From positions 62,001 to 126,000 of IMG/VR virus record IMGVR_UViG_3300017917_002374: DNA of 64,000 nucleotides; one strand, written 5' to 3'. Both the position numbers and the translations under genes were made by a program. Every line of letters begins with the position of its first letter. The first letter of the stretch is position 1. Shown one piece after another: positions 1-64,000 of this stretch. The notes under the pieces were generated by a model. That model was not told the origin of the DNA, did no database searches, and saw only the letters and a program-made list of their open reading frames with translations. The stretch comes from a virus.

Positions 1-600
1 GTGCTTCATCTATTTGACATGCTGACCTTGCGTGAGTTTCAAGCAGGACGCGGAGAACATAGACAGATTGATCGCAGTTATACTCTGCAGGCCTGGCATA
101 GTCACATCAAAGACCATATGCCCAACGTGACCACTGTGGGATGGGAACTGGTAGATCTACGTGAAGCTGCTGGCCAAGCTCGCTTTGCTGAGATCAATAA
201 TCTGGCTATACGTCGTGGTTATGAAGGCATTATGATCAAGGATCCAGAGTCTGTTTACGAATGTAAACGCAGCACTGCCTGGCTCAAGCAAAAGCCTTTT
301 ATTGAAGTCAGCCTTACTGTGGTTGGACTGGAAGAAGGTACAGGCAAGAATGCTGGACGTCTTGGTGCTCTAATCGTGGAAGGCGAAGACGACGGTAAGT
401 TCATCCGTACCAATGTGGGTTCAGGACTGACCGATGCTATGCGCGAAGAGATCTGGGCAAATCAAAATGGTGTGCTTGGGCAGATTGTGGAAGTGCGAGC
501 AGATGCTGCCACACAGAATCAAGACAGTAACGGAGAGTGGAGTCTACGTTTTCCACGTTTCAAAGGCTTTCGTGGATTTGGTGCAGGTGAAAAATTGTAG
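1..600 (+). CDS. ATP-dependent DNA ligase, C-terminal part
   Basis: Partial gene running in from the left edge; the reading frame is open from base 1, so the GTG there is probably internal. It is the end of a nucleotidyltransferase-type ligase that seals nicks during phage replication and repair. Visible are motif IV (EGIMIKD, codons 75-81) and motif V (WLKQKP, codons 94-99), followed by an OB-fold region with FIRTNVGSG. The adenylated-lysine motif KxDG lies upstream of the window. Compact viral ligases (T7/T4 class) fit the spacing. A run of tiny overlapping genes follows directly. Confidence 0.88.
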   Translation: MLHLFDMLTLREFQAGRGEHRQIDRSYTLQAWHSHIKDHMPNVTTVGWELVDLREAAGQARFAEINNLAIRRGYEGIMIKDPESVYECKRSTAWLKQKPFIEVSLTVVGLEEGTGKNAGRLGALIVEGEDDGKFIRTNVGSGLTDAMREEIWANQNGVLGQIVEVRADAATQNQDSNGEWSLRFPRFKGFRGFGAGEKL

Positions 601-605
601 ATACC

Positions 606-773
606 ATGGCCGAGATCATACCGTTTCCTGGACGCAAACAAATTGACTCGGTAGAGCTGGCACGATTACGAGCCAAACTATTAGAGCTGCATGATTGCAG
701 AGAAGCCATACAAAGAGAAATAAGACTGACCAAGGACCTTATTAGACTGTACGAAAGCGGTGAGAGCAAATGA
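606..773 (+). CDS. small protein of unknown function (55 aa)
   Basis: Starts with ATG five bases after the ligase stop and overlaps the next gene by ATGA. The 55 residues begin MAEIIPFPGRK and continue as a charged helix rich in Leu, Arg and Glu, probably a short coiled coil. I do not recognise a family. Gene order suggests co-transcription with the ligase. Confidence 0.6.
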   Translation: MAEIIPFPGRKQIDSVELARLRAKLLELHDCREAIQREIRLTKDLIRLYESGESK

Positions 774-928
774 CTAGATTAATCATAATTTTTTGTTGTG
801 CAACACTAACAGGTTGTGCTATAGTAAAAGATGCTCGCAACGAACTGCGAAAAGAGGTAGTGGGATTCAAAGACAACTGGGATCGCTATGTACTCAAAAA
901 GGATGCTGTAAATGAACGAACGAATTAA
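770..928 (+). CDS. small lipoprotein
   Basis: 52 residues with a short N-terminal hydrophobic stretch ending in the lipobox LTGC (Cys16), so the mature form would be a lipid-anchored peptide of about 37 residues with a charged helix. ATGA overlap with the gene before. Function unknown. It could act at the outer membrane, for example in superinfection exclusion, but nothing in the sequence proves that. A second, better candidate for the outer spanin lies at 46485. Confidence 0.6.
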   Translation: MTRLIIIFCCATLTGCAIVKDARNELRKEVVGFKDNWDRYVLKKDAVNERTN

Positions 929-1217
929 AGAACTAGAAAAACAATGCTGGAGTCATCGAGTTAATGGTACTCTAGTAGACGGGCAATTACATTTTGATAC
1001 AAAAAAGTTCGCCGAGTTAATAGCCGAGTATTGTGCCCAATTATGTGGAAGTCAAGCAGATAAGAAAAACATTCGCAATGCGTTTGGAATATCTGTTGGC
1101 AGCGATGTAAAATATCCTGGACCAGAAGCACACAACAGCGTGGTATCACAATACACAAGAGAATACAATATACCTAAAGTCTTGACATTAGATAAAGATG
1201 ATAGCAAAATAGTGTAG
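912..1217 (+). CDS. conserved small phage protein (101 aa)
   Basis: Starts MNERIKELEKQC, overlapping the lipoprotein gene by 17 bases in another frame. The N-terminal half is helical (KFAELIAEYCAQLCG). Openings of the form MNERIKEL recur in small proteins of T4-like aquatic phages as I remember them, but no function is known to me. Confidence 0.62.
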   Translation: MNERIKELEKQCWSHRVNGTLVDGQLHFDTKKFAELIAEYCAQLCGSQADKKNIRNAFGISVGSDVKYPGPEAHNSVVSQYTREYNIPKVLTLDKDDSKIV

Positions 1218-1228
1218 GAGACATTTTT

Positions 1229-1360
1229 ATGAAACTAGGAATTATAGTACTAGGTTTATTTGTTTTGATAGGCTTGTTTTTGTTTGTTTGGTATCATATT
1301 GAACGCATGCAAGACGAGCTTGAACAAATAAATCATTTGGATCATAAGGACCAAACATGA
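1229..1360 (+). CDS. single-pass membrane peptide (43 aa)
   Basis: ATG preceded by a GGAG ribosome site 9 bases upstream. Residues 4-22 form one hydrophobic segment, followed by an acidic and basic tail. Function unknown. Overlaps the next gene by ATGA. Confidence 0.55.
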   Translation: MKLGIIVLGLFVLIGLFLFVWYHIERMQDELEQINHLDHKDQT

Positions 1361-1527
1361 TAGCAGAAATGATTATCTGGGGATTTTTTAGTGCGTGTGG
1401 ATGGCTCACCGCCAACTGGATCAAAGAAGAAATATGGCCTGAACCGCCTGCTCAACAGCAACCTGCAGAAAAAGCCGAGCAAGGAGTAAATACCAAAAAG
1501 GCCACTTCAAATGACCCAGGACGATAA
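1357..1527 (+). CDS. small membrane-anchored protein (56 aa)
   Basis: ATGA overlap with the previous gene. An N-terminal hydrophobic segment (residues 1-20, with WGFFSACGW) is followed by a Pro/Gln/Glu-rich hydrophilic tail. No family recognised. Its 3' end overlaps the next start. Confidence 0.5.
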   Translation: MIAEMIIWGFFSACGWLTANWIKEEIWPEPPAQQQPAEKAEQGVNTKKATSNDPGR

Positions 1528-1723
1528 AGAAATCAAAGCACAGTTAAAGAAACTTAAACCCAAGAAAAAGTTAGCAGTGCCCGCAGAGTTTTTGGACAAT
1601 GCCAAAAGCTACGAAGACAAATTGGGATTGGTACAAGTGTTAACAGAAAAAGAAAAAGGCCGTGTGCTGTTGATCATCAAAAGCATGCTAGCCGATGCAG
1701 TTAAATCAAGAAATCGTAAATGA
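1511..1723 (+). CDS. small protein of unknown function (70 aa)
   Basis: Begins MTQDDKEIKAQLKKLKPKKK; the Lys-rich N-terminus is followed by a helical region ending RVLLIIKSMLADAVKSRNRK. Strongly basic, so nucleic-acid or protein binding is possible. Overlaps its neighbour by ATGA. Function not assigned. Confidence 0.58.
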   Translation: MTQDDKEIKAQLKKLKPKKKLAVPAEFLDNAKSYEDKLGLVQVLTEKEKGRVLLIIKSMLADAVKSRNRK

Positions 1724-1947
1724 AAAAGAAAAGAGAACTTGCTGCCAGCAGAGAAGATGATTCAGGCACTGTGATTTTTCGTGCCGGCAACTGGTTAGAT
1801 GATGACAGCGAAATGTTGAAAATTGCCAAGGACGGTTTTTGGGTTAGAGGTGTGAAAGTACCACAAGACGAACGTGAAGCCCAGCATGTGTACAGTGCAT
1901 TTAAAGAATGGTTGACCTGGTCAGCCTTGTCAAGGAAAAATCAATGA
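1720..1947 (+). CDS. small protein of unknown function (75 aa)
   Basis: ATGA overlap with the upstream stop. It contains FRAGNWLDDDSEMLKIAKDGFWVRGVKVPQDEREAQ-like blocks and a C-terminal helix rich in Trp (FKEWLTW). I take it as a conserved hypothetical of this phage group; no function can be read. Confidence 0.6.
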   Translation: MKKKRELAASREDDSGTVIFRAGNWLDDDSEMLKIAKDGFWVRGVKVPQDEREAQHVYSAFKEWLTWSALSRKNQ

Positions 1948-2171
1948 GTGTAACCAATCAAAATGTAAAACGCATAGGCCAAGAAGTTGGCATATACATG
2001 GAACGAGAATTTCCCAGTACTCTGCCTAACATGGCTCTTCCTGCGGTTGAACGTATGGCAGAACATATCATACGAGAAATTTTGCAGGATATTGAAGCAG
2101 ATGAAACACTGGGCACAGCAAGACATGACACAGTAAGACGCCTAGCAGACACCTGGGGCGTTCAACTATGA
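1944..2171 (+). CDS. small protein of unknown function (75 aa)
   Basis: The start is placed at the ATG at 1944, which overlaps the preceding stop by ATGA, rather than at an upstream in-frame codon at 1908. Mostly helical with two acidic helices (AVERMAEHIIREILQDIEAD). No domain recognised. Confidence 0.58.
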   Translation: MSVTNQNVKRIGQEVGIYMEREFPSTLPNMALPAVERMAEHIIREILQDIEADETLGTARHDTVRRLADTWGVQL

Positions 2172-2467
2172 AATGGTTTAATGACTGGTTTGCTAAAAAA
2201 TGCGAACAAGCATGGAACGAAGCTCGTGCAAACAAGATAGAAAAAGGTACAGGCATACCCAGCATGCCTGTACCATCTCATACTCCAAACTCTTCTCCCA
2301 ATCTCGTATTCAAAATGTACAGAGCCAACAATGGCTTTGTTATGGAAGTAGGACGCCAGGATCGGCGTCATATGGATACCACATACGAAATGTACTTGAT
2401 AGCAGACGGCGAAGACCTTGGTGACAGTATAAGTAAAATTATTACCGTGGAGACCTTGAGAATTTGA
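2168..2467 (+). CDS. hypothetical protein (99 aa)
   Basis: ATGA overlap with the upstream gene. An N-terminal amphipathic helix (MKWFNDWFAKKCEQAW) leads into a beta-rich second half (NGFVMEVGRQDRR, TYEMYLIADGEDLG). This looks like a small conserved protein of T4-like marine and freshwater phages; function unknown. Confidence 0.6.
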   Translation: MKWFNDWFAKKCEQAWNEARANKIEKGTGIPSMPVPSHTPNSSPNLVFKMYRANNGFVMEVGRQDRRHMDTTYEMYLIADGEDLGDSISKIITVETLRI

Positions 2468-2661
2468 AAACTCGGTGGACAGTCAAAGTTGAAGAAGATC
2501 CATTCACAGGAGATCTCATGCTGCCTTTGCCCTATGAGCTGATTGAACTCAAGGGGTGGAAAGCAGGAGATACCTTGATCTGGATAGACAATGGCAACGG
2601 TACATGGAGTATTGAAAAAAAGATAGTCGCCCACGATGTTAGAAATAACCCAATAGAATGA
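2464..2661 (+). CDS. small AbrB/MazE-like protein
   Basis: Uses a TTG start overlapping the upstream stop. The 65 residues read as beta strand, PLPYELIELKGWKAGDTLIW, then strands, which resembles the swapped-hairpin AbrB/MazE DNA-binding fold (L-P-x-E-L...L-x-x-G-D-x-L). A small DNA-binding regulator is plausible; the family link is inference from pattern only. Confidence 0.5.
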   Translation: MKTRWTVKVEEDPFTGDLMLPLPYELIELKGWKAGDTLIWIDNGNGTWSIEKKIVAHDVRNNPIE

Positions 2662-2867
2662 GTACCACAATAGACACAGTGCAAGAAGTACACAGAATAG
2701 TACCTACTCCAGATGGGTACAGAGTAGAACGCAGAGAATACAGAACCAGCGAGTACGAACAAGGCGGCACTGTGGTACGCACTCAACAGTGGACTTATGA
2801 AATATACAATCGTTATGGGCAGTTGGAATCAGGTCCTGCTGCGCCCAGCGTGAATATAAATACTTGA
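2658..2867 (+). CDS. small protein of unknown function (69 aa)
   Basis: ATGA overlap with the previous gene. Beta-rich, with YRVERREYRTSEYEQGG and QQWTYEIYNRYGQLESGP. A perfect TATAAATA late-promoter box lies inside its last codons and serves the next gene. Confidence 0.55.
   Translation: MSTTIDTVQEVHRIVPTPDGYRVERREYRTSEYEQGGTVVRTQQWTYEIYNRYGQLESGPAAPSVNINT
2855..2862 (+). promoter_or_regulatory. T4-type late promoter TATAAATA
   Basis: Perfect match to the T4 late-promoter octamer, which is read by RNA polymerase carrying the gp55-type sigma factor. In T4 the transcript starts six bases after the last A, here about 2868, giving a 17-base leader with an AGGAG ribosome site before the ATG at 2885. 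Confidence 0.65.
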
Positions 2868-2884
2868 TCAATAGGAGATCAACC

Positions 2885-3097
2885 ATGAAAAAAGAATTAC
2901 TTGTAGGTTCAATGATACTGTTCTTGTTGTTTGCACCGCTAACCAATGCTGCTTTTGCTGCCGAAACTAAAAAGGTTTGCATGGAAGACAATGGCAAACA
3001 AGTGTGCCGTACCATCAAAGTACACAAAAAAGCAGAAAAAGTCACTGAAGGTTCCCCAACTGATCCGGTAAAAAAAGACGACAAGAAAAAGAAATAG
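2885..3097 (+). CDS. secreted small cationic protein
   Basis: The ATG at 2885 is chosen because AGGAG lies 8 bases upstream; an in-frame TTG at 2864 is less likely. Residues 1-29 form a Sec-type signal peptide with a hydrophobic core (ILFLLFAPL) and a likely cleavage after AFA. The mature part of about 43 residues has two Cys (VCMEDNGKQVC) that could form a disulphide, and a Lys-rich tail. Driven by a late promoter. The role in the periplasm is unknown. Confidence 0.62.
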   Translation: MKKELLVGSMILFLLFAPLTNAAFAAETKKVCMEDNGKQVCRTIKVHKKAEKVTEGSPTDPVKKDDKKKK

Positions 3098-3108
3098 TAT
3101 TTTTTTGC

Positions 3109-3654
3109 ATGTATCAAAAACTAAATTTTCAATTAGAAAATATTGATATTAGTAGAATTAAAGGATCGTTTATGGAAGGATACGGTCCTTTTTTTCGCTC
3201 TTACGAAATAGCAGATCCAGAATATCTTAATGACTTAATTAAAAACAAAATAAGATTTCATATTCCATATACCAATTGTTCATTTACCACAGTATCACAC
3301 AAAGGAGTGACAGATCCTCATATAGATACATCTATGACTGCTTTGAACTACTATGTTAATTCGTCTTCGGGCGAAACCACTTTTTACAAAGCAATAGATC
3401 CTAATTTACGAGAAATGACTCCACAGTTGTTAGGACAAGGCAATCAAGCAATTAGTGAAACGTATAGATACGATATTAAAAATTTAATCAAGATCGGAAG
3501 TTTTGTTAGCAACAATAATGAAGCATGGCTCTTAAATGTTCATACAATACACAATGTAACCAAACTTCCATTATCACCTCATAGAACCATTTTGCGTTGG
3601 TTGTGGTACGACGTGCCTTTTGAGGAAGTGTTATCTAGTATTGAAATTTTATGA
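3109..3654 (+). CDS. 2OG-Fe(II) oxygenase-like protein
   Basis: 181 residues with the signature of the double-stranded beta-helix dioxygenases: H71-x-D73 (DPHIDTS), a distal His148 (HNV) and a nearby Arg (159 or 163) suited to bind 2-oxoglutarate. This predicts an Fe(II)- and 2-oxoglutarate-dependent hydroxylase; the substrate is unknown. It overlaps the following glycosyltransferase gene by ATGA, so it may act on the same glycan or on a nucleotide sugar. Base composition is clearly AT-richer than the flanking genes. No Shine-Dalgarno sequence is visible. T4-like aquatic phages often carry such oxygenases. Confidence 0.68.
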   Translation: MYQKLNFQLENIDISRIKGSFMEGYGPFFRSYEIADPEYLNDLIKNKIRFHIPYTNCSFTTVSHKGVTDPHIDTSMTALNYYVNSSSGETTFYKAIDPNLREMTPQLLGQGNQAISETYRYDIKNLIKIGSFVSNNNEAWLLNVHTIHNVTKLPLSPHRTILRWLWYDVPFEEVLSSIEIL

Positions 3655-4751
3655 TACGTAAAGTTAATCCAAATCATACATTAAGTGTTGAAGAAATGTC
3701 TTGTTATTATCAAGAGACAGAATCAACCTACAATCTAAACACCGGTACGTTTTTTCTTAACACAAGTAACCACAATCTTCCTCCGCATTTTCCTAATGGA
3801 CTTTTTAATTTTTTCTATCTAAACAAAATTAATGGTGAAATAAATTTTCGTATTCCTGTACCTAAAAATCCTGAACTAAACTCTCGTAGAGATAATATAA
3901 TTAAAGCCATAAACGCAGCAAACGAAAAATATTCAATTCCAGATTTTTCGTATGTGATTGTGGGCTACGACGACCGTCCGGTATATACATACATGTTTGA
4001 TGAAGTTCAAGACACAAGATGGTGTAATATACCTAACAGTTCTAACCAACGAATAGTGTTATATCATCCAGAGGCACACACTGAAAAAAATCTATTAAAA
4101 GATTTTTCTTCTCGCAATACATGGTATCCTGTGCTGTCGCCGTGCACCGGAAGAAATATGTACTCTGAAACTATTCCGGATTTTGTCTATCACGGATGGG
4201 AAGAACTAAATGTAGACTACAATGAAATAACCACATGGCTATTGAATTACAGACATCCGCCGGAAACCAATCTAATGGGCTGGCGAGGATCTGATAACAG
4301 TGCCCGAGAATTAAACACTAGAGCACAGCTTTGCGCTATAGGTGCACAAAAGGGTTGTGATTTCAAGTTTATAAATCATGTCAACAGCAACACGGAAAAC
4401 TTTATGACCATCAAAGACATGGTTAAAAAATGGCGGTATTTGATTGATGTTCCAGGATTTGGATATTCGGGACGTGTGAAAATTCTTTTACATGCTCCGC
4501 GGGTGTTGTTTATTGCCTATAGAGATTACCAAGAGGATTTTTATCAATTGTTAAAGCCATGGAAACATTTTGTTCCGCTGTCTTCGGATCTTACTGACTT
4601 TGAACATCATCTGAGTATCATACAAAATAATCCAGAACTAGAAGCAGAAATCATAGCCAATGCTCAGGAATTCTCTAGAACATATCTCACACAAGAAGCA
4701 GCAATAAAACGCATGTCAAATGTGTTTGGTCTGGTAAATCAACTCAAATAA
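3651..4751 (+). CDS. GT90/CAP10-like glycosyltransferase
   Basis: 366 residues. The C-terminal third carries the pattern of the glycosyltransferase-90 (CAP10/LpsA) domain: KWRYLIDVPGFGYSGRVK, then LLHAPRVLFIAYRDYQEDFY, then LKPWKHFVPLSSDLTD, then a helix (IIANAQEFSRTYL). Members transfer sugars such as xylose or glucose to glycans and lipopolysaccharide. A phage copy could alter host surface glycan or decorate phage components. AT-rich like its upstream partner, so the pair looks like a transferred cassette. The N-terminal 150 residues are not recognised. Confidence 0.68.
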   Translation: MIRKVNPNHTLSVEEMSCYYQETESTYNLNTGTFFLNTSNHNLPPHFPNGLFNFFYLNKINGEINFRIPVPKNPELNSRRDNIIKAINAANEKYSIPDFSYVIVGYDDRPVYTYMFDEVQDTRWCNIPNSSNQRIVLYHPEAHTEKNLLKDFSSRNTWYPVLSPCTGRNMYSETIPDFVYHGWEELNVDYNEITTWLLNYRHPPETNLMGWRGSDNSARELNTRAQLCAIGAQKGCDFKFINHVNSNTENFMTIKDMVKKWRYLIDVPGFGYSGRVKILLHAPRVLFIAYRDYQEDFYQLLKPWKHFVPLSSDLTDFEHHLSIIQNNPELEAEIIANAQEFSRTYLTQEAAIKRMSNVFGLVNQLK

Positions 4752-4765
4752 TTTTACCAAACTTC

Positions 4766-4794
4766 TTGCATGCCCAACAAGTTCTTGCTATAAT
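4766..4794 (+). promoter_or_regulatory. sigma70-type promoter
   Basis: TTGCAT (4766-4771), a 17-base spacer, then a perfect TATAAT (4789-4794), expected start near 4801. It lies in the only sizeable gap here and reads into the HTH gene at 4844. Confidence 0.68.
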
Positions 4795-4802
4795 CACTGC
4801 AT

Positions 4803-4817
4803 GCTGCTGATAGCAGC
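4803..4817 (+). promoter_or_regulatory. hairpin at the 5' end of the HTH transcript
   Basis: GCTGCT-gat-AGCAGC, a perfect 6-bp stem two bases after the predicted transcription start. It could protect the RNA end or tune translation; the GAGG ribosome site downstream (4829) is left free. Confidence 0.45.
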
Positions 4818-4843
4818 TACTTTATATAGAGGAAACTATTCTT

Positions 4844-5125
4844 ATGAAACGTATCAATCCTGAAACCAAGACCTTCAAGGTCCTTGAAGCTCTCAAAAGC
4901 GGTCAGAAACTCACAGCCGCACAAGCTCGCAAGCGTTTTGGTGTAAACAACCTTGCAGCTGAAGCCAGCCGTATTCGTTACAACGGCTATGCTATCTATG
5001 CTAACCAGCGCCATGCTGCTAACGGTACTGTTGTTACCGAGTATGAAATGGGTCGCCCCAGCCGTGAGGTTGTAGCACTAGGACTCAAAGCCAAGGCACT
5101 TGGTTATACCATGGAAGATCTGTAA
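4844..5125 (+). CDS. small winged-helix/HTH protein
   Basis: 93 residues, basic. KVLEALKSGQKLTAAQARKRFGVNNLAAEASRIRYNGYAIYANQ reads as a winged helix-turn-helix (helix, turn, recognition helix at about 26-42, then a wing). Probably a DNA-binding regulator. It is its own transcription unit: sigma70 promoter, 5' hairpin and GAGG site upstream, and a strong terminator 20 bases downstream. This suggests an early, tightly bounded product. Confidence 0.62.
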   Translation: MKRINPETKTFKVLEALKSGQKLTAAQARKRFGVNNLAAEASRIRYNGYAIYANQRHAANGTVVTEYEMGRPSREVVALGLKAKALGYTMEDL

Positions 5126-5144
5126 AAGGATCCGGCAGTAACTC

Positions 5145-5169
5145 AAGGCGCTACGGCGCCTTTCTTTTT
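5145..5169 (+). terminator. Rho-independent terminator
   Basis: AAGGCGC-TACG-GCGCCTT stem-loop (5145-5162) followed by TCTTTTT. The cUACGg tetraloop is unusually stable. Ends the HTH unit. Confidence 0.85.
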
Positions 5170-5176
5170 GGCTCAT

Positions 5177-5184
5177 AATAAATA
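5177..5184 (+). promoter_or_regulatory. late-promoter box AATAAATA
   Basis: Matches the T4 late octamer at 7 of 8 positions. With T4 spacing the transcript starts at 5190, the A of the next gene's ATG, giving a leaderless message. No Shine-Dalgarno sequence is present. Confidence 0.5.
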
Positions 5185-5189
5185 TTTTT

Positions 5190-5561
5190 ATGGGTGCAGA
5201 AGTGTTTAATCCTGTATTCAATCTTGAACGGGATATAAGGCGTACTTGGTGGATGGTAGAACGCATCCGCGAGGATACTGTTTACGCTCAAAATTTATAT
5301 GCTGCCTGTTGTAACAATGTGTATGGTCCGCATGATGTTTGGGCCATACTGAAAAATGTCACTTGGAGTTGCGGCTGGAGATATGCCAGTAACATGGTAG
5401 CTGAAATCTGCGGCAGACAGTACAGTGATTTCTATTGCAGTGGGGTACAATTGTACAATCCAGATTATGTGCCAGAAAGTGTGGTAACCCCAGCCATACG
5501 TAAAGATTTTGAAAACATAGGCTGGATTCTAGTTGACTCAAACGTGCGTCCTGTAGTATAA
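5190..5561 (+). CDS. hypothetical protein (123 aa)
   Basis: Aromatic- and Cys-rich protein (MGAEVFNPVFNLERDIRRTW at the start; LYAACCNN and WSCGWRYASNMV inside). No family recognised. Follows a terminator and a late box that abuts the start codon. Confidence 0.62.
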   Translation: MGAEVFNPVFNLERDIRRTWWMVERIREDTVYAQNLYAACCNNVYGPHDVWAILKNVTWSCGWRYASNMVAEICGRQYSDFYCSGVQLYNPDYVPESVVTPAIRKDFENIGWILVDSNVRPVV

Positions 5562-5562
5562 T
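5533..5562 (+). promoter_or_regulatory. sigma70-type promoter
   Basis: TTGACT (5533-5538), an 18-base spacer, TATAAT (5557-5562), inside and just past the end of the upstream gene; expected start near 5569, 18 bases before the phosphoesterase ATG. Confidence 0.6.
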
Positions 5563-5586
5563 AACACTTTAAGAAAGAATCATATC

Positions 5587-6420
5587 ATGCGTGTCAATGT
5601 AATCTCTGACCTTCACCTGGAATTTGGCGATCTAGAACTGCCCGGCGGCGATGTTCTAGTGCTCAGTGGTGACGCATGCGAAAGCCGTACCCTGCGCAAG
5701 TACAAGTATGATCCTAACAATCTCATGACCGAACAAGGTAATCCCAAGCGTATGGATCGTGCTGCTCGTTTCTTCAATGAAGAAGTGACCAAGTATCGTC
5801 GGTGCATTTATGTAATGGGCAACCACGAACACTATCATGGCAAATACCACAAAACCTGGCACGAGCTAATTGCAGAAATGCCTGACAATGTGGAAGTGTT
5901 GGAACAGCAACACACAGAGATTGATGGTGTGTTGTTCCTGGGTGCCACACTATGGACCAGCTGTAACAAAGCAGATCCCATGACGCTCATGGTGTTGAAG
6001 AATGGCATGAACGACTATCGCGCTATCACCTATCACGATCGTACCAGAGGGGTGTATCGTAAACTGGATCCACAGGACACTCTAGCTGAGTACAGCAAGA
6101 CTGTGCAATACTTCAGACTCATGTGCGAACAGAATCGCGACAAGAAGATTGTGGTATGTACTCATCATGCACCCAGCTTTCAAAGTGTGCATGAGCACTA
6201 CAAACATGATCGTGAAATGAATGGCGGATATGCGTCCGATCTTACAGATTTTATTCTTGATCAAGAAAATGTTCTGTTCTGGACACATGGTCACATGCAC
6301 GACCCAAGTGACTACATGGTGGGTCAATGTCGCGTGATATGCAACCCACGTGGCTACAATGGCTATGAACAGCGGGTGAAAGATTTTGATCCCACTGTGG
6401 GATTTGACATCACAGCCTAA
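5587..6420 (+). CDS. calcineurin-like metallophosphoesterase
   Basis: 277 residues with the full metallophosphoesterase motif set: D8-x-H10 (SDLHLE), GD at 28-29 (GDACE), GNHEH at 78-82, THHAPS, and a final GHxH (THGHMHDPSDY). These bind two metals and cleave phosphomono- or diesters. The substrate cannot be told: phage members include phosphatases and nucleases. It has its own sigma70 promoter, suggesting early expression. Confidence 0.85.
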   Translation: MRVNVISDLHLEFGDLELPGGDVLVLSGDACESRTLRKYKYDPNNLMTEQGNPKRMDRAARFFNEEVTKYRRCIYVMGNHEHYHGKYHKTWHELIAEMPDNVEVLEQQHTEIDGVLFLGATLWTSCNKADPMTLMVLKNGMNDYRAITYHDRTRGVYRKLDPQDTLAEYSKTVQYFRLMCEQNRDKKIVVCTHHAPSFQSVHEHYKHDREMNGGYASDLTDFILDQENVLFWTHGHMHDPSDYMVGQCRVICNPRGYNGYEQRVKDFDPTVGFDITA

Positions 6421-6437
6421 AATGGCAAAACACATGG

Positions 6438-6466
6438 TTGTAACAACGATCACAAGTTATTATAAT
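6438..6466 (+). promoter_or_regulatory. sigma70-type promoter
   Basis: TTGTAA (6438-6443), 17-base spacer, perfect TATAAT (6461-6466); leader with AAAGGA before the ATG at 6490. Confidence 0.62.
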
Positions 6467-6489
6467 ATTAATCTACAAAGGAAACTATT

Positions 6490-7071
6490 ATGGCAATCAA
6501 AATCAATCTTCGTCGTGCAGCAGCATTACAAAATGTCCTACATGAAACCATCAAAGGCATTGAAGTAGAACCAAACATTGAAGTGAATGAATGGCAAGAA
6601 CCGGCAGAAATTCTGCAGACTGCCAATGCTCAACTGTTTGTTAATGATTCTCGTCGCAACGATCTCTTGATGAGCATTTACACCATTCGCAGTCTTGTGG
6701 CTACACAAAATGCCATGAGTGGAGTTTCAAGCAAGCTGAGTCACATGGCCTATATTGACAAGCGTATTGCACAACTAACAGACTTGGTAGGCAACGCCAT
6801 CAAGTTGGAATCTCTTGATGTGATCAAGGGACGTTTGGACAAGATTCGCAATCGTCCAGCAGACAGTCGTGCGTCTCTTTATCATAGAGACGAAGATGTG
6901 CGAGTGTGTGTGCTCACTCAAGAACAAATTGACAATATCAAGAGCGTGATCAAAGAGCTTAAAAAGCAAAAGACCAATCTTAACGATGAAGTACTAGAGC
7001 TCAATGTACGCACTGAGATTGAACTCACTCCCGAAGTGGATGCAATTCTCAGCCGTGAAGGGCTGATTTAA
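6490..7071 (+). CDS. hypothetical helical protein (193 aa)
   Basis: Mostly alpha-helical, with a C-terminal segment (EQIDNIKSVIKELKKQKTNLNDEVLELN) likely to be coiled coil. It has an AAAGGA ribosome site. I believe homologues occur in T4-like aquatic phages, but no function is known to me. A structured non-coding stretch begins three bases after its stop. Confidence 0.65.
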   Translation: MAIKINLRRAAALQNVLHETIKGIEVEPNIEVNEWQEPAEILQTANAQLFVNDSRRNDLLMSIYTIRSLVATQNAMSGVSSKLSHMAYIDKRIAQLTDLVGNAIKLESLDVIKGRLDKIRNRPADSRASLYHRDEDVRVCVLTQEQIDNIKSVIKELKKQKTNLNDEVLELNVRTEIELTPEVDAILSREGLI

Positions 7072-7073
7072 AT

Positions 7074-7150
7074 CCTGGACTGATGTTCAGGTAGGGCAGC
7101 TCTGTCTGTCCTTGATCTTGTGAGGCTAGAGAAGAGAGAAAACTTCTAGC
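7074..7150 (+). ncRNA. candidate structured RNA with three hairpins
   Basis: Three consecutive stem-loops directly after the upstream stop: CCTGGAC-TGAT-GTTCAGG (7074-7091, 7 pairs with one G-U), GGGCAG-ctctgt-CTGTCC (7094-7111, 6 pairs) and GCTAGA...TCTAGC (7125-7150, 6 pairs). None has a U-run like a terminator. No tRNA T-arm or known riboswitch is visible. It could be a 3'-end-derived small RNA or a processing/stability element. Confidence 0.42.
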
Positions 7151-7208
7151 AATCCTCTTAAAAAGGACTGCGAACTTACGCTGGTTTGGTGGAGCGCACT
7201 AATTAAAT

Positions 7209-7274
7209 TTGTTAATTGTCTGCGCACAATATCAAACATGATTGCTAATTGCTTGTTGCTAATTGTCCTTTGCG
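7209..7274 (+). repeat. AT-rich imperfect direct repeats
   Basis: TTGCTAATTG occurs at 7242-7251 and 7256-7265, with a diverged copy TTGTTAATTG at 7209-7218. Two copies are followed by TGCG within a few bases. The surrounding 7200-7330 is AT-rich and gene-free. It could be a protein-binding array or an origin-like region, or chance in AT-rich DNA. Confidence 0.4.
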
Positions 7275-7330
7275 TATTGTTCTGTTTTCCACTTGCTGCC
7301 TCACTGGATCTAAATTTTTAATTTATTAAT

Positions 7331-7714
7331 ATGGCAAAACTTGGTAATCTAACCATTCCAGTATCTCCAGGTACTACCAGCGTGAGTATAATGGGCAGCG
7401 GTGGCTCCGGAGGGGTACTGTCCAATGGCACTTACTCATGGACTCAGCCTTACAATTTAAATAGTCAGACCACCGGTATCACTCAGGTTCAAAGCTCACT
7501 AAAAGTCAACGGCGACGCAGAATTTGCAGGCTCGATAAAGATACAAGGCATGGATATTGGTGAGGCTTTGGCCAAGATCAATCAACGCCTGGCTATCCTA
7601 ATACCTGATCCAAAACTGCTGGATAAGTACACTGCACTACAAGAGGCCTATGATCACTACAAAACCCTTGAGGCCCTGTGCGTGGAATCAGATGCTAGTA
7701 GAACAGAAAAATGA
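7331..7714 (+). CDS. putative virion-associated protein (127 aa)
   Basis: Gly/Ser/Thr-rich N-terminal half (GSGGSGGVLSNGTYSW), then VNGDAEFAGSIKIQGMDIGEALAKINQRLAIL and a C-terminal helix. The block V-x-G-D-A-x-F-x-G-x-I-x-x-Q-G-x-D followed by a helix ending in RLAIL is common in structural proteins of T4-like aquatic phages as I remember them. Role in the particle unknown. No Shine-Dalgarno sequence; the upstream region is AT-rich. Confidence 0.6.
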   Translation: MAKLGNLTIPVSPGTTSVSIMGSGGSGGVLSNGTYSWTQPYNLNSQTTGITQVQSSLKVNGDAEFAGSIKIQGMDIGEALAKINQRLAILIPDPKLLDKYTALQEAYDHYKTLEALCVESDASRTEK

Positions 7715-7910
7715 CAAATGGTACGTGTACTGGAGTGCTCACATTCACAAGGCTCTAGAAGCAGCCGAATGGTGCCAGGACAGCTTTGGTCCATTTTGGG
7801 GAGAATTTCAAAGAGGATCAGTTGAGAACACTGGCATTGGCAAGCACACGTTCATGTTCCATTTATTGAGTCATGCTCAATGGTTTCAGCTCAAACACGA
7901 ACGATTCTAG
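7692..7910 (+). CDS. LKW-family paralogue 1 (72 aa)
   Basis: First of the tandem family. The ATG at 7692 is preferred over 7650 because it gives a shorter overlap and begins at the conserved part (NDKWYVYW). It has HKALEAAEWCQDSFGPFWG, then a beta region, and ends AQWFQLKHERF, a diverged form of the shared C-terminus. Function unknown. Confidence 0.55.
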   Translation: MLVEQKNDKWYVYWSAHIHKALEAAEWCQDSFGPFWGEFQRGSVENTGIGKHTFMFHLLSHAQWFQLKHERF

Positions 7911-7939
7911 TTGACGTAAAACTTTAACTCTGTTAGACT
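7911..7939 (+). promoter_or_regulatory. sigma70-type promoter giving a leaderless mRNA
   Basis: TTGACG (7911-7916), exactly 17 bases, TAGACT (7934-7939). The expected start at 7946 is the A of the next ATG; no Shine-Dalgarno sequence exists between the promoter and that codon. Confidence 0.6.
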
Positions 7940-7945
7940 ACTGCT

Positions 7946-8128
7946 ATGATTGATGTTGAGATTAAAAACACCACACGTGCCAGCGATGCTGCTGTTTGGT
8001 GTTTGGACAATTTGATTCCGGGACACTGGCATATGGAAGTGGTTCATTTCTGCACACCCGGAGTCAAATACAGATTCAGTTTTCTTGACAGCAAGATTGC
8101 TACCTATGTCAGTTTGAAATTCGCATGA
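7946..8128 (+). CDS. LKW-family paralogue 2 (60 aa)
   Basis: Short family member with ASDAAVWCLDNLIPGHW, then VKYRFSFLDSKIATYVSLKFA, so the last motif is LKF in place of LKW. The start codon coincides with the predicted transcription start of its own promoter. Overlaps the next gene by ATGA. Function unknown. Confidence 0.6.
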   Translation: MIDVEIKNTTRASDAAVWCLDNLIPGHWHMEVVHFCTPGVKYRFSFLDSKIATYVSLKFA

Positions 8129-8364
8129 AATATCATGTAAAAGAACTTGTTCATAAAAAAGGATATTGGGTAGAGGTTGCCTCTACCAAGAGAGATATCA
8201 GTAGAGAGGCGTGGATGCTTATGCCTTTGGATTTAACTGAACAAGACATGCTAGAAATAGCAGAATGGGTAGTTGAGCATAATCTAGGCTCCAGGCAAAG
8301 TTTTAATCAATGGAGACTAAAAGATGCCAGCGCAGTTTTGGCATTTAGATTAAAATGGGGGTAA
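8125..8364 (+). CDS. LKW-family paralogue 3 (79 aa)
   Basis: Family pattern: DMLEIAEWVVEHNLG in the middle helix, then a strand and a last helix-strand DASAVLAFRLKWG. Two N-terminal strands (YHVKELVHKKGYWVEVAS) precede. ATGA overlap upstream. Function unknown. Confidence 0.62.
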   Translation: MKYHVKELVHKKGYWVEVASTKRDISREAWMLMPLDLTEQDMLEIAEWVVEHNLGSRQSFNQWRLKDASAVLAFRLKWG

Positions 8365-8365
8365 C

Positions 8366-8551
8366 ATGAATATAGATTTGTTGCCATGGCTACTGGTAGT
8401 ACAATTGTGGACCGATCCTCCACCCAAGATGAAATTTATATACAAAAAAGTATATCCAGACTATGCTGCATGCATGGAAGCTCGTAAAGAATGGGAACAG
8501 AAAAATTTTGTGGCATTGTGCAGCCCAAAATCTGAAGATAAACCCAAATGA
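8366..8551 (+). CDS. small protein with N-terminal hydrophobic segment
   Basis: 61 residues starting MNIDLLPWLLVVQLW, a possible membrane anchor or uncleaved signal, followed by KKVYPDYAACMEARKEWEQKNFVALC with two Cys. It is not obviously a member of the LKW family around it. Overlaps the next gene by ATGA. Confidence 0.55.
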   Translation: MNIDLLPWLLVVQLWTDPPPKMKFIYKKVYPDYAACMEARKEWEQKNFVALCSPKSEDKPK

Positions 8552-8757
8552 AGATTGTAACTTTACCATTTAAAGATGGCATTGCTGAACAAGAAACCAA
8601 ACGTGGTATGGACATCTCACGTTGGCTGAAATCACAAGGATTGACCATAGGCAAAGACTATACCTGGAAGGTTAACATGGTGGAGAGAGAACTGCAATTC
8701 ATGTTTAACGGCGATGCAGAAGCCTGGGCTACCTTGATCAGCATGAGAGACTTATGA
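8548..8757 (+). CDS. possible diverged LKW-family protein (69 aa)
   Basis: It has the same outline (strand, helix MDISRWLKSQG, strands DYTWKVNMVERELQFMFN, final helix GDAEAWATLISMRDL) but lacks the final LKW. Its position between members 3 and 5 supports relatedness. Function unknown. Confidence 0.55.
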   Translation: MKIVTLPFKDGIAEQETKRGMDISRWLKSQGLTIGKDYTWKVNMVERELQFMFNGDAEAWATLISMRDL

Positions 8758-8972
8758 ATGTGATTGCTGTTGAACCTTACTATGACCGCATGCAGGAATA
8801 CTATTGTGCTCATGTTAAAGACCTAGAATTCTGGGACTGGGTAAAACAGGAGTACGGTGGATATCATGTGTACATGGCCAGCAATTATCAGGCAGTAGGC
8901 GAAAAAGCAGGCAGTGGATTGTATTTTGGATCACCAGAAGAAGTAACCTTTTTTACACTACGATGGTCCTAA
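8754..8972 (+). CDS. LKW-family paralogue 5 (72 aa)
   Basis: Contains LEFWDWVKQEYGGYHVYM and ends SPEEVTFFTLRWS. ATGA overlap with the upstream gene. The middle Trp-containing helix and terminal LRW fit the family. Function unknown. Confidence 0.62.
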   Translation: MNVIAVEPYYDRMQEYYCAHVKDLEFWDWVKQEYGGYHVYMASNYQAVGEKAGSGLYFGSPEEVTFFTLRWS

Positions 8973-8978
8973 CCGTAC

Positions 8979-9200
8979 ATGATCAAAGTTTATCTTACCG
9001 ACGAAGGAAGAGATCTTGACTACAATCGTATGAGATTGTATTTTATAGATGCTGCTATATGGGCTACCAAACACTGTCCAAGTTATAGTAGATTTGATAT
9101 AACAGACACTGCTGATGTTAGTCCTTTTTATGATCAGATAGCCGAGTATGAATTTGGAGATGAACGTGATGTTTTGGCTTTTAAATTAAAATGGGCCTAG
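8979..9200 (+). CDS. LKW-family paralogue 6 (73 aa)
   Basis: Contains YFIDAAIWATKHCPSYSRF, then beta strands, and ends DERDVLAFKLKWA. Closest in pattern to the members at 9735 (AxWAxxHCPSY shared) and 8125 (LAF-x-LKW shared). Function unknown. Confidence 0.64.
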   Translation: MIKVYLTDEGRDLDYNRMRLYFIDAAIWATKHCPSYSRFDITDTADVSPFYDQIAEYEFGDERDVLAFKLKWA

Positions 9201-9550
9201 AACCTTACATGTACAGATACAACATGATAGAGAAAACTAGAAGTCTGCTAACCTTGTTCTGGTGGATGTACATGCCAGGCGTAAAAGTGAAACTGCGTTG
9301 GCCCAAAGGCACAGTGGTAGTAGGACCTAATGATTCTAGATGGTATGATGTTGGTGCCACCTGGGTAGAAATAGAAAGTGCTGATCCTAATGACTTTTAT
9401 CGTCCCTGGATGGAACAGCATGTGGGTCGCCAAGGTTGGGATTGGGACTGGCGCATGGAAGACAACGATGTGGGCGACAACCTGTTGACTGTGAAATTAC
9501 GACGCAGCAAGGCCAGCGCAGCCACAGCACTTGCATTGAAATGGTCATGA
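9191..9550 (+). CDS. LKW-family paralogue 7, long form (119 aa)
   Basis: Longest of the family, ending ASAATALALKWS. Strands rich in Trp (WPKGTVVVGPNDSRW, WVEIESADP) come first, then a helix WMEQHVGRQGW. ATG 9191 overlaps the upstream gene by ten bases; a second in-frame ATG at 9209 would remove the overlap. Function unknown. Confidence 0.6.
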   Translation: MGLEPYMYRYNMIEKTRSLLTLFWWMYMPGVKVKLRWPKGTVVVGPNDSRWYDVGATWVEIESADPNDFYRPWMEQHVGRQGWDWDWRMEDNDVGDNLLTVKLRRSKASAATALALKWS

Positions 9551-9738
9551 GCTTTCCACTTTTCAAATACAATCACAATTGGCAATACAACGGAGCTGCG
9601 CCGTTTATTGACATTGTGACCTGGTGTACGCAGATGTTCGGGCACTGCGGATCCAGCAGCTCTTGGGATCATGTTTGGGAAACTATCTATTTTGTTGAAG
9701 ATGCTGACTATGCACTGTTTTTGTTGAGGTGGTCATGA
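9547..9738 (+). CDS. LKW-family paralogue 8 (63 aa)
   Basis: The start is set at 9547, where ATGA overlaps the previous stop; the frame is open further upstream but that part is a shadow. PFIDIVTWCTQMFGHCG gives the W-C helix, and the protein ends DADYALFLLRWS. Function unknown. Confidence 0.6.
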   Translation: MSFPLFKYNHNWQYNGAAPFIDIVTWCTQMFGHCGSSSSWDHVWETIYFVEDADYALFLLRWS

Positions 9739-9938
9739 ATAACTATGTAGACCTTCTAGTGCCCGAAGCCGTTCCTGCCGATGGACATACTAGTGGGTTT
9801 GAAGCCTTGTATTGGGCTAAGGTGCATTGCCCAAGTTATATAACCAATGATGTTATTCAAAAACAAGGGCAATACTATTATAGATTTTATTTTAGAAAAG
9901 AACAAGATCAGATAGTGTTTGCATTGAAATGGTTATGA
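9735..9938 (+). CDS. LKW-family paralogue 9 (67 aa)
   Basis: ATG at 9735 overlaps the previous stop by ATGA; a GTG six bases earlier is less likely. GFEALYWAKVHCPSYITN, then QYYYRFYFRKEQDQIVFALKWL: a clear example of the family's strand, helix, strand ending. Function unknown. Confidence 0.63.
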   Translation: MNNYVDLLVPEAVPADGHTSGFEALYWAKVHCPSYITNDVIQKQGQYYYRFYFRKEQDQIVFALKWL

Positions 9939-9939
9939 T

Positions 9940-10284
9940 ATGAACGACATTCCGCAACAATTTGATCTTTCTCGTGTTAGTCGCCTTGAAGCAGACATTA
10001 TGGATGATACTGCGCGAGAAATTCGTAATGAAATAGACAAATCTGTAATTGAAGAAATAACCTGGATAGCACACATGCACAATCACCCTGACTGGCACCT
10101 AGTGGAAATACCCTGGGAAAAAACACATGATAAAAACTTCAACTGGAACGAAGCCTGTGCCTGGGCAGTGGAGCAGTTTGGGCTGCCTGGAGAAAACTTT
10201 GTCACACACCCTAGTTTAAATCAAATGAAGTTTTTGTTCAAACACGAGCAACACGCTATAATGATGACACTACGGTGGATCTAA
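9940..10284 (+). CDS. LKW-family paralogue 10 (114 aa)
   Basis: It carries an extra N-terminal helical region of about 40 residues (SRLEADIMDDTAREIRNEID), then WHLVEIPWEK, WNEACAWAVEQFGLPGENF and the ending MKFLFKHEQHAIMMTLRWI. Shows that the core can be fused to other segments. Function unknown. Confidence 0.62.
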   Translation: MNDIPQQFDLSRVSRLEADIMDDTAREIRNEIDKSVIEEITWIAHMHNHPDWHLVEIPWEKTHDKNFNWNEACAWAVEQFGLPGENFVTHPSLNQMKFLFKHEQHAIMMTLRWI

Positions 10285-10524
10285 ATGGAAGGCAAATTCA
10301 TACCTAGTCTGCAGATAAGTAAAAAAGATCATGCGGTTCTCATGGATCGCTTGGTGGCAGAATATGGTATGCGCATCTTGCTCAGCTGGGTATCACGGCG
10401 TGAGTTGGGGTTTACTGTTAGGACTCACAGACCGCGCCACGGGCGTGAACAGATATTCCTGGATTTCTACAACGAAGCCAGTAAAACCTTTTTTCTATTA
10501 AAGTATTATAACCATGAAAACTGA
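10285..10524 (+). CDS. LKW-family-like protein 11 (79 aa)
   Basis: Starts immediately after the previous stop. Has helix HAVLMDRLVAEYGMRILLSW, strands, and a terminal segment NEASKTFFLLKYYNHEN where LKY replaces LKW. Likely the last, diverged member of the array. Function unknown. Confidence 0.55.
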   Translation: MEGKFIPSLQISKKDHAVLMDRLVAEYGMRILLSWVSRRELGFTVRTHRPRHGREQIFLDFYNEASKTFFLLKYYNHEN

Positions 10525-10966
10525 AGACGAAATCCTAAAACTGGCCCAGATATTTGATGATATCATAGGCAGCGACAGTCGCGCAGTACAAGAAGCGTTT
10601 CAACGATTGGTTCTTTTGGCCACTATAGGCAAACCAGACAACGATAATTTTGAACAAGGACCATTTGCTCGCATGATAACAGGCATGCAGGTAATGGAAC
10701 AGGAAATCAAGAGCCTGCGACGCAGTGTACAAATTTTGGAAAACAAACACCCAAATGATACATTTAAAATTGATATTGATAACATTGGTATAGACCTATC
10801 ACAATACAGTTCCAACATACCACATGTGGCACCGCTTACCATCAGTCAAATAGAAACAATCACGCTGACAGACTCCACTATGAGTGGCAGTTCCGCTAGT
10901 TTTTCTGGACTTGACACAATTACCATTGGCGACTATAATAGCTGGTCGTTGGATGATAAAAAATAG
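10514..10966 (+). CDS. hypothetical protein (150 aa)
   Basis: Helical N-terminal half with a coiled-coil-like segment (MEQEIKSLRRSVQILENKH); the C-terminal half is Ser/Thr/Asp-rich with short strand repeats (ISQIETITLTDSTMSG, GLDTITIGDYNSW). A structural or oligomeric role is possible. No family recognised. Confidence 0.6.
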   Translation: MKTEDEILKLAQIFDDIIGSDSRAVQEAFQRLVLLATIGKPDNDNFEQGPFARMITGMQVMEQEIKSLRRSVQILENKHPNDTFKIDIDNIGIDLSQYSSNIPHVAPLTISQIETITLTDSTMSGSSASFSGLDTITIGDYNSWSLDDKK

Positions 10967-10974
10967 GAACACAC

Positions 10975-11790
10975 ATGAGAAATTACTGGACTTGCAGCAA
11001 ATTTGCTGATTGGATTCGTGGTACTACAAAACTAAAGTGTGGTACCGGAAAAGAATGGGCAGAATGGGAACGTGCTGCTAAAGAAAAATATCCTTTTCGT
11101 TGGTGGTTGGCCGAGGAAGGGCTAGACAAAGTTCAGGATGTCTGGTGCTGGATTCCAGATCGCGTTAACGACATACGTTACTACATCAACAATCGCTGGG
11201 TTACTCAGACTCATGCACTCAAGGCACACCCACGTGATATTGCACGTGGCAGCTGGCAGGATGTGGGTTATCGTTTTCTTCCTTGTCTTTTTAACGAGCT
11301 TGTGGATTTTGTTGAAATAGAGAAAGCGTGGTCGCACTGTGTTTGGGACAGCGATGCACGTGAGCAGTATGGGTACCCTTGGTGGCGTCGTTGGTTCCGT
11401 CAGTGGCGCTGCCCAGAAGCAGGTATTGCTCATCTAAAATGGGAAATGTCCTTGACCAACGAGGAGTTTCTAGAAGACGATCAAAAACACACTGCTGAAC
11501 CTACTTACCAGGCTAAGGCTGCAAAAGAAATTTACGAACTTTACACATGGTGGAAGGAAGTTTATCCAAAACGTCCTGATATTTTTGATGCCAGCGGGTG
11601 GAGTGCCTACTGCGAAATGCGTCGTGAAAAAGGCTATTACCTACTGGACATGGAAGATCGTACTGAAGAAGAAGCAGAAATGCGTGATAGTGCTTTGGCT
11701 AAGAGCAATGAAATCGAAGCAGAATACAATAAAGAAGACGAAGAAATGATGATTCGTTTGATCAAGGTACGGCAATCACTTTGGACTTGA
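10975..11790 (+). CDS. conserved hypothetical protein rich in Trp (271 aa)
   Basis: Very aromatic: WWLAEEGLDKVQDVWCWIPDR, NDIRYYINNRW and YPWWRRWFRQWRC. Blocks like PFRxWLAEEGLDxxQD and NDIRYYINNRW recur in T4-like phages of marine and freshwater bacteria as I recall, always unassigned. The C-terminal 70 residues are an acidic helix. Its last bases contain the -35 element of the next gene's promoter. Confidence 0.68.
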   Translation: MRNYWTCSKFADWIRGTTKLKCGTGKEWAEWERAAKEKYPFRWWLAEEGLDKVQDVWCWIPDRVNDIRYYINNRWVTQTHALKAHPRDIARGSWQDVGYRFLPCLFNELVDFVEIEKAWSHCVWDSDAREQYGYPWWRRWFRQWRCPEAGIAHLKWEMSLTNEEFLEDDQKHTAEPTYQAKAAKEIYELYTWWKEVYPKRPDIFDASGWSAYCEMRREKGYYLLDMEDRTEEEAEMRDSALAKSNEIEAEYNKEDEEMMIRLIKVRQSLWT

Positions 11791-11815
11791 CTATAAATAC
11801 CAAATAAGGTATAAT
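11787..11815 (+). promoter_or_regulatory. overlapping sigma70 and late promoters
   Basis: TTGACT (11787-11792), 17-base spacer, perfect TATAAT (11810-11815): expected start 11822, exactly the A of the next ATG, so leaderless. A perfect late box TATAAATA (11792-11799) lies in the spacer and would start near 11805. Confidence 0.68.
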
Positions 11816-11821
11816 ATCAAC

Positions 11822-12160
11822 ATGGAAACCTTACTAAACACTCTGCTTTGGATCTTGATATTTTACAATATCATTGGGTGGGTACTGCGCTATTATGTTC
11901 GAGGCAAAGAACGTGAAGAAATTCGTGCAGAACTTGATGAAAAGATTAGAGTGGTTAGACTGGAAAATCTACCAGAGCACAATATTATTTTGGCCTATGA
12001 TGCAGAGAACAACCGATTTCTAGGTCAAGGTGCTAGCGAACAAGAGCTAGAAAACATTATCAAACAACGTTTCCCAAAAAATATCTTTGTTCTAAACAAA
12101 CGCATGTTCACCGCCATGCATGAAATTCAAGTGAATCATGAAACCTCAACCACCAGCTGA
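11822..12160 (+). CDS. membrane-anchored protein (112 aa)
   Basis: One N-terminal transmembrane segment (LLNTLLWILIFYNIIGWVL, residues 4-22), a basic stop-transfer patch, a charged helix, then a small alpha/beta domain (NIILAYDAENNRFLGQGASEQELENII). Cytoplasmic C-terminal domain likely. Function unknown. Served by both a leaderless sigma70 promoter and a late box. Confidence 0.62.
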   Translation: METLLNTLLWILIFYNIIGWVLRYYVRGKEREEIRAELDEKIRVVRLENLPEHNIILAYDAENNRFLGQGASEQELENIIKQRFPKNIFVLNKRMFTAMHEIQVNHETSTTS

Positions 12161-12503
12161 AGGCATACTGCTACACAAAGATTTTGGTGATTCCAAATTC
12201 TATGTGGTGCCCTGTGACTGCTGTAGCAGCGGTTGCGAACATCAGGTTTGCATTGAAGCAGACGAAATAGGCGTTACAGTCACCACATACACCACGCAAA
12301 AAACCAACTGGTGGAGCAAAAACAGATGGCAAGTGATCTGGCAACTGCTCACAACAGGCTATGTGAAATATGAAGCCTCAATCATCATGACCGAACAGCA
12401 GGCTGTTAACTATGCTCATGTGCTAGAATCAGCTTGCAAAGATGTTAACACGTTCCGTTCTGCTAGACAGTTGCAAAAACAGCAACTTGACAAAAAACCC
12501 TAA
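12138..12503 (+). CDS. Cys-rich conserved phage protein (121 aa)
   Basis: Cluster CDCCSSGCEHQVC (residues 26-38) suggests a bound metal such as zinc. The rest (VTVTTYT, WWSKNRWQVIWQLLTTGYVKYEASIIM) is beta-rich and amphipathic. I recall similar proteins with a C-D-C...C-x-H motif in T4-like aquatic phages, function unknown. Overlaps the upstream gene by 23 bases. Confidence 0.62.
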   Translation: MKPQPPAEGILLHKDFGDSKFYVVPCDCCSSGCEHQVCIEADEIGVTVTTYTTQKTNWWSKNRWQVIWQLLTTGYVKYEASIIMTEQQAVNYAHVLESACKDVNTFRSARQLQKQQLDKKP

Positions 12504-12515
12504 AGATCTTACAAT
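12487..12515 (+). promoter_or_regulatory. sigma70-type promoter
   Basis: Perfect TTGACA (12487-12492), 17-base spacer, TACAAT (12510-12515); expected start near 12522, before the gene at 12547. Confidence 0.66.
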
Positions 12516-12546
12516 AGTAATGTTACAATTCCTATAGGACACGCAC

Positions 12547-12939
12547 ATGAGCATGCATCTTGAAGGCCCTTGGCTGAGCACCACTGGCAAACGCAAAGGA
12601 AAACAAAAGTTCCGCAGCGCAGAACATGCTGCCAAGGCACGAGCTCTTGACGATGATTGGAATGCACTTATGAAAAAGTGGGGTGCAGAACAGCGTGAAA
12701 AACGTGCAGCACAAGCCATGAAAGCGCCGGTGTATGTACCACCTCGTGCTGCCTACCGCGGTGCTGATCAACCACGCATACCCAGTCTAGACAGTGGTGC
12801 TGGTATCGCGTCTAAAGCTGAGCCAAAAGTTTATACTGGCGACAAGATTGTGGGCATTGCCACCATGCACAAGAGCAATCTTGTACCGGTATTCAACGAA
12901 CAAGCAGCCAAAGACATAAGTAAAATGCGTCGTGGTTAA
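12547..12939 (+). CDS. conserved basic phage protein (130 aa)
   Basis: MSMHLEGPWLSTTGKRKGKQKFRSAEHAAKARALDDDW: the opening S-x-H-L-x-G-P...TTGK-x-KGK-x-KFR is a recurring signature in small proteins of many dwarf and large phages as I remember, unassigned. The C-terminal part has VGIATMHKSNLVPVFNEQAAKDISKMRR. Strongly basic, so it may bind nucleic acid. Confidence 0.65.
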   Translation: MSMHLEGPWLSTTGKRKGKQKFRSAEHAAKARALDDDWNALMKKWGAEQREKRAAQAMKAPVYVPPRAAYRGADQPRIPSLDSGAGIASKAEPKVYTGDKIVGIATMHKSNLVPVFNEQAAKDISKMRRG

Positions 12940-13198
12940 CAAGAAAGGCACAATTTTTTGTGAGATCACCCCGCCTGGTAATCAGTACAGTGCGGGTGTT
13001 TATGCCTTTCGCTCTCAACCTAGCTACACTCTAGCTCAGTTTTGGGACTTGAGCAAGTATGTTTGGTTAGAAGATGACATCTTGGGCCCAAGATGGTTGA
13101 AAAATGCAGACAGAGATATCAGTGGAGAACTGGCAAAACTCAACAACGATGAAACAAAATATTTTTTTCTGGTAAAAATCAGAGCAAAGTACATGTAA
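12932..13198 (+). CDS. hypothetical protein (88 aa)
   Basis: GTG start overlapping the upstream stop. Beta-rich first half (TIFCEITPPGNQYSAGVYAF), Trp/Asp-rich middle. No family recognised. The stop overlaps an AAGGAG that serves the IF-1 gene. Confidence 0.52.
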   Translation: MVNKKGTIFCEITPPGNQYSAGVYAFRSQPSYTLAQFWDLSKYVWLEDDILGPRWLKNADRDISGELAKLNNDETKYFFLVKIRAKYM

Positions 13199-13213
13199 GG
13201 AGAACATAACTAA

Positions 13214-13438
13214 GTGGCAAAGAAAGACGAATTTATTACCATGATGGGCATTGTAGACGAAGTGCTGCCCAACGCAACCTTTAGAGTAACACTCACAGAA
13301 AGCAAACACACCATAATTGCTTATCTAGGCGGACGCCTGCGCCAAAACAATATCAAGGTGCTCATGGGAGATCAAGTGGAAGTGGAAATGAGTCCATATG
13401 ATCTATCCAGGGGACGCATTACCTATCGCAATAAATAG
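13214..13438 (+). CDS. infA: translation initiation factor IF-1
   Basis: 74 residues, close to the bacterial 72, aligned over the whole length with IF-1: an OB-fold opening with [18 protein letters not shown], then [37 protein letters not shown]. Bacterial IF-1 has the same order G-x-V-x-E-x-L-P-N-A-x-F-R-V...G-[RK]-x-R...I-x-[VI]-L-x-G-D-x-V-x-V-E-x-[ST]-P-Y-D-L-[ST]-x-[GA]-R-I. IF-1 binds the 30S A site and helps IF-2 and IF-3 in start selection. GTG start with AAGGAG upstream. Next to SOD and ErpA genes. A phage copy is unusual and may bias host ribosomes at initiation. Confidence 0.9.
13430..13437 (+). promoter_or_regulatory. late-promoter box AATAAATA
   Basis: 7 of 8 match to the late octamer, overlapping the infA stop codon. 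With T4 spacing the transcript would begin at 13443, at the SOD start codon. No Shine-Dalgarno sequence. Confidence 0.42.
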
Positions 13439-13441
13439 TAG

Positions 13442-14008
13442 ATGCAACCCATACGTCAACTGGTTTCTTTAGTAGAAGCAAAAGATAAAAAACCCAAGCT
13501 GGTTCAAGCTGAATTGCCCTATGCTAAAAAGGATCTTTATCCGGTTAAAAGTGAAGCCACATTAGACTATCACTATGGTACCTTGTACAAAGGCTATGTG
13601 GATAGGTACAATGCAGGCGAAGGCGATCCAGATTTTAACGAAGCAGGTGCATACCTACACGATATCTATTTCACACAGTTCAAGGAGCTAGGCGGAGCTA
13701 ACAGACCCAACGGAGCCAGCGAATCCTTGATCAATCGTCGCTTTGGCGACTTTGACAAATTCAAAACTGCTGTTGAAGAAGAAGCCATGAAGATTCAAGG
13801 ATCAGGATGGGTGTACATGACCAGATCTGGAGAAATCAAAACTATCAAAAATCATGCTATTCGTAAGGACATAGCACTACTCATAGACTGGTGGGAGCAT
13901 GCATGGGCGTTGGATTATCAAGCTGACAAAGCAAAATATCTAAAGAATATCTGGCGTATCATTGACTGGGAAGTGATTAATAGACGCATATATGGAGGCG
14001 TAAAGTGA
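13442..14008 (+). CDS. Fe/Mn superoxide dismutase
   Basis: 188 residues of the Fe/Mn SOD family. All four metal ligands can be placed: His44 (YHYG), His73 (YLHDIYF), Asp149 and His153 (IDWWEHAW). The usual KHH after the first His is replaced by TLY, and the WNH around the second His is altered, so activity and metal choice need testing. An extra N-terminal segment of about 20 residues ([19 protein letters not shown]) contains an L-x-E site as in T4 capsid-targeting peptides. ATGA-like overlap with the Fe-S carrier gene downstream. Would remove superoxide in the infected cell or travel in the particle. Confidence 0.85.
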
Positions 14009-14328
14009 TTGATTTTAAGCAGAACGCTGTGCTCAAGGTTAAAGAACTCATAGCAGAAGAAGGAAATGCAGATCTTAAACTGCGCATATTTGTGCAGGGC
14101 GGCGGCTGTTCGGGCTTTCAGTATGGCTTTACATTTGATGAATTAGCACAAGAAGATGATTTTGATCTTGAATTTGATGGTGTGCATCTCCTGATTGATA
14201 GCATGAGCAGTCAGTATCTGCAAGGTGCAACGGTGGATTATGTGGAAGACATTTCCGGCGCACAATTCACAATTAAGAACCCAAATGCGCAAACAACCTG
14301 TGGTTGTGGCAGCAGTTTTAGCATGTAA
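14005..14328 (+). CDS. erpA: A-type iron-sulfur carrier (ErpA/IscA family)
   Basis: 107 residues with the three conserved Cys of A-type carriers: Cys35 in [11 protein letters not shown] and Cys99/Cys101 in TTCGCGSSF. The block [19 protein letters not shown] is closest to ErpA. These proteins receive Fe-S clusters and insert them into targets. GTG start overlapping the SOD stop, so the two are translated together. Similar carriers occur in other marine phages. It may keep Fe-S enzymes working during infection. Confidence 0.88.
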
Positions 14329-14355
14329 ACACTAGAACCATAAACAGTTCGCCCG

Positions 14356-14363
14356 CATAAATA
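14356..14363 (+). promoter_or_regulatory. late promoter CATAAATA
   Basis: 7 of 8 match to the late octamer, 20 bases before the giant fibre gene; the leader contains GAGGGTG. Confidence 0.6.
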
Positions 14364-14382
14364 TCAAATATGAGGGTGAATA

Positions 14383-17300
14383 ATGTCTCAACAAATAATA
14401 AACACTGGCACTGAGCCCGGCGCAGGAGATGGCGACGATCTCTATACCGCGTTTGACAAAGTAAACCAAAATTTCACTGAGATATATAGCGGTAATGTTC
14501 TAGCAGCAAATATCGTTGTGTACAGTGTGGCCGGCCGAACCGGAAACGTAGAGCTAACAGTACAAGACATCTTGGGTGCAGCCAGCACCGGTAACATAAC
14601 ATCATTGCAACAGCAGATGGCTGCTAACAGTGCGGCCGATCGTGCTTACACTGATGCTTCCGTTGCTAATCTAAGCACAATAAGCAATATCACCCTAACA
14701 GGCGGTACCTTGGCTAATGTTCATATCACTGGACACAGCTGGGGCAATATGGCTAACCTTAGTGTATCAGGAACCATCACAGCCAGCGGCGCCATTGTGG
14801 CGTCTGGTCTCAGCAGTACAGACAACATTGTTGCAGTAGGCGATGTCAATGTGGGTGGCATCCTGCGATTTGCTGATGCCACCGAAATGAGCACAGCAGT
14901 GGCCAACGTTGATCTAACATCAACAAATGCAGCCATTGTGACAAATACCAATCGTGTGACAGCAGCCAACATAGAAATCGCTGCTCTGCGAGCCAATGTC
15001 AATGCAGCAAACACACGCATAACCAATATCAGCACAGTAGCCAATGTAGAAATTGCTGCGCTAAGAGCCAATGTTGAAGCTGCTAACACAGCCATTGTGG
15101 CTGCATCGTCAAATGCAGCAGCTCAATCTGTTGACATTTCTGCACTGCAAGCCAACGTCACAGCCATCAACTTGGTCATAGCTAACGTGGCTCCAAGCCT
15201 GACCAATGGTGCTTACCGTATGACCTTGCAGGCCAACGGCAATATAACTGTGCCGGCCGGATCACATTTTATTGCACCTGCTAACAGTAATGTAAGCATT
15301 CGCAGTACAGGTACCTTGGGCAACGCACATATTGAATGGCATGATAATGGCGACCGCGCTACTGTAAAGTATAGCAAAGACGGAGTTGAAGTATTCACCA
15401 CTAGCAGTGGAGTTCAGCGCAGTTGGAAATTTCATCCAGATGGTAGTACTCATTTTCCTCAATATGTATTTCCTCTAGGACCAGGTGCTGCTGGGCAGTA
15501 TCTGGAAACTGATGGACTGGGCACACTGACCTGGGTTGATCCTGGCAGTACAGATCTTTCTGGAGTCAACGCCAACATAACCGCTGCCAATGCAGCTATT
15601 GCTTCACTGCAATCAAATGCAGGCATCCAAGGTAGCGAAATAAATGCTCTGCGAGCAAATATCACAGCAGCCAACAGTGCCAGTGCTAGTTCCATAATCA
15701 CATTAACCACAAATGCTGCCACACAGGCCACAGCAATTAATTCTTTAAATGCCAATGTTGCCGCAGCCAATTTGGCCGTAACTGCCTTGCAGACAAATGC
15801 AGCTTCGCAGGCTGTGAGTATTTCCAATTTAGAAGCCAATGCAATCACACAAGAAAGTAGAATAATTCTTGTAAATGCCAATGTCACAGCAGCCAATGCA
15901 GAAATCACTGCTCTCAAGGCCAATGCAGCAACAAATGCAGCTCTTGCTGCTAATGCTGCTAGCCAGGCTGTGTTTATCAATCAACTGCAAGCAAACGTAG
16001 CAGCTTCTAATGTTAGAATAGCCACACTAGAATCATCTGTGAGCTTGAACACACAGGACATTGCCACTCTAACTACCAATGCAGCAGCACAACATTCAGC
16101 CATTGCAGCCAAAGCACCTATAGCCAACCCAACCTTTACTGGCACGGTAACTGCACCTGCATTAACAGTAACTGGCAATGCTATCATTGGCAACGTGAGC
16201 GCCACCAAGTTAACTGCTCAACAGATTCAAGGCAATCTGGTTAACATACCAAGCATTGTAGCAACTGGCAACATCAGTGGCGGAAATGTTTCAGCCACCA
16301 AGGGTACATTTACCAATGTTGAAGGCACACTGCTGACCGCTGCACAGCCAAACATTACCACCGTTGGCACACTGGATCAATTGGATGTTGATGGCAACGT
16401 CACAGCAGATCGTGTGATTACCAATGAGGTAGTGGGCACATTATATAATGGACCGCAACCAGGTATTCGCAGTGTAGGCACACTAACCAATCTAAATGTA
16501 ACCGGAAACATTGTTACTGAAGGCAACACTGTGAGAGCAAACACAGTGCAGGCCAATTCCATAATCACCACAAACAACATCACTGTGGGTGGTAATGTTG
16601 CTATTTCAGGCTGTTTGATCTTGTCCGGTGGCAGTGTGACCCTGAATGCTGCCAACGTTGTAACCGGAACATTCTTCGCTGACAGTGCTAATGTGTCAAA
16701 CAGTTTATTGGCCAATGTTGGTAATTTTGTTGGAAACTTAACTGCTGCCAATATCACTTCTAATGGTACCTTGGTCACAGACAATGTTGTGGCATCCAGC
16801 ATAGTGGCGTTGGGTAACAGCGTACTAGGCAATATTCAAACAAATACCATTGTGAGTTCTGACATTGTTGGTACACTGTTAACAGCAGCACAACCAAATG
16901 TCACCAGTGTGGGCACGTTGAGTGCTCTAAATGTGTCTGGTCCAGTGTCTGTAACTGGTAACGCTATAGTAAGCGACAACCTGTATGTTACAGGCAACCT
17001 TTTTGTATCCGGAAACAGCACCACAGTCAACAGTGAAAATGTAACCACATCTGAACTCACGTTAACACTGGCCAATGGTGCCCCAAGTGCTGTAGCAACC
17101 AATGGTGCAGGTATTTTGGTAGCAGTATCAAACGCTGCTATTACCTATGACAGCGCATCAAACAGTTGGGTACTGAATAAAAATGCAGTGATTGGCAATA
17201 TCAGCACAGGCAATATCTCTGCTGGTAATGTTGTAGCCACAACTGTGTACGGAACCTTGGCAACTGCTGCACAGCCAAATATTACCAGTGTGGGCACACT

Positions 17301-20300
17301 GAGCGCACTATCGGTCACAGGCAACGTGAGCTCTGGCAATGTTATTACTGTTCGTGCAGATGTAACCAGTGTGCGTTTTGGAGACAACACTGTACAAACC
17401 ACTGCGGCAAACGTGGCAATTGAAGCGTATCTTGTGCCAGTCAATGCCAATGTAGCGGCAGCCAATGTAGAAATCAACAGTTTGCGTGGTAACATCACTG
17501 CGGCCAATATTGAAATAGAAAACCTAAGAGCCAACATTTCTGTTGGTGCTAACATTGAGATCAACAGTCTGCGAGCCAATGTCACAGCGGCCAATGTTGA
17601 GATTAATAGCCTACGTGGTAACATCACTGCTGCCAATGTTGAAATTGATAACCTACGTGGTAACATCACAGCGGCTAATGCAGAAATCGTTTCTCTACAA
17701 GGAAATGTTACTGCTGCTAATGTTGAAATTGATAACCTACGTGGTAATATCACAGCAGCCAACGTTGAAATTGATAACCTACGTGGTAATATCACAGCGG
17801 CCAATGTTGCAACATCAAATGTTCAGGCCAATGTCACAGCAGCCAATGTTGAGATAGACAATCTACGCGGTAATATCACTGCTGCTAATGTAGAAATAAA
17901 CAATCTAAGAGCAAATGTCACAGCAGCCAATGCACAAATTCTACTAAGAGCCAACATTGCCAATCCAACCTTTACTGGCAATCTTGGTGCCGATATCATT
18001 AATGCCACAGGAAATGTAACTGTTGGCAACATATCTGGTGGCAAGGCTGTGTTTACAGAACTGGTATTACCAAGTTCTATCACATTTACAGGCAATGTAA
18101 CTGGCGGCAACTTGGTTACCGCTGCAAATGTTTATGCAAGCAACGTGGTAGCAACTGCTAATGTGTATGCTACCAACAGTGTGTTTGCTGATCAAGTGAT
18201 CACAGTGGGCAATACCACTGCGGGTAATTTGATAACCGCAGGTCAATTGCAGGCCAACAACATTTCTACAACTGGCAACATAGTTTCGCAATCTTATGTG
18301 GTTGGATCTACTGCATCATTCACTTATGTTTATGGACAGATAGAAACTGCTAACCAGCCACAAATCACACAGATTGGTACCTTGGCTGATTTGAATATTT
18401 CAGGCAATATCAACACTGTGGACTGGGTACTGGCTTCGGGCGGAGGTGTGTTTACTGAAGTAACTGGTACACTGAAAACCAATGCGCAACCCAGCATCAC
18501 CAGCGTTGGCAACTTGATCAGTCTTACAGTTGATGGTAATATCAGTGCAGGCAATGTTTCGGCTACCACCGCGGTATTCAATGCAGTACAAGGTGTGGTA
18601 CTAACCAATGCTCAGCCTAATATTACCAGTGTTGGTACATTAAATTCACTTGATGTAACCGGAAACATAGTGTCACTGGCCAATGTTTCTGCGGCGCAGA
18701 TCAGTGCTACAGGTAACATTTCCACTTCTGGAAACATTGTTTCCACATATGACGTTTATGCAAACAGTTTGGTACTAACAGGAGCAATCAGTCTGGTAGG
18801 CAATGCTTCTGCTGCAAACTTATCAGTTGGCAATGTGAGTGCATCTGGAAATATTACCTCGCAACAGAATATTGTAGCAGTTGGCAATATTGCTGCTGGA
18901 AATATCAGCGTGACAGGCAATGTCAATGCAGCAGGAATCAGTATCACTGGCGGTGCTGGAGTTATCAATCTTGGCACAGGTACCCTAACTGCTGGACAAT
19001 TAAACGGAAATCTATTTGCATTCAATGCAACTGTTTCAGGAACCACAGAATCAATATCCAGTACCAGCGGAGCATTAATTGTAGTTGGCGGAACTGGAAT
19101 TGGTGCGAACCTCAATGTAGGTGGTAACCTAAATGTAGCAGCAAATGCTAGAATCAGTACCAATCTTGTGGTGGCTGGCGACTTTACTTCAGGCAATGCC
19201 AACATTGGTACATCAGACGGTACCAACTTTGTGTTTGGTGTTACCAACTTCAAAGGCACCACACTAGAATCAGACAACAGCAATATTGCACTGTTTACTA
19301 CCACAGTGAATCAAATTGAGTTTGGTCTAGCTGCACAAGATATTGAAATTGGTGCGCTGCTAGGTAACACCACTATCAATCATGATTTGATTGTGGGCGG
19401 CAATATCTATGGTAACCTAGGCAACGCTTCTCCATCCAGCAATATATTTGTACACAGCAATCTAGCAGTAAGCAACTATGCTATTGCCAACAATGCTGTG
19501 ATTGCCAATGCCAACGTGGTAACCAAACTCAGCATTGATGGCACTGCTGCAAGTCTAAATGCTCAGGCAGGTGCGTTAACTGTAGCAGGTGGTATTGGTG
19601 TAATCAAGAACATCAGCGTTGGTATACCAAACACACCAAACAGTAACGTGATTGTTTATGGTACCACCCAGAGTACCAACTCAACTTCTGGTGCACTTCA
19701 AGTACGAGGTGGCACAGGCATTGGCGCCAACTTACATGTGGCTGGTATTACTCATATCACCAACACCACACCAGCTACCAGTAATGTAACCGGCGCACTG
19801 CGTGTGTCAGGTGGAGCTGGTATAGCAGGCAATCTGTATGTGGGCAGCAGTGTTGTGATTGATGGCGACTTTATTGTTTACGGTACTCCAACACTACCTT
19901 CTATTTCCATTGGTAGCTTGAACAACACACCAGTTGGTAATGCGGTGCCAAGTACTGGAACATTCACTGTTCTAAGTCTTGATTCAGATTACATGCGTCC
20001 TCGCAGCAAGCCTAGCTTGCTTCTGGATTTTGCTAATGGCAGAAAGCTAGATGGTAGACTGAATTTTAACGGACCCATTTATGGTACCTATGTAAACAAG
20101 CAAGGATTCTTGGTAGACGTGGTTTCAACTGGTATCTATGCTGGACAAACTCCACGATTCCATCATAACAGCGATGGTGAGTGCCAAGGCATACTGATTG
20201 AAGAAGAAAGAACAAATCATTTATTTGGTAGTGAAAGTTTTGAACAAGCAAACACTCTCTATTGGGTAACTATTAATTCTAGTGTAGTAGGCGGAGCAAC

Positions 20301-21282
20301 TTCTGGTAATATTGGACCACGAGGAACCACCTCAGGTGTAACTTATGTTCAAGAAGATTCGTCAACTGGTATACATGGAGTGGCTGTAGAAAGTGGTTCT
20401 TTGTACACCGCTAATCTTGCAACCAACTATACTGCCAGCGTGTTTGCTCGTAAAGGTACTAGAGATCAGATTGCTATCATCTTTGATGGCGAAGGTACGC
20501 CAACTGTGTTTGATTTGAACTTTGGCAATATCACCGCAGAAGGTGCTACATATAGAAGCAGTATAGAAAGCTACGCTAATGGATGGTATCGTTGCTTCAG
20601 TACTGTGAGTAAAACCAACACCAGTGGCAATGTTACTATTGCCATGGCCAGTGGCGGAAGTACAACCTACACCGGCGACGGTGCTAGTACGCTTGAAATT
20701 TTTGGAGCGCAACTTGAAGAAGGTGATTTTGGAACCAGTTATATTACTACTACCAATACCACACGCACAAGATTTTCAGACGATCTACAAATTCCTGGCA
20801 TCTACAAAGACAGCTGGATGGAAGGTAACAATGGTACTGTGTACATTGACGGTACTATTGGTTATAGACCAACTGATTTAGTTACACAGAACACTCGTGG
20901 AGTATTCTTTAGTTTAGAAGATGGTACAGCAAGCAATCGTATACAGGTTCTGGCAGAAACTCGTTCATCACCAGTTCCAGTACGTTTTGCTAATCTAGTG
21001 GTAGTAAGCGGTGGTTCAATTCAGGCCAACATTGGTGGACAAGGAAACTTGTTAACCACATCATCTGGTCGGATATCTGCTCTGTTCAGTCCTAATCTGT
21101 TTGGATTCAGCTTTAATGCAAACACTGTGGTTACAGACATATCTGGTACACTGGGTGATGTTATCACCATGTACATTGGTAAAGGATCCGGAGGAAACTA
21201 TTTGAATGGCTGTGTGAGCAAGATACAATACTATCCTACTGTGCGTTCAACCAGTGATATACAAACATTAACAAGGCAATAA
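14383..21282 (+). CDS. giant repetitive tail-fibre protein (2299 aa)
   Basis: Residues 1-40 hold an attachment motif shared with two other fibre genes here (DGDDLYTAFDKVNQNFTEIY). Then come Ala/Asn-rich coiled-coil repeats (about 160-590), beta-structured repeats with AQPNITSVGTL...L-x-V-x-GN (about 640-1000), a run of 14-residue repeats (1025-1190), more beta repeats, and TSGAL-x-V-x-GG-x-GIGANL modules (about 1555-1830). From about 1868 (RPRSKPSLLLDF) the C-terminal 430 residues change to a compact lectin-like domain with ERTNHLFGSESF and WYRCFSTV, likely the receptor-binding tip. Trimeric fibre assembly is expected. Driven by a late promoter. Confidence 0.82.
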   Translation: MSQQIINTGTEPGAGDGDDLYTAFDKVNQNFTEIYSGNVLAANIVVYSVAGRTGNVELTVQDILGAASTGNITSLQQQMAANSAADRAYTDASVANLSTISNITLTGGTLANVHITGHSWGNMANLSVSGTITASGAIVASGLSSTDNIVAVGDVNVGGILRFADATEMSTAVANVDLTSTNAAIVTNTNRVTAANIEIAALRANVNAANTRITNISTVANVEIAALRANVEAANTAIVAASSNAAAQSVDISALQANVTAINLVIANVAPSLTNGAYRMTLQANGNITVPAGSHFIAPANSNVSIRSTGTLGNAHIEWHDNGDRATVKYSKDGVEVFTTSSGVQRSWKFHPDGSTHFPQYVFPLGPGAAGQYLETDGLGTLTWVDPGSTDLSGVNANITAANAAIASLQSNAGIQGSEINALRANITAANSASASSIITLTTNAATQATAINSLNANVAAANLAVTALQTNAASQAVSISNLEANAITQESRIILVNANVTAANAEITALKANAATNAALAANAASQAVFINQLQANVAASNVRIATLESSVSLNTQDIATLTTNAAAQHSAIAAKAPIANPTFTGTVTAPALTVTGNAIIGNVSATKLTAQQIQGNLVNIPSIVATGNISGGNVSATKGTFTNVEGTLLTAAQPNITTVGTLDQLDVDGNVTADRVITNEVVGTLYNGPQPGIRSVGTLTNLNVTGNIVTEGNTVRANTVQANSIITTNNITVGGNVAISGCLILSGGSVTLNAANVVTGTFFADSANVSNSLLANVGNFVGNLTAANITSNGTLVTDNVVASSIVALGNSVLGNIQTNTIVSSDIVGTLLTAAQPNVTSVGTLSALNVSGPVSVTGNAIVSDNLYVTGNLFVSGNSTTVNSENVTTSELTLTLANGAPSAVATNGAGILVAVSNAAITYDSASNSWVLNKNAVIGNISTGNISAGNVVATTVYGTLATAAQPNITSVGTLSALSVTGNVSSGNVITVRADVTSVRFGDNTVQTTAANVAIEAYLVPVNANVAAANVEINSLRGNITAANIEIENLRANISVGANIEINSLRANVTAANVEINSLRGNITAANVEIDNLRGNITAANAEIVSLQGNVTAANVEIDNLRGNITAANVEIDNLRGNITAANVATSNVQANVTAANVEIDNLRGNITAANVEINNLRANVTAANAQILLRANIANPTFTGNLGADIINATGNVTVGNISGGKAVFTELVLPSSITFTGNVTGGNLVTAANVYASNVVATANVYATNSVFADQVITVGNTTAGNLITAGQLQANNISTTGNIVSQSYVVGSTASFTYVYGQIETANQPQITQIGTLADLNISGNINTVDWVLASGGGVFTEVTGTLKTNAQPSITSVGNLISLTVDGNISAGNVSATTAVFNAVQGVVLTNAQPNITSVGTLNSLDVTGNIVSLANVSAAQISATGNISTSGNIVSTYDVYANSLVLTGAISLVGNASAANLSVGNVSASGNITSQQNIVAVGNIAAGNISVTGNVNAAGISITGGAGVINLGTGTLTAGQLNGNLFAFNATVSGTTESISSTSGALIVVGGTGIGANLNVGGNLNVAANARISTNLVVAGDFTSGNANIGTSDGTNFVFGVTNFKGTTLESDNSNIALFTTTVNQIEFGLAAQDIEIGALLGNTTINHDLIVGGNIYGNLGNASPSSNIFVHSNLAVSNYAIANNAVIANANVVTKLSIDGTAASLNAQAGALTVAGGIGVIKNISVGIPNTPNSNVIVYGTTQSTNSTSGALQVRGGTGIGANLHVAGITHITNTTPATSNVTGALRVSGGAGIAGNLYVGSSVVIDGDFIVYGTPTLPSISIGSLNNTPVGNAVPSTGTFTVLSLDSDYMRPRSKPSLLLDFANGRKLDGRLNFNGPIYGTYVNKQGFLVDVVSTGIYAGQTPRFHHNSDGECQGILIEEERTNHLFGSESFEQANTLYWVTINSSVVGGATSGNIGPRGTTSGVTYVQEDSSTGIHGVAVESGSLYTANLATNYTASVFARKGTRDQIAIIFDGEGTPTVFDLNFGNITAEGATYRSSIESYANGWYRCFSTVSKTNTSGNVTIAMASGGSTTYTGDGASTLEIFGAQLEEGDFGTSYITTTNTTRTRFSDDLQIPGIYKDSWMEGNNGTVYIDGTIGYRPTDLVTQNTRGVFFSLEDGTASNRIQVLAETRSSPVPVRFANLVVVSGGSIQANIGGQGNLLTTSSGRISALFSPNLFGFSFNANTVVTDISGTLGDVITMYIGKGSGGNYLNGCVSKIQYYPTVRSTSDIQTLTRQ
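17455..17950 (+). repeat. 42-bp coding repeats (14-residue coiled-coil units)
   Basis: About a dozen tandem in-frame units with consensus NVEIDNLRGNITAA. Several neighbouring units are nearly identical at the DNA level (GATAACCTACGTGGTAA recurs), which favours slippage or recombination that changes fibre length. Two heptads per unit fit a trimeric coiled coil. Confidence 0.8.
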
Positions 21283-21291
21283 GGATCAGCA

Positions 21292-21705
21292 ATGATTAAT
21301 AATCTCATAGGTAATGCACCACATCAAGTACCCTCAAATGCAGATCTGGGAGAAATGGCCTACCAAGACTCCTACTGGGTCACGGTTGGCAATATCACTG
21401 TTGATTACAACACCACAATCACAGGCAATACCACTGTAGTAGGCAATTTATCCATTACTGGAACCAGTTCTAATGTGCGGTTACTAAATGGATCAAATCT
21501 AAGCATAACCACCGGCAATATCTACATGGCATCTGGAAATATCAACGCAGGTGGAGACGTGAATGTTACAGGTGGCATTAGAGTTCAATCAGTATTGATC
21601 TCCCAAGGAAACATGTTTTGCAACACAGCGGTACTCAGCAGCGAAGCAAACGTGGTTATAACCAAAGGATATTTGGATCAACAAATGATTGTGTTCGGGT
21701 TTTAA
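21292..21705 (+). CDS. short tail-fibre protein (137 aa)
   Basis: Begins INNLIGNAPHQVPSNADLGEMAYQD, a block seen in several tail-fibre proteins, then beta repeats (ITGNTTVVGNLSITG). The ending VVITKGYLDQQMIVFGF resembles the end of the next protein (VTTKGYVNSLVVAFAIG). Probably a companion fibre or fibre tip of the giant protein; AAGGA ribosome site. Confidence 0.68.
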   Translation: MINNLIGNAPHQVPSNADLGEMAYQDSYWVTVGNITVDYNTTITGNTTVVGNLSITGTSSNVRLLNGSNLSITTGNIYMASGNINAGGDVNVTGGIRVQSVLISQGNMFCNTAVLSSEANVVITKGYLDQQMIVFGF

Positions 21706-21710
21706 CCTTC

Positions 21711-21718
21711 AATAAATA
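21711..21718 (+). promoter_or_regulatory. late promoter AATAAATA
   Basis: 7 of 8 match to the late octamer, 21 bases before the next fibre gene. Confidence 0.58.
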
Positions 21719-21739
21719 TGTATATAAAGAGAAAATCTA

Positions 21740-22669
21740 ATGAGCATTGAAAATATTGGTATAGGCGCAGCAGCAAATGATGGAACTGGCGACTCCATAC
21801 GTGATGCTTTTAGAAAAACCAACAATAATTTTTCTTATCTTGATAGCCTGACACAAAATCTAGTCACAGGCAATCTCACAGCGGTCGGAAATATTGCGCT
21901 GGATTTTACTGCAAACAGCTATTGGTCGGGTAATGTTTTTCTCAATGGAATTCAGATAGCCACAGTTGGTACGCTGTTCACAGGTGGACAAGTTTCTGGA
22001 GCAGCGGGCAGTACAGATTTTCAGTTGACCACAGACAGTACTAACACAACCACCGGTGCTGTGATTGTACGAGGCGGTATTGGTGTTGTTGGTAATGCTT
22101 TTATAGGAAATACTACCACTTATAATCTTACTGCAACTGGCGCAGTGGGTGCAGCAGTTTTAAACTCAGGCAGCGGAACTTTCACAGGAGCAGTGGGCAC
22201 TGGTGCTTTAACAGTTACAGGCACCGCCACTGCCACCGGCAACATCACAGCAGGCAATGTGAGTGCAGCCACCAGCAACAACACCAAGAGAAATGTTGCT
22301 GCATATTTTGGTTACTTCCAGGAAGTCAATGGCACACTATTAACAGCAGCACAACCAAACATTACCAGTATAGGCACTCTCACACAGTTGGCTACCACTG
22401 GCAATGTTTCTGCGGCCAACATAGTGTTAAGTGGTTGGGGCAATGTGGTGGCAGCCAATGCCACATTCAGCGGAAGAACCATCACCGGTAATCTACAAGT
22501 AGGCAACGCTGTGATTGCAGGCGGTAATGTAACTGCCAGCAATGTGGTTGCTCAGGTCGGAACATACAGTAATCTCACAGTGCAAGACATACCCTCAAAT
22601 TTCCACGTGACCACCAAAGGTTATGTAAATAGTCTAGTGGTTGCATTTGCAATTGGACTCGGATCATAA
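21740..22669 (+). CDS. tail-fibre protein (309 aa)
   Basis: Opens with the shared attachment motif AANDGTGDSIRDAFRKTNNNFSYLDSL, followed by TTGAVIVRGGIGVVGNAFIG and AQPNITSIGTLTQL repeats like those of the giant fibre, and ends with TKGYVNSLVVAFAIGLGS. Looks like a short fibre built from the same module set. Late expression. Confidence 0.72.
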   Translation: MSIENIGIGAAANDGTGDSIRDAFRKTNNNFSYLDSLTQNLVTGNLTAVGNIALDFTANSYWSGNVFLNGIQIATVGTLFTGGQVSGAAGSTDFQLTTDSTNTTTGAVIVRGGIGVVGNAFIGNTTTYNLTATGAVGAAVLNSGSGTFTGAVGTGALTVTGTATATGNITAGNVSAATSNNTKRNVAAYFGYFQEVNGTLLTAAQPNITSIGTLTQLATTGNVSAANIVLSGWGNVVAANATFSGRTITGNLQVGNAVIAGGNVTASNVVAQVGTYSNLTVQDIPSNFHVTTKGYVNSLVVAFAIGLGS

Positions 22670-22687
22670 AAGTTTAGGAACTTACAG

Positions 22688-25600
22688 ATGGCAAAGAAAC
22701 AGATTTCAAAATATAAATTTACACCAGGTGTTATTGGTGTTGGCAACGTTATCATTCCTGGTAACTACAACACTGACAAAATCCTATTGATTACCAACGT
22801 AACTCGAGGCACAATTTTGTACAATTTTGCTGACACGCAAAACGTTGGTGCCACTGTAACTTTTAAACCAGGTGGTATCAAAACCAGCGTAGCTGATACT
22901 TCTGTGGTTACCTATGGTAAAGATGTGTTTGGTGTAACCGGTACTGCAAACATTCAACGTGTGGAGTCAGGATATGGTGAAACCACAATCACTTTTACTG
23001 GTGCCAACACCTTCACACATTCTGCTTCTGATAGAATCAGTGTGCTAGTAGAAGAGCCTTATCAAATGGTGCGCATGTGGAGTGATTTTGGAACAGACGC
23101 CATTGAACGTACTCGTATCGCAGCACCTCAATCACAGATTGACGCTGACTTTGAATACGGATTACAAAACACCAAGTGGCAAGGATTTCAAACCATAACC
23201 AACTATCCCAGTATCTATGAATCCATTGCACCTGATCTAGTGGTAACCAATGTAACCACTGATGGTGCAGACCCTAGTTTGATCACCGTGAGTTGCAATG
23301 CTCACGGGCTAGAAATTGGCGACCCGTTTACTGTGAGCCAACTGTTGGTAGACATCACCGGCTTTGGCAAAGCTGAAGGCGGATTTTTGGTGTATTCTAA
23401 AAATACAAACGATTTCAGTTACTATGCCAAAGGTCAAGTGGGCACAGTTGGTCAAAGTTTAAAAGATCCTAGAACACAGATACGCAAAGGCGGAATTTAT
23501 TCTGGTGCCGATTTGCCTCTAAGCCACATGGCCACAGACTTGGCTACACCAAGCGAAATCAAACTCAGCTTTACCGGACCTCACGGTTTCGTTCCGGGCA
23601 TGCCTATTGTTATTAATGCCAACCCCAACTGGGGCAGCAATACCAGCTTGCAAAATCTACCAGGATCTTATTTTGTGGATACTGTGGTAAACTACAACGA
23701 AGTTACTTTTACCGCACGAGGCATTGTGAATCCCAGCGGCAGCAGCAACGTTGGCAATCTACAACTTGACAACAGCGGCGGCATTAGAGTGTATGCACGA
23801 CCAGATGGTTTCTTTACTCACCGACCAGGTGATGGTGGTGTGATCATTGGTACCAACAGTCCAATACATGGTGCTGCTGCAACACGTCAAAGTAAAAAAT
23901 ATTTCCGTTATCAGTCTGGTAAAGGTTTCTTATACACCACTGGTGTGCTGTTTGCACCCAACTACGACATTGTGGAAATCACCGCATCTGGTACAGTGGC
24001 AACTGCTCCTTTGCCTACTATCACTGTTCGTACAGCAGTTCCACATGGTCTACAAATAGGCGCAGTGGTACGTGTGCGTGGAGTGGCAACTTCAGGATAC
24101 GACGGAACCTATACAGTGACCAACGTGCTTGACGAATATAGAGCACAGTTTCCTCTAATTTCAGGACAAAACCTAGGCAGTGCAACAGGTGCAGTCACAA
24201 GATTGCCCAAACTTTATATCTATCAATGGCACGGTGCATGTTTGCGTACAGGTCCCCATGATGATAGCAACGGAATGTTTTTTGAATACGATGGAAAATA
24301 TTTCAACGTGGTCAAACGTACCAGCACACTACAACTGGCCGGAACTGTGCAAATTACCAATAATAGCAACAAGTTGATTGGAACCAATACCTTGTGGGAT
24401 CAACAGCTAAAAATTGGTGACAAGATTGTGGTCAAGGGCATGGTACATCGTGTGACCAGTATCACTGCCGGAGGCCTTGAAATCTCCATAGCGCCAGATT
24501 TTAGAGGTATCAGTTCCAGCGCAGGCAACTACATTTATAAAGTAGAAGAACAACGTACCGATCAGCCAAACTTTAACAGAGACACTGCGGATGGATCAGG
24601 AAGTATTTTCAACCCTAGTGGTTATCTAATGGATCCAAACCACATGCAGATGGTGGGCATTCAGTTCAGCTGGTATGGTGCAGGTTTCATGGACTTTATG
24701 GTACGTGGTATTGATGGTAATTTTATTATTTTGCACAGATACAAGCAAAACAACATCAACATTGCAGCTTCCATGCGTACTGCTAACTTGCCAGTACGAT
24801 ACGAAGTGATCAATGAAGCAGGGTCTGGCGTGACGGGAATTAGTGCTCTTACTGCTGGCATGACTGCATTGTCAAATCAAGTTGGCGTTGATGATGCTAG
24901 CTTTTTCCCAGACAGCGGCACTGTGTTGATTGAAAATGAGTTGATTTCTTATGCATCAAAAACAATCACAGGAGCAGCACCACACACTCTAAACGGTCTT
25001 ACAAGAGCTGCCAATTATAGTATTTTTGTTAGTGGAGCTTCAAGAACCTTTACTGGTGTTGCAGCAACCACACATGGCATAGGAGCAGGTGTAGAACTAG
25101 TGAGTTTAACCGCTACACCAAACATGACACACTGGGGAAGTTCTTATATCATGGACGGTGGTTTTGACCTTGATAGAGGATACATCTTCAGTTACACAGT
25201 TACAGATGCCAATATTGTGACCACAGGAAACACAGTGATGGGCCTACGACTAAGTCCGAGCGCCAGTAACTCAACTGTGGGCGATTTAGGTGAACGTGAG
25301 CAGTTGAATCGTGCTCAGATTCTGTTGAATAATCTAGAGCTCAGCTGTTCTGACCAGCGCACAGGCGGTAACGTGCAAATACTAGTCTCAGGAATATTGA
25401 ACCCTGGCAACTACAGTGAAACCAATCAACAGTGGGTAAATCTTAATAATACTGTTGGTGGCAATCAGCCTAGTTTCTCACAGTTAACTGCCAACTGTTT
25501 CTTTGTTTCACAAACACATGTGGGACAGTCAGGACAGATTGCAGCACCAGGAGAAAAGGTGTTTGAGTTTGTTTTTGATCCACAGAACAAACAAACATTT

Positions 25601-25819
25601 GACCTAAGTGGAGTCAAGGAACTGAGTCAAAGTGCTATTGGTGGACGAGGAACTTTTCCAAACGGGGCAGACACTCTATACCTAAATTTACGTGCGCTAC
25701 CAGGTGCAACCACTTTGAATGCTTCAGGCGGCGCCACAGGAATCACCGGAGCTACCACCGCACAAACATTTGTAAGCAATGTGCATATAACTTTACAGTG
25801 GTCCGAGGGGCAGGCCTAA
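22688..25819 (+). CDS. large virion structural protein (1043 aa)
   Basis: Starts ISKYKFTPGVIGVGNVIIPGNYNTDKILLITNVTRGTILYNF, a block I recall from large structural (baseplate or tail) proteins of T4-like cyanophages. Two Ig-like or beta-sandwich inserts with NAHGLEIGDPFTV and VPHGLQIGAVVRVRGV follow, and a C-terminal part with GATTLNASGGATGITGATTAQT. No enzyme motif seen. Exact location in the particle unknown. Confidence 0.7.
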   Translation: MAKKQISKYKFTPGVIGVGNVIIPGNYNTDKILLITNVTRGTILYNFADTQNVGATVTFKPGGIKTSVADTSVVTYGKDVFGVTGTANIQRVESGYGETTITFTGANTFTHSASDRISVLVEEPYQMVRMWSDFGTDAIERTRIAAPQSQIDADFEYGLQNTKWQGFQTITNYPSIYESIAPDLVVTNVTTDGADPSLITVSCNAHGLEIGDPFTVSQLLVDITGFGKAEGGFLVYSKNTNDFSYYAKGQVGTVGQSLKDPRTQIRKGGIYSGADLPLSHMATDLATPSEIKLSFTGPHGFVPGMPIVINANPNWGSNTSLQNLPGSYFVDTVVNYNEVTFTARGIVNPSGSSNVGNLQLDNSGGIRVYARPDGFFTHRPGDGGVIIGTNSPIHGAAATRQSKKYFRYQSGKGFLYTTGVLFAPNYDIVEITASGTVATAPLPTITVRTAVPHGLQIGAVVRVRGVATSGYDGTYTVTNVLDEYRAQFPLISGQNLGSATGAVTRLPKLYIYQWHGACLRTGPHDDSNGMFFEYDGKYFNVVKRTSTLQLAGTVQITNNSNKLIGTNTLWDQQLKIGDKIVVKGMVHRVTSITAGGLEISIAPDFRGISSSAGNYIYKVEEQRTDQPNFNRDTADGSGSIFNPSGYLMDPNHMQMVGIQFSWYGAGFMDFMVRGIDGNFIILHRYKQNNINIAASMRTANLPVRYEVINEAGSGVTGISALTAGMTALSNQVGVDDASFFPDSGTVLIENELISYASKTITGAAPHTLNGLTRAANYSIFVSGASRTFTGVAATTHGIGAGVELVSLTATPNMTHWGSSYIMDGGFDLDRGYIFSYTVTDANIVTTGNTVMGLRLSPSASNSTVGDLGEREQLNRAQILLNNLELSCSDQRTGGNVQILVSGILNPGNYSETNQQWVNLNNTVGGNQPSFSQLTANCFFVSQTHVGQSGQIAAPGEKVFEFVFDPQNKQTFDLSGVKELSQSAIGGRGTFPNGADTLYLNLRALPGATTLNASGGATGITGATTAQTFVSNVHITLQWSEGQA

Positions 25820-25832
25820 AGAGCTCAAGTCC

Positions 25833-25840
25833 ACTAAATA
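25833..25840 (+). promoter_or_regulatory. late promoter ACTAAATA
   Basis: Keeps the TAAATA core, 20 bases before the next start codon, in a 41-base gap. Confidence 0.52.
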
Positions 25841-25860
25841 TGTAATAAAAGTGGACAAAC

Positions 25861-28800
25861 ATGGCTCAAATTGCATGGACAACGCCCGCAGGCGATCTTG
25901 GTACATATCCAGAATTAATAGAATTCAGCTTCCAACTGGAAGCTGAAAACCCTCTAACCAGCGCACTAACTTTTACAGTGGTGTCTGGCGATTTACCGCC
26001 GGGTATTCAACTGTATACTTCAGGTTTGCTGTACGGAATCCCTAACATAATTGATCCAGGCGAACCTGTTGCAAGAAAATATAGATTCACAATTCGTGCA
26101 AAAAATGTCAATAATCAAATCGCAGATCGGTCATTTTCGCTGTCTATTAATGGAATAGCTCCTCCTACTTTAAACACTACAACCGAAAGCCTAGGCATAT
26201 ATTTCAACAGTGATTATGTTAACATTCAACTGGCCTTTACTGAAACCAACCCAGGTACTGCACTGCAATGGTCTGTTAGCAATGGACTGCTACCCCCTGG
26301 ACTGACTTTATCACAACAAGGAACCATAACTGGGTTTGCCGAAGCGCCGCCTGCAGGTGGTCCTGCAGGAACTGCCAGTTATGATATTGGCAGATATGAT
26401 GAATTCACATGGGATTTTGAAGGTGCCACTATTAACCGAGTGTATAGATTCGCTGTGAGAATTTTTGACGGCATACTGTCGGCCGAAAAGTATTACACTC
26501 TTACCATCTTAGCTAAAAGTTATTTTAGAACAGACAACATTCTCATCACAGCCGATAGCACAGTGTTTACCACTGATCAAGATGGGTATGAATATCCTAC
26601 CATTACCACTCTACCTGGAGAACTAGCACCAGTGCGCGGCGACCGAAACTATGCATTTCAGTTCAAAGCATACTATCCTAATTCCAATGTGCCAGTGTAT
26701 TGGAAAATAGTAGGGGCTGGACCTCATGTGTTTGACCAGGGGGCACCACCTGTTCCTGATGAGCAAGGAAATGTTTATGAACTTGCTACCTATGATGAAA
26801 AAGCATTTGATCAAAGTAATTTGTCATTGCCGCCAGGATTGCAGTTGGACAGAGAAACCGGCTGGTTAACCGGGGGCATAGGCACAGTTACAGCTAGAAA
26901 GTCAAGTTATACATTTATTGTGGTAGCATATGTTGAAATTCCGGTGTCAGAAACTGAGGTCAGTTTACGAGAAAGCACTCCTATTCAATTCTCAATTGAC
27001 ATTTTGTCAGACATTGATAATTTTATCACATGGACCACTGACACAGATCTTGGCATAATTGACAATGGCGACCTAAGCACACTGTATATTGAGGCTGTGT
27101 CAAATCGCAACGACCAATTGTTCTATAGTATCAACTCAGGAGAATACAGCAGATTACCTCAAGGTCTACAACTGTTACCCAGTGGTATAATCTCAGGAAG
27201 AACCAGTTTTGACTTTTTCAGCATGGACAGATCCAGCTTTCAAGTAACCATGGACGACGGCACCACCACCTGGGATACCAAGTACAGATTCACAGTATTG
27301 GCACAGGATGCCACCGGGTTTGTGTTTGACACCAAGGAGTTTACATTGACTGTGCGCAATGTAAACATAAAACCATTTGAAAATCTATACATGAAGGCAT
27401 TATTGCCAAAAGATCTAAGAGAAAGATTTAGAACCACAGTTAACAATCCTAGTTTAATTCCAAGCAGCATAGTTTATAGACCTGATGATCCATATTTTGG
27501 CTTGGCTAGAGATTTAAAATTTTTAGCAGTGCCGGGACTAAGAGCCAGCACATTTTCTCAGTATATTGAAGCCTTGGTACTGTATCACAAAAACAAAAAA
27601 GTCAGATTTGGAGAGATCAAACTGGCTGTGGCTAAAGATGACAATCTAAACACCAAATATGAGGTAATATACATTGAAGTACTTGATTACAACAACCTAG
27701 CTGCTGAACGTGCTAGTACCAATCTATCAAGACAATCACAGTTTAGACGTATCACAGACACCGGTAGTATCAATACTCAACAGGAAGAAACTGATGATTT
27801 TGGTCAACTGTTTGCAGGCAGAAGTACTAGTCAGGATTTTGGTGAAGTGGATGCGATACTAAGCACCTCCACACAAAACGTGTCATTCAGCAACAGTTTT
27901 GGCAATATGACAGGCGAATTAGTAGACAACATTGGATACGAATATCAAGGAGCTATACCTGACTGGATGAGTACTATACAACCCAGCACCGGTCAGCCAC
28001 TTGGATTTGTGAGAGCAGTTGTTTTGGCCTACATTAAACCAGGAGAAGGCGAAAAAGCACTGTTTAGATATACTAAAGAATTAGAATCTTCTGGATTCGG
28101 AATTCTAGCACTGGTGAACCAATATGCATTTGAAGCAGATCGATATCTTCTAGATCGTGCTCTTACAATCAATTACGATTCGGATAGCGAAAGATTTACT
28201 CGCGCTGTTACAACCACGTTTGATAGAATTCCCAGTATTGGAGTGGTGGACACAGGACCTTGGGTACGAAAAGAATCCAACACACTTAACAATCTACAGG
28301 CAGTGGATTTTGGTGCCGGAGAACTCATAGCAGTAGGTGCAAATTCTACTATCATTACCAGTACCAGCGGCGAACTGTGGAACACTGTGCCGCAGCTGAT
28401 AAATTTAGGATATTCTGCTGGAGTAATCACTGCTGCCAACGTTGGTGCAACACAGTTTAATTTTGCTTATGGAACTAGATTCAGTCTTGGCGACGAACTG
28501 TTGAATCAAGGTGAATATCAATCAGCACAAAGTTCCTATATTACCAGTATTGAATACTATGTTAGATTATCTACACCTGTTGTTGGCGAAATTTCGCAGG
28601 GTACTGCTCTAGAGTTCATCAGATTTGATGGCACAACATTTACCAATAACACAACTGCTTTTGTGTCTAATGCCACCAGCCTGATTTATTTTGATGATAT
28701 TTCAACCATTGACAGAGGATTTGGAGTTAGAATAGCAGGTATTGATGTTGAAAATCGTGCCAATGTTATAATTAAAAATGCTAGCACCAATGAGCTACAG

Positions 28801-31089
28801 TTAAGTAAACCTTTAACCAATCTTATTCCAGCTGGCACACAGATCACATTTGATGATTTAAATGGCAACATCATCAGTTTGATTACATCAACCACTGCTG
28901 CAAATGCTTCAAGCAATTTGACCTTTTCAACTTCAACTACCAACGTAAAAATTGGCAGTTTTGCAACCATAAGCAACATTGCTCAGGGTGCTTTTGTACA
29001 GGCCTTGAACACAAACATTGCAGTTACAGAATCTTCCTTGGTCAGCATACCGTTGGGCACACAATTGTTTTTCAGCAGTGTGATCACAGCCAATGTGGTA
29101 GCGGGAGACACAACAATCAATCTAAGCTCAACTGACAGAATAGGTATTGGTACTTCGGTATTTGGTGATAGTGTGACTAGCGAAACTGTGTCAACTAGAG
29201 CCTTCTGGCCAGCACTGCCTACTCCAGGTACATCACTTAATCTGTCAGTGCTAACTTCGGATATTATAGGTGTTGTTCCGTTTGTGGGCATGACAGTGAC
29301 TGCTCCTGGACTGCCCGCAGATTCTAGAATTTCATCTGTAACCACTTTTGGTGCAAATACTATCATTGGCCTAAATTTTGCCAACACTGTGGTCACAGGC
29401 AACCCGGTTAGCACCACCATAACAGTAACAGGAGTAACTGGGCCAGTAGCACCAAACATAGATATAAATCAAACTTATATAGGACTAAGTTCAACTGCTG
29501 ATCTTGCTATCAATGATTACATAATTTCTTCAAACATTGCACTTGAGGATAATGTGAGAATCTTGAGTGTGTTAGCCAACGGCGGAGTTATTATTGACAA
29601 CACAGACAGCAATATTGTGCTGTCTTCGGGCGAGACTGTGTATTTTATAAAGAGCATTCCTATACAGTTTGCAACAGCGACCGTTGTTCCAGATGGCACA
29701 GTGGTTACGGCTAAAACTGCGACCAGTATCACTTTGAGTTCTCCTGTGCAGTCAAATGTAAACATAGGCGAAGACCAACTGTTGAACTTTGGCCTCAGTG
29801 AGATTGATCTCAATTTTGTATTGTATAATAACGGGTGGTATGCAGTTGGAACCAAAGGCACAGTACTACAAAGAGATGCAGATGGAGTGTGGAGTCAAGG
29901 TTATGCAACAGCGTTTGGTGACCTGTACGGCTTGGCCATTGGACCTGGTCCGGTATATGTGGTTATTGGCAATGAGGGACTGATTGCTAGATCCACAGAC
30001 TTCGTAACCTGGACCCGACAGTCTACTCCTTCTATCACTGACTATAGAAGTATAGAATACCATAATAACTATTGGGTCATAGTTGGCGACAACGGAACTG
30101 TTTTGGTTTCTTTGGATAATGCGTTGACCTGGAGTATAGATAACACTATCACAACCAAAAACATCTACAGTGTGAAGTATTTGAACAACAACTGGATAGC
30201 AGTTGGAGAACGTGGTCTTGTGATGATAAGTCAAGATGCCCTAAGCTGGGATGTGTACTACGCCGGAGTGAGCTTTACTTTGCGTGACGTGGCCTATATA
30301 AGAAATCAATACATTGCTGTGGGCGACAAAGGTATTATTCTAGAAAGTATTGATGGAACTTCGTGGAGCACTCGTTTAAGCTATCAAACTGATAATATCT
30401 TGAGCATTGCAAACAGTTCTAGATCTCCTATCGTGGTTGGCAGCAACGGTCTGATACTGGTGGAGAGCAACAATTTCACAGTGGACTTTGCAATTCGCGG
30501 AGTGAGCTTTGAAATGTTCAACTATAATACTCTAGAAGATCTAGCGGCTCTTGGGTACCCTGTTAAAGAAAACGACACCTTGCTGTTTGCTCAGCAAGAA
30601 GGATTTGATCCTTCGTTGTTTAGAGGAGCAACATTTCAAAATGATGGTTGGAATGCCTATAACGAAATCTTTGATGATGAATCTCCATCTTTAGCATACG
30701 ATAGTACCGCGTACGATAATATCACCGTGATCCCGGGTTACGTGGCAAATTTACTGGATTCGACAGTGAGTAACCAAAGAGCAGGAATTTGGAGAGTGGC
30801 CTTGAATTCCAATGGTATAGCTTATCTAGTGTTTGTGCGTCAAATACAGTTTGGACAGATTATCACTGCACTAAACGAAAGCAACAAACTGGTGTACGAT
30901 CCTGATGTGCCCACTGGTGGAACAGTTCCAACGTTTAGGCTACTGAATCAGGTTAATAACGATAGCACAGTAGCTACTATTTTTGACACAAATAGCACAA
31001 GATTCAGCGAGCCGCGTGATCAGTATCTATCAGATCCAAATCAGCATGATCGTTACTTGAAGTTTCCATCAACTGATATAGTCAGCTAA
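25861..31089 (+). CDS. giant structural protein with Ig-like and propeller domains (1742 aa)
   Basis: Residues 1-500 contain several putative Ig (He_PIG-type) domains, recognised by repeats of LPPGLxL...G-x-I-x-G (LPPGIQLYTSGLLYG, LPPGLTLSQQGTITG, LPPGLQLDRETGWLTG, LPQGLQLLPSGIISG). Residues about 1325-1535 form at least five Ycf48/BNR-like propeller blades with WYAVGTKGTVLQ, WVIVGDNGTVLVS, WIAVGERGLVMIS and YIAVGDKGIILES. A lone blade with LIAVGANSTIIT sits near 820, split from the rest by about 480 residues. Likely a tail or baseplate protein with adhesive function. Late promoter upstream. Confidence 0.78.
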   Translation: MAQIAWTTPAGDLGTYPELIEFSFQLEAENPLTSALTFTVVSGDLPPGIQLYTSGLLYGIPNIIDPGEPVARKYRFTIRAKNVNNQIADRSFSLSINGIAPPTLNTTTESLGIYFNSDYVNIQLAFTETNPGTALQWSVSNGLLPPGLTLSQQGTITGFAEAPPAGGPAGTASYDIGRYDEFTWDFEGATINRVYRFAVRIFDGILSAEKYYTLTILAKSYFRTDNILITADSTVFTTDQDGYEYPTITTLPGELAPVRGDRNYAFQFKAYYPNSNVPVYWKIVGAGPHVFDQGAPPVPDEQGNVYELATYDEKAFDQSNLSLPPGLQLDRETGWLTGGIGTVTARKSSYTFIVVAYVEIPVSETEVSLRESTPIQFSIDILSDIDNFITWTTDTDLGIIDNGDLSTLYIEAVSNRNDQLFYSINSGEYSRLPQGLQLLPSGIISGRTSFDFFSMDRSSFQVTMDDGTTTWDTKYRFTVLAQDATGFVFDTKEFTLTVRNVNIKPFENLYMKALLPKDLRERFRTTVNNPSLIPSSIVYRPDDPYFGLARDLKFLAVPGLRASTFSQYIEALVLYHKNKKVRFGEIKLAVAKDDNLNTKYEVIYIEVLDYNNLAAERASTNLSRQSQFRRITDTGSINTQQEETDDFGQLFAGRSTSQDFGEVDAILSTSTQNVSFSNSFGNMTGELVDNIGYEYQGAIPDWMSTIQPSTGQPLGFVRAVVLAYIKPGEGEKALFRYTKELESSGFGILALVNQYAFEADRYLLDRALTINYDSDSERFTRAVTTTFDRIPSIGVVDTGPWVRKESNTLNNLQAVDFGAGELIAVGANSTIITSTSGELWNTVPQLINLGYSAGVITAANVGATQFNFAYGTRFSLGDELLNQGEYQSAQSSYITSIEYYVRLSTPVVGEISQGTALEFIRFDGTTFTNNTTAFVSNATSLIYFDDISTIDRGFGVRIAGIDVENRANVIIKNASTNELQLSKPLTNLIPAGTQITFDDLNGNIISLITSTTAANASSNLTFSTSTTNVKIGSFATISNIAQGAFVQALNTNIAVTESSLVSIPLGTQLFFSSVITANVVAGDTTINLSSTDRIGIGTSVFGDSVTSETVSTRAFWPALPTPGTSLNLSVLTSDIIGVVPFVGMTVTAPGLPADSRISSVTTFGANTIIGLNFANTVVTGNPVSTTITVTGVTGPVAPNIDINQTYIGLSSTADLAINDYIISSNIALEDNVRILSVLANGGVIIDNTDSNIVLSSGETVYFIKSIPIQFATATVVPDGTVVTAKTATSITLSSPVQSNVNIGEDQLLNFGLSEIDLNFVLYNNGWYAVGTKGTVLQRDADGVWSQGYATAFGDLYGLAIGPGPVYVVIGNEGLIARSTDFVTWTRQSTPSITDYRSIEYHNNYWVIVGDNGTVLVSLDNALTWSIDNTITTKNIYSVKYLNNNWIAVGERGLVMISQDALSWDVYYAGVSFTLRDVAYIRNQYIAVGDKGIILESIDGTSWSTRLSYQTDNILSIANSSRSPIVVGSNGLILVESNNFTVDFAIRGVSFEMFNYNTLEDLAALGYPVKENDTLLFAQQEGFDPSLFRGATFQNDGWNAYNEIFDDESPSLAYDSTAYDNITVIPGYVANLLDSTVSNQRAGIWRVALNSNGIAYLVFVRQIQFGQIITALNESNKLVYDPDVPTGGTVPTFRLLNQVNNDSTVATIFDTNSTRFSEPRDQYLSDPNQHDRYLKFPSTDIVS

Positions 31090-31132
31090 ATATGATTATG
31101 GCTGAAAAAGTACAAGTTATAGCAGCTAAATA
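31085..31132 (+). promoter_or_regulatory. two late boxes GCTAAATA
   Basis: GCTAAATA at 31085-31092 (across the upstream stop) and again at 31125-31132, in similar surroundings (ATAG...CAGCTAAATA). The second is 25 bases before the next ATG, with TGGAG in the leader. A duplicated late promoter is possible. Confidence 0.5.
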
Positions 31133-31157
31133 ATTAAAATACTGGAGTTTTATAAGC

Positions 31158-34100
31158 ATGGCTAGTTTAGTTAACCCATCAAACATTAACGGTAATTTTC
31201 CTATTGCAGGTCAGGACAACGATTCGCAAGGATTCCGAGACAATTTTACCAACATTCGCAATAACTTTACTTTTATCAAAGCAGAAGTAGAAGATTTGCA
31301 GAGTAAAGCAGTGTTAAAATCTGCGCTGATTGGCAGTACTCTTGACAATAACTTTTTAGGCAGTCAACTAAAAAATACCCAACTGAAAAATTATGCAGAA
31401 ACACTGTATGATTGGGGAAACACATCAGGTGAAATTCAGCTGGATCTGGCACTTGGAAATGTGCATAAACTTTATACTGATGGTTCTATCAGTATCAACA
31501 GCGTTATTAAAAACTGGCCCTCAAGTTTGCAATATTCTAGACTGCTGCTTTATATCACAATCAGCAACACAGCTCATACTCTTACAGTTCCAAACAATAT
31601 TACCACAAGTCTTGAAGGTTTACCTGGTCTGAGATTTATTGGTAGTAACAACCTAGTCAAGTTCCCAGAGAGTGGAACTTATGTTTACGAATTCAGCAGT
31701 GTTGACAGTGGTACCACAGTGTTTGTTAGAGAACTCACACGTGGTAATCAACTGTTCCGTGATCCAAATTTTTACTTTACAGACATTGGTGCAGGTTCCA
31801 GTTCAGGTTCACATCCTAGCGGTTATGAACCCGTCACACTGAAATTAAACTACGGCAATGTACTATCAATATCAGGAAACATTGATAGTGCAAAAAATGG
31901 CTTTGATGCTCTTAGTGTCAAAGGTGGTGTGAGTTCATACCTGGCATTTAACACCAGTGAAGGCAGTAATGACAGCTCTCTCATGCGTTCTGCAGGCTTT
32001 TCTGTGTCAAGATCGCGAGCAGAAACTCCTCTTGATGGCACAGCAGTAACTTTATCCAGTGGCGAAAGAGTACAAACTGGCGACTTTATTGGATACTTTA
32101 ATGCTCTTGGTCTTACACAATCTGTGGTTGGATCAACTTATCCATTCTTACAGCTAGGTGCAGTACAATTCTATGCCAACGGTAGTTCAAATAGCATTGG
32201 TGGTAATATTGTTATTGCTACAAAAGCCGATGGCGGTAGTCTTACTCCGGCTATGATTATTGACAATGGCCAGAATGTTAGAATCGCTGGCAACTTGACA
32301 GTGGATGGCAGTACTACCACTATTAATTCAACTGTGCTCACAGTTGACGATAAAAACATTATTGTAGCATCTGGTGTTGCAAGTGCTACCGCTGCCAATG
32401 GATCTGGTATTGCTGTTGACACTGTGTTTGCCAACATTGAATACCATGGCCCTACCTCCAGCCCTGCTGTTAGTACTTACGGTGGCGGCGATCGCTGGAT
32501 CAGTAATAAATCTTTTGCTATTGCAAACACTGCTACCAGTACCAGTAGCACAACCGGTGCATTGGTAGTTGCAGGCGGTCTTGCAGTAGGAGAAAATCTA
32601 AATGTAGGCGGAACTTTTGGTCTAACATCATCCACAAACTCAACCAGCAAAGACACAGGTGCATTTGTGCTTACAGCGGGCGGCCTTGGTGTTGAGCTGA
32701 ACATTGTGGCAGGAGGTATGATTTCTGCCAACAGTACCGAAGAATCTACAACAACAACCAACGGTGCTCTAGTATCCAGAGGTGGTCTGGGTGTAACCGG
32801 CAAGGCTTTGATTGGCGGCAATTTATTTGTTACCTCTGATATAGAAAGCACCAGCAGCACGATAGGTGCTATTATCACATCAGGTGGGGTTGGCATCGCC
32901 AAACGATTGAACGTTGCAGGGAATGTTGTGTTTAACAGTGGTACTAACAGTACCTATACCATGGGTAGCAGTGGTACCAGTTATACAGGTGCATTGATTG
33001 TGAGTGGTGGTGCACATGTGACCAAAACACTGAACATTGGCAATGATGCTGGCGACGGACAACTGATAATCAACGTGCCAACTAGTGCGCTGGATGCAGT
33101 TGAAGGTACCAGTGACACCGGCGCACTGATTGTTGGTAGTGTGACCAATGGTAGAGCTGGTGGTATGAGTGTAAGCGGCAACTTTAACCTAGGCTCTGAC
33201 GCTAACGGAACGCTGTGGATAAGAAGTCAGCTGAATGCATTTGGTACCGTGATAAACAACCCAGCTAGAAGTCCGTATAGCCTTGCTGAAAATGCCTATG
33301 GTTCAGCCACTGTGCAAGGCGGTGTAAACATATTTGGTAACCTATACGTAGGACAACCACATAATACACCAGCAGGTGGTGCATTAACGTTCCCTTTACA
33401 AAACACTGGTAACATTTATATTCAGTCAGGTACACCTAGTATCAGTGCTCTTACTGGAGCCTTGGTTATTCAGAAAGTAAGACTACCAAGTGGATACAAT
33501 CCTGCTACAAGTCCAGATGGGTTCAGTTATGGTGGCTTGGGCATGGAGGGTAACCTTTATGCAGCTGGTAACGTGATTCTTGGCGGTGGCGGTAACGGCG
33601 ACGCCATTAGCAATGTTGTGGTTGATGCAACCACAGTGGCAGTTACCACTTCAAGAGCTGCTCTAGTAGTCAAAGGCGGTGTTGGTATTGCAGGTGTTAC
33701 ACAAACAGCTGGTAACATTGTATCCTCATCCGGTACCGCAGGTAGAATTGGAGCAGCTGGTGCCAAAGAAGGCGCACTGGTTCTCACAGCAGGCGGCGCA
33801 TACATTGAAGGCGCTAGTGTGATACGTGGCAACCTGGTACTAGACGGTGGTAGTGCAAGTGCAAGTACCACAACTGGTGCATTAGTTATTGCTGGTACTG
33901 GCGGTTTGGCAGTTGGCGGTGCTACTAACCTAAACGGCGACATTAGTATTGCTGGTGCAACAGCTGGCGGCAGTGGTACCGGAGCACTGCGTGTGGTGAA
34001 CGGTGGTGCAAGCATAGGCGGTAACTTGTTTGTTCAAGGTGCAACCATGCCAATCAATGCTATTGGATCCAGCGGAGTTGCCCTGTTAAATGCCACTGGC

Positions 34101-34544
34101 ACTAACCAGAGTGTTGTGAACAGTGCAGCTGACATTACAAACCTTAACTTTACTCCAGAACAAGGCAAAAACTACTACTTTGAAGCCTGGATTTTTCATG
34201 ATGCAACATCCAGTGGCGGGGCAGCGGCTATAACCAAAGGATTTGATGTTACTGTGACTGCAATTGGAGCTGGTGGTACAGGATCTATTGCGTATGTGGT
34301 GGAACAAAACATAACATCAACTGGTGCTCTGTTAGTAAGCAGTTCTGCTACAGGTGGTACCAACTTGCCGCAAACCACAGCTTCTACTACCAGTATAACC
34401 AACTTGCTTGCTAAAATCACAGGAACTTTTTACAATGCAAATGGCCCAACCAATCTTAAACTGCGTTGTACTGTGTCGGGCAGTGCCACAGCAACCGCTG
34501 TGCTGAATGCTCGTAGTTTCCTAAAGTGGACCAAGTTGAACTAA
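31158..34544 (+). CDS. large tail-fibre protein (1128 aa)
   Basis: N-terminus with the shared attachment motif in diverged form (DNDSQGFRDNFTNIRNNFTFIKAEVEDLQ), a globular region to about 380, then more than ten modules of the type STTGALVVAGGLAVGENLNVGG, and a compact C-terminal domain (FTPEQGKNYYFEAWIFHD...) that may bind the host. Third fibre of this locus. Late promoter boxes upstream. Confidence 0.76.
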   Translation: MASLVNPSNINGNFPIAGQDNDSQGFRDNFTNIRNNFTFIKAEVEDLQSKAVLKSALIGSTLDNNFLGSQLKNTQLKNYAETLYDWGNTSGEIQLDLALGNVHKLYTDGSISINSVIKNWPSSLQYSRLLLYITISNTAHTLTVPNNITTSLEGLPGLRFIGSNNLVKFPESGTYVYEFSSVDSGTTVFVRELTRGNQLFRDPNFYFTDIGAGSSSGSHPSGYEPVTLKLNYGNVLSISGNIDSAKNGFDALSVKGGVSSYLAFNTSEGSNDSSLMRSAGFSVSRSRAETPLDGTAVTLSSGERVQTGDFIGYFNALGLTQSVVGSTYPFLQLGAVQFYANGSSNSIGGNIVIATKADGGSLTPAMIIDNGQNVRIAGNLTVDGSTTTINSTVLTVDDKNIIVASGVASATAANGSGIAVDTVFANIEYHGPTSSPAVSTYGGGDRWISNKSFAIANTATSTSSTTGALVVAGGLAVGENLNVGGTFGLTSSTNSTSKDTGAFVLTAGGLGVELNIVAGGMISANSTEESTTTTNGALVSRGGLGVTGKALIGGNLFVTSDIESTSSTIGAIITSGGVGIAKRLNVAGNVVFNSGTNSTYTMGSSGTSYTGALIVSGGAHVTKTLNIGNDAGDGQLIINVPTSALDAVEGTSDTGALIVGSVTNGRAGGMSVSGNFNLGSDANGTLWIRSQLNAFGTVINNPARSPYSLAENAYGSATVQGGVNIFGNLYVGQPHNTPAGGALTFPLQNTGNIYIQSGTPSISALTGALVIQKVRLPSGYNPATSPDGFSYGGLGMEGNLYAAGNVILGGGGNGDAISNVVVDATTVAVTTSRAALVVKGGVGIAGVTQTAGNIVSSSGTAGRIGAAGAKEGALVLTAGGAYIEGASVIRGNLVLDGGSASASTTTGALVIAGTGGLAVGGATNLNGDISIAGATAGGSGTGALRVVNGGASIGGNLFVQGATMPINAIGSSGVALLNATGTNQSVVNSAADITNLNFTPEQGKNYYFEAWIFHDATSSGGAAAITKGFDVTVTAIGAGGTGSIAYVVEQNITSTGALLVSSSATGGTNLPQTTASTTSITNLLAKITGTFYNANGPTNLKLRCTVSGSATATAVLNARSFLKWTKLN

Positions 34545-34551
34545 TCAACTC

Positions 34552-34580
34552 TTGACCTCCTAGTTTGAAAAGTGTAAACT
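34552..34580 (+). promoter_or_regulatory. sigma70-type promoter of mazG
   Basis: TTGACC (34552-34557), 17-base spacer, TAAACT (34575-34580); expected start near 34587, inside the right arm of an inverted repeat. Confidence 0.65.
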
Positions 34581-34594
34581 ATTCACTAGGAGGT
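34555..34594 (+). promoter_or_regulatory. 10-bp inverted repeat masking the mazG ribosome site
   Basis: ACCTCCTAGT (34555-34564) and ACTAGGAGGT (34585-34594) are perfectly complementary, with 20 bases between. The right arm contains the AGGAGG Shine-Dalgarno sequence of mazG. RNA reading through from the fibre genes could fold and hide it; RNA started at the internal promoter lacks the left arm. A repressor operator over the promoter is an alternative. Confidence 0.6.
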
Positions 34595-34598
34595 TCTT

Positions 34599-35033
34599 AT
34601 GACCGTAGATTTAAACAGATACAAAGATTTTGTTCAAGCGGTGACCAGTCAACCCTCAAACGATCTAACCACATTCATGAACAGGTTAGATGAATTAGAT
34701 GGTAACTGGGATGCTGCGACTCAGTCGCATGGACCAGACGTCAACGTGCCGCTACTGCTTACTGGTGCATTAGGCCTGGCTGCCGAAACTGGAGAGTTTT
34801 GCGAAATTCCCAAAAAAATGTTTTTTCAAGGCAAGCCACTCACAGAAGAAAATGTGTTTCATATGAAACGTGAGCTAGGAGACATCATGTGGTATTGGAT
34901 TAACGCATGTAGAGCTTTGAACCTAGATCCAAATGATGTTATAGATGAGAACGTAAATAAATTAAAAGCCCGTTATCCTGGTGGAACATTTGATGTACAT
35001 CACAGCGAGAACCGGCAACAAGGAGACATATAA
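34599..35033 (+). CDS. mazG: MazG-like nucleotide pyrophosphohydrolase
   Basis: 144 residues, all-alpha NTP pyrophosphatase. The metal-binding acids are visible: E63-x-x-E66 (AAETGEF) and E92-x-x-D95 (RELGDIMWY), with the C-terminal KLKARYPGGTFD typical of phage MazG. It hydrolyses nucleoside triphosphates to monophosphates; in phages it has been proposed to act on nucleotide pools or alarmones. Strong AGGAGG ribosome site within a switchable hairpin, and its own sigma70 promoter, point to early expression and shut-off late. Confidence 0.87.
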   Translation: MTVDLNRYKDFVQAVTSQPSNDLTTFMNRLDELDGNWDAATQSHGPDVNVPLLLTGALGLAAETGEFCEIPKKMFFQGKPLTEENVFHMKRELGDIMWYWINACRALNLDPNDVIDENVNKLKARYPGGTFDVHHSENRQQGDI

Positions 35034-35272
35034 TGTATCATCCATTGGCACCAAATCTCAGCGAGTTTACAGATCAACAGTTACATGAAAAATATAATGA
35101 ACTGATGAGCAAAATAAATCAAGCGTATAAATTTGGGCCAACTGGTGCGATTCCGCAAATGCAACTGATGCAAGCACATTTTCAAGAGGAAATACATCGT
35201 CGTAATGCCAAGCAGCTGGAAGAGATGCAGAGCAAGACCAAAGATTTCAACAAAATAATTGATATCAAATGA
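35033..35272 (+). CDS. small helical protein (79 aa)
   Basis: Start overlaps the mazG stop by one base. Two helices with EFTDQQLHEKYNELMSKINQAY and QLMQAHFQEEIHRRNAKQLEEM. I recall similar short proteins (LTDxxLxxKxxEL...) in T4-like aquatic phages near structural genes; function unknown. Confidence 0.62.
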   Translation: MYHPLAPNLSEFTDQQLHEKYNELMSKINQAYKFGPTGAIPQMQLMQAHFQEEIHRRNAKQLEEMQSKTKDFNKIIDIK

Positions 35273-35778
35273 AGTACGATGCCAGCGGAGTACATTATAC
35301 AACTGCACACGAACTGTTTGATTTATTATATCAACGGCCAGATTTAGAGCTTGGCCGTTTCAATGTAGTAGATCCAGAAATTTTTAACTATGCAGTTGGT
35401 CTCTTGTATGCAGACGTTCCTAAACTAAAACAGTTTAACCAAGTTTATGATATAAAAGCATTTGATGAACAAAATCAAACTCAGTGGTTGATGCCCGCTG
35501 ACTATTACGAACTGGATATTGCAGAATGGGTGTTGGACCAGTGTAGCAATGATGCAGAATTACAACGCTGCGGCGAAGAACTGCTGTTGTATCAAGAACG
35601 TGATGCATTTAATCTGTTGCGCTATCTCAAGTATCTTGTGGACGTTATGCGCAAACATAACATTGTTTGGGGAGTGGGTCGCGGTAGCAGTGTGGCCAGT
35701 TTTGTGCTTTACAAAATTGGAGTGCATCGTATCAACAGTTTGTACTATGATTTAGATCCGCAAGAATTTTTAAAATAA
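35269..35778 (+). CDS. DnaE-like fragment (C-family polymerase alpha motif)
   Basis: 169 residues. The C-terminal third, IVWGVGRGSSVASFVLYKIGVHRINSLYYDLDPQEFLK, matches the stretch G-x-GRGSAAGS-L-x-x-Y-x-L-x-I-T...PL-x-Y-x-L-x-F-x-R-F-L of bacterial DNA polymerase III alpha (GVGRGSS at 135-141). It stops just before the position where DnaE has its catalytic Asp pair, so it cannot polymerise. The N-terminal two thirds are not recognised. It may bind nucleotide or DNA, or mimic host polymerase. Overlaps the upstream gene by ATGA. Confidence 0.68.
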   Translation: MKYDASGVHYTTAHELFDLLYQRPDLELGRFNVVDPEIFNYAVGLLYADVPKLKQFNQVYDIKAFDEQNQTQWLMPADYYELDIAEWVLDQCSNDAELQRCGEELLLYQERDAFNLLRYLKYLVDVMRKHNIVWGVGRGSSVASFVLYKIGVHRINSLYYDLDPQEFLK

Positions 35779-35781
35779 ATA
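35774..35781 (+). promoter_or_regulatory. late promoter AATAAATA
   Basis: 7 of 8 match to the late octamer, overlapping the upstream stop and 21 bases before the next ATG, with AAGGAG in the leader. Confidence 0.6.
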
Positions 35782-35802
35782 CAGTTTCAAGGAGAATTTA
35801 AT

Positions 35803-36216
35803 ATGGGCAAAGTATATCGTTCCGCACAAGGAAAAATGGTTGATGTAGATGCATTGCGACTACGCAACGAAGAAACTATTGCAGTAGGCAATATGAAAGT
35901 GAATGCTCGCGGGGATGAACTAGGTCCCGGGGGCGTGGTAGTAAAAACTCGTAATGAACTCATGGATGATTATTATAAATCAAATGCAGTTTATACCAAA
36001 GAAACATCTGGTAGCAATGCAGATAAAACTTCTCGTCCCCAAGCAGAAGATGATTTCAGCGATCTTGATCCTACCATTCTAGAACAAGATCAAGAAATGG
36101 AACAAGCTCCTGTCAATCAACCAAAACTGCGCGGCAATCTAGCAGATGCAGTGGCCAAAAGCAAAAACGTTGAACAAAAACTTTTAACTCCTAAAAAACC
36201 AATCACGAGGATCTAA
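35803..36216 (+). CDS. probable virion protein (137 aa)
   Basis: MGKVYRSAQGKMVDVDALRLRNEETIAVGNMKVNARGDELG: I recall the block GK-x-[YF]-x-S-A-Q-G-K-x-V-D...VGNMxVNARGD from T4-like aquatic phages, unassigned but in late operons. The second half is acidic and disordered, ending in basic residues. Late promoter and good ribosome site support a structural role. Confidence 0.65.
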   Translation: MGKVYRSAQGKMVDVDALRLRNEETIAVGNMKVNARGDELGPGGVVVKTRNELMDDYYKSNAVYTKETSGSNADKTSRPQAEDDFSDLDPTILEQDQEMEQAPVNQPKLRGNLADAVAKSKNVEQKLLTPKKPITRI

Positions 36217-36641
36217 TGGCAGAAAAGAAAATTTCAGGGGCCGCTGACCTTTTCCCCACCGGCGGGTCAGCACGGTTCACTCATCGTATAGGCACTTTGC
36301 ACCCATTGCATGACAATGTGTTGGTCAGAGACATGAGCTTTGAGGGTCGTCAACTGCAAAGCGGAATCCTTTTACTAGGCGACGATGGTAAAACTGATGG
36401 TATTCGTCCACGCTGGGCACGAGTGTACGCAGTAGGCCCAGAACAAAAATCTGTAGAACCAGGACAATGGATTCTGGTTGAACACGGACGCTGGAGTCGT
36501 GGAATTGAAGTAGAAGTAAATGAAGAAAAATTCACTTTACGTAGAGTGGATCCTGACTGTATAATGTTTGTTAGCGACGAAGAACCAACTGATATTGAAA
36601 CCTTGAGTACAGCTCTTCACGCAGAAAAGAAAGCACGTTAG
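36216..36641 (+). CDS. GroES-like co-chaperonin
   Basis: 141 residues. The centre LHPLHDNVLVRDMSFEGRQLQSGILLLGDDGK...WARVYAVGPEQKSVEPGQWILVEHGRWSRGIEV follows the Cpn10 fold: N-terminal strand, mobile loop near GRQLQSGILL, and barrel strands. T4-like phages use such proteins (gp31 in T4) in place of GroES so that host GroEL can fold the capsid protein. Longer than GroES (about 97), with extra ends. Start overlaps the upstream stop by one base. Confidence 0.8.
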   Translation: MAEKKISGAADLFPTGGSARFTHRIGTLHPLHDNVLVRDMSFEGRQLQSGILLLGDDGKTDGIRPRWARVYAVGPEQKSVEPGQWILVEHGRWSRGIEVEVNEEKFTLRRVDPDCIMFVSDEEPTDIETLSTALHAEKKAR

Positions 36642-36649
36642 GAGACATC

Positions 36650-36799
36650 ATGCCCATGTATGAAACCACAGTAAAAACACCGCAAGGTGAAACCAAAGAC
36701 CGAGTGTATGCCAAGGATCTGCAAGAAGCACGGCAATTGTTTGAACAACGGCATGGTCCGCGTAATGTTCCCTACATTCCAAAAGTAATCCCCAGCTGA
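36650..36799 (+). CDS. small protein of unknown function (49 aa)
   Basis: MPMYETTVKTPQGETKDRVYAKDLQEARQLFEQRHGPRNVPYIPKVIPS, i.e. strand, strand, helix, Pro-rich end. TAGGAG lies 6-7 bases before the ATG. The compact beta-beta-alpha layout is common in small phage proteins; function unknown. Confidence 0.6.
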   Translation: MPMYETTVKTPQGETKDRVYAKDLQEARQLFEQRHGPRNVPYIPKVIPS

Positions 36800-36802
36800 T
36801 TC

Positions 36803-37027
36803 ATGGGTTTCCGCAAACCAGATTTAGAAGCAGCTTACTCTGCCATAAGGCGTTGTATTGGCGAAATTCGTTCGCCTTATAATGACGGCTTCACTGGCGA
36901 AGGTTGCAAGCACGAACTTTATCAGTTAAAATGTTGGCTTGAAGATCAGTACGCTGATCTTCCCTCGTTTGCTACTGAAAAAGATTGGGAGCAAGAACGT
37001 ATTGTAAAAATTCTAAAACAGGAATAG
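36803..37027 (+). CDS. small protein of unknown function (74 aa)
   Basis: MGFRKPDLEAAYSAIRRCIGEIRSPYNDGFTG..., helical, with two Cys (C18 and C35). Sits between the co-chaperonin genes and the clamp loader. No family recognised. Confidence 0.58.
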   Translation: MGFRKPDLEAAYSAIRRCIGEIRSPYNDGFTGEGCKHELYQLKCWLEDQYADLPSFATEKDWEQERIVKILKQE

Positions 37028-37028
37028 C

Positions 37029-37952
37029 ATGAAAGAACTTTGGGTAGAAAAATATAGACCTCGCACAGCTGACCAGTATGTGTTTGTAGACGAAACACAG
37101 CGAGAACAAGTGCAGAGCTGGATCGCTGCCAAACACATTCCACATCTACTGTTTCACGGTGGTCCAGGCACAGGCAAGACCACATTGGCTCGTATGCTGA
37201 TCAACGAACTGGGAGTGGATGAGTATGATGTAATGTATGTGAATGGATCCAAGGAAGGTCGTAAGATTGAATGGATTGATCGCCTGATCAGCTTTTGTCA
37301 GACCATGCCGTTTGGTGAATTCAAGGTAGTACTGGTAGACGAAGCAGACTACATGAACAAGGAAAGTGTGCAGCCTGCACTGCGCAACCTAATGGAAGAC
37401 TACAGTAGCAGTGTGAGATTTATTCTCACCTGTAACTATCCTCATAAGATTATTCCGCCATTGCACAGTCGTTTCCAAGATTTACATATTGCCAAAACAG
37501 ACCACACAGAGTTTACTGCTCGTGTGGCCACAGTGCTGGTGTCAGAAGGCATAGAATTTGATTTGGACACACTGGACAGTTATGTTAAAGCCACTTATCC
37601 AGATCTACGTAAGTGTTTGAATCTTGTGCAACAGAACAGTACCACTGGTTCACTGAACCGACCACGAGAAGGCGAACGTGGTGTAGGCGATTGGAAGTTG
37701 GACTGTGTGCATCTGTTTAAAACAGGTAAGATTCGTGAGGCTAGAACTCTGCTGTGCAGTCAGGCACAACCAGAAGAAATGGATGAGATTTTTCGCTGGA
37801 TGTATGACAATATTGATTTGTTTGGCAAGAGTACAGAACAGCAAGATGAGGCAATCAAAATCATTCGTAATGGCATTGTGAATGCCAACTATGTAGCAGA
37901 TGCTGAAATCAATCTCAGCGCAACACTAATTGAACTAGGACAACTATCATGA
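37029..37952 (+). CDS. 44: sliding-clamp loader AAA+ subunit (gp44 type)
   Basis: 307 residues of the clamp-loader family. Starts LWVEKYRPRTADQYV, the usual opening; Walker A GGPGTGKT (44-51, Lys50), Walker B VLVDEADY (DEAD 104-107), and the clamp-loader SRF motif (147-149) after LTCNY (sensor 1). The ATPase uses ATP to open and load the sliding clamp (gp45) for the DNA polymerase at the end of this window. ATGA overlap with the next gene, which stands where T4 has gene 62 but does not look like it. Confidence 0.92.
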   Translation: MKELWVEKYRPRTADQYVFVDETQREQVQSWIAAKHIPHLLFHGGPGTGKTTLARMLINELGVDEYDVMYVNGSKEGRKIEWIDRLISFCQTMPFGEFKVVLVDEADYMNKESVQPALRNLMEDYSSSVRFILTCNYPHKIIPPLHSRFQDLHIAKTDHTEFTARVATVLVSEGIEFDLDTLDSYVKATYPDLRKCLNLVQQNSTTGSLNRPREGERGVGDWKLDCVHLFKTGKIREARTLLCSQAQPEEMDEIFRWMYDNIDLFGKSTEQQDEAIKIIRNGIVNANYVADAEINLSATLIELGQLS

Positions 37953-38386
37953 ACAAAAACAATATCTATCTTGTAGCACAGTATTACATGAAACCCAAAG
38001 CACATGTGCGCACACATGTGAAAGGCTGGATGAAAGACCCTAACAACATTCGTTATGACGAAAAAGTTGAAATTTCTCGTGGGCTGCGCAGCAAAGATGT
38101 GAATGCCAAAATTATTCTTGATCTTACTAACAAACAGGTTCATAAAAATGGCTTTGCTACAGATCGCCCATTTGATGAAATTTTCAAGTATTTCTTTGCC
38201 AACTACAATGAGTATATTATCAAGGTAATGACCCAACTGGATCCTGTGTATCTAGATCAAATTGTGACCGAACTAGAAAAAGAAATTGCCGAAGCTGAGC
38301 AAGCACAAAAGACACAAGTGGAAGCTAGTGCTCCGGAGAATCAAATTCCACTAGGAACTATCAACAGTGAAAAAGTTCAGGCTTGA
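37949..38386 (+). CDS. conserved hypothetical, possible clamp-loader partner (145 aa)
   Basis: NIYLVAQYYMKPKAHVRTHVKGWMKDPNNIRYDEKVEISRGL: a basic beta-rich N-terminal half, then a helix and an acidic C-terminal helix. It is translationally coupled to the gp44 gene, the place of gene 62 in T4, so a small clamp-loader subunit is one option; the sequence gives no direct proof. I recall similar unassigned proteins in aquatic T4-like phages. Confidence 0.6.
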   Translation: MNKNNIYLVAQYYMKPKAHVRTHVKGWMKDPNNIRYDEKVEISRGLRSKDVNAKIILDLTNKQVHKNGFATDRPFDEIFKYFFANYNEYIIKVMTQLDPVYLDQIVTELEKEIAEAEQAQKTQVEASAPENQIPLGTINSEKVQA

Positions 38387-38687
38387 GGATAGTGGTGCCC
38401 GCGGGTGGTTCATTGGTGATTTTCCTGAAGCTGTACACAGAACCAAGGATTTTGAACTAAACTGGCAGACCAATGCTCGTGGGCATGGAGTCAGCCACTA
38501 TCACAAGATCATAACGGAAATACAGTTAATCACTAGAGGACGCATGCTGGTCAACGGCGTGCTGTTTGAATCTGGAGATATCTGTTATCTTGAACCAGGT
38601 GATATATATCAAGTGCAGTATCTAGAAGAAACTGACACTGTGGCTGTGAAGTTTCCTAGTGTACCAGACGATAAATATCTATTATGA
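38367..38687 (+). CDS. cupin-fold protein (106 aa)
   Basis: GTG start within the upstream gene. Contains the two cupin motifs: GVSHYHKIITEIQLITRGRMLVNG (H-x-H plus E) and ESGDICYLEPGDIYQVQYLEETDTVAVKFP (P-G-D-x). The His and Glu could bind a metal. Small cupins like this recur in aquatic T4-like phages; the substrate is unknown. Confidence 0.72.
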   Translation: MKKFRLEDSGARGWFIGDFPEAVHRTKDFELNWQTNARGHGVSHYHKIITEIQLITRGRMLVNGVLFESGDICYLEPGDIYQVQYLEETDTVAVKFPSVPDDKYLL

Positions 38688-38914
38688 GCAACATTTTTAA
38701 GGCCATGAAGGCCAAGAAAAAACGTGCAGTGGATCCTGATGCTCCTCCACGCCCTACCCTGCTTGGTCACGACAAACAGATCCGTGACATGAGTGCTGCC
38801 CATGAACGCGAGCTTGCAGAATTGAGGTCGCGTGTTCACAATTTAGAGCGTAAACTACGACATCAAACCAATTACTTAGACGCATTACACAATAGAGTAG
38901 TAACAAAAAAATAA
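38684..38914 (+). CDS. small coiled-coil protein (76 aa)
   Basis: A basic N-terminus (AMKAKKKRA) and Pro-rich turn precede a long helix (MSAAHERELAELRSRVHNLERKLRHQTNYLDAL) with clear heptads. Probably oligomeric. ATGA overlap upstream. Function unknown. Confidence 0.6.
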   Translation: MSNIFKAMKAKKKRAVDPDAPPRPTLLGHDKQIRDMSAAHERELAELRSRVHNLERKLRHQTNYLDALHNRVVTKK

Positions 38915-38931
38915 CCTAGAGGAGCAAGGGC

Positions 38932-39129
38932 ATGATGCAGGACTTCTTTACTGGTGCTGTTGTTACTAAATCAGCAACAGATTATTCCGTGGTTTATAAA
39001 GAGCAAATAGTTGCAAATTGTGCAATATTTGAAAGTGCGCTCATGCTAGCCCTAGACCGCAAGCAGCTGGAAAAGTTGCATAAAAGTAACGAAAATTCCC
39101 CCAAAAAACAAGCATTTACAGCATCCTAA
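38932..39129 (+). CDS. small protein of unknown function (65 aa)
   Basis: GAGGAG lies about 10 bases before an ATGATG start. TGAVVTKSATDYSVVYKEQIVANCAIFESALMLALDRKQLEKL reads as a beta hairpin followed by a helix. Function unknown. Confidence 0.55.
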   Translation: MMQDFFTGAVVTKSATDYSVVYKEQIVANCAIFESALMLALDRKQLEKLHKSNENSPKKQAFTAS

Positions 39130-39135
39130 AAATGG

Positions 39136-39164
39136 TTGACCCAAAAGGTCCCATTTGTTATACT
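39136..39164 (+). promoter_or_regulatory. sigma70-type promoter, cassette copy 1
   Basis: TTGACC (39136-39141), 17-base spacer, TATACT (39159-39164); expected start near 39171, followed by a leader that recurs at the next promoter. Confidence 0.7.
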
Positions 39165-39169
39165 GTTGA

Positions 39170-39189
39170 TACAGTAACTAATAAGGAGC
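39170..39189 (+). repeat. duplicated 20-base leader (second copy 39705-39724)
   Basis: TACAGTAACTAATAAGGAGC occurs twice, each time directly after a TTGACC-17-TATAxT promoter and including the AAGGAG ribosome site. The exact repeat suggests a copied promoter-leader cassette or a shared regulatory target. Confidence 0.78.
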
Positions 39190-39196
39190 GTAACAA

Positions 39197-39496
39197 ATGG
39201 GCAAGCTCACTGCTTACACCTTTGAAATTTACAAAGCAGACAAACGTATCAAAAAAGACGAGCGATACGGCAAAAACAAAGCAGGTCTGCGTTTTGTTGA
39301 AGTCAAGGATTTTGCACCACTCACCCGTAGCCACGTAGAAGCACTGGCTGAAGACTTTCGTAAAGAAGGCCTGGTGGTACATGTTTACGAAACTTTTGTA
39401 ACTCGCAAGAACATGATGTCAGGCAAGGAGTATCAAGAACGTTATGACACTCCCTACTTCTGCTCGCCTAGTTCTGAAACCTACTGGAGCATGTGA
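39197..39496 (+). CDS. hypothetical protein (99 aa)
   Basis: Basic beta-alpha protein (TAYTFEIYKADKRIKKDERYG, VEALAEDFRKEGLVVHVYET). It has its own strong promoter and AAGGAG 8 bases before the ATG, so it is probably made early and in quantity. No family recognised. Confidence 0.65.
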   Translation: MGKLTAYTFEIYKADKRIKKDERYGKNKAGLRFVEVKDFAPLTRSHVEALAEDFRKEGLVVHVYETFVTRKNMMSGKEYQERYDTPYFCSPSSETYWSM

Positions 39497-39636
39497 TGAA
39501 AATAGTATTCAATAAACTGCTCAACGGCTGGTACATTGTGCGTGGCCGTCACCAAACTCCTATCAGTGGTCGCTTTGACAGCAAGGAGCAGGCGCTAGCT
39601 CATCTGCGTCGTCGCAATCCGTTGCAAATGGTGTAA
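39496..39636 (+). CDS. small basic protein (46 aa)
   Basis: MKIVFNKLLNGWYIVRGRHQTPISGRFDSKEQALAHLRRRNPLQMV, i.e. beta hairpin then helix, very Arg-rich. Overlaps the upstream stop by one base. The layout (G-W-Y-I-V-x-G...F-x-S-K-x-x-A-x-x-x-L) is that of small DUF-like phage proteins. Function unknown. Confidence 0.6.
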   Translation: MKIVFNKLLNGWYIVRGRHQTPISGRFDSKEQALAHLRRRNPLQMV

Positions 39637-39670
39637 CAAAGATTGCAAAATTGTTAACAATACTTTTTGG

Positions 39671-39699
39671 TTGACCAAAAATACCCATTTCTGTATAAT
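39671..39699 (+). promoter_or_regulatory. sigma70-type promoter, cassette copy 2
   Basis: TTGACC (39671-39676), 17-base spacer, perfect TATAAT (39694-39699); expected start near 39706, at the start of the duplicated leader. Confidence 0.72.
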
Positions 39700-39726
39700 A
39701 GTGGTACAGTAACTAATAAGGAGCCC

Positions 39727-40038
39727 ATGATGCCTACAGCAACCTACAATGCACTTACCGAACAAGAAAAGCGCGAAGTTCGTATGTACGGCTGTACAGA
39801 AGCGCAGATGCGCGAAGCAGTAGAGTCCAGCATAACCTTCAAGCTCAGCGGCCCTGCAATGATAGCCGCTAGCATGATGAGCGATGCACAAGAAATGGTC
39901 AGCTACGGTCCTTACGACAGCGACACCCTGGCCAATATCATGGAAGACCAGCGTCAACTGCTCAACCGTGCCAAGTTTGTTTTGTTCACTTATATTATGG
40001 ATCGCGACGGCAGTGCTGTGGCTCCTATGAAAGGTTAA
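39727..40038 (+). CDS. hypothetical protein (103 aa)
   Basis: An ATGATG start; the second ATG (39730) is 6 bases from AAGGAG and may be the one used. Helical, Met-rich (MIAASMMSDAQEMV). It follows the second copy of the promoter-leader cassette, so it is probably co-regulated with the gene at 39197. No family recognised. Confidence 0.64.
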   Translation: MMPTATYNALTEQEKREVRMYGCTEAQMREAVESSITFKLSGPAMIAASMMSDAQEMVSYGPYDSDTLANIMEDQRQLLNRAKFVLFTYIMDRDGSAVAPMKG

Positions 40039-40042
40039 TTGT

Positions 40043-40432
40043 ATGAACTTTGATCAAAAGGTAAACTTTGTAACCAACACTTCAGGTGATGGGTTTTGGT
40101 CCGACAAAGTAAAAACTGTGCGTATCACTCGTGTGGAACTGGCCTATGTAAGTGAAGAAGGCAACTGGGGAGAACTGCGAGCCTACTTTGATACTAAAGA
40201 TTGGGATGTTGAAAACGACGGTTTGATTTACACAGACAGTGCGTGGATGGGCAGCTTCATGACTTGTATGAGCACCTTGGGCTTTAGCGACACTGCTATA
40301 GATGATATCTCATACAGTGAACAGGGCATGCAAGAAGTTGATTACGTGAGCATGGATGTTGGTGAGCAATTTATAAAAGAGTGCGAAGCACTGTATCGTT
40401 GGACCATAAATCGTGAGGCAGTTAATGGTTAA
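40043..40432 (+). CDS. hypothetical protein (129 aa)
   Basis: Acidic (rich in Asp, Glu, Trp and Tyr), with TVRITRVELAYVSEEGNWGELRAYFDT and WTINREAVNG. Acidity and size would suit a DNA mimic or inhibitor, but this is speculation. Four bases after the previous stop. Confidence 0.62.
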   Translation: MNFDQKVNFVTNTSGDGFWSDKVKTVRITRVELAYVSEEGNWGELRAYFDTKDWDVENDGLIYTDSAWMGSFMTCMSTLGFSDTAIDDISYSEQGMQEVDYVSMDVGEQFIKECEALYRWTINREAVNG

Positions 40433-40715
40433 GCTAAACACAGAATTCATTGCGTTTCCTACACACCTACAAACCAGTTTGCGCGACTATATTGATCGTG
40501 GCATTCCGCAGGGCGGGTTTTTGTATCATGTGTTGTGCAACGATCTAGAGGGAGCCGTGCTCCGTGCTACAGATGAAGAATTGCTGTTCCTGCGAGCACT
40601 AATGCAATGGGTACAAACCTGTGTGCCCGAAGCTGCATGGGGCACAGAAGCCAAATATCTACGCTGGGTACAAGAGCATCCTGGGCAAGCAAGAGGTCCA
40701 AAAGATCTTGAATAA
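40425..40715 (+). CDS. hypothetical protein (96 aa)
   Basis: The ATG at 40425 overlaps the upstream stop; a GTG 12 bases earlier is possible. Helical with HLQTSLRDYIDRGIPQGGFLYHVLCNDLEGAVLRATDEELLFL. The pattern I-x-R-G-x-P-x-G-G-F-L-x-x-V-L-x-N-D-L resembles a small family of phage and plasmid proteins of unknown function. Confidence 0.64.
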   Translation: MVKLNTEFIAFPTHLQTSLRDYIDRGIPQGGFLYHVLCNDLEGAVLRATDEELLFLRALMQWVQTCVPEAAWGTEAKYLRWVQEHPGQARGPKDLE

Positions 40716-40747
40716 ACTCTAATTTTCCTTTACAATAGGTATAAATA
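40708..40747 (+). promoter_or_regulatory. overlapping sigma70 and late promoters of dnaK
   Basis: TTGAAT (40708-40713), 17-base spacer, TACAAT (40731-40736), start near 40743. A perfect TATAAATA (40740-40747) follows, with a T4-type start near 40753. Gives both early and late dnaK transcripts. Confidence 0.65.
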
Positions 40748-40750
40748 TTT

Positions 40751-40779
40751 GCATACAGGTGCCACATGGGCCTGTATGC
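40751..40779 (+). promoter_or_regulatory. 9-bp hairpin in the dnaK leader
   Basis: GCATACAGG (40751-40759) and CCTGTATGC (40771-40779) pair perfectly with an 11-base loop, 12 bases before the AAAGGAG ribosome site. The early transcript would contain the whole stem; the late one would start inside its left arm. Confidence 0.62.
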
Positions 40780-40806
40780 AAAACCATTTGTTAAAGGAGA
40801 ATAAGA

Positions 40807-42726
40807 ATGGCTAAAATCATAGGTATCGACCTAGGTACCACCAACTCATGCGTAGCCGTAATTGAAAACGGCAAACCCAAAGTAATTGAAAATTCCGAAG
40901 GCGCACGTACTACACCCAGTATCGTTGCTTACGCCAATGATGAAATTCTAGTAGGCGCACCTGCCAAACGTCAAGCAGTTACCAACAGCAAGAACACTGT
41001 GTATGCTGCCAAGCGACTGATTGGGCGCAAGTTCAAAGACACAGAAGTACAAAAGAATATCAAGCACACTCCCTATGCCATTGTGGAAGCAGACAATGGC
41101 GATGCTTGGGTACAAGCACAAGACAAAAAACTAGCACCACCACAGATCAGCGCAGAAGTGTTGCGCAAAATGAAAAAGACTGCTGAAGACTATCTTGGTC
41201 AGCCGGTTACACAGGCAGTGATCACAGTGCCTGCTTATTTCAATGACAGTCAGCGTCAAGCAACCAAAGACGCAGGTAAAATTGCCGGTCTAGAAGTGCT
41301 GCGTATTATCAACGAGCCCACTGCTGCTGCGTTGGCATATGGCTTGGACAAAGGCGCTAAAAAGGACAGCAAGATTGCTGTTTATGACCTTGGTGGTGGT
41401 ACCTTTGACGTATCGATCATTGAAATTGCCAATGTTGAAGGCGACATGCAATTTGAAGTATTGGCTACCAATGGTGACACACACCTTGGCGGCGAAGACT
41501 TTGACCAAAAGATCATTGACTATCTGATTGAAGAATTCAAGAAAGAAACAGGCACTGATCTCAGTAAAGACACACTGGCACTACAGCGTTTGAAGGACGC
41601 TGCTGAAAAAGCCAAGATTGAATTGAGTAGCGGTGCTCAGACCGAAGTGAATCTGCCTTATATCACAGCAGATGCCACAGGTCCTAAACACATGAACATC
41701 AAGATCACTCGCAGCAAGTTTGAAGGCTTGGTTACTGATCTTGTGGAACGTTCAATTGAGCCTTGCCGTCAAGCCTGTTTTGATGCTGGGCTAAAGCCTA
41801 GCGAGATTGATGAAATCATTCTCGTGGGTGGACAAACTCGTATGCCTATGGTACAAGGTTATGTGGAAAGCTTCTTTGGCAAGGCTCCACGTAAAGATGT
41901 GAACCCAGACGAAGCAGTTGCCGCGGGAGCGGCCATCCAGGGTGATGTGTTGGGAGGCGGCCGAACGGACGTTCTCTTGTTGGATGTCACACCACTCTCA
42001 CTGGGAATTGAAACCATGGGCGGTGTTATGAGCAAGCTGATCAACAAGAACACTACCATTCCTACAAAGACCAGCCAGATTTATAGCACGGCTGATGACA
42101 ATCAGCCAGCAGTTACTATCAAGGTGTATCAAGGTGAACGTGAAATGGCACAGCACAACAAACTGCTGGGCGAGTTCAACCTGGAGGGCATTGATCCTGC
42201 ACCACGCGGCATGCCACAGATTGAAGTTAGTTTTGACATTGACGCTAACGGTATTTTGACTGTGAACGCCAAAGACAAGAAAACTGGCAAGGCCAATAAC
42301 ATTACTATTAAGGCCAACTCCGGTCTAACCGAAGAAGAGATTGCCAAAATGGTGCGCGAAGCTGAAGAAAATGCCGAAGCTGACAAAAAACAGCGCGAAC
42401 TGGTTGAGTCACGCAACACAGCAGAGCATCAGATCTGGGGTGTTGAGAAAAAGCTCAAAGAGCATGGCGATCAGCTTACCGAAGAACAGCGCGAGGCTGT
42501 TAATGACCATCTAAAGAAAATTCGTGAGGCCATGGCAGGCGAAGATGTGGACGCTATTCAAAAGTCCATTGAAGAAGCAGTGCCCAAGTTCATGCCTTTG
42601 ATGGAGCTCAGTCAAAAAGCCGAAGCTGAAAAGCAAGCAGAAGTAAAAGCAGCACCGCAAGCAGAATCATCAGATGCAAAAGACGATAATGTTGTTGATG
42701 CTGAATTTACTGAAAAGAAAGACTAA
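40807..42726 (+). CDS. dnaK: Hsp70 chaperone DnaK
   Basis: 639 residues, full length (E. coli 638). ATPase domain with IDLGTTNS (7-14), the phosphate-binding [12 protein letters not shown] and LVGGQTRMP; linker [19 protein letters not shown]; substrate-binding domain with NTTIPTK and YQGERE; C-terminal lid, and a tail [11 protein letters not shown] like bacterial DnaK. No ATPase residue seems missing. It holds unfolded proteins with help from a J-domain partner; one is encoded at 47634. Blocks such as GDAWVQ and [24 protein letters not shown] resemble betaproteobacterial DnaK, suggesting capture from a host. Early and late promoters, leader hairpin, terminator directly behind. No grpE seen. 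Confidence 0.96.
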
Positions 42727-42732
42727 CAACAC

Positions 42733-42757
42733 TGGGGGCTTAGGCCCCCATTTTATT
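42733..42757 (+). terminator. Rho-independent terminator after dnaK
   Basis: TGGGGGC-ttag-GCCCCCA stem-loop (42733-42750) followed by TTTTATT, seven bases after the dnaK stop. Confidence 0.85.
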
Positions 42758-42769
42758 TCAAGGTGACAT

Positions 42770-43351
42770 ATGAGTTTCAAAACCATGTTAGTGGACTGTG
42801 ATGGTGTGCTGTTGGACTGGCAGTATACATTTGATGAATGGATGAAAAAACGCGGCTATGTACAAAAGCCCAATGCTGAAGATTATTATAAGATATCTGA
42901 TCAATTTGAAAATGTAAGTGCCACAGAAGCTAAAAAGTTTACCAAGCTGTTCAATGAATCAGCGGCAATCGGATTTTTACCTCCGTTGCGAGACAGCGTG
43001 TATTGGATCAAACGTATTAATGAAGAACTTGGCTATAGGTTTGTGTGTATTACCAGTCTCAGTGAAGATCCCTATGCTGGCAAACTGCGACGCATGAATC
43101 TTGAACGCTGGTTTGGTGATGTGTTTGAGGATGTGGTTTGTTTGCCCACAGGCAGTGACAAACATGAGGCACTGGAACAATATCGTGATTCAGGATTGTT
43201 TTGGTGTGAAGATAAATTAGAGAACGCCGACTTAGGCCACAATCTTGGCCTGAAAAGCATACTACTTGAGCATGGACATAACCGTGGTGTGGTACGTCCA
43301 TACCCAGTAGTCAAACACTGGCGTCAAATTCACGCACTGTTGAGCAACTAA
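42770..43351 (+). CDS. HAD-family phosphatase / 5'-nucleotidase-like
   Basis: 193 residues with HAD motif I DCDGVLLDW (D9 nucleophile, D11 acid/base), motif II in VCITSLS, motif III Lys around GSDKHEAL, and an acidic motif IV FWCEDKLEN. Similar small HAD enzymes in phages are annotated as 5'(3')-deoxyribonucleotidases. It may adjust nucleotide pools with MazG; the substrate is not proven. Convergent with phoH, the two stops overlapping. Confidence 0.74.
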   Translation: MSFKTMLVDCDGVLLDWQYTFDEWMKKRGYVQKPNAEDYYKISDQFENVSATEAKKFTKLFNESAAIGFLPPLRDSVYWIKRINEELGYRFVCITSLSEDPYAGKLRRMNLERWFGDVFEDVVCLPTGSDKHEALEQYRDSGLFWCEDKLENADLGHNLGLKSILLEHGHNRGVVRPYPVVKHWRQIHALLSN

Positions 43352-44115
43352 ATTTCTTTATAGATTTTTAGTACCTCAACCACAGCAGGATGTCTATGCA
43401 CATCCTTGCCGGTGAACTCCACTCCGGCCACATAACGACAATCTTTATATTGATCCACTAGACGTTGAAAGTCTAGCAGCCCATTGTCGTTTTCTTTTCT
43501 ATCAGCTTGTCTGGTGTCGCCTGTGACTACCAGCTTGCTGTTCTCACCTAAACGTGTCAGCAGCATTTTCATTTGACCTGGGGTCGCGTTTTGCATTTCG
43601 TCTGCAATTATCCACGCATTTTTAAATGTCCGCCCACGCATGTATGCTAGTGGAGAAATCTCAATCTGTTGGTCTTCTAGCATACGGGTAATATCTTGTG
43701 GCCTATAGTGTTCGTGCATGATATCAAATATAGGCCGGGTCCAAGGTTCCATCTTGGCATTTAAATCGCCGGGAAGAAACCCGTGTTTTTCATCATCAAC
43801 TCCAACTGCTGGGCGAGTAACAATTATCTTGCTACATTCACCTGCTCTAAAAGCTCTAAGAGCTGCTAGAACTGCTAGCATGGTTTTTCCTGTGCCAGCT
43901 GGTCCTGTTGCAAAAACTATCAAACGATCCGGATTTAAAAGTAGGTCTATATACTCCTCTTGTTTTAGACTTTTAGGTATTAAACTGATTTGTTTCTTTT
44001 GTGTTCTGAATTCTTGAAAACTAATGGTATTATCAAATGCGGGCTGTAATGCCAGTTTTTGCTTTCTTTTGCTCAAGTTTGATGCTCCTATGTTGGTAAA
44101 TTTGTAGACAGACAT
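43348..44115 (-). CDS. phoH: PhoH-family ATPase
   Basis: 255 residues, the only minus-strand gene. Walker A GPAGTGKT (71-78), Walker B IIADEMQN (169-176), sensor-like VVTGDTRQ and RPAVGVDDEKHGFLPGDLNAKMEPW. This is the core PhoH domain, linked in bacteria to RNA metabolism and phosphate response, and very common in aquatic phages. Leader on the minus strand has AAGGAG just before ATG, preceded by a hairpin. I saw no clear Pho box. Convergent with the HAD gene, divergent from the gene at 44294. Confidence 0.93.
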   Translation of the reverse strand: MSVYKFTNIGASNLSKRKQKLALQPAFDNTISFQEFRTQKKQISLIPKSLKQEEYIDLLLNPDRLIVFATGPAGTGKTMLAVLAALRAFRAGECSKIIVTRPAVGVDDEKHGFLPGDLNAKMEPWTRPIFDIMHEHYRPQDITRMLEDQQIEISPLAYMRGRTFKNAWIIADEMQNATPGQMKMLLTRLGENSKLVVTGDTRQADRKENDNGLLDFQRLVDQYKDCRYVAGVEFTGKDVHRHPAVVEVLKIYKEI

Positions 44116-44130
44116 TTTGAGCTCCTTAAG

Positions 44131-44165
44131 AGCCAGTGGTTGTGCTGGCTACACAAATATTTAAA
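44131..44165 (-). promoter_or_regulatory. phoH late box and leader hairpin
   Basis: Read on the minus strand: TTTAAATA (44165-44158) then, about six bases on, AGCCAG-cacaacca-CTGGCT (44150-44131), a 6-bp stem with 8-base loop, then the AAGGAG site. The hairpin would sit at the very 5' end of the phoH transcript. Confidence 0.5.
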
Positions 44166-44268
44166 ACTGTTTCTAGATAGTAAAACACAGTTGAATTCGG
44201 CAACAGGTCTTGCATAAGTAATAGACTGTGCCTCAAATTTAGCTTTGCATATCCAATCTGCTTTTAGA

Positions 44269-44276
44269 GCTAAATA
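44269..44276 (+). promoter_or_regulatory. late-promoter box GCTAAATA
   Basis: Same octamer as the two boxes before the fibre gene at 31158; 17 bases before the next ATG. It lies in the 178-base divergent gap next to phoH, in which I see no other gene. Confidence 0.52.
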
Positions 44277-44293
44277 ATGTAAACGGATAAGAT

Positions 44294-44845
44294 ATGTCAA
44301 CCGAATTACTAGATATCATTCAGAACTCCAAAGATCTTTACATGAGCGACAGTGCTGTGACCAGTCTCATGGATTTTGAGCGTGTGCTAGACGAGCTGGA
44401 TCTATATGTGTTCAAAAACTGGAAAAAAGGCGAACTGGTAGCAGGTCCAGCATACGAGAAGTATTTTGTAAGCTGCACCTTTATGTGGCCTCGCAAGTTC
44501 ATGCCTGATCCACGTGGTGGCGAAAGACTACTAGATTATGGTTGTGAAGTGTACTACAAAAAAGACACTCTCAGCTATCCAGTAAAGATTAAGGATCAAT
44601 CTGATTTCAAACCGGGTACCAAGATGCCCAAGCAGGCCACAGTGCCTATTTGGTTGGTTGAAATTGTGATGCCTAAAAAACTCATGCAAGATGTCACACG
44701 CGGTAGTGTGGAACTTGAAAATGAAAGTGTGGATGCAGAAGACATTGAACAGGCTTACGAAACAGGTGCAGATGAGGATGCGTACAAAACTCCAGACGCA
44801 GTTGCAGGTCAACCGCCAGCGCCAATATCAGGAGCACCAGCATGA
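44294..44845 (+). CDS. conserved phage structural-operon protein (183 aa)
   Basis: Recognisable block GPAYEKYFVSCTFMWPRKFMPDPRGGERLLDYGCEVYYKKD, then WLVEIVMPKKLMQD and an acidic Pro/Ala-rich tail. I remember nearly the same sequence in T4-like phages of marine bacteria, always unassigned and next to the following gene. Late promoter and ATGA coupling to its neighbour suggest a virion or assembly role. Confidence 0.68.
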   Translation: MSTELLDIIQNSKDLYMSDSAVTSLMDFERVLDELDLYVFKNWKKGELVAGPAYEKYFVSCTFMWPRKFMPDPRGGERLLDYGCEVYYKKDTLSYPVKIKDQSDFKPGTKMPKQATVPIWLVEIVMPKKLMQDVTRGSVELENESVDAEDIEQAYETGADEDAYKTPDAVAGQPPAPISGAPA

Positions 44846-45387
44846 AGCAATTACTAGAAGGACTTGAACACGGCGATCTTCGTAGACTAGTGCATGACGA
44901 ATTGCACATTGACGAATTCAAAAGCAAACTAGGCGAAGACAAAGATGTGGTGGTGGTTAGTTTTAAAGTTGCAGGCAAAGCACCTGCACAAGACGTGGTT
45001 GATTTTTTAGAAAAAAGCTACGACTGGGTAATTGATGCAGATGTTAGCTCAGGAGAAATGAGCGACGGCGACTATATTGTGTTTGTTGAGCTTCCAAGAG
45101 AAAAAGAAGTTGTAGACCAAATCATAGAAATGATGCAAGATCTAATGAATCTTACCAATCAAAAGATCAAGGAATGGCGTGTGCGTTATTATAAAGACAA
45201 TCAAGAACACAAACTGGATCGCGATACTCTGCAGAAGTTGATTCCAACCACTCCAGAAGAATACGAAGCTAGATTTGGCAACAAAGAAATAGACAGTTTA
45301 AAAACTGCGGCCGGTGTTAGGGTAAACACCAAGGCCCCTAAAAATGAATTTACGGAGGCACTGAGAGTCGCAGCAGGCATATTATAA
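44842..45387 (+). CDS. conserved phage protein, possible virion component (181 aa)
   Basis: Opens MKQLLEGLEHGDLRRLV, a short helix with an L-x-E site (LLE) like T4 capsid-targeting peptides. Then DVVVVSFKVAGKAPAQDVVDFLEKSYDWVIDADVSSGEMSDGDYIVFVELPRE, an alpha/beta domain, and a C-terminal EYEARFGNKEIDSLKTAAGV. Coupled to the gene upstream. Conserved in aquatic T4-like phages as I recall; function unknown. Confidence 0.66.
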   Translation: MKQLLEGLEHGDLRRLVHDELHIDEFKSKLGEDKDVVVVSFKVAGKAPAQDVVDFLEKSYDWVIDADVSSGEMSDGDYIVFVELPREKEVVDQIIEMMQDLMNLTNQKIKEWRVRYYKDNQEHKLDRDTLQKLIPTTPEEYEARFGNKEIDSLKTAAGVRVNTKAPKNEFTEALRVAAGIL

Positions 45388-45401
45388 AAAAGGAGCTACC
45401 C

Positions 45402-46031
45402 ATGAGTTTCAAATTTGATTTTACTGAAGCAAAATTACGACAAATACTGGTAGGTGCACCACATGTAGATCAGTGGTACAAAGCACTTTACGAAATACTT
45501 CCTGACTATGAAATTGACACGCCCAATCGTGTGGCCTGCTGGTTAGGACAAACTGCTCATGAAAGTGGCGGTTATAGAGCACTAAGAGAAAATTTAAACT
45601 ATAGTGCAGAAGGCCTTGCCAAGCTGTTTAAGAAATATTTCCCTACAGTTGACAGCGCCAAACCATATGCACGCCAGCCTGAAAAAATTGCCAATAAGAT
45701 CTATTCCAGCAGAATGGGCAACGGCGACGAGCGTTCAGGCGATGGATGGAAGTACCGCGGTCGTGGACTGATTCAACTTACCGGCAAGAGCAATTACATG
45801 TGGTTCGCGGCCAGCATTGAAACAGATCTAGAAGAAACAATTCGCTTTCTAGAAACCTACGAAGGTGCTGTGCAAAGTGCTTGCTGGTTCTGGGAAAACA
45901 ATAATCTCAATGACCTGGCAGACAAGATGGATATCAAACTGATGACCAAGCGTATCAACGGCGGGTTTATTGGCTTAGATGATCGCATCAAACACATCAA
46001 TCATGCTGTGCATGTTCTAAGCGGACACTGA
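45402..46031 (+). CDS. endolysin, GH19 (chitinase-like) family
   Basis: 209 residues with the glycoside hydrolase 19 signature: catalytic Glu54 in LGQTAHESGGYRAL, then MGNGDERSGDGWKYRGRGLIQLTGKSNY (Glu110 as the likely second acid) and a C-terminal RINGGFIGLDDR. It cuts the glycan strands of peptidoglycan at lysis. No signal peptide, so it depends on the holin. AGGAG site. First gene of a lysis cassette with spanins and holin. Confidence 0.9.
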   Translation: MSFKFDFTEAKLRQILVGAPHVDQWYKALYEILPDYEIDTPNRVACWLGQTAHESGGYRALRENLNYSAEGLAKLFKKYFPTVDSAKPYARQPEKIANKIYSSRMGNGDERSGDGWKYRGRGLIQLTGKSNYMWFAASIETDLEETIRFLETYEGAVQSACWFWENNNLNDLADKMDIKLMTKRINGGFIGLDDRIKHINHAVHVLSGH

Positions 46032-46032
46032 T

Positions 46033-46488
46033 ATGTGGTTACTACACCTAATGCCTGATTGGTTGTTGATGTTTGTGGTATATGCTGCATTAGGCATAGG
46101 TGTGGCATTGACCATAGCCGGTTGGATAATGAAAAATATCATTGCACAGATTGGCGGAGTGGCACTGCTGGTAACAGGGGTGTACTGGTACGGTGGATAT
46201 ACCACTGAAATGATCTGGCGAGAACAAGTGGCTGCACTAGAAGAAAAGATCAAAGAATCAGAAAACCGTGCACCAGTAATCACCAAGGAAATCGTTACCA
46301 AATACAAAGATAAAATTTTTGTGGTTAATCGTGGTGTGGAAGTGATCAAAAAAGAAATTGAAATCAAACGAGAAATCATTAATGAAGGGTGCAAGTTGAA
46401 CCCAACTGCTGTTGAAATGTACAACAAAGGAATAACAGGTGGTGCAACTGTGGAAGTAGGTCCATTGACTCCTGAGGAAAAGAGATGA
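46033..46488 (+). CDS. inner-membrane spanin (Rz-like)
   Basis: 151 residues. Two hydrophobic segments (about 10-30 and 36-52) followed by a long periplasmic coiled coil (EQVAALEEKIKESENRAPVITKEIVTKYKDK...). Two segments would put the N-terminus outside and still leave the coil in the periplasm; classical Rz has one. The 3' end overlaps the outer spanin gene, the usual Rz/Rz1 arrangement. Confidence 0.78.
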   Translation: MWLLHLMPDWLLMFVVYAALGIGVALTIAGWIMKNIIAQIGGVALLVTGVYWYGGYTTEMIWREQVAALEEKIKESENRAPVITKEIVTKYKDKIFVVNRGVEVIKKEIEIKREIINEGCKLNPTAVEMYNKGITGGATVEVGPLTPEEKR

Positions 46489-46748
46489 AATATTTTTTAA
46501 TATTAACCATTTTTCTTTCTGCTTGCTCTACCACAGTTCCAGTTAAGAGAACATTTCCAGAAGCAGATCCGTTTATGTTGGAGCCGGCAGCAGCTCTAAC
46601 TCCATTACCACCAGATACCACAGAACTGGACAAGTTAATTGAGAATGCAACAGACAACTACGGAAAGTACAGAGCCTTGGTTCATCGTTACGAAATGTGG
46701 CAAGAATGGTACAAGAAACAAAAAGAAAACTTTGATCAGGTGAAATAA
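46485..46748 (+). CDS. outer-membrane spanin lipoprotein (Rz1-like)
   Basis: 87 residues with signal and lipobox FLSAC (Cys14), a Pro-rich stretch (PEADPF, TPLPPDTTE) as in Rz1, and a helix that can pair with the inner spanin coil. It overlaps the inner spanin by ATGA. Joins the two membranes in the last step of lysis; implies a Gram-negative host. Confidence 0.8.
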   Translation: MKYFLILTIFLSACSTTVPVKRTFPEADPFMLEPAAALTPLPPDTTELDKLIENATDNYGKYRALVHRYEMWQEWYKKQKENFDQVK

Positions 46749-46996
46749 TGTTAGAGTCGCTAGTACAAGAATTAGACACATATACTCAAGACAGTTTTCA
46801 TGCGGCAAATTTTGCAGTACAAGCTAGAGTGTTCTACAGATTATATCAGCAAGGACATATCAGTAAACAGGTATTTTTTAATCAAATACAAAACATTATT
46901 GATGCACAAGTGGATAGAACTAACAATAACGAAATCGGCGACAAAATCAAACTTGACTCTTTTTTGTATAGATTCAAAGAGTGGTTAGAACGATAA
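46748..46996 (+). CDS. hypothetical protein within the lysis cassette (82 aa)
   Basis: All-helical: SLVQELDTYTQDSFHAANFAVQARVFYRLYQQGHISKQVFFNQI. Start overlaps the spanin stop by one base. No membrane segment. It may be a lysis regulator or a bystander; not recognised. Confidence 0.58.
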   Translation: MLESLVQELDTYTQDSFHAANFAVQARVFYRLYQQGHISKQVFFNQIQNIIDAQVDRTNNNEIGDKIKLDSFLYRFKEWLER

Positions 46997-47019
46997 TAAT
47001 CAAATAAAGGAGCTTAAAC

Positions 47020-47544
47020 ATGCCTATTACAGGAAAAACCCCAATTGCAGATCTAGGTGATGCTGGAGATGCAGATCATAGAATTGATTCATTGCTAGGT
47101 GCAGAAGAACCTTCACCAGTATCTAGAATTGAACCCAGCATTGGTCCATCGCCTGGCGCTGGTTTTGGTGCGCCAACTGCACCTAGTTTTAGTGCTGCAC
47201 CCATGCAATCACAGATGGCACCACAACCACAAATGAATCTCACACAAGCAGGTTCAAATGCAGCGCAAGGTGCGGATGTACTAGTCAAAAATACCAATGA
47301 AGACTGGATCAACAAGAAATGGCGTCCGGTTATGGGTTGGGTATACATGGCCACCTGTACCGCAGACTTTGTGCTGTTCCCTGTACTGTGGAGTATTCTG
47401 CAAACCATGCAAGGTGGACAGGTTACTAGTCAGTGGCAGCCGTTGACATTGCAAGGTGCAGGACTGTATCATATTGCCATGGGTGCTGTGCTTGGTATCG
47501 CTGCGTATGGTCGTACCAAAGAAAAACTAGATCAAAAACAGTAA
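47020..47544 (+). CDS. putative holin with disordered N-terminus (174 aa)
   Basis: The first 95 residues are Pro/Ala/Gln-rich and disordered. The C-terminal 75 (NEDWINKKWRPVMGWVYMATCTADFVLFPVLWSILQ...LTLQGAGLYHIAMGAVLGIAAYGRTKEK) match the pattern of three-TM holins (KxWRPxxGW...). It would open the inner membrane for the endolysin. AAAGGAG site. Placed with endolysin and spanins. A 95-residue extension is long for a holin, so a structural role is the alternative. Confidence 0.72.
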   Translation: MPITGKTPIADLGDAGDADHRIDSLLGAEEPSPVSRIEPSIGPSPGAGFGAPTAPSFSAAPMQSQMAPQPQMNLTQAGSNAAQGADVLVKNTNEDWINKKWRPVMGWVYMATCTADFVLFPVLWSILQTMQGGQVTSQWQPLTLQGAGLYHIAMGAVLGIAAYGRTKEKLDQKQ

Positions 47545-47546
47545 TC

Positions 47547-47554
47547 TATAAATA
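47547..47554 (+). promoter_or_regulatory. late promoter TATAAATA
   Basis: Perfect octamer just after the holin stop; start near 47560 gives a leader of about 74 bases before the J-domain gene. Confidence 0.62.
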
Positions 47555-47598
47555 TTTGCGTAACGGTCAGCGAGAATTGCCTAAAGTGGGATTCTCGC

Positions 47599-47627
47599 TT
47601 GACACATGGTTAATTAACGTGTAGAAT
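47599..47627 (+). promoter_or_regulatory. sigma70-type promoter giving a leaderless mRNA
   Basis: Perfect TTGACA (47599-47604), 17-base spacer, TAGAAT (47622-47627). The expected start at 47634 is the A of the J-domain gene's ATG. Confidence 0.68.
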
Positions 47628-47633
47628 ATGCGC

Positions 47634-48473
47634 ATGGACTATTACTCTATCCTGGGTGTACAAAGAAGTGCATCTGAAGACGAAATCAAACAAGCCTATC
47701 GTAAACTGGCTATGAAACACCATCCAGATCGCGGCGGTGATCAAGCACAGTTTCAAAAGATACAAGAAGCCTACGACACACTAGGCGATCCGCAAAAACG
47801 CTCACAATACGATAACCCGCAACCACAAGGTGCTCATTTCAGTTTTAACTTTGGTGGTGGAGATCCTTTTGCAGATATTTTCAGCCAATTTGGCTTTGGC
47901 CCAGGTGCAGATCCATTTGCGCACATGCGTCAACAGCAACAGCGTCGTAACAAAGACATTAGAATTAGAATTCATGTGGGTCTTGCAGAAACACTCAAAG
48001 AACATACAAAAACTGTGAGTGTGCAAACCACAACTGGAGAAAGACAAACAGTAAATGTAACTATTCCTCAAGGTATAACCACAGGCAGCACAATCAAGTA
48101 CCCAGGACTAGGCGACAACATGTTTAATACCTTACCACGTGGTGATCTCATTGTGCAGTTTGTGGTAGATGAAGATCCTCAGTATTCTGTTCATGGTATA
48201 GACTTGCTTTATAAAATTGTAGTAAATGCCCTTGATGCAATGACCGGAGTAGCAGTGGATGTTCCGGGAATTGAAGGTAGAATATTTAACATGCAGATTC
48301 CAGCTGGTGCCACACACGGTTCAAAGTTTAGAATCCCTAACCAGGGATTGTTTGCCATGAATCACAATGGACAAGTTCGTGGTAGTTTGATTGTTGAGGT
48401 GTTTGTTGACATACCCAAACTGTCCACACCAGAGCAGCTGGATTTAATTCAAAAATTACGCAACACCCTATAA
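47634..48473 (+). CDS. J-domain co-chaperone (DnaJ/CbpA type)
   Basis: 279 residues from the ATG at 47634. An in-frame ATG at 47628 directly abuts the -10 box and would lie upstream of the transcript start. J domain with HPD at 30-32 (KHHPDRGGD), a Gly/Phe-rich region ([11 protein letters not shown]), then the two C-terminal beta domains ([41 protein letters not shown]). There is no zinc finger, so it is class II like CbpA. It would deliver substrates to the phage DnaK and trigger its ATPase. Two promoters, early leaderless and late. Confidence 0.92.
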
Positions 48474-48476
48474 ATA
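48469..48476 (+). promoter_or_regulatory. late promoter TATAAATA
   Basis: Perfect octamer overlapping the J-domain gene's stop. Start near 48482 gives a 13-base leader without a Shine-Dalgarno sequence. Confidence 0.62.
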
Positions 48477-48494
48477 CTTTTACCTATTATAAAA

Positions 48495-50786
48495 ATGATT
48501 ACACCTAACCCTGAAATAGAAGTTATCATTAATGCTGCCGGCGACAATGCCAAGAAGTACAATCACGAATATGTTACTCTTGAGCATTTACTGTACGCCA
48601 TAGTCACTTACAAACCATTTAATGAATTGCTCACCAAGTTTGGTGTGGACACAAACAGTCTGATACTTGATATCAACACGTATCATGCAAATGCAGATTA
48701 TCTGGTGAGCAAAGATGTTGATGTGAACCCTAAAAAAACTCATGCACTTGAAAGAACATTTAACCGAGCTCTAACACAAGTTCTGTTTAGTGGCCGCAAC
48801 TACATGCAGGTGATTGATCTATATCTCAGTCTAATGGGAGAAACCAACAGTCATGCTGCATTCTTCTTGTTAAGGCATGGAATTGATCGCGCTAAGTTTC
48901 TTGAATTTTATAAAGAACACTATCAAGAAAACGCTGGACGTAAAAACGCTACCAAGCAACGTGCCACAGAAGTGCTCAAAGAATATTGCGAAGATCTTAC
49001 TGAACAAGCTCGTGAAGGCAAGATTGATCCTGTGATTGGTAGAGAATTTGAGATTGAAGAAATCACACATGTGCTGGCCAAGCGTAACAAGAGCAACGTG
49101 CTCATGGTTGGTGACCCTGGTGTGGGCAAAACTGCTATTGCAGAAGGACTGGCAAGAAAAATTGTGCATGGCGAAGTACCCGAGTATCTTAAAAACTTTA
49201 CCTTGTACAATCTTGACATTGGCACACTGCTAGCAGGCAGCAAGTATCGCGGCGAGTTTGAAGAAAAACTGCGTGATGTTATCAAGGCATTGAATGTAAA
49301 AGGCAACTGCATTCTGTTTATTGATGAGGCACACCAAATGCGTGGTGCCGGTGCAGGATCTGGCAGCAACGTGGACTTTGCCAACATGATCAAACCAGCA
49401 TTGACCAAAGGACGCATCAAGGTTATTGCATCAACCACTTGGGAAGAATTCACACAGAGCTTTGAGAAAGACCGTGCGCTCATGCGTCGTTTTTATAGAC
49501 TCACTGTGGACGAACCAACTCCTGCAGTGGCCAAAGACATTCTACGTGGACTGCGCAAACACTTTGAAGAGTTTCATGGCGGTACCATTGAAGACGATGC
49601 TATTGACAGTGCAGTTGATCTCAGTGTGCGCTATCAAAGTGATAAAAAGCTGCCTGACAAGGCCATTGACTTGATTGATACTGCTTGTGCCAAGGCCAAA
49701 ATCAATTTTGTTGATTGGACCGTGAACAAAACCAACATTATTGAAACACTGTCAAAATTTACCAAACTGCCTGTGGAGCAAATTGCCAATACCGAAGGCA
49801 GCAAAGCTATCTCTAACTTAGAAATATCTATCAAGGAACGACTGTTTGGACAAGACAGTGCTGTGGACAATGTGTTAGAAAAGATCTATGTCAGTCGTGC
49901 AGGCCTAAAGGCTATCAACAAGCCAATTGGCAGTTTCTTGTTTACTGGTCCTACTGGCACAGGTAAAACCGAACTGGCAAAACTGTTAACCGAAAATCTC
50001 GGGATGAAACTATTACGATATGATATGAGTGAATACCAAGAGAAACATTCAGTTGCCAAACTGATTGGTGCTCCCCCCGGGTATGTAGGTTATGACGATG
50101 GCAATCTAGGCGGCGGCTTGCTGATCAGCGACATTGAAAAGAATCCCAATGCTGTGATTCTGTTTGATGAAGTGGAAAAAGCACACCCAGATGTTATGAA
50201 CATTCTTTTGACCATGATGGACGAAGGCATTGTTACTTCTAGCAATGGCAAAAAAGCCGACTGCCGTAACTGCATTATCATCATGACCAGTAATCTTGGT
50301 GCAGCAGACAACGAGCGCAACAACATTGGTTTTGCTCGCAGTCTTGAGCGTACAGGAGAAGATGACAAAGCAGTTAAAGAATTCTTCAAACCTGAATTCC
50401 GCAACAGAATGGATGCTGTGTGCAAGTTTAATAAACTAGACAAAATGAGCATGAAAAAAATTGTGATCAAGTTTATTAACGAAATGAATGAACTACTAAG
50501 TGATCGTAACATGCGTGTGCGTCCTACAGATACCATGATAGATCATTTGATAGAACAAGGTTTTGATAGCAAAATGGGCGCAAGACCCTTGAACAGAAAA
50601 ATCAACGAACTGATCAAAGTTCCGTTGAGTAAGAAAATACTTTTTGAATCGGTGCCAAACAACACAAATATCACTGTAGATTACAAAGACAATGAAGTTT
50701 GTTTTGAAATACAATTGGCCTTAAACAACGCACTGCCTATAATTGACAGCAATGGATATATTGTCTTGGACCAAGTTGAATCCTAG
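48495..50786 (+). CDS. ClpA-like AAA+ unfoldase
   Basis: 763 residues. N-terminal Clp domain (YVTLEHLLYAI, ALTQVLFSGRNYMQVIDLYLSLMGE), first AAA+ module with Walker A GDPGVGKT (206-213) and Walker B FIDEAH, second with GPTGTGKT (485-492) and ILFDEVEKAHPDV. No ClpB middle coiled coil, so ClpA type. An IGF tripeptide (611-613) lies where ClpA has its IGL loop for binding ClpP, in N-N-I-G-F...FFKPEFRNRMDAV. No clpP is in the window, so it may use host ClpP and redirect its substrate choice. Late promoter; next to J-domain gene. Confidence 0.93.
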   Translation: MITPNPEIEVIINAAGDNAKKYNHEYVTLEHLLYAIVTYKPFNELLTKFGVDTNSLILDINTYHANADYLVSKDVDVNPKKTHALERTFNRALTQVLFSGRNYMQVIDLYLSLMGETNSHAAFFLLRHGIDRAKFLEFYKEHYQENAGRKNATKQRATEVLKEYCEDLTEQAREGKIDPVIGREFEIEEITHVLAKRNKSNVLMVGDPGVGKTAIAEGLARKIVHGEVPEYLKNFTLYNLDIGTLLAGSKYRGEFEEKLRDVIKALNVKGNCILFIDEAHQMRGAGAGSGSNVDFANMIKPALTKGRIKVIASTTWEEFTQSFEKDRALMRRFYRLTVDEPTPAVAKDILRGLRKHFEEFHGGTIEDDAIDSAVDLSVRYQSDKKLPDKAIDLIDTACAKAKINFVDWTVNKTNIIETLSKFTKLPVEQIANTEGSKAISNLEISIKERLFGQDSAVDNVLEKIYVSRAGLKAINKPIGSFLFTGPTGTGKTELAKLLTENLGMKLLRYDMSEYQEKHSVAKLIGAPPGYVGYDDGNLGGGLLISDIEKNPNAVILFDEVEKAHPDVMNILLTMMDEGIVTSSNGKKADCRNCIIIMTSNLGAADNERNNIGFARSLERTGEDDKAVKEFFKPEFRNRMDAVCKFNKLDKMSMKKIVIKFINEMNELLSDRNMRVRPTDTMIDHLIEQGFDSKMGARPLNRKINELIKVPLSKKILFESVPNNTNITVDYKDNEVCFEIQLALNNALPIIDSNGYIVLDQVES

Positions 50787-51483
50787 GATCTCTGTAGAGC
50801 CAGTTACCAAACGGTTTTTTAATCAATACTGTTACAAACTGGATCTAGAGATTCACGGTAGTGCATTTTTACGCTACCCTGATATACCTATCGAGGAACA
50901 AATTGAACACAGAAGCCGAGTTAATAGAAAAATTAACTTTGCAGGCACCTGGCGAAATTATAGAACTAAAACTCCAGACAGCGAAGATATCAAAGCTCTA
51001 GAGTATCTCATGACCAACTATATCAACTCGCCGGGAGTGTTTAAATTTAGAATTGAAGAACCCACGCTGAGTGTGTATGCAGAAGATGAAAATGATCTTT
51101 ATGATTTTGCATACAAGTTATACAAATCTATCAAGAACAACCGGCAGATCAAACGCATTCATCGTCCAAGATCTTTGGACCATTTTGAATTGTTGAGTCA
51201 AGGATACACAGTCAAGCAGAATAAAAAGGGATACAAATACAAAATTCTACTTCGTGAGGGAAGATACAGTTACGTGGTAAAGCAGCAGTTGTTAAACTAT
51301 CTTAGAAATCTCAATGATGATGTGCTGTTGCCCAAACATCTAGAGGAGGCACTAGAAAAGCCTTACGATAGTTTTTGGGGCAGTTACTTTTACTCAAAAG
51401 ACACAAGTATTCTTACCATGATTGCTTTGATCAATCCTCACTTTGTACGTTCTGTTGAGACCTATCAAGCTGTGAATAAATAA
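50752..51483 (+). CDS. conserved hypothetical protein (243 aa)
   Basis: The ATG at 50752 (MDILSWTKLNPRISV) is preferred over a TTG at 50743; it overlaps the end of the ClpA gene. Basic, rich in Tyr, with VTKRFFNQYCYKLDLEIHG, INFAGTWRNYRT and VRSVETYQAVNK. I recall related proteins in T4-like cyanophages, function unknown. Followed by a late box in its final codons. Confidence 0.64.
   Translation: MDILSWTKLNPRISVEPVTKRFFNQYCYKLDLEIHGSAFLRYPDIPIEEQIEHRSRVNRKINFAGTWRNYRTKTPDSEDIKALEYLMTNYINSPGVFKFRIEEPTLSVYAEDENDLYDFAYKLYKSIKNNRQIKRIHRPRSLDHFELLSQGYTVKQNKKGYKYKILLREGRYSYVVKQQLLNYLRNLNDDVLLPKHLEEALEKPYDSFWGSYFYSKDTSILTMIALINPHFVRSVETYQAVNK
51475..51482 (+). promoter_or_regulatory. late promoter AATAAATA
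   Basis: 7 of 8 match, overlapping the upstream stop, 26 bases before the next ATG; leader has TAGGAG. Confidence 0.58.
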
Positions 51484-51508
51484 TATACATAGATTATAGG
51501 AGCCCAAC

Positions 51509-51676
51509 ATGGCACGTATACACGAAGAAACCATCACAATCAAAATCAGCAAACTGGTGCGCAACGAAGATTCTTGTGGCAAACTGGCTGACTCAGAGAT
51601 CGTACAATCTCTTGAGGCAGTGGTACAAGAACTTGTGGGCTCAGATGTGATTGTAGAAATTGCTGAAACCAACTAA
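51509..51676 (+). CDS. small protein of unknown function (55 aa)
   Basis: MARIHEETITIKISKLVRNEDSCGKLADSEIVQSLEAVVQELVGSDVIVEIAETN, a beta-alpha-beta layout, with a TAGGAG site. Late boxes both before and after make it a single-gene late unit. Function unknown. Confidence 0.62.
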   Translation: MARIHEETITIKISKLVRNEDSCGKLADSEIVQSLEAVVQELVGSDVIVEIAETN

Positions 51677-51681
51677 AATAG

Positions 51682-51689
51682 CTTAAATA
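51682..51689 (+). promoter_or_regulatory. late-promoter box CTTAAATA
   Basis: Keeps TTAAATA, 28 bases before the glycosyltransferase ATG; leader has AGAGGA. Confidence 0.45.
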
Positions 51690-51717
51690 ATTTTACTGAT
51701 TTTCAAAGAGGAAACTA

Positions 51718-52629
51718 ATGTCAAATTCAACCAATCCCCGCAAGGGCAAAAAAATCGTTATCCCCGGATCTAGTGCAGCTCAAGCCGAAGCTGCACAGGC
51801 TGTGGGTCAAGAACCATTACCAACCAGTCCAGGTGGCGGGGCCCCTGGTACCCAAGCACAGCAAGACATCTTAAAAGAAATTGCCAAGGTACAACAGTCT
51901 CAACAGTCTTCTGTTGGAGAACCACAAAAATTTGATTTTTCTAAAGTTCATTTGCACATTGGTATTCCTTGCTACGGCGGCATGGTCAGCGAACCCACAA
52001 TGACCAGCTTCTTACGTTTTGTGCTCATGGCACAACAAGTGGGATTGAACTGGAGTCTTGATACCATGGTGAACGAGAGCTTGGTAACTCGTGCTCGTAA
52101 CAACTTGATGGCCAAGATGATGACCAATCAACAGGCTACACATTTCATGTTTATTGATGCAGACATTCGTTTCCAACCAGAAAGTATTTTTCAAATGATC
52201 GCTTGCGACAAGGATGTGATTGGTGGACTGTATCCTAAAAAAGCACTGCCTATTAACTACGTTATTAATTTGAAGCCTACTGTAACTGTACAGGGCGACA
52301 TCTATACCGTGGACACCATGGGCACCGGCTTCTTATTGTTCAAACGTCATGTGTATGAGAAACTGATTGCTGCGCATCCAGAATCAAAGTACGTAGATGA
52401 CATTGGTCTAGGCAAGCAATACGAACCCATGATGTATGCTATTTTTGACTGCGTGATTGATGAGCGCGGACACTATCTCAGTGAAGACTGGACCTTCTGC
52501 CGTCGTTGGCAAGCACTAGGCGGTGAAATCTGGGCACACAGCAAGACACTGTTGAATCATGTGGGACACTACGAGTTCGCTGGAGACATCAGCAAACTTG
52601 ATATTACCAAGATGGCTAACCCCGTTTAA
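51718..52629 (+). CDS. GT-A type glycosyltransferase (303 aa)
   Basis: A disordered Ala/Gln/Pro-rich N-terminus of about 75 residues, then HLHIGIPCYGGMVSEPTMTSFLRF, ESLVTRARNNLMAKMMTN and HFMFIDADIRFQPESI (DAD as the DxD metal site), KDVIGGLYPKKALP and EDWTFCRRWQALGGEIWA. This is a Rossmann-like GT-A fold as found in phage glycosyltransferases. Acceptor unknown; virion glycan or host surface are both possible. Late expression, next to a second sugar transferase. Confidence 0.76.
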   Translation: MSNSTNPRKGKKIVIPGSSAAQAEAAQAVGQEPLPTSPGGGAPGTQAQQDILKEIAKVQQSQQSSVGEPQKFDFSKVHLHIGIPCYGGMVSEPTMTSFLRFVLMAQQVGLNWSLDTMVNESLVTRARNNLMAKMMTNQQATHFMFIDADIRFQPESIFQMIACDKDVIGGLYPKKALPINYVINLKPTVTVQGDIYTVDTMGTGFLLFKRHVYEKLIAAHPESKYVDDIGLGKQYEPMMYAIFDCVIDERGHYLSEDWTFCRRWQALGGEIWAHSKTLLNHVGHYEFAGDISKLDITKMANPV

Positions 52630-52632
52630 AAC

Positions 52633-54108
52633 ATGCAATCAAACAGCATCGCCAGCATCGTTGGTGCCAGCGATCTCATACGTACAATAGATTCTAGTCT
52701 TGCGGCAAATGATTTTGCTCAGGCACTTGAAGCTTGCGATGCTGTGATTTCCAAGTTTCCTCATCATCCTCACAAGATTCATGTGCTCAACAATCGGGCA
52801 GTGATCTTGTGTCACTTTAGACAATTCGCAGAAGCACTATCCACAGTGAATCTTGCACTGGATATAAATCCCAAAGATGACTATGCTCTTTTTAATCGTG
52901 CGTTGATACTCAACGAATTGGGATTTTTTAATCTGGCCTTAAACGATTTAAACTATTATTTTTCGTTATACGAAAAAAATCTGCATGTGGATTTTTATTA
53001 TCAGAGAGCACAATCCTACTTTCATCTCATGCAGTTGGACCAAGCTGAAGCTGACTATCAAGCTCATATTCAGCAAGCATTTGCTACTATCGGAGAGTTC
53101 AACGGAGACAACTACCGGAGCAAGGCTGGCTTTATAGAATTGAATTTTTGTAATTGGGCATGTGCAAACATAGAGTTACTCAAAGGCAACTATAAAAAAG
53201 GATTTGATCTATACGAATACCGACACGATCTTGAAGGCGCATTTAAATTTCCTGTGCCAAAAATTCCTTTATATACTGGAAAACAAGACATCGCCGGCAA
53301 GAGCCTATTGGTATATGCCGAACAAGGACTTGGAGATACCATTCAGTTTGCACGTTACGTACCCATGTTAGAATCCACGAGTGCTAAAATTTATCTAGCA
53401 GTGCAAAACGAAGTTATAGATTTAGTACGCACTGTGTCTGACAACTTTGAATTTTTATCTGATGCTAGACAAGTGGTCAAAATGGATTTTAGAGTGCCAT
53501 TGCCTAGTTTGCCTAGAGTGTTTGAGACCACGTTAGATTGTATTCCAAGTGCAGAAGGGTATCTCAAAGTCAACGCACCAAAAACCACTGTCTGGCAACA
53601 GCGATTGCCAAAAACTAACAAACTGCGAGTTGGATTGTGCTGGAGTGGTGGTAGTCGCCCCGACCAACCACATACTATTTCAGTGAATCAACGTCGCAAT
53701 ATTCCTTTGCACTTTTTTTCAGCATTTGCTGGACTAGATGCAGAATTCTATAATCTACAACTGAACAACAGTGAGTTGCAGAACAGCATCAACCTTGGAA
53801 TCAATGTTCAAGATTATACACATTTTATTCACAACTTCAGTGATACTGTGGCTTTTATCAACAACCTAGATCTTGTGATCACCGTGGATACTAGTGTGGC
53901 TCATGCAGCAGCAGCTATAGGCAAACCCACTTGGATTTTGAATAGATTTGACAACTGCTGGCGCTGGCTGCTGAACCGAAATGACAGTCCTTGGTATCAT
54001 AGTGTAAGACTGTTTAGACAATCAAGATCTAATGATTGGGGTCCGGTTATTGATCAAGTGAAAATTGCCCTAAAAGAACAAATACAGCTCAAAAACAAAA
54101 ACTCATAA
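52633..54108 (+). CDS. TPR protein with GT9/GT41-like domain (491 aa)
   Basis: Residues 1-200 hold about four tetratricopeptide repeats (NDFAQALEACDAVISKFPHHP, RQFAEALSTVNLALDINPKDDYALFNRALILNELGFFNLALNDL). The rest is a GT-B glycosyltransferase-like domain with LLVYAEQGLGDTIQFARYVPML, LRVGLCWSGG, NLQLNN and VDTSVAHAAAAIGKPTWIL, a pattern shared by heptosyltransferases and TPR-linked O-GlcNAc-like transferases. TPRs may bind the protein acceptor. Starts three bases after the gene before, so the two likely work in one sugar-transfer process. Confidence 0.8.
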   Translation: MQSNSIASIVGASDLIRTIDSSLAANDFAQALEACDAVISKFPHHPHKIHVLNNRAVILCHFRQFAEALSTVNLALDINPKDDYALFNRALILNELGFFNLALNDLNYYFSLYEKNLHVDFYYQRAQSYFHLMQLDQAEADYQAHIQQAFATIGEFNGDNYRSKAGFIELNFCNWACANIELLKGNYKKGFDLYEYRHDLEGAFKFPVPKIPLYTGKQDIAGKSLLVYAEQGLGDTIQFARYVPMLESTSAKIYLAVQNEVIDLVRTVSDNFEFLSDARQVVKMDFRVPLPSLPRVFETTLDCIPSAEGYLKVNAPKTTVWQQRLPKTNKLRVGLCWSGGSRPDQPHTISVNQRRNIPLHFFSAFAGLDAEFYNLQLNNSELQNSINLGINVQDYTHFIHNFSDTVAFINNLDLVITVDTSVAHAAAAIGKPTWILNRFDNCWRWLLNRNDSPWYHSVRLFRQSRSNDWGPVIDQVKIALKEQIQLKNKNS

Positions 54109-54111
54109 ATA
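54104..54111 (+). promoter_or_regulatory. late promoter CATAAATA
   Basis: 7 of 8 match, overlapping the upstream stop, 24 bases before the next ATG; no clear Shine-Dalgarno sequence. Confidence 0.56.
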
Positions 54112-54135
54112 TAGTAATAGATTTATGGGTTTATA

Positions 54136-56058
54136 ATGTACATATTTGAAATGTTTGAAGCAGCTGGACGCAGGGTTGTAGTCACGTATCCTGGGCGTTT
54201 TCAGCCTTTTCATCTTGGGCATAAAGACGTATTTGCCTATTTGCAAAGTCGGTTTGGCAGTGACAATGTGTACATTGTGACAGGAAACAAAACCAATGAA
54301 GTTGATACGCCTTTTAACTTTAGCGACAAAGTTAGATTCATGAATGCAGCCGGCGTGCCTGCACACAGCATTATAGAAGCTGACAAAGTTTACGATCTAC
54401 CAGAACAGTTCCAAGCCAACAAAGAAAACACAATTTTTATTACCGCAGTAGGAGCACCGGATGCAGCAAGACTGCGCCCTGGCAGTACCAAAAAAGACGG
54501 AACTCCAGGATACTTCCAACCGTTGCCATCTGAACTAGCACAAATGGCCACTGCTGATCAACATGGATATGTGATAATTGCAGACGAAAAACAAGACAAG
54601 ATATCAGTTGGCAAAAATACATACGACATCAGTCACGGAACTCCGATTAGACAACTTTGGAATCAGGTACGTGATAATCCTGAGCAACGAGCAGAAGTTT
54701 TAAAAAAATTATACGGCCAAGCAGATCCAGTGCTAGGCGAAATCATGGACAAGATTCCAACTCAAGCACCTGAACCAAAACCAAAACCAAGTCCAAAACT
54801 TAAAAAAGTCAAACAACCCGAAGTCACCACTGAAACTCGTGTGATCAGCAAAGATGAACTGGTTGATATCTATATCGCTGGCATGCACAAAGGAAACTTG
54901 ATTAAGAAACAAGTTGGCAAAGATATTCCCAACAAGCTGGTTGATAGATTCATTGATCATGTGTCAAAAAAGTTTGGTGTCAATCCAACCGCATTCGTGT
55001 ACGGACCTTCTAAAAAGATCAGTGAGGAGGCAGCTGGTGTGGGTGTTGTGCGTGACAGTAACGATCCTCGTTATGTAATGGCAACCATGGGCGACCAAAA
55101 CGACGTAACTGGAAACACGTTAAATAAAATGATGCAGGGATACGGTCTGGTAGGTAAGAACGCTCTTGCAAGATTAAAGCCAGTACACAAGCATGTAGGC
55201 AAAGGCAAGATTAAAGAATCTATGAGCACAAGAGAAAAACTACACAAGCGTCATCAAGAACTGCGTAAAAAATCAGGTTTACCAGATCCTGAATACTACA
55301 AAGAACTAGGTCGTAAAAAACAAGCAGAGCTTGATACACTTCGTGCAGAAATAGCAGCGGATCAACAGCGCATGCAAAAAAGCATCAGTGAAGAACTTGT
55401 GGCAATAAAAAAAGAACTGCGCAGTCTTAAAGAAAACAAAGATCTTCAACGCATCAATGAATTACAACAGCGTGTGGCCTATCTAATCAAACTGCAAGAA
55501 TCATGGAAAAGCAAACTGGCTGCACTTGGCCTAGCAGGCGCTGCTGCTATGAGTCCTGCACCTGCACAAGCAGATGCTTGGGACACTGTCATGGAGCCTG
55601 TGCGCAAGGTACAAAAATTTCAACGTGATGTTGGCAACTTTGGAAGAAATGTAGAAAAAGATGTTAGCTCGGTTCGCAATCGTGTGGGTAGAGATCTTGA
55701 ACAAATCCCCATAGGCGGCATTGATAAAATTGGTCGTGCTGTAAGAGGCAGTACTGATCATCAACAGTTACAAAGAGATCCTGCATGGGATGCTAAAGTA
55801 CAAGCAGCTAGAGAAAAACAACAACGTGATCAAGAGGAACGTGAAATGCGTATGCAACAAGATGCTGAACGTTATCAAAATCAACAAATAGAACGGCCAT
55901 CAAGAGATCAGGGACGTTGGGGGTCAGGCGGCATGAATGAAAGCAGTGCAGGTGCTACAGGTGCAGGTGCTATTGCCACTGGTATTAATTCATCAAATGG
56001 ATTTGGATGGAGTGTGTTCTACAAGCCCACAAAGAAAAAGAAAGTGAAACCAACATGA
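54136..56058 (+). CDS. multidomain protein with nucleotidylyltransferase domain (640 aa)
   Basis: Residues 13-190 are a cytidylyltransferase/NadR-like domain: VVVTYPGRFQPFHLGHKDVF with the HxGH motif (26-29), then VTGNKTNE and a late GTPIRQLW that stands in for the ISSTxxR motif. The rest (Pro/Lys linker, helical repeats, coiled coil with ISEELVAIKKELRSLKENKD) looks structural. Near residues 456-478 lies a signal-like stretch (LAALGLAGAAAMSPAPAQADA). The N-terminus MYIFEMFEAAG has I-x-E and M-x-E sites like a capsid-targeting peptide. May be a packaged, processed virion protein with an NMN- or nucleotide-transferring head. Confidence 0.7.
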   Translation: MYIFEMFEAAGRRVVVTYPGRFQPFHLGHKDVFAYLQSRFGSDNVYIVTGNKTNEVDTPFNFSDKVRFMNAAGVPAHSIIEADKVYDLPEQFQANKENTIFITAVGAPDAARLRPGSTKKDGTPGYFQPLPSELAQMATADQHGYVIIADEKQDKISVGKNTYDISHGTPIRQLWNQVRDNPEQRAEVLKKLYGQADPVLGEIMDKIPTQAPEPKPKPSPKLKKVKQPEVTTETRVISKDELVDIYIAGMHKGNLIKKQVGKDIPNKLVDRFIDHVSKKFGVNPTAFVYGPSKKISEEAAGVGVVRDSNDPRYVMATMGDQNDVTGNTLNKMMQGYGLVGKNALARLKPVHKHVGKGKIKESMSTREKLHKRHQELRKKSGLPDPEYYKELGRKKQAELDTLRAEIAADQQRMQKSISEELVAIKKELRSLKENKDLQRINELQQRVAYLIKLQESWKSKLAALGLAGAAAMSPAPAQADAWDTVMEPVRKVQKFQRDVGNFGRNVEKDVSSVRNRVGRDLEQIPIGGIDKIGRAVRGSTDHQQLQRDPAWDAKVQAAREKQQRDQEEREMRMQQDAERYQNQQIERPSRDQGRWGSGGMNESSAGATGAGAIATGINSSNGFGWSVFYKPTKKKKVKPT

Positions 56059-56648
56059 GCAACATGAAAGAATTATTAGAGAGCGTTACCAAATTTGCAG
56101 GTGAACCAAAACAAAAACCCGGTGATCAAGTACGTGGGCACGAAAAAGCCAAGAAAAAGTCCAATGGCGAACATCCTTTTGCTGGACGTCTAGTAGGTGG
56201 GTCGGCCAACGAAAGTCAAGAGCTTGAAGAAAGTCTTATGACCGAATACAAGTATTTTGTCAAAGAACAAACTCCGCCTGCTGCAAATGCTGCACCAACT
56301 TCAACCAGTCCAGTGGCCAACATCAATCCGGCAGGCACTGGAACTGCTCCAGCACAACCAGCAGCAGGACAACAGCCACCAGCGCCAGGACAACAACCAG
56401 CAAAACCAGTGCCAGGACAACAACCAGCAAAACCAGTGCCAGGACAACCAGCTGCACCAACAGGACAACCACCTAAGCCAGGACAACCAGCTACAGGTGC
56501 ACCTGGAGCAGGCACAGCTACTCCACCAAATCCACAACAGGTGAAATCAGCTACAGACACAGTTACAAAAATTATGAACAATCCTGCTGATCCATTTAAT
56601 GCACAATTACAGGCATTATTGAAAAAAGCCGGTATGGTACCGAGGTAA
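56055..56648 (+). CDS. Pro/Gln/Ala-rich probable virion protein (197 aa)
   Basis: ATG at 56055 overlaps the upstream stop (ATGA). MSNMKELLESVTKFAGE resembles a capsid-targeting opening with an LLE site. Residues about 85-155 are low-complexity with repeats of PGQQPAKPV and QPAAPTGQPPKPGQ. The C-terminus is a short helix (FNAQLQALLKKAGMVPR). Function unknown; likely internal or decorating virion protein. Confidence 0.62.
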   Translation: MSNMKELLESVTKFAGEPKQKPGDQVRGHEKAKKKSNGEHPFAGRLVGGSANESQELEESLMTEYKYFVKEQTPPAANAAPTSTSPVANINPAGTGTAPAQPAAGQQPPAPGQQPAKPVPGQQPAKPVPGQPAAPTGQPPKPGQPATGAPGAGTATPPNPQQVKSATDTVTKIMNNPADPFNAQLQALLKKAGMVPR

Positions 56649-56652
56649 GATT

Positions 56653-57912
56653 ATGAATGTTTTTGATTTGTTTGAATATAACGACACAGATCCTGAAAAT
56701 GAAGGTGTAGAAAAACTACGTTTTCATCTAAAAAAGAATCGCTTTAAGAGTCTTGGCAAACGCAAACTGCATAGTGGACATCACCATGGTGTAGATGAAA
56801 CTGCTAGCATGACCAAGGGCATGAAAAGCAATCATGAAGCTTTCAAGGTACAGGAAGCTCGCAAGCCTGATGTGAACTTTGACATTGAAGATATCAAACG
56901 TCTAGAACAGATCAAAGATCTTGCTACATTGAAAACACAGGCCTTGGCATTGATTGCCAAGCCCAGTGCCAAGCCTATGAAGCCAGAAAAGGTTGAATGG
57001 TTTAGATCTGCATTAGAGCGCATGGACAGTCCTATGAAGATCATCAAACTGATGTATGACCTCATGCTCAGTGGTGAAGGCCATCAAGTGATTGGTTCAC
57101 GCGGCAGTATGAATCCAAACAGTTATCGTAGTAGATTTGGCGAAACAGCATTAAATCCTAAAGATCCTCGCGGCGATTATGACGCCAAGCGCAAAGCATT
57201 GCATGACCTATCTAGAGATCCTAAAGTGGATCAAAAAGAAGTACAACAGCGAAGACTGGATTTAGACAAAGAGGCAAAAGCAAAAGGGGTGTTGGAGGCT
57301 ATGTCAGCAAGCGAGCGTATGCAACGTGCTTTACAACGCGAAAAAGAAAAGCGTGAGTTTAGTCAACACTATGCTGAAAAACATTTTCCTGTAGGTAAGA
57401 AGCCTGAGCCAATTAAAAACCCAAAGAAAGAACAAGGCGTGGCGGAAGGCAATGAGCCACGTTTCCTAGATGATGACTTCTATGCATATGATCCAGAAAC
57501 CATGGAAATCAAAGACACTTGGGGTTATAAGAGTGTGGGACGTAGACACAGTGAATATCGCGCACAGCAAGAAGGTTGGAAAGTGGTCAGTGGCATGCGA
57601 GCCCGAAGCCTAGGCTTACACTATCCTAATTCTAACAATAAACCGGATAATACTGGATTGTCTGAGGCCATGGAAGAATATCTTTATGAACTAGAACTTG
57701 CTGGATATGAAATAGTAAATGAAGGTCGTATGCAGTGCCCAGAATGCGGTGGCGTTGCCTATGCAGATCAAATGTTGGCAGAGAAAAAAGATGCATGCTA
57801 CAGTAAGGTCAAGAGTAGATACAAGGTATGGCCTAGTGCCTATGCGTCAGGTGCGCTTACTAGATGTCGTAAGGTAGGAGCTGCCAACTGGGGTAACAAG
57901 AGTAAAAAATGA
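56653..57912 (+). CDS. probable virion protein with C-terminal Cys/Trp module (419 aa)
   Basis: Opens MNVFDLFEYNDTD (LFE site). The C-terminal part KKDACYSKVKSRYKVWPSAYASGALTRCRKVGAANWGNKSKK is a well-conserved phage module (I recall it as DUF5872), preceded by a C-x-x-C pair (QCPECGG). The middle is helical and basic, with SEAMEEYLYELELAGYEIVNEG. Coupled by ATGA to the next gene. Function unknown; the setting fits a packaged protein. Confidence 0.66.
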   Translation: MNVFDLFEYNDTDPENEGVEKLRFHLKKNRFKSLGKRKLHSGHHHGVDETASMTKGMKSNHEAFKVQEARKPDVNFDIEDIKRLEQIKDLATLKTQALALIAKPSAKPMKPEKVEWFRSALERMDSPMKIIKLMYDLMLSGEGHQVIGSRGSMNPNSYRSRFGETALNPKDPRGDYDAKRKALHDLSRDPKVDQKEVQQRRLDLDKEAKAKGVLEAMSASERMQRALQREKEKREFSQHYAEKHFPVGKKPEPIKNPKKEQGVAEGNEPRFLDDDFYAYDPETMEIKDTWGYKSVGRRHSEYRAQQEGWKVVSGMRARSLGLHYPNSNNKPDNTGLSEAMEEYLYELELAGYEIVNEGRMQCPECGGVAYADQMLAEKKDACYSKVKSRYKVWPSAYASGALTRCRKVGAANWGNKSKK

Positions 57913-58268
57913 AATATAGAGAACTTCTAGAAGCCTGCTGGTCAGGATATCAACAACGCGGAATGAAGAAAAAAGGCGACCGTATGGTGCCTAACTGTGT
58001 GAAAATGTCTGAGCAGGAGCTTGAAGAAGATCTTCGCAAATGGTTTAAACAAAAATGGGTGCGTTTTGGTCCAGATGGTAAGATCCGTGGCGAGTGTGGC
58101 GGGCGCAGCGAAGGTGAAGGCAAACCAAAATGTTTGCCTGCTAGCAAAGCTCATGCACTTGGTAAAAAAGGTCGTAAAAGTGCAGCAGCCAAAAAACGTA
58201 GAGAAGATCCTAATCCAGAACGCAGTGGTAAGGCTATAAATGTGGCAACCAAACCAAGAGGAAAATAA
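57909..58268 (+). CDS. small basic phage protein (119 aa)
   Basis: MKYRELLEACWSG opens with an LLE site. The centre DLRKWFKQKWVRFGPDGKIRGECGG and the end KRREDPNPERSGKAINVATKPRGK are conserved blocks found in many phages (I recall DUF6321). Several Cys and Lys; may bind DNA inside the head. Translationally coupled upstream. Function unknown. Confidence 0.68.
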   Translation: MKYRELLEACWSGYQQRGMKKKGDRMVPNCVKMSEQELEEDLRKWFKQKWVRFGPDGKIRGECGGRSEGEGKPKCLPASKAHALGKKGRKSAAAKKRREDPNPERSGKAINVATKPRGK

Positions 58269-58270
58269 AG

Positions 58271-58306
58271 ACTCGACCTTAGGACCGAGTGCGCGGCTGC
58301 TGCGCA
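58271..58306 (+). other. two abutting hairpins in an 89-base gap
   Basis: ACTCG...CGAGT (58271-58290) directly followed by TGCGC-ggctgct-GCGCA (58290-58306). There is no U-run, so a Rho-independent terminator is not supported; an RNA end-protecting or processing element is possible. The rest of the gap holds only a late box. Confidence 0.42.
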
Positions 58307-58342
58307 TGGCGATGGATTCGCTACCCAAAACCGTAAAGTGAG

Positions 58343-58350
58343 CATAAATA
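58343..58350 (+). promoter_or_regulatory. late promoter CATAAATA next to start codon
   Basis: The box ends 7 bases before the ATG; T4 spacing puts the transcript start at 58356, a two-base leader. The 16-mer TAAATACAACACTATG recurs at 59790. Confidence 0.6.
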
Positions 58351-58357
58351 CAACACT

Positions 58358-58792
58358 ATGGATAGATTACAACAAGCACTTAAAATTGCATTCGCAAGCG
58401 AATTCAGTTTTTATTTAAAAGCCCATAACTATCATTGGAACGTAACCGGTCCAATGTTTCCGCAGTTGCACGATCTATTTGGCAAGATTTACGAAGAAGT
58501 GTATGGCAGTATAGATACCTTTGCTGAAGAAATTCGTGCTCTAAACACTTTTGTTCCTGCCAGTTATACACGTTTCAGCATGCTCTCGCAGATTGATGAT
58601 GAAACAGCCATCCCAGATGCGCAAACCATGTTAGCAGAATTACTGTCTGACTGCGAACGCATGTGCAAATTATTAAAGTTGACTTTCGACATGGCCACCG
58701 CAGAAGGTCAAGAAGGACTTGCAGACTTCTTGGCAGGACGCATGGATGCTCACAAAAAGCATTCGTGGATGTTGAGGTCAACACTAGCATGA
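58358..58792 (+). CDS. Dps-like ferritin-fold protein
   Basis: 144 residues, four-helix bundle. AHNYHWNVTGPMFPQLHDLFGKIYEEVYGSIDTFAEEIRAL carries Dps ferroxidase ligands at the right spacing: His26, His38, Asp53 and Glu57. The Asp normally between the second His and the last pair is Gly42 here, so one ligand is missing. Dps proteins store iron, remove peroxide and can coat DNA; a similar protein could be made for, or packed with, the phage. Late promoter with almost no leader and no Shine-Dalgarno sequence. Confidence 0.85.
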   Translation: MDRLQQALKIAFASEFSFYLKAHNYHWNVTGPMFPQLHDLFGKIYEEVYGSIDTFAEEIRALNTFVPASYTRFSMLSQIDDETAIPDAQTMLAELLSDCERMCKLLKLTFDMATAEGQEGLADFLAGRMDAHKKHSWMLRSTLA

Positions 58793-59121
58793 CACCTTGC
58801 AGTCTTAAATTTATAAAACAGTGTACGTTCTGGCAGTTTTACGCAGGTATATCTGTAGGATTGGTCACCGTGCTTTCAATCGTGCTGTATACAAACGGTA
58901 TTAATGATTGGAACATGTTCACAAAATTTGCAGCAGGATTTGGTGCGTTTACTTGTTTGTGTTGGTGGTTGTGGTGTGTGAAAAAAATCAAAGACATTGC
59001 ATTTTGGTGGGTTGATTTACATGATAAATTAACTCATACTCATTTGCTGCTCAGTGAAGCCAAACAAGATCTAAGGCAAATAAAACAGGCATACAAACAG
59101 GAAAACAGTCTGTTTAACTAA
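58789..59121 (+). CDS. membrane protein with two TM segments (110 aa)
   Basis: ATG at 58789 overlaps the Dps stop by ATGA; an open frame further upstream is a shadow of dps. Two hydrophobic segments (about 15-35 and 45-65; FYAGISVGLVTVLSIVLY, FAAGFGAFTCLCWWLWCV) and a cytoplasmic helix. Function unknown. Confidence 0.6.
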   Translation: MTPCSLKFIKQCTFWQFYAGISVGLVTVLSIVLYTNGINDWNMFTKFAAGFGAFTCLCWWLWCVKKIKDIAFWWVDLHDKLTHTHLLLSEAKQDLRQIKQAYKQENSLFN

Positions 59122-59133
59122 TCAAGGAAACCA

Positions 59134-59775
59134 ATGCAAGACTTGGTACTCACAAACAATCAACTGAATCCAGAAGGATACTGGACCAATGCCATAGGCA
59201 AGTTGGTGTTTGCACCTGCGGCCGAAGATCTTGCACTGTTTGATCAGAATGGTTATGATCTTACTGAGCTAGAAAAAGAATTTGCCAGCGCCAACGAATC
59301 CACACCAAAACCGCATCGCAGTCATAGAACAGCATTAAAACAAGACTGGTTTGTTCAAGAAGAAAAAGATGCAGGCGCCATACTCAATCATAGTCTTATG
59401 TTTGAACGCAAAGGCTATAAAGGCGCAGCTCTTACTCAATTGAAATTCTGGGCAGTGGATCTACCACGAGTGCATCAACTGATTGCCATGCGACCCAAAT
59501 GGGGACTGGATTTCAGTATGGACTGGGTAGACCATGATGGCAATGCCTTTGAAGTTCTACATTGGGAATACGACAGTTTTGATTACAATGAAATCATGGA
59601 AATGAAAGAACTGGTACAGCCCAAGCTAAAAGAAATAGATTGGGATGATGCCGGGCAACGCATATTAAAACACAAAGATGAATGGCATCATTTGGAGTTC
59701 TTTGCTCAAAGCGACTGGAAATGCAATTACTTTAGAATACCACAAGAACGTTTCAAGATGGTAATCTGGAAGTAA
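59134..59775 (+). CDS. conserved hypothetical protein (213 aa)
   Basis: AAGGAA ribosome site. Contains LNHSLMFERKGYKGAALTQL, RPKWGLDFSMDWVDHDGNAFEVLHWEYDSFDYNE and HLEFFAQSDWKCNYFRIPQERFKMVIWK. I recall homologues in T4-like cyanophages without known function. Aromatic and acidic, soluble. Confidence 0.66.
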   Translation: MQDLVLTNNQLNPEGYWTNAIGKLVFAPAAEDLALFDQNGYDLTELEKEFASANESTPKPHRSHRTALKQDWFVQEEKDAGAILNHSLMFERKGYKGAALTQLKFWAVDLPRVHQLIAMRPKWGLDFSMDWVDHDGNAFEVLHWEYDSFDYNEIMEMKELVQPKLKEIDWDDAGQRILKHKDEWHHLEFFAQSDWKCNYFRIPQERFKMVIWK

Positions 59776-59782
59776 GTAAATA
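59775..59782 (+). promoter_or_regulatory. late-promoter box AGTAAATA next to start codon
   Basis: Ends 7 bases before the ATG at 59790, with the same CAACACT spacer as the dps promoter; predicted two-base leader. Confidence 0.52.
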
Positions 59783-59789
59783 CAACACT

Positions 59790-60365
59790 ATGACAATTGT
59801 TTACATTCACGGAGCAACTGCTACTGGTGCCAGTTTCAATTATCTACGCGAGCATGTTCCTGCCGACAAAGAACTGATACTAGAATACGATAGCGAAAAC
59901 GGATTTTTTAAAAATCTGGAAACCATGTATAACACCTTGATGAACACCAAGGGCAAACTGTTTTTTGTTGGACACAGTCTAGGCGGAATCTACTGCTTGA
60001 GTTTGGCAAACTATTTTCCTGCCAAGGTACTAGGAGGCGTAACTATTAGTACGCCCTATGGCGGAAGTGAAATAGCCAGTTTTGCCAAATACTTTGCACC
60101 ATTCAGTATATTGTTAAAAGAGATCACGCCATATAGTAAACCCATTGCACATGCAAAACAGATCACGGTTCCAAACAATTGGACCAACATAGTGACCACA
60201 AAAGGCAACAGCCCGTGGATACCTGGAGACAATGATGGTGTGGTAACAGTAGACAGTCAACGCTATCATACGAACATGAATCTAACAGAACTGAAAACCA
60301 ATCACTATGAAGTGCTCATGCATCCAGAAACCATAAACATTATTAAAGAAAAATTACCTAAATGA
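59790..60365 (+). CDS. alpha/beta-hydrolase (lipase/esterase-like)
   Basis: 191 residues with oxyanion-hole IHGATATG (6-13), nucleophile elbow GHSLGG (Ser63), a late Asp in PGDNDGVVT and a His in the last 25 residues (NHYEVLMHPE), as in small lipases or acyl esterases. Overlaps the desaturase gene by ATGA, so a link to lipid acyl chains is likely. No signal peptide, so it works in the cytoplasm. Near-leaderless late promoter. Confidence 0.8.
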   Translation: MTIVYIHGATATGASFNYLREHVPADKELILEYDSENGFFKNLETMYNTLMNTKGKLFFVGHSLGGIYCLSLANYFPAKVLGGVTISTPYGGSEIASFAKYFAPFSILLKEITPYSKPIAHAKQITVPNNWTNIVTTKGNSPWIPGDNDGVVTVDSQRYHTNMNLTELKTNHYEVLMHPETINIIKEKLPK

Positions 60366-61075
60366 CAGAAATATTTTATACTGCGATTGTCACACACATC
60401 ACAATTGCCTGCGTGACACTGTATCTACATCGCAGTCAAGCGCACCGTGGAGTTACATTTCATCCTGCGGTCGCACACTTCATGCGTTTTTGGTTGTGGT
60501 TAACCACTGGAATGGTAACCAAACAATGGGTCGCAATACATCGCAAACATCATCAGCATGACGATCAACCTGGAGATCCACACAGTCCGCATGTGTTTGG
60601 CATTTGGCGTGTGCTGTTTGGTGGAGCATTTTTATATGCACAAGCAGCCAAAGATCATGCCATGATTGAGAACTATGGTGTAGGCACTCCTAGCGACTGG
60701 CTAGAACGCAAGATCTATACACCATTAAACTGGGTTGGTATTTTGCTCATGTTGATCTTAAATATCAGTGTGTTTGGATCGTGGGGACTGCTGATTTGGG
60801 GGGTACAAATGATCTGGATACCGTTTTGGGCAGCTGGTGTAGTTAATGGACTGGGACATTGGATAGGATACCGCAATGGGCAAACTCGCGATGAATCTAG
60901 AAATTTATTTCCTATTGGCATTATCATTGGGGGTGAATGTCTTCACAACAATCATCATCTGGAACCTGCTAATCCGCGCTTGAGCAGACGATGGTTTGAA
61001 TTTGACATAGGATGGATGTATATCACCATTCTAAGAATATTAGGTTTGGCTAAACTACGTGTTGCAAGTGTGTAA
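60362..61075 (+). CDS. membrane fatty acid desaturase (delta-9 type)
   Basis: 237 residues. All three His boxes of acyl-CoA/lipid desaturases are present: HRSQAHR (23-29), HRKHH (60-64) and HNNHH (195-199), plus N-x-x-x-H (162-166). Hydrophobic segments lie near 5-22, 38-52, 122-140 and 143-162. It would place a double bond in acyl chains using oxygen and an electron donor, making the host membrane more fluid. Coupled to the hydrolase gene. The family is known from a few aquatic phages. Confidence 0.9.
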   Translation: MTEIFYTAIVTHITIACVTLYLHRSQAHRGVTFHPAVAHFMRFWLWLTTGMVTKQWVAIHRKHHQHDDQPGDPHSPHVFGIWRVLFGGAFLYAQAAKDHAMIENYGVGTPSDWLERKIYTPLNWVGILLMLILNISVFGSWGLLIWGVQMIWIPFWAAGVVNGLGHWIGYRNGQTRDESRNLFPIGIIIGGECLHNNHHLEPANPRLSRRWFEFDIGWMYITILRILGLAKLRVASV

Positions 61076-61090
61076 AAAATCTTTTATAAT
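61062..61090 (+). promoter_or_regulatory. sigma70-type promoter
   Basis: TTGCAA (61062-61067), 17-base spacer, perfect TATAAT (61085-61090); start near 61097, with AGGAG before the ATG at 61112. Confidence 0.68.
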
Positions 61091-61111
61091 CTATCATTAT
61101 AGGAGACCACT

Positions 61112-61372
61112 ATGCCAGCAAGAATGTTTAGTACCGAACAAAAGGCCAAACTCACTCAACTGATCAACGAAGGCATGACCATCATGCAAGAAGTTGAAGA
61201 TCTCACTGAAGGCTTGAACGACACTGTGAAAGCCATTGCAGAAGAACTGGAAGTCAAACCCGGTGTGTTGAAAAAAGCCATTCGCATTGCACACAAGAGC
61301 AAGCTGGGTGAAACCAACGCCGAACACGAAGAACTCAATACTATTCTTGAAACCGTAGGCAAAACTCTTTGA
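61112..61372 (+). CDS. dsbA: DsbA-like double-stranded DNA-binding protein
   Basis: 86 residues, all helical: KLTQLINEGMTIMQEVEDLTEGLNDTVKAIAEELEVKPGVLKKAIRIAHKSKLGE. The order helix, ...ELxVxPGxxxKAIRxAxK is that of T4 DsbA, which binds double-stranded DNA and influences late transcription. Own sigma70 promoter and AGGAG site. Lies directly before the replication polymerase unit. Confidence 0.78.
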   Translation: MPARMFSTEQKAKLTQLINEGMTIMQEVEDLTEGLNDTVKAIAEELEVKPGVLKKAIRIAHKSKLGETNAEHEELNTILETVGKTL

Positions 61373-61656
61373 ACAACGTACTAGATGGTATCTTCAAATG
61401 GATCAAGCAGGATTATCAAAGTCATAAACTTCGTTTTTGTCTTGAGGTCCTGGCTTGGGCTATATCTATTGGCTGTAGTATCACTATGGCCCTCACCGTG
61501 CCTAATCCACCCCTTATTGTCCTGTACCCTATTTGGATTGCAGGTTGTGCTATATACGCTGGGTGCGCTTATAGTCGTCGTTCCTTTGGTATGTTGGCTA
61601 ATTACCTTCTGCTTACAACAATTGACACCATCGGATTGATAAGGATGCTCACATGA
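61369..61656 (+). CDS. small membrane protein (95 aa)
   Basis: TTG start overlapping the dsbA stop. Three hydrophobic stretches (FCLEVLAWAISIGCSITMALTV, LIVLYPIWIAGCAIYAGCAY, MLANYLLLTTIDTIGLI). I recall similar short membrane proteins beside phage replication genes; function unknown. Confidence 0.62.
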   Translation: MNNVLDGIFKWIKQDYQSHKLRFCLEVLAWAISIGCSITMALTVPNPPLIVLYPIWIAGCAIYAGCAYSRRSFGMLANYLLLTTIDTIGLIRMLT

Positions 61657-61781
61657 TGATCATTGCTTTAGAAATCTTTGGGTATTGGGTAGGTCTAGGT
61701 GTAGTTATATGGATTGTGATGTACCTGGCATTGATGTTTGCCAACACATGCGAATTTGTAGTAGATCACTTTTTCAAGTAA
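61653..61781 (+). CDS. single-pass membrane peptide (42 aa)
   Basis: MMIIALEIFGYWVGLGVVIWIVMYLALMFANTCEFVVDHFFK: one long hydrophobic segment (residues 9-31). ATGA overlap with the upstream gene. Function unknown. Confidence 0.56.
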   Translation: MMIIALEIFGYWVGLGVVIWIVMYLALMFANTCEFVVDHFFK

Positions 61782-61821
61782 ATAACTTTGTCTCGCCGGA
61801 CATGAAACGGCATGTAGAGTA

Positions 61822-61841
61822 GTGCAAGCTAGAAATTGCAC
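61822..61841 (+). promoter_or_regulatory. hairpin before the polymerase ribosome site
   Basis: GTGCAA-gctagaaa-TTGCAC: a perfect 6-bp stem with an 8-base loop, two bases upstream of the GGAG ribosome site of the polymerase gene. Same geometry and place as the T4/RB69 operator through which gp43 represses its own translation; the loop sequence is not the T4 one as I remember it. Confidence 0.62.
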
Positions 61842-61852
61842 ATGGAGAAAAT

Positions 61853-64000
61853 ATGAGTTACATTGACGCTCTCTTTGACAGAGACAAAGATCGCATACAC
61901 GTGGTTGAACGTGTGAACGGCGAAAGACAGTATAGAGAATTTCCTGCCGAATACGTATTTTACTATGATGACCCAAAAGGCAAATACCGTACCATGTACG
62001 GTACTCCAGTAAGTCGTTTTTCCACTACCCATAGCAAAGAATATCATAAAGAACTGAGAATACAGTCAGGCAAACGTTTGTGGGAAAGTGATATCAATCC
62101 TATTTTTCGTTGCTTAGAAAAACACTATCTTGGTGCCAATTCACCAAAACTGCAAACAGCATTTTTTGATATTGAAGTTGACTTTGATCCTGTAAGAGGA
62201 TTTTCAAAACCAGCAGATCCATTCAATGCCATTACTGCAATCACAGTGTATTTTGATTGGCTAGACAAAACTGTGACCTTGGCTACTCCTCCCAAAAGCA
62301 TGAGTTGGGAAACTGCTCAAGAAATCGCAGATCGGTTTGACAACTGTTTTCTGTTTGAACGAGAAACAGACCTGCTGGGCGCATTTCTTGATCTAATAGA
62401 AGACGCTGATGTGCTCAGTGGGTGGAACAGCGAAGGTTTTGATATTCCTTACATGGTCATGCGTACCAAACGTGTGCTCAGCAAAGACGATTGTAGACGT
62501 TTTTGTTTATGGGGACAGTATCCCAAAGAAAGAACCTTTGAACGTTTTGGTGCAGAAAATCTAACATTTGACCTCATAGGTCGGGTACATCTAGATTACA
62601 TGCAACTGTACCGTAAGTACACTTATGAAGAACGTCACAGCTACAGTCTAGATGCCATTGGCGAACATGAACTAGATGAACGCAAAGTGGCCTACGAAGG
62701 CACACTGGATCAACTGTACAACAAAGACTTTGAAAAGTTCATAGACTATAACAGACAAGACGCACTGTTGGTTGCCAAGCTAGACAAGAAACTCAGGTTC
62801 CTGGATCTAGCCAACGAACTTGCACATGACAACACTGTGTTGCTACAAACCACCATGGGTGCCGTGGCAGTTACAGAACAGGCCATCATCAACGAAGCAC
62901 ATCAACTGGGACTGATTGTTCCTAATAGAAAGGGTAGAGATGACCAAGGTGATACGCAAGCAGCAGGTGCCTACGTTGCTTTTCCCAAAAGGGGCATGCA
63001 CGACTGGGTCGGAGCGATTGACATCAACAGTCTGTATCCTTCTGCGATTCGGGCGCTCAACATGGGTCCAGAAACCATTGTTGGACAACTCAGACCAATA
63101 ATGACTGATAGATATATTCAAGATAAAATGGCAGCAGGCAGCAGTTTTGCAGATGCCTGGGAAAACATGTTTGGCAGTCTTGAATATACCGCTGTGATGG
63201 AAAATCAAGCCGGCACAGAAATTACCATTGACTGGGAAGATGGCAGTAGTACTCTACACAGTGCAGCAGAAATTTGGCGTATAATTTTTGACAGCAACCA
63301 GCCATGGACTTTGAGTGCCAATGGTACTATCTTCACTTATGAGAAAAAAGGTGTGGTACCTGGACTATTAGAGAGGTGGTATGCCGAACGAAAAGAAATG
63401 CAGGCCAAAAAGAAAGAAGCCGAAACCCCTGAAGATAAGGCCTTCTGGGACAAGCGTCAATTGGTCAAGAAAATTAATCTTAACAGTCTGTATGGAGCCA
63501 TTCTCAACCCAGGTTGTCGTTTCTTCGACAAGCGAATTGGCCAGAGTACTACTCTCACTGGAAGAATCATCGCAAGACACATGGACGCTTATATCAACGA
63601 GTGTATCATGGGAACATATGACCACGTGGGCGAAAGTATCATCTATGGAGACACTGATAGCTGTTATTTTACAGCCTGGCCTGCTATACGGGACGAAGTT
63701 GCCGCAGGACGTATGGAATGGAACAAAGACACCTGTGTGCAACTGTACGACACCATTGCTGATCAAGTCAATGCCAGTTTCCCTGCGTTTATGGAACGGG
63801 CGTGCCACTGTCCACGGAGTATGGGGTCGCTTATCAAAGGTGGACGAGAGCTAGTAGCAGAAAAAGGCTTGTATATTAAAAAGAAACGCTACGCTGTGTT
63901 GATCTATGATTTAGAAGGTGCAAGGCTGGACACACATGGCAAGCCAGGCAAGGTCAAAGCTATGGGGCTGGATCTCAAGCGTTCGGACACACCTAAGGTT
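61853..64000 (+). CDS. 43: family-B DNA polymerase (gp43), N-terminal 716 codons
   Basis: Open to the right edge, so partial. 3'-5' exonuclease domain with Exo I FDIEVDFDP (D106, E108), Exo II around SGWNSEGFDIPYM and Exo III YNRQDALLV. Polymerase motif A DINSLYPS (D390), motif B KKINLNSLYGA, motif C YGDTDS (D600 and D602). All catalytic acids are present, so it is an active replicative enzyme. In T4 it works with the clamp and the gp44/62 loader. GGAG site, with a possible autoregulatory hairpin before it. The thumb and clamp-binding tail lie beyond the window. Confidence 0.95.
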   Translation, partial: MSYIDALFDRDKDRIHVVERVNGERQYREFPAEYVFYYDDPKGKYRTMYGTPVSRFSTTHSKEYHKELRIQSGKRLWESDINPIFRCLEKHYLGANSPKLQTAFFDIEVDFDPVRGFSKPADPFNAITAITVYFDWLDKTVTLATPPKSMSWETAQEIADRFDNCFLFERETDLLGAFLDLIEDADVLSGWNSEGFDIPYMVMRTKRVLSKDDCRRFCLWGQYPKERTFERFGAENLTFDLIGRVHLDYMQLYRKYTYEERHSYSLDAIGEHELDERKVAYEGTLDQLYNKDFEKFIDYNRQDALLVAKLDKKLRFLDLANELAHDNTVLLQTTMGAVAVTEQAIINEAHQLGLIVPNRKGRDDQGDTQAAGAYVAFPKRGMHDWVGAIDINSLYPSAIRALNMGPETIVGQLRPIMTDRYIQDKMAAGSSFADAWENMFGSLEYTAVMENQAGTEITIDWEDGSSTLHSAAEIWRIIFDSNQPWTLSANGTIFTYEKKGVVPGLLERWYAERKEMQAKKKEAETPEDKAFWDKRQLVKKINLNSLYGAILNPGCRFFDKRIGQSTTLTGRIIARHMDAYINECIMGTYDHVGESIIYGDTDSCYFTAWPAIRDEVAAGRMEWNKDTCVQLYDTIADQVNASFPAFMERACHCPRSMGSLIKGGRELVAEKGLYIKKKRYAVLIYDLEGARLDTHGKPGKVKAMGLDLKRSDTPKV

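Follow-up and report, generated by a model that had tools for sequence, protein, structure and literature searches.

A phage-specific family of small proteins in tandem arrays of giant T4-like phages, some with capsid-like N-terminal segments

Several core phage proteins are recognised by bacterial defences: capsid, portal and terminase are triggers of CapRel, Avs and Lit (PMC11087589, PMC9712102). Gol, a 29-residue stretch within the first quarter of the T4 capsid protein gp23, lies in the most conserved region of that protein and binds EF-Tu (PMC3014915). Here we describe a family of at least 860 distinct proteins, mostly 44-163 aa long, that is phage-specific and occurs in tandem arrays of giant T4-like phages. 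About one in eight members (~13%) carries an N-terminal cassette of 20-60 aa resembling a conserved segment of a core phage protein. The family is large and absent from standard libraries, and it carries pieces of proteins by which bacteria detect phages; a link with host defence is plausible.

The window spans 64,000 nucleotides of a T4-like virus record of 355 kb; positions 7692-10284 code for about ten diverged paralogues (Table 1). A family profile was trained on 682 members of other phages, leaving out both the window and the relative nearest to it, and run against all 420 window ORFs of at least 40 aa. The array ORFs took the top ranks. A profile built without window sequences thus bears out the original prediction of a tandem array of related paralogues, and identifies one real family of diverged members. 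Every ORF named in that prediction was found at its coordinates, and the strict terminal motif occurred in 7 of 346 window ORFs of at least 45 aa, all seven inside the array. The ORF at 10285, which had been counted as a member, ranks behind unrelated ORFs. The counterpart of 8125 in the relative (L007:2288) scores 7e-7, and 8979 has a 78% identical orthologue in another giant phage. Genes of structural look lie on the flanks of the array. It had been stated that no named family fits, and this held: the C-terminal domain gave no significant match in Pfam, PHROGs, NCBIfam or PADLOC, only scattered weak matches of single members, and none in the PDB. Members did not scatter among different known families, and the domain of none links to any. 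Certain N-terminal extensions, by contrast, can be linked to a known protein, namely the gp23 capsid. Comparisons with the window virus's own proteome were made protein by protein. A PHROG match of 9191 to portal proteins (E 0.24) was not significant and was set aside.

Table 1. Features of the array in the window, with E-values from the family profile unless stated otherwise.
Feature	Position	Strand	Remarks
Family member, 72 aa	7692..7910	+	E 9e-8; atypical end LKHERF
Family member, 60 aa, end SLKFA	7946..8128	+	E 3e-4; ATGA holds start of next gene
Probable family member, 79 aa, end FRLKWG	8125..8364	+	E 0.03
Non-member gene within array	8366..8551	+	Conserved in relative (L007:2496, 71% identity)
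Possible, degenerate family member, 69 aa, without LKW end	8548..8757	+	E 0.11; ATGA overlap on each side
Family member, 72 aa, end FTLRWS	8754..8972	+	E 1e-7
Family member, 73 aa, end FKLKWA	8979..9200	+	E 1e-8; AlphaFold2 model
Probable family member, up to 119 aa, end LALKWS	9191..9550	+	E 0.03; start uncertain
Family member, 63 aa, end FLLRWS	9547..9738	+	E 3e-15
Dual-coding end TTTTTGTTGAGGTGGTCATGA	9718..9738	+	FLLRWS codons, Shine-Dalgarno GAGGTGG and ATGA start of next gene
Family member, 67 aa, end FALKWL	9735..9938	+	E 5e-11
Family member, 114 aa, end MTLRWI	9940..10284	+	E 2e-14; N-terminal cassette plus family domain
gp23 spine-helix-like cassette of 9940	9985..10089	+	Capsid profile searches; LEADIMDDTAREIRNEIDKSVIEEI versus own capsid IEAEIMAALAQEITVEIDQEIL
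ORF named in the original prediction, membership unsupported	10285..10524	+	E 0.63; homologue L007:2656 adjoins relative's array

Copies of the family range from 3 to 43 per genome (30 in G002, 43 in Phosso), and arrays reach 24 members per 10 kb. Cultured giant phages carry it as well (Sinorhizobium phage Phosso, Pseudomonas phages PA5oct and Paride), which makes the ideas discussed below testable. A scan of bacterial and archaeal genome contigs with one subfamily pattern confirmed no relative. Domain and prefix are both under purifying selection. Across 231 orthologous pairs the median dN/dS of the domain was 0.126, with no pair above 1, and prefix dN/dS over 124 pairs was 0.19 (0.20 for prefixes with a Walker A motif). 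Since these values are about 0.13 and 0.19, and subfamilies are conserved from phage to phage, the fast diversification proposed from the number and divergence of the copies is not supported.

AlphaFold2 models cover two window members, 8979 and 9940. The 8979 model (pLDDT 95.4, pTM 0.82) has the elements E2-7, H15-32, E36-43, E53-59 and H62-72. The 9940 model (pLDDT 88.9) consists of one long helix (H10-47) and a small alpha-beta domain (E53-58, H69-80, E87-91, E95-100, H103-113). Rather than unrelated folds, the two predictions give one fold for the shared domain, establishing as the modelled family architecture a small C-terminal domain of the order strand-helix-strand-strand-helix (beta-alpha-beta-beta-alpha). 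The LKW motif had been placed in a final strand; in both models LKW/LRW closes the C-terminal helix instead. The four-stranded beta-alpha-beta-beta-alpha-beta order of RRM/ferredoxin-like proteins was not found, as the models end in a helix and the domain has three strands, and a strand-ended RRM-like fold is excluded by the two models.

We found that the end of the domain also serves the gene that follows. The ATGA overlaps thought to join the genes throughout occur at five window junctions only (starts 8125, 8548, 8754, 9547 and 9735); elsewhere the genes are separated by 1-35 nt, apart from one abutting pair and one pair that overlaps by 10 nt, the latter at the 9191 start, where the ATG lies within AAATGG, the Lys-Trp codons of the preceding gene. 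Family-wide, the Arg codon is AGG in 272/355 cases (77%) if the next gene overlaps or abuts, versus 2/42 (5%) otherwise, and the Leu codon is TTG in 252/355 (71%) versus 8/42 (19%). The terminal L-R-W codons build a Shine-Dalgarno site (TTGAGGTGGTCATGA), and a Shine-Dalgarno match of at least 5 nt is present at 52% of ATGA junctions, versus 6% after synonymous recoding. The last codons of many members are therefore dual-coding, specifying both the F-x-L-x-W helix end and the Shine-Dalgarno site of the next gene, and judged from their junctions the arrays are evidently translationally coupled. Even where no gene follows, the Trp and the F-x-L before it are retained, which argues for a protein-level role of the C-terminus. 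To that extent the suggestion that the LKW residues are buried or used for docking stands; it is incomplete, because the preference for Arg over Lys and the AGG and TTG codon choices track the presence of an overlapping next gene, and the terminal L-R-W is partly a nucleotide-level signal. The dual-coded C-terminus shows clearly how a ribosome-binding site can in part shape a conserved protein motif, and it cautions against reading terminal motifs as docking sites.

Among the N-terminal cassettes, likeness to gp23 is strongly supported by the profile comparisons, for three segments (the N-arm, the spine region and the C-terminal strand). Against the full capsid profile, 26 members reach E<=0.01 and 54 reach E<=1, while five shuffles and a reversal gave none. 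Of 65 long members, not picked for capsid likeness, 10 matched Pfam Gp23 (best 6e-13) and 8 matched PHROG 138, the major head protein. Searched against the whole PDB, one cassette had gp23 as its sole match, and the top four matches of a spine cassette profile were gp23 (E 0.0016-0.0029; next 0.9). In cultured Phosso, XYS97328.1 has the capsid C-terminal segment (E 2.7e-7), and the N-arm cassette can be aligned to gp23 92-131. In the window only 9940 has a cassette (E 0.0013 against the capsid-segment profile and 0.0029 against that of the full capsid), and its orthologues in other phages have none; family-wide, 87% of members are without a recognised one. The 9940 protein scores 13.3 bits, below the PF07068 whole-protein cut-off of 24.4 bits. 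Some relatives exceed it, but along a piece of 45-69 positions only, and the complete HK97-type fold of ~390 residues was not found in family members; these proteins thus contain a capsid-like piece but are not themselves capsid proteins. Codons at the capsid-shared residues match only at chance level, so the likeness lies at the protein level. Recent copying of capsid DNA, or of homing-endonuclease target DNA, is disfavoured on the same ground.

Other prefixes resemble other core proteins. Putative terminase or helicase Walker A cassettes and RNR active-site NLCxEI cassettes are moderately supported, and polymerase motif A cassettes weakly so. The Walker A signature of a P-loop ATPase (terminase or helicase), as GR-x-x-GKS, is present in ~45 prefixes of relatives and in none of the window. 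In A10 its R, G and K are invariant and its first G and final S conserved at >=90%, and across 34 diverged members the Walker A residues are invariant or almost so. The family domain starts ~40-60 residues into the prefix and therefore leaves little room for a full ATPase core. In an unselected tblastn search the L079 prefix matched a phage primase/helicase (2e-3) and RNR alpha (7e-3), and the best sub-threshold matches in Pfam and PHROGs include DnaB_C, RNR, terminase and DNA_pol_B_2. Taken as single sequences, the non-capsid cassettes find weak support, and with full-length RNR, helicase and terminase profiles E-values of 0.017-0.05 were obtained from shuffled sequences. The hhalign comparisons also counted in support used sets collected with motif patterns, and their values are therefore optimistic. 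A DIETTGL exonuclease motif seen in some prefixes was dropped; it may align with helicase sequence before the Walker A. Orthologous domains in different phages bear differing prefixes or none, some arrays hold two or more distinct cassettes, and the cassettes match proteins of the phage's own lineage.

We tentatively favour an explanation, possible but well short of probable, in which the domain would be a common scaffold for cassettes and the proteins a library of decoys or mimics occupying factors that recognise core proteins. Such factors could belong to the host or to competing elements, with capsid- or terminase-sensing immune proteins or the EF-Tu/Lit pathway as candidates, and members lacking a recognisable cassette would expose different surfaces. 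It is somewhat doubtful, as a general principle, that giant phages keep multi-gene libraries of small scaffolds showing diverged pieces of their own core proteins (capsid, packaging ATPase or helicase, ribonucleotide reductase, polymerase) as decoys against immune sensors or competitors, expressed by a chain of C-terminal-codon ribosome-binding sites. Known sensors mostly recognise folded proteins, which counts against decoys, and motifs hidden inside their enzymes, as those of RNR, Walker A and polymerase are, would make poor sensor ligands. Short cassettes would not take up the structure they have in the parent protein. If decoys they are, they would represent a counter-defence principle built from self-derived fragments, and the cassettes would indicate which core-protein regions get sensed. 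In the open-access literature we found nothing on such arrays or on self-fragment decoys, and no phage decoy built from a core-protein fragment.

Cassettes could also be docking elements of accessory or regulatory subunits that join or block core machines (capsid assembly, packaging motor, RNR) of the phage itself or of a co-infecting one, thereby modulating assembly or acting as dominant-negative exclusion factors. In the capsid, the N-arm forms an assembly interface, and the own-lineage match, the purifying selection on prefixes and the different cassettes within some arrays would suit such subunits. We consider them rather unlikely, since the spine helix, Walker A loop and RNR active site are interior to their proteins and would dock poorly, three listed PA5oct members have no mass-spectrometry note whereas several neighbours do, and the array neighbours include a metallophosphoesterase and not capsid genes. 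If recombination in repetitive arrays simply fused core-gene fragments to the domain, the cassette itself would have little function and all the work would fall to the domain, for example as a small host-takeover protein. The differing prefixes on orthologous domains would follow readily, and near-identical junction DNA in tandem arrays would probably recombine easily; however, the low prefix dN/dS, the near-invariant Walker A residues and the concentration of capsid-like segments in the family (17/860 members versus 1/~6,800 other ORFs) make such a by-product unlikely. Closer to the original prediction, each paralogue's domain might bind a separate host protein, with cassettes incidental. Most members are cassette-free, copy numbers are high, and many undiscovered anti-defence genes are expected among the small ORFs of jumbo phages (PMC13282480); against this, subfamilies are conserved under purifying selection rather than rapidly diversifying, and PADLOC gives only marginal single-member matches to defence proteins, so that diversified effectors seem distinctly unlikely. 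Highly improbable is co-assembly of the paralogues as virion or hetero-oligomer components, such as injected internal proteins. Neighbouring products assemble more readily when their translation is coupled, and structural-looking genes flank the window array, but the listed PA5oct members have no mass-spectrometry mark, genomes differ in copy number (3 to 43), and in Phosso several arrays sit amid tRNA and nucleotide-metabolism genes.

Conserved motifs in RNR, polymerase, helicase and terminase are preferred sites of inteins and homing elements, which in this respect resemble the family's cassettes. They differ in that the cassettes run directly into the family domain and DNA identity to the capsid source is at chance; the cassettes showed no splicing or nuclease domain, and the Pfam and NCBIfam scans gave no Hint-type match. 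Ferredoxin-like and dimeric alpha-beta barrel folds partially match the predicted domain (best Foldseek match, e.g. 2ifx, E 0.004, TM 0.54), which is without their fourth strand and without sequence relation to them. Of T4 gp23 (PF07068), the N-arm, the strand plus spine helix and the C-terminal YCPYxP region recur as N-terminal cassettes, but as 20-60 aa only; the remainder of the HK97 fold is absent, and the C-terminal domain does not resemble a capsid protein. The capsid and terminase triggers of CapRel, Avs and capsid-sensing TIR are among the cassette sources, whereas those sensors are host proteins. The Gol/Lit/EF-Tu exclusion system may resemble the N-arm cassette (gp23 92-131) in the approximate gp23 region concerned, and in that system a short stretch of gp23 acts on a host factor (PMC3014915); Gol lies within the capsid protein itself and triggers defence, whereas the family bears its stretch on a separate small protein.

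The open reading frames (ORFs) named in the original prediction are present in the window, and a profile built from other phages only placed those of the array at the top of all 420 window ORFs, with seven at E below 1e-3. ORFs 9191, 8125 and 8548 (members are named by start position) gave weak scores with this profile, and the membership of 10285, which had also been proposed, was unsupported by it. The shared terminal motif was borne out, as all seven ORFs of the window that carry it in strict form fall inside the array. It had also been claimed that no named family fits, and indeed the window members had no match in Pfam or PHROGs, nor did the domain of the wider family in Pfam, PHROGs, PADLOC or the PDB. 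The array is flanked by two genes of structural look (7331-7714 and 10514-10966), which appear virion-associated by eye only. A metallophosphoesterase-like gene lies nearby (5587-6420); its homologues recur at roughly 30 array loci, and a PA5oct family member sits immediately upstream of a metallophosphoesterase.

The family extends well beyond this phage. In a 364-kb phage, member 8979 has an orthologue with 78% identity, and that phage possesses its own array with further members. Three further pattern scans of viral contigs and an iterated profile yielded 860 distinct members at E<1e-3, where E-values from the locus collections, here and below, are uncorrected for how the loci were found. 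The densest locus held up to 24 members per 10 kb, on contig records that may be fragments. Whole-record searches, counting matches up to E 1, found 30 members in virus record G002; of the cultured phages, Phosso had 43, PA5oct 3 and Paride 4, whereas Vibrio phage 2.275.O and Synechococcus virus S-PRM1 had no matches. A search of 84,980 species genomes from bacteria and archaea, made with one subfamily, did not confirm any relative.

The window covers bases 62001-126000 of a 354,959-bp virus record. The source virus, with a gp23-type capsid gene at 238 kb of that record, is a T4-like giant phage; this capsid shares 66-70% identity with its counterparts in Sinorhizobium phage Phosso, Vibrio phage 2.275.O and Pseudomonas phage PA5oct. 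A ribonucleotide reductase (RNR) gene lies in two pieces at the record ends (G000:1-1072 and 354403-354951), so the two ends probably join and the record is likely almost complete. The G000:207167 region contains a 6,292-aa ORF, very long even among giant phages, and window 36216-48473 holds, by eye, a chaperone-like gene set (GroES-, DnaK- and DnaJ-like).

The terminal codons of the family, whose consensus end is TTGTTTATATTGAGGTGGTCATGA, carry a translational coupling signal. ATGA overlaps join 450 of 808 neighbouring pairs. Among 355 members with an overlapping or abutting successor, the Arg of LRW was AGG in 272 and the Leu TTG in 252; for members followed by a gap or by no start the counts were 2 and 8 of 42. 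In the former group Arg was roughly four times as frequent as Lys, and in the latter the two were equal. At 52% of ATGA starts a Shine-Dalgarno match of 5 nt or more lay just ahead, compared with 6% (maximum 10%) after synonymous recoding. Since Trp was kept at 72-85% in all successor groups, two layers are indicated, F-x-L-x-W at the protein level and a ribosome-binding site at the nucleotide level. Window 9718-9738 exemplifies the Shine-Dalgarno form, and several other window members end in LKW. In LKW members of the family, for example window 9191, AAATGG (Lys-Trp) holds an in-frame ATG two codons ahead of the ATGA start, a candidate start for proteins seemingly beginning MVM.

The domain and its prefixes are under purifying selection. 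The fast diversification originally suggested is contradicted by dN/dS, which had a median of 0.126 for the domain (231 orthologous pairs, none above 1) and 0.187 for the N-terminal prefixes (124 pairs), values that are approximate because they come from a simple Nei-Gojobori count at fairly high dS (median 0.95). AlphaFold2 models of 8979 (pLDDT 95, pTM 0.82) and 9940 (pLDDT 89) share a predicted strand-helix-strand-strand-helix order, in which the terminal LKW/LRW would close the last helix. PDB fold matches of the predicted domain were weak and ferredoxin-like, and the nearest viral predicted structures were uncharacterised proteins of uncultured phages.

Some members bear N-terminal cassettes resembling core phage proteins, above all the capsid. 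Unselected tblastn with one long relative gave hits to gp23 capsid in some 2,500 phage records, and 10 of 65 long members matched Pfam Gp23 and 8 PHROG 138. A capsid profile detected 26 members at E<=0.01 and none among shuffled or reversed controls, and a spine-segment profile detected 29, compared with none. Three capsid segments recur.

Capsid segments recurring in family cassettes
Segment	Capsid residues	Example match
N-arm	about 50-98	
Strand plus spine helix	157-220	
C-terminal region	327-369	Phosso XYS97328.1, E 2.7e-7

The helix prefix of window 9940 matched capsid at E 0.0013, and three intermediates (L103:1715, L097:4216 and L078:5327) retain a EAKSRKLSARWT-like strand ahead of the helix and so link the short helix prefixes, 9940 included, to capsid. 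At L103:1299-1724 a non-family 141-aa ORF with a capsid N-arm segment (E 5e-14) lies directly 5' of a family member with a spine segment, in capsid order.

A further 45 or so members have a Walker A prefix resembling terminase or gp41-type helicase, and ten have an RNR-like NLCxEI stretch; the hhalign sets for both were picked by motif and their values are optimistic, and both likenesses have independent support beyond these sets. A weak likeness to polymerase motif A (DVNSMY) was seen in three members. Altogether a cassette was recognised in 109 of 860 members and 118 of 170 loci, the members being distinct sequences and the locus counts not fully independent, as loci often overlap or repeat near-identical contigs.

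The analysis demonstrates the family, its predicted fold, the coupling signal, the cassettes and the purifying selection. We infer that cassette-bearing members may serve as decoys or mimics for factors recognising core phage proteins. Three other readings are live: the proteins could be accessory subunits, recombination by-products, or effectors acting independently of their cassettes. Prefixes differ between phages on orthologous domains. Codons at residues common to cassette and capsid were no more alike than chance, so the resemblance is old or convergent, at the protein level. For the decoy or mimic role, known systems offer parallels. Capsid, portal and terminase trigger known sensors (PMC11087589, PMC9712102), and the 29-residue Gol stretch, in the most conserved part of the first quarter of gp23, binds EF-Tu (PMC3014915). 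Alignment places the N-arm cassette on gp23 residues 92-131, which may overlap the Gol stretch.

Follow-up and report, generated by a model that had tools for sequence, protein, structure and literature searches.

The mazG gene in the window, which is the whole stretch of 64,000 nucleotides analysed here (positions 62001-126000 of a 355-kb virus record), is preceded by a hairpin that brackets the -10 element of a sigma70-like promoter and holds the Shine-Dalgarno (SD) sequence of mazG in its right arm. We consider it probable (roughly 0.7) that this element serves mazG and the nucleotide and replication genes after it as an insulated promoter, with RNA reading through from upstream being silenced. 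Given the timing that we infer for the genes involved, the early-promoter hairpin would be the mirror image of the late-gene switch of phage T4, present in dozens of related phages. The length of the parent record suggests that it belongs to a jumbo phage.

Structure and surroundings of the element

The two arms, ACCTCCTAGT and ACTAGGAGGT, are exact reverse complements of 10 bp separated by 20 nt, and AGGAGG lies in the right arm, as the earlier note had described (Table 1). The promoter consists of TTGACC, a 17-nt spacer and TAAACT, the last matching TATAAT at only 4/6 positions. That note had placed the promoter inside the hairpin, which holds for the -10 element but not for the entire promoter, because three bases at the 3' end of the -35 element already belong to the left arm. 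The folding energy of the hairpin corresponded to z = -2.8, and equally stable structures were obtained in 1/200 shuffled sequences. Pattern searches located the exact element at a single place in the 355-kb parent record, and searches for it gave no match in Rfam and no near match in named phages.

The upstream open reading frame runs in the same direction as mazG, its end lying 10 nt from the left arm. The block 3' of mazG includes Cpn10, a gp44-like clamp loader and a PolIII-alpha-like fragment, a short conserved ORF (window 35269-35778) similar to part of DNA polymerase III alpha (phrog_11127). Fourteen ATAAATA late cores were found in the window, all on the + strand and most of them directly 5' of an ORF.

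Table 1 Positions of the hairpin element, neighbouring genes and related promoters (window coordinates unless another record is named)
Feature	Position	Strand	Basis or remark
-35 element TTGACC	34552..34557	+	Sequence; TTGAC invariant across 21 aligned sequences
Hairpin left arm ACCTCCTAGT, anti-Shine-Dalgarno	34555..34564	+	Covaries with right arm among relatives
Loop region	34565..34584	+	In most relatives folds as inner stem around the -10
-10 element TAAACT	34575..34580	+	TATAAT in most relatives
Hairpin right arm ACTAGGAGGT	34585..34594	+	
Predicted transcription start, within right arm	34587	+	From -10 position (7th base past the -10)
Shine-Dalgarno AGGAGG of mazG, inside right arm	34588..34593	+	
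U-rich tail TTCTT past stem	34594..34598	+	Degenerate copy of the U-tract of most relatives
mazG, MazG-like nucleotide pyrophosphohydrolase, 144 aa	34599..35033	+	ATG at 34599; Pfam PF03819 1.3e-8, phrog_229 1.4e-47
Upstream gene encoding 1128 aa, fibre/virion-structural-like; presumed late and presumed origin of read-through RNA	31158..34544	+	Weak PHROG structural match
Tail genes farther upstream	14383-21282		
T4-type late promoter core ATAAATA, 5' of structural genes	21712..21718	+	
Tail fibre gene, upstream	21740-22669		Weak match
Virion structural gene, upstream	22688-25819		
Clamp loader (gp44-like), presumed early, block 3' of mazG	37029..37952	+	phrog_168 3.7e-74
Ordinary early-type TTGACCAAAAANACCCATTT promoters	39136-39164, 39671-39699		
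Ordinary early-type TTGACCAAAAANACCCATTT promoters	Parent record 41405, 41699, 43414, 47857, 59190, 59577, 59878, 159051		
Late-promoter GATAAATA hairpins before neck gene	L033 4435, L016 5025, L063 1830, about 37 other places in L007-L080		
Phosso hairpin GAAAACTC/GAGTTTTC	L223 154-218		

Occurrence among mazG relatives and other gene families

A MazG scan yielded 80 viral contigs as relatives. TTGAC promoters directly before mazG were present in 26/80, and in 24 of these 26 the promoter lies in a hairpin with the SD as the right arm, mostly with energies of -20 to -26 kcal/mol. Two relatives, L065 and L069, have instead a stand-alone terminator, AGAAACCTCCTTTTAAGGAGGTTTCTTTTT, with the promoter directly after it, and thereby solve the same problem in another way. 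In Sinorhizobium phage Phosso, which is cultured and has the same gene order, an 8-bp hairpin (GAAAACTC/GAGTTTTC) covers part of the mazG SD, and the possible promoter inside it is suggestive only. The isolated phages Atu_ph07 (mazG) and PA5oct showed no such hairpin at mazG or the clamp loader.

The same design was found before at least four gene families besides mazG. A scan of the collection with the pattern TTGACTCCT..TATAAT..AGGAGT, and thus preselected for CTCCT/AGGAGT, matched at least 120 stretches. Among the matches listed, most distinct ones have stems far longer than the searched words and some unrelated ones have no extended stem; the genes downstream encode a 178-aa exonuclease (phrog_255), a 53-aa membrane-like protein, the MHPL protein (whose gene follows mazG in the window) and MazG. 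Wherever a gene lies upstream in these named families, it has the same direction. The genes that precede the exonuclease and membrane-protein families (MazG-like, Cpn10, membrane protein) do not clearly belong to the late class.

Proposed mechanism and predicted SD accessibility

In the mechanism that we propose, in which promoter activity, read-through, termination, translational repression and timing are all putative, RNA made from the sigma70-type internal promoter would start in the right arm and lack the left arm, leaving the SD free. Read-through RNA from the co-directional late virion gene would contain both arms, and the hairpin would take up the SD and leave mazG untranslated, so that MazG, as the earlier note had suggested, may be expressed early only. 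Most relatives have a U-tract behind the hairpin. In these, a large share of the read-through transcripts would probably also end in the short stretch separating SD and start codon, and SD masking would act as a second layer when the ribosome ending the upstream gene blocks termination. Since the U-tract of the window copy is interrupted, masking should dominate there. The upstream stop codon lies 10 nt from the stem, and thus a terminating ribosome could transiently open the window hairpin.

The predicted probability that the SD is unpaired was 0.000 in the read-through (long) RNA of the window and 0.348 in the promoter (short) RNA. The families gave predicted values of 0.00 for long and 0.30-0.49 for short RNA, whereas those of control promoters hardly changed (0.45 long, 0.54 short). 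The claim that read-through RNA would mask the SD and promoter RNA would not is strongly supported by comparison at the level of sequence and folding models, as it is backed by covarying arms, a G-U bias, the computed SD accessibility, the co-directional upstream gene and a late mirror version of the element. The U-tract that makes the hairpins of most relatives terminator candidates, the late and early hairpins of the sister lineage and the occurrence of the design beyond mazG go further than that note.

Masking and termination

Of the five bases that follow the SD, at least four are T in 88% of early-type hairpins and in 4.3% of 1,068 other starts. With a U-tract after the stem in most relatives, the element is probably an intrinsic terminator as well, though a weak one in the window copy. 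The terminator score was above 0 for 80% of the mazG copies, 96% of the exonuclease copies and 94% of the 53-aa-protein copies; only the between-group comparison of this score is relied on. Furthermore, the corresponding passage from late to early genes carries a stand-alone terminator in L065, L069 and the isolated jumbo phages Munch, CBB and XaC1. These findings would fit an element that is simply the intrinsic terminator of a late virion operon, sharing its sequence with the next promoter and SD, so that masking is incidental; given the strong U-tract of the relatives, selection could have acted chiefly on termination. We regard this explanation as unlikely. A near-perfect hairpin is kept without a good U-tract in the window, where the tail is TTCTT and the terminator score -4.6, and also in L027, L032, L066 and most dNMP kinase copies. 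The stems mostly start 6-29 nt past the upstream stop codon, a distance at which a terminating ribosome represses terminators (PMC4824070), and the late-promoter hairpins of the relatives scored mask the SD although a U-tract is absent. Stems kept without a U-tract, together with the repression of terminators by ribosomes, suggest a two-layer insulator with masking as the shared core.

A stable stem right after a stop codon could also serve mainly to protect or process the 3' end of the virion mRNA, as an RNase barrier or an RNase III site. We think this improbable, since it leaves the fixed placement of -35, -10 and SD in the stem unexplained and the same design stands at genes with unrelated upstream genes.

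Covariation and RNA pairing of the arms

Among the relatives, the arms vary in sequence yet stay complementary, for example CTCCTTATATAA/TTATATAAGGAG in L005 and TCCTATCCAACA/TGTTGGATAGGA in L032, plus others, and 10/16 arm pairs have changes on both sides. For these sequences, which are related to each other and thus phylogenetically dependent, arm covariation was 0.233 compared with 0.157 in shuffled alignments, a value that 0/500 shuffles reached and that was also above all slid versions. The arms were aligned by a scheme that scored every non-Watson-Crick pair alike (G-U = A-C), and the mismatches comprised 120 G-U and 21 A-C. Within the stem there were 104 G-U and 13 A-C, at 47 and 12 distinct positions and in 61 and 5 sequences, respectively. 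Because a DNA palindrome predicts equal numbers, the large excess of G-U indicates selection on pairing in the sense RNA.

These data bear on the possibility that the repeat acts as DNA and controls the promoter through a protein, as an operator, or through supercoiling, as a cruciform; the earlier note had named the operator as a refutation. The repeat is symmetric over the -35 and -10 elements with the -10 in the loop, as an operator might be; however, the arm sequences differ among relatives, so that no common protein site exists, and the sense-strand G-U pairs outnumber A-C about 6:1, which makes an operator very improbable. Coincidental pairing of a promoter -35 followed by CTCCT with an ordinary AGGAG is already refuted statistically, since, although TTGACTCCT and AGGAGT are short complementary words and L122, L126, L130 and L178 have both without an extended stem, the stems are 9-16 bp long with covariation, and SD-including helices in the shuffled upstream sequence of SD-preceded starts reached 10 bp in 0/1,722 and 9 bp in one.

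Late-type hairpins and presumed timing boundaries

In the other mazG relatives, the gene commonly next after mazG is a neck gene (head-tail adaptor, phrog_211), and its SD is masked by a hairpin holding the T4-type late promoter GATAAATA, with about 40 matches. The arms of these hairpins also drift yet remain complementary. After the neck gene there is often a dNMP kinase gene (phrog_139) with an early-type hairpin promoter, so the order in the sister phages is mazG, late-promoter hairpin, neck gene, early-type hairpin and dNMP kinase. This order suggests that the hairpins mark each switch of presumed timing class. Late-type SD-masking hairpins are also found at the neck and tail sheath genes of Pectobacterium phage CBB (L236), Xanthomonas phage XaC1 (L237) and Salmonella phage Munch (L238). 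In these three phages the stand-alone terminator lies just 5' of the dNMP kinase gene, and that of Munch is annotated in its record. We give about even credence to the broader proposal that a widespread phage element of about 50 bases fuses promoter, intrinsic terminator, SD and mask, and that a whole group of T4-like phages places at its late/early switches a promoter-in-hairpin whose class agrees with that of the next gene (late-type for late genes, early-type for early ones).

Comparison with known systems

In the T4 genes e, soc, 49 and I-TevI, the hairpin that masks the SD encloses a late promoter, and the T4 hairpin genes reviewed are all late (PMC3014915, PMC2988022). As in those genes, the SD here is predicted to be sequestered only in longer transcripts initiated upstream, and RNA from the internal promoter would, by its predicted start, lack the 5' strand of the helix. 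In contrast, T4 uses the late promoter TATAAATA for late genes, whereas here TTGACC-17-TAAACT stands before mazG and the clamp loader, the RNA silenced is presumed to be late, and many copies are also terminator-like. A late promoter was looked for in the element and not found, and the element would therefore work like the T4 device without being a member of that group. The late-promoter hairpins at the neck and sheath genes of the relatives, Munch, CBB and XaC1 share the geometry and the phage group and lie on the other side of mazG, but belong to the opposite timing class and, in the relatives scored, lack a U-tract.

In IS10/Tn10, read-through RNA folds and hides the ribosome-binding site (RBS) of the transposase gene. 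IS200 guards against transcription from outside with one stem that terminates it and another that occludes the RBS (PMC3196728). The element resembles both in that the fold of read-through RNA would hide the RBS, and the IS200 stem-loop terminates incoming RNA too. However, IS200 uses two separate stems, whereas a single stem, with the promoter inside it, appears to serve both purposes here; furthermore, the IS genes are transposase genes at the end of a mobile element, whereas the product here is a MazG-like pyrophosphohydrolase encoded within a block of phage genes. The stand-alone terminators followed by promoters (L065, L069 and Munch neck/dNMP kinase) likewise insulate an early-type gene from its upstream gene, but with terminator, promoter and SD as separate sequences. 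The hairpin promoters of the N4 virion RNA polymerase have a 5-7 bp stem and a 3-nt loop and are not known to contain a -35/-10, unlike the stem of 10-20 bp with sigma70-like -35 and -10 elements found here. A search of open PMC papers found no description of a hairpin of this kind with an early-type promoter in it.

If the proposed reading is true, phages with dense gene blocks of mixed timing would use one RNA trick both ways. The element would then be a sequence signature from which temporal class and operon borders could be predicted in uncultured phages, and it could provide a compact one-piece insulated promoter for engineering.

Other promoters and hairpins in the same phage

About ten ordinary TTGACCAAAAA promoters without a hairpin were found in the same phage. 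Since its ordinary early promoters are stemless, the hairpin was rejected as a general promoter consensus. An ordinary early-type family reads TTGACCAAAAANACCCATTT..TATAAT followed by GTAAC..AAGGAG, and a hairpin is absent from it. CTCCT...AGGAG occurs at seven further places in the parent record by pattern search, only one of which has matching 7-bp arms. This is a leader hairpin (CTCCTAG/CTAGGAG, near base 1500 of L228, parent record 154994-155016) that lies 3' of a TTGACA promoter and leaves the real SD uncovered; it contains another AGGAG and is possibly a decoy or stabiliser. Before the phage Hsp70 gene (window 40741-40807), the late core TATAAATA is followed by an inverted repeat, GCATACAGG..CCTGTATGC.
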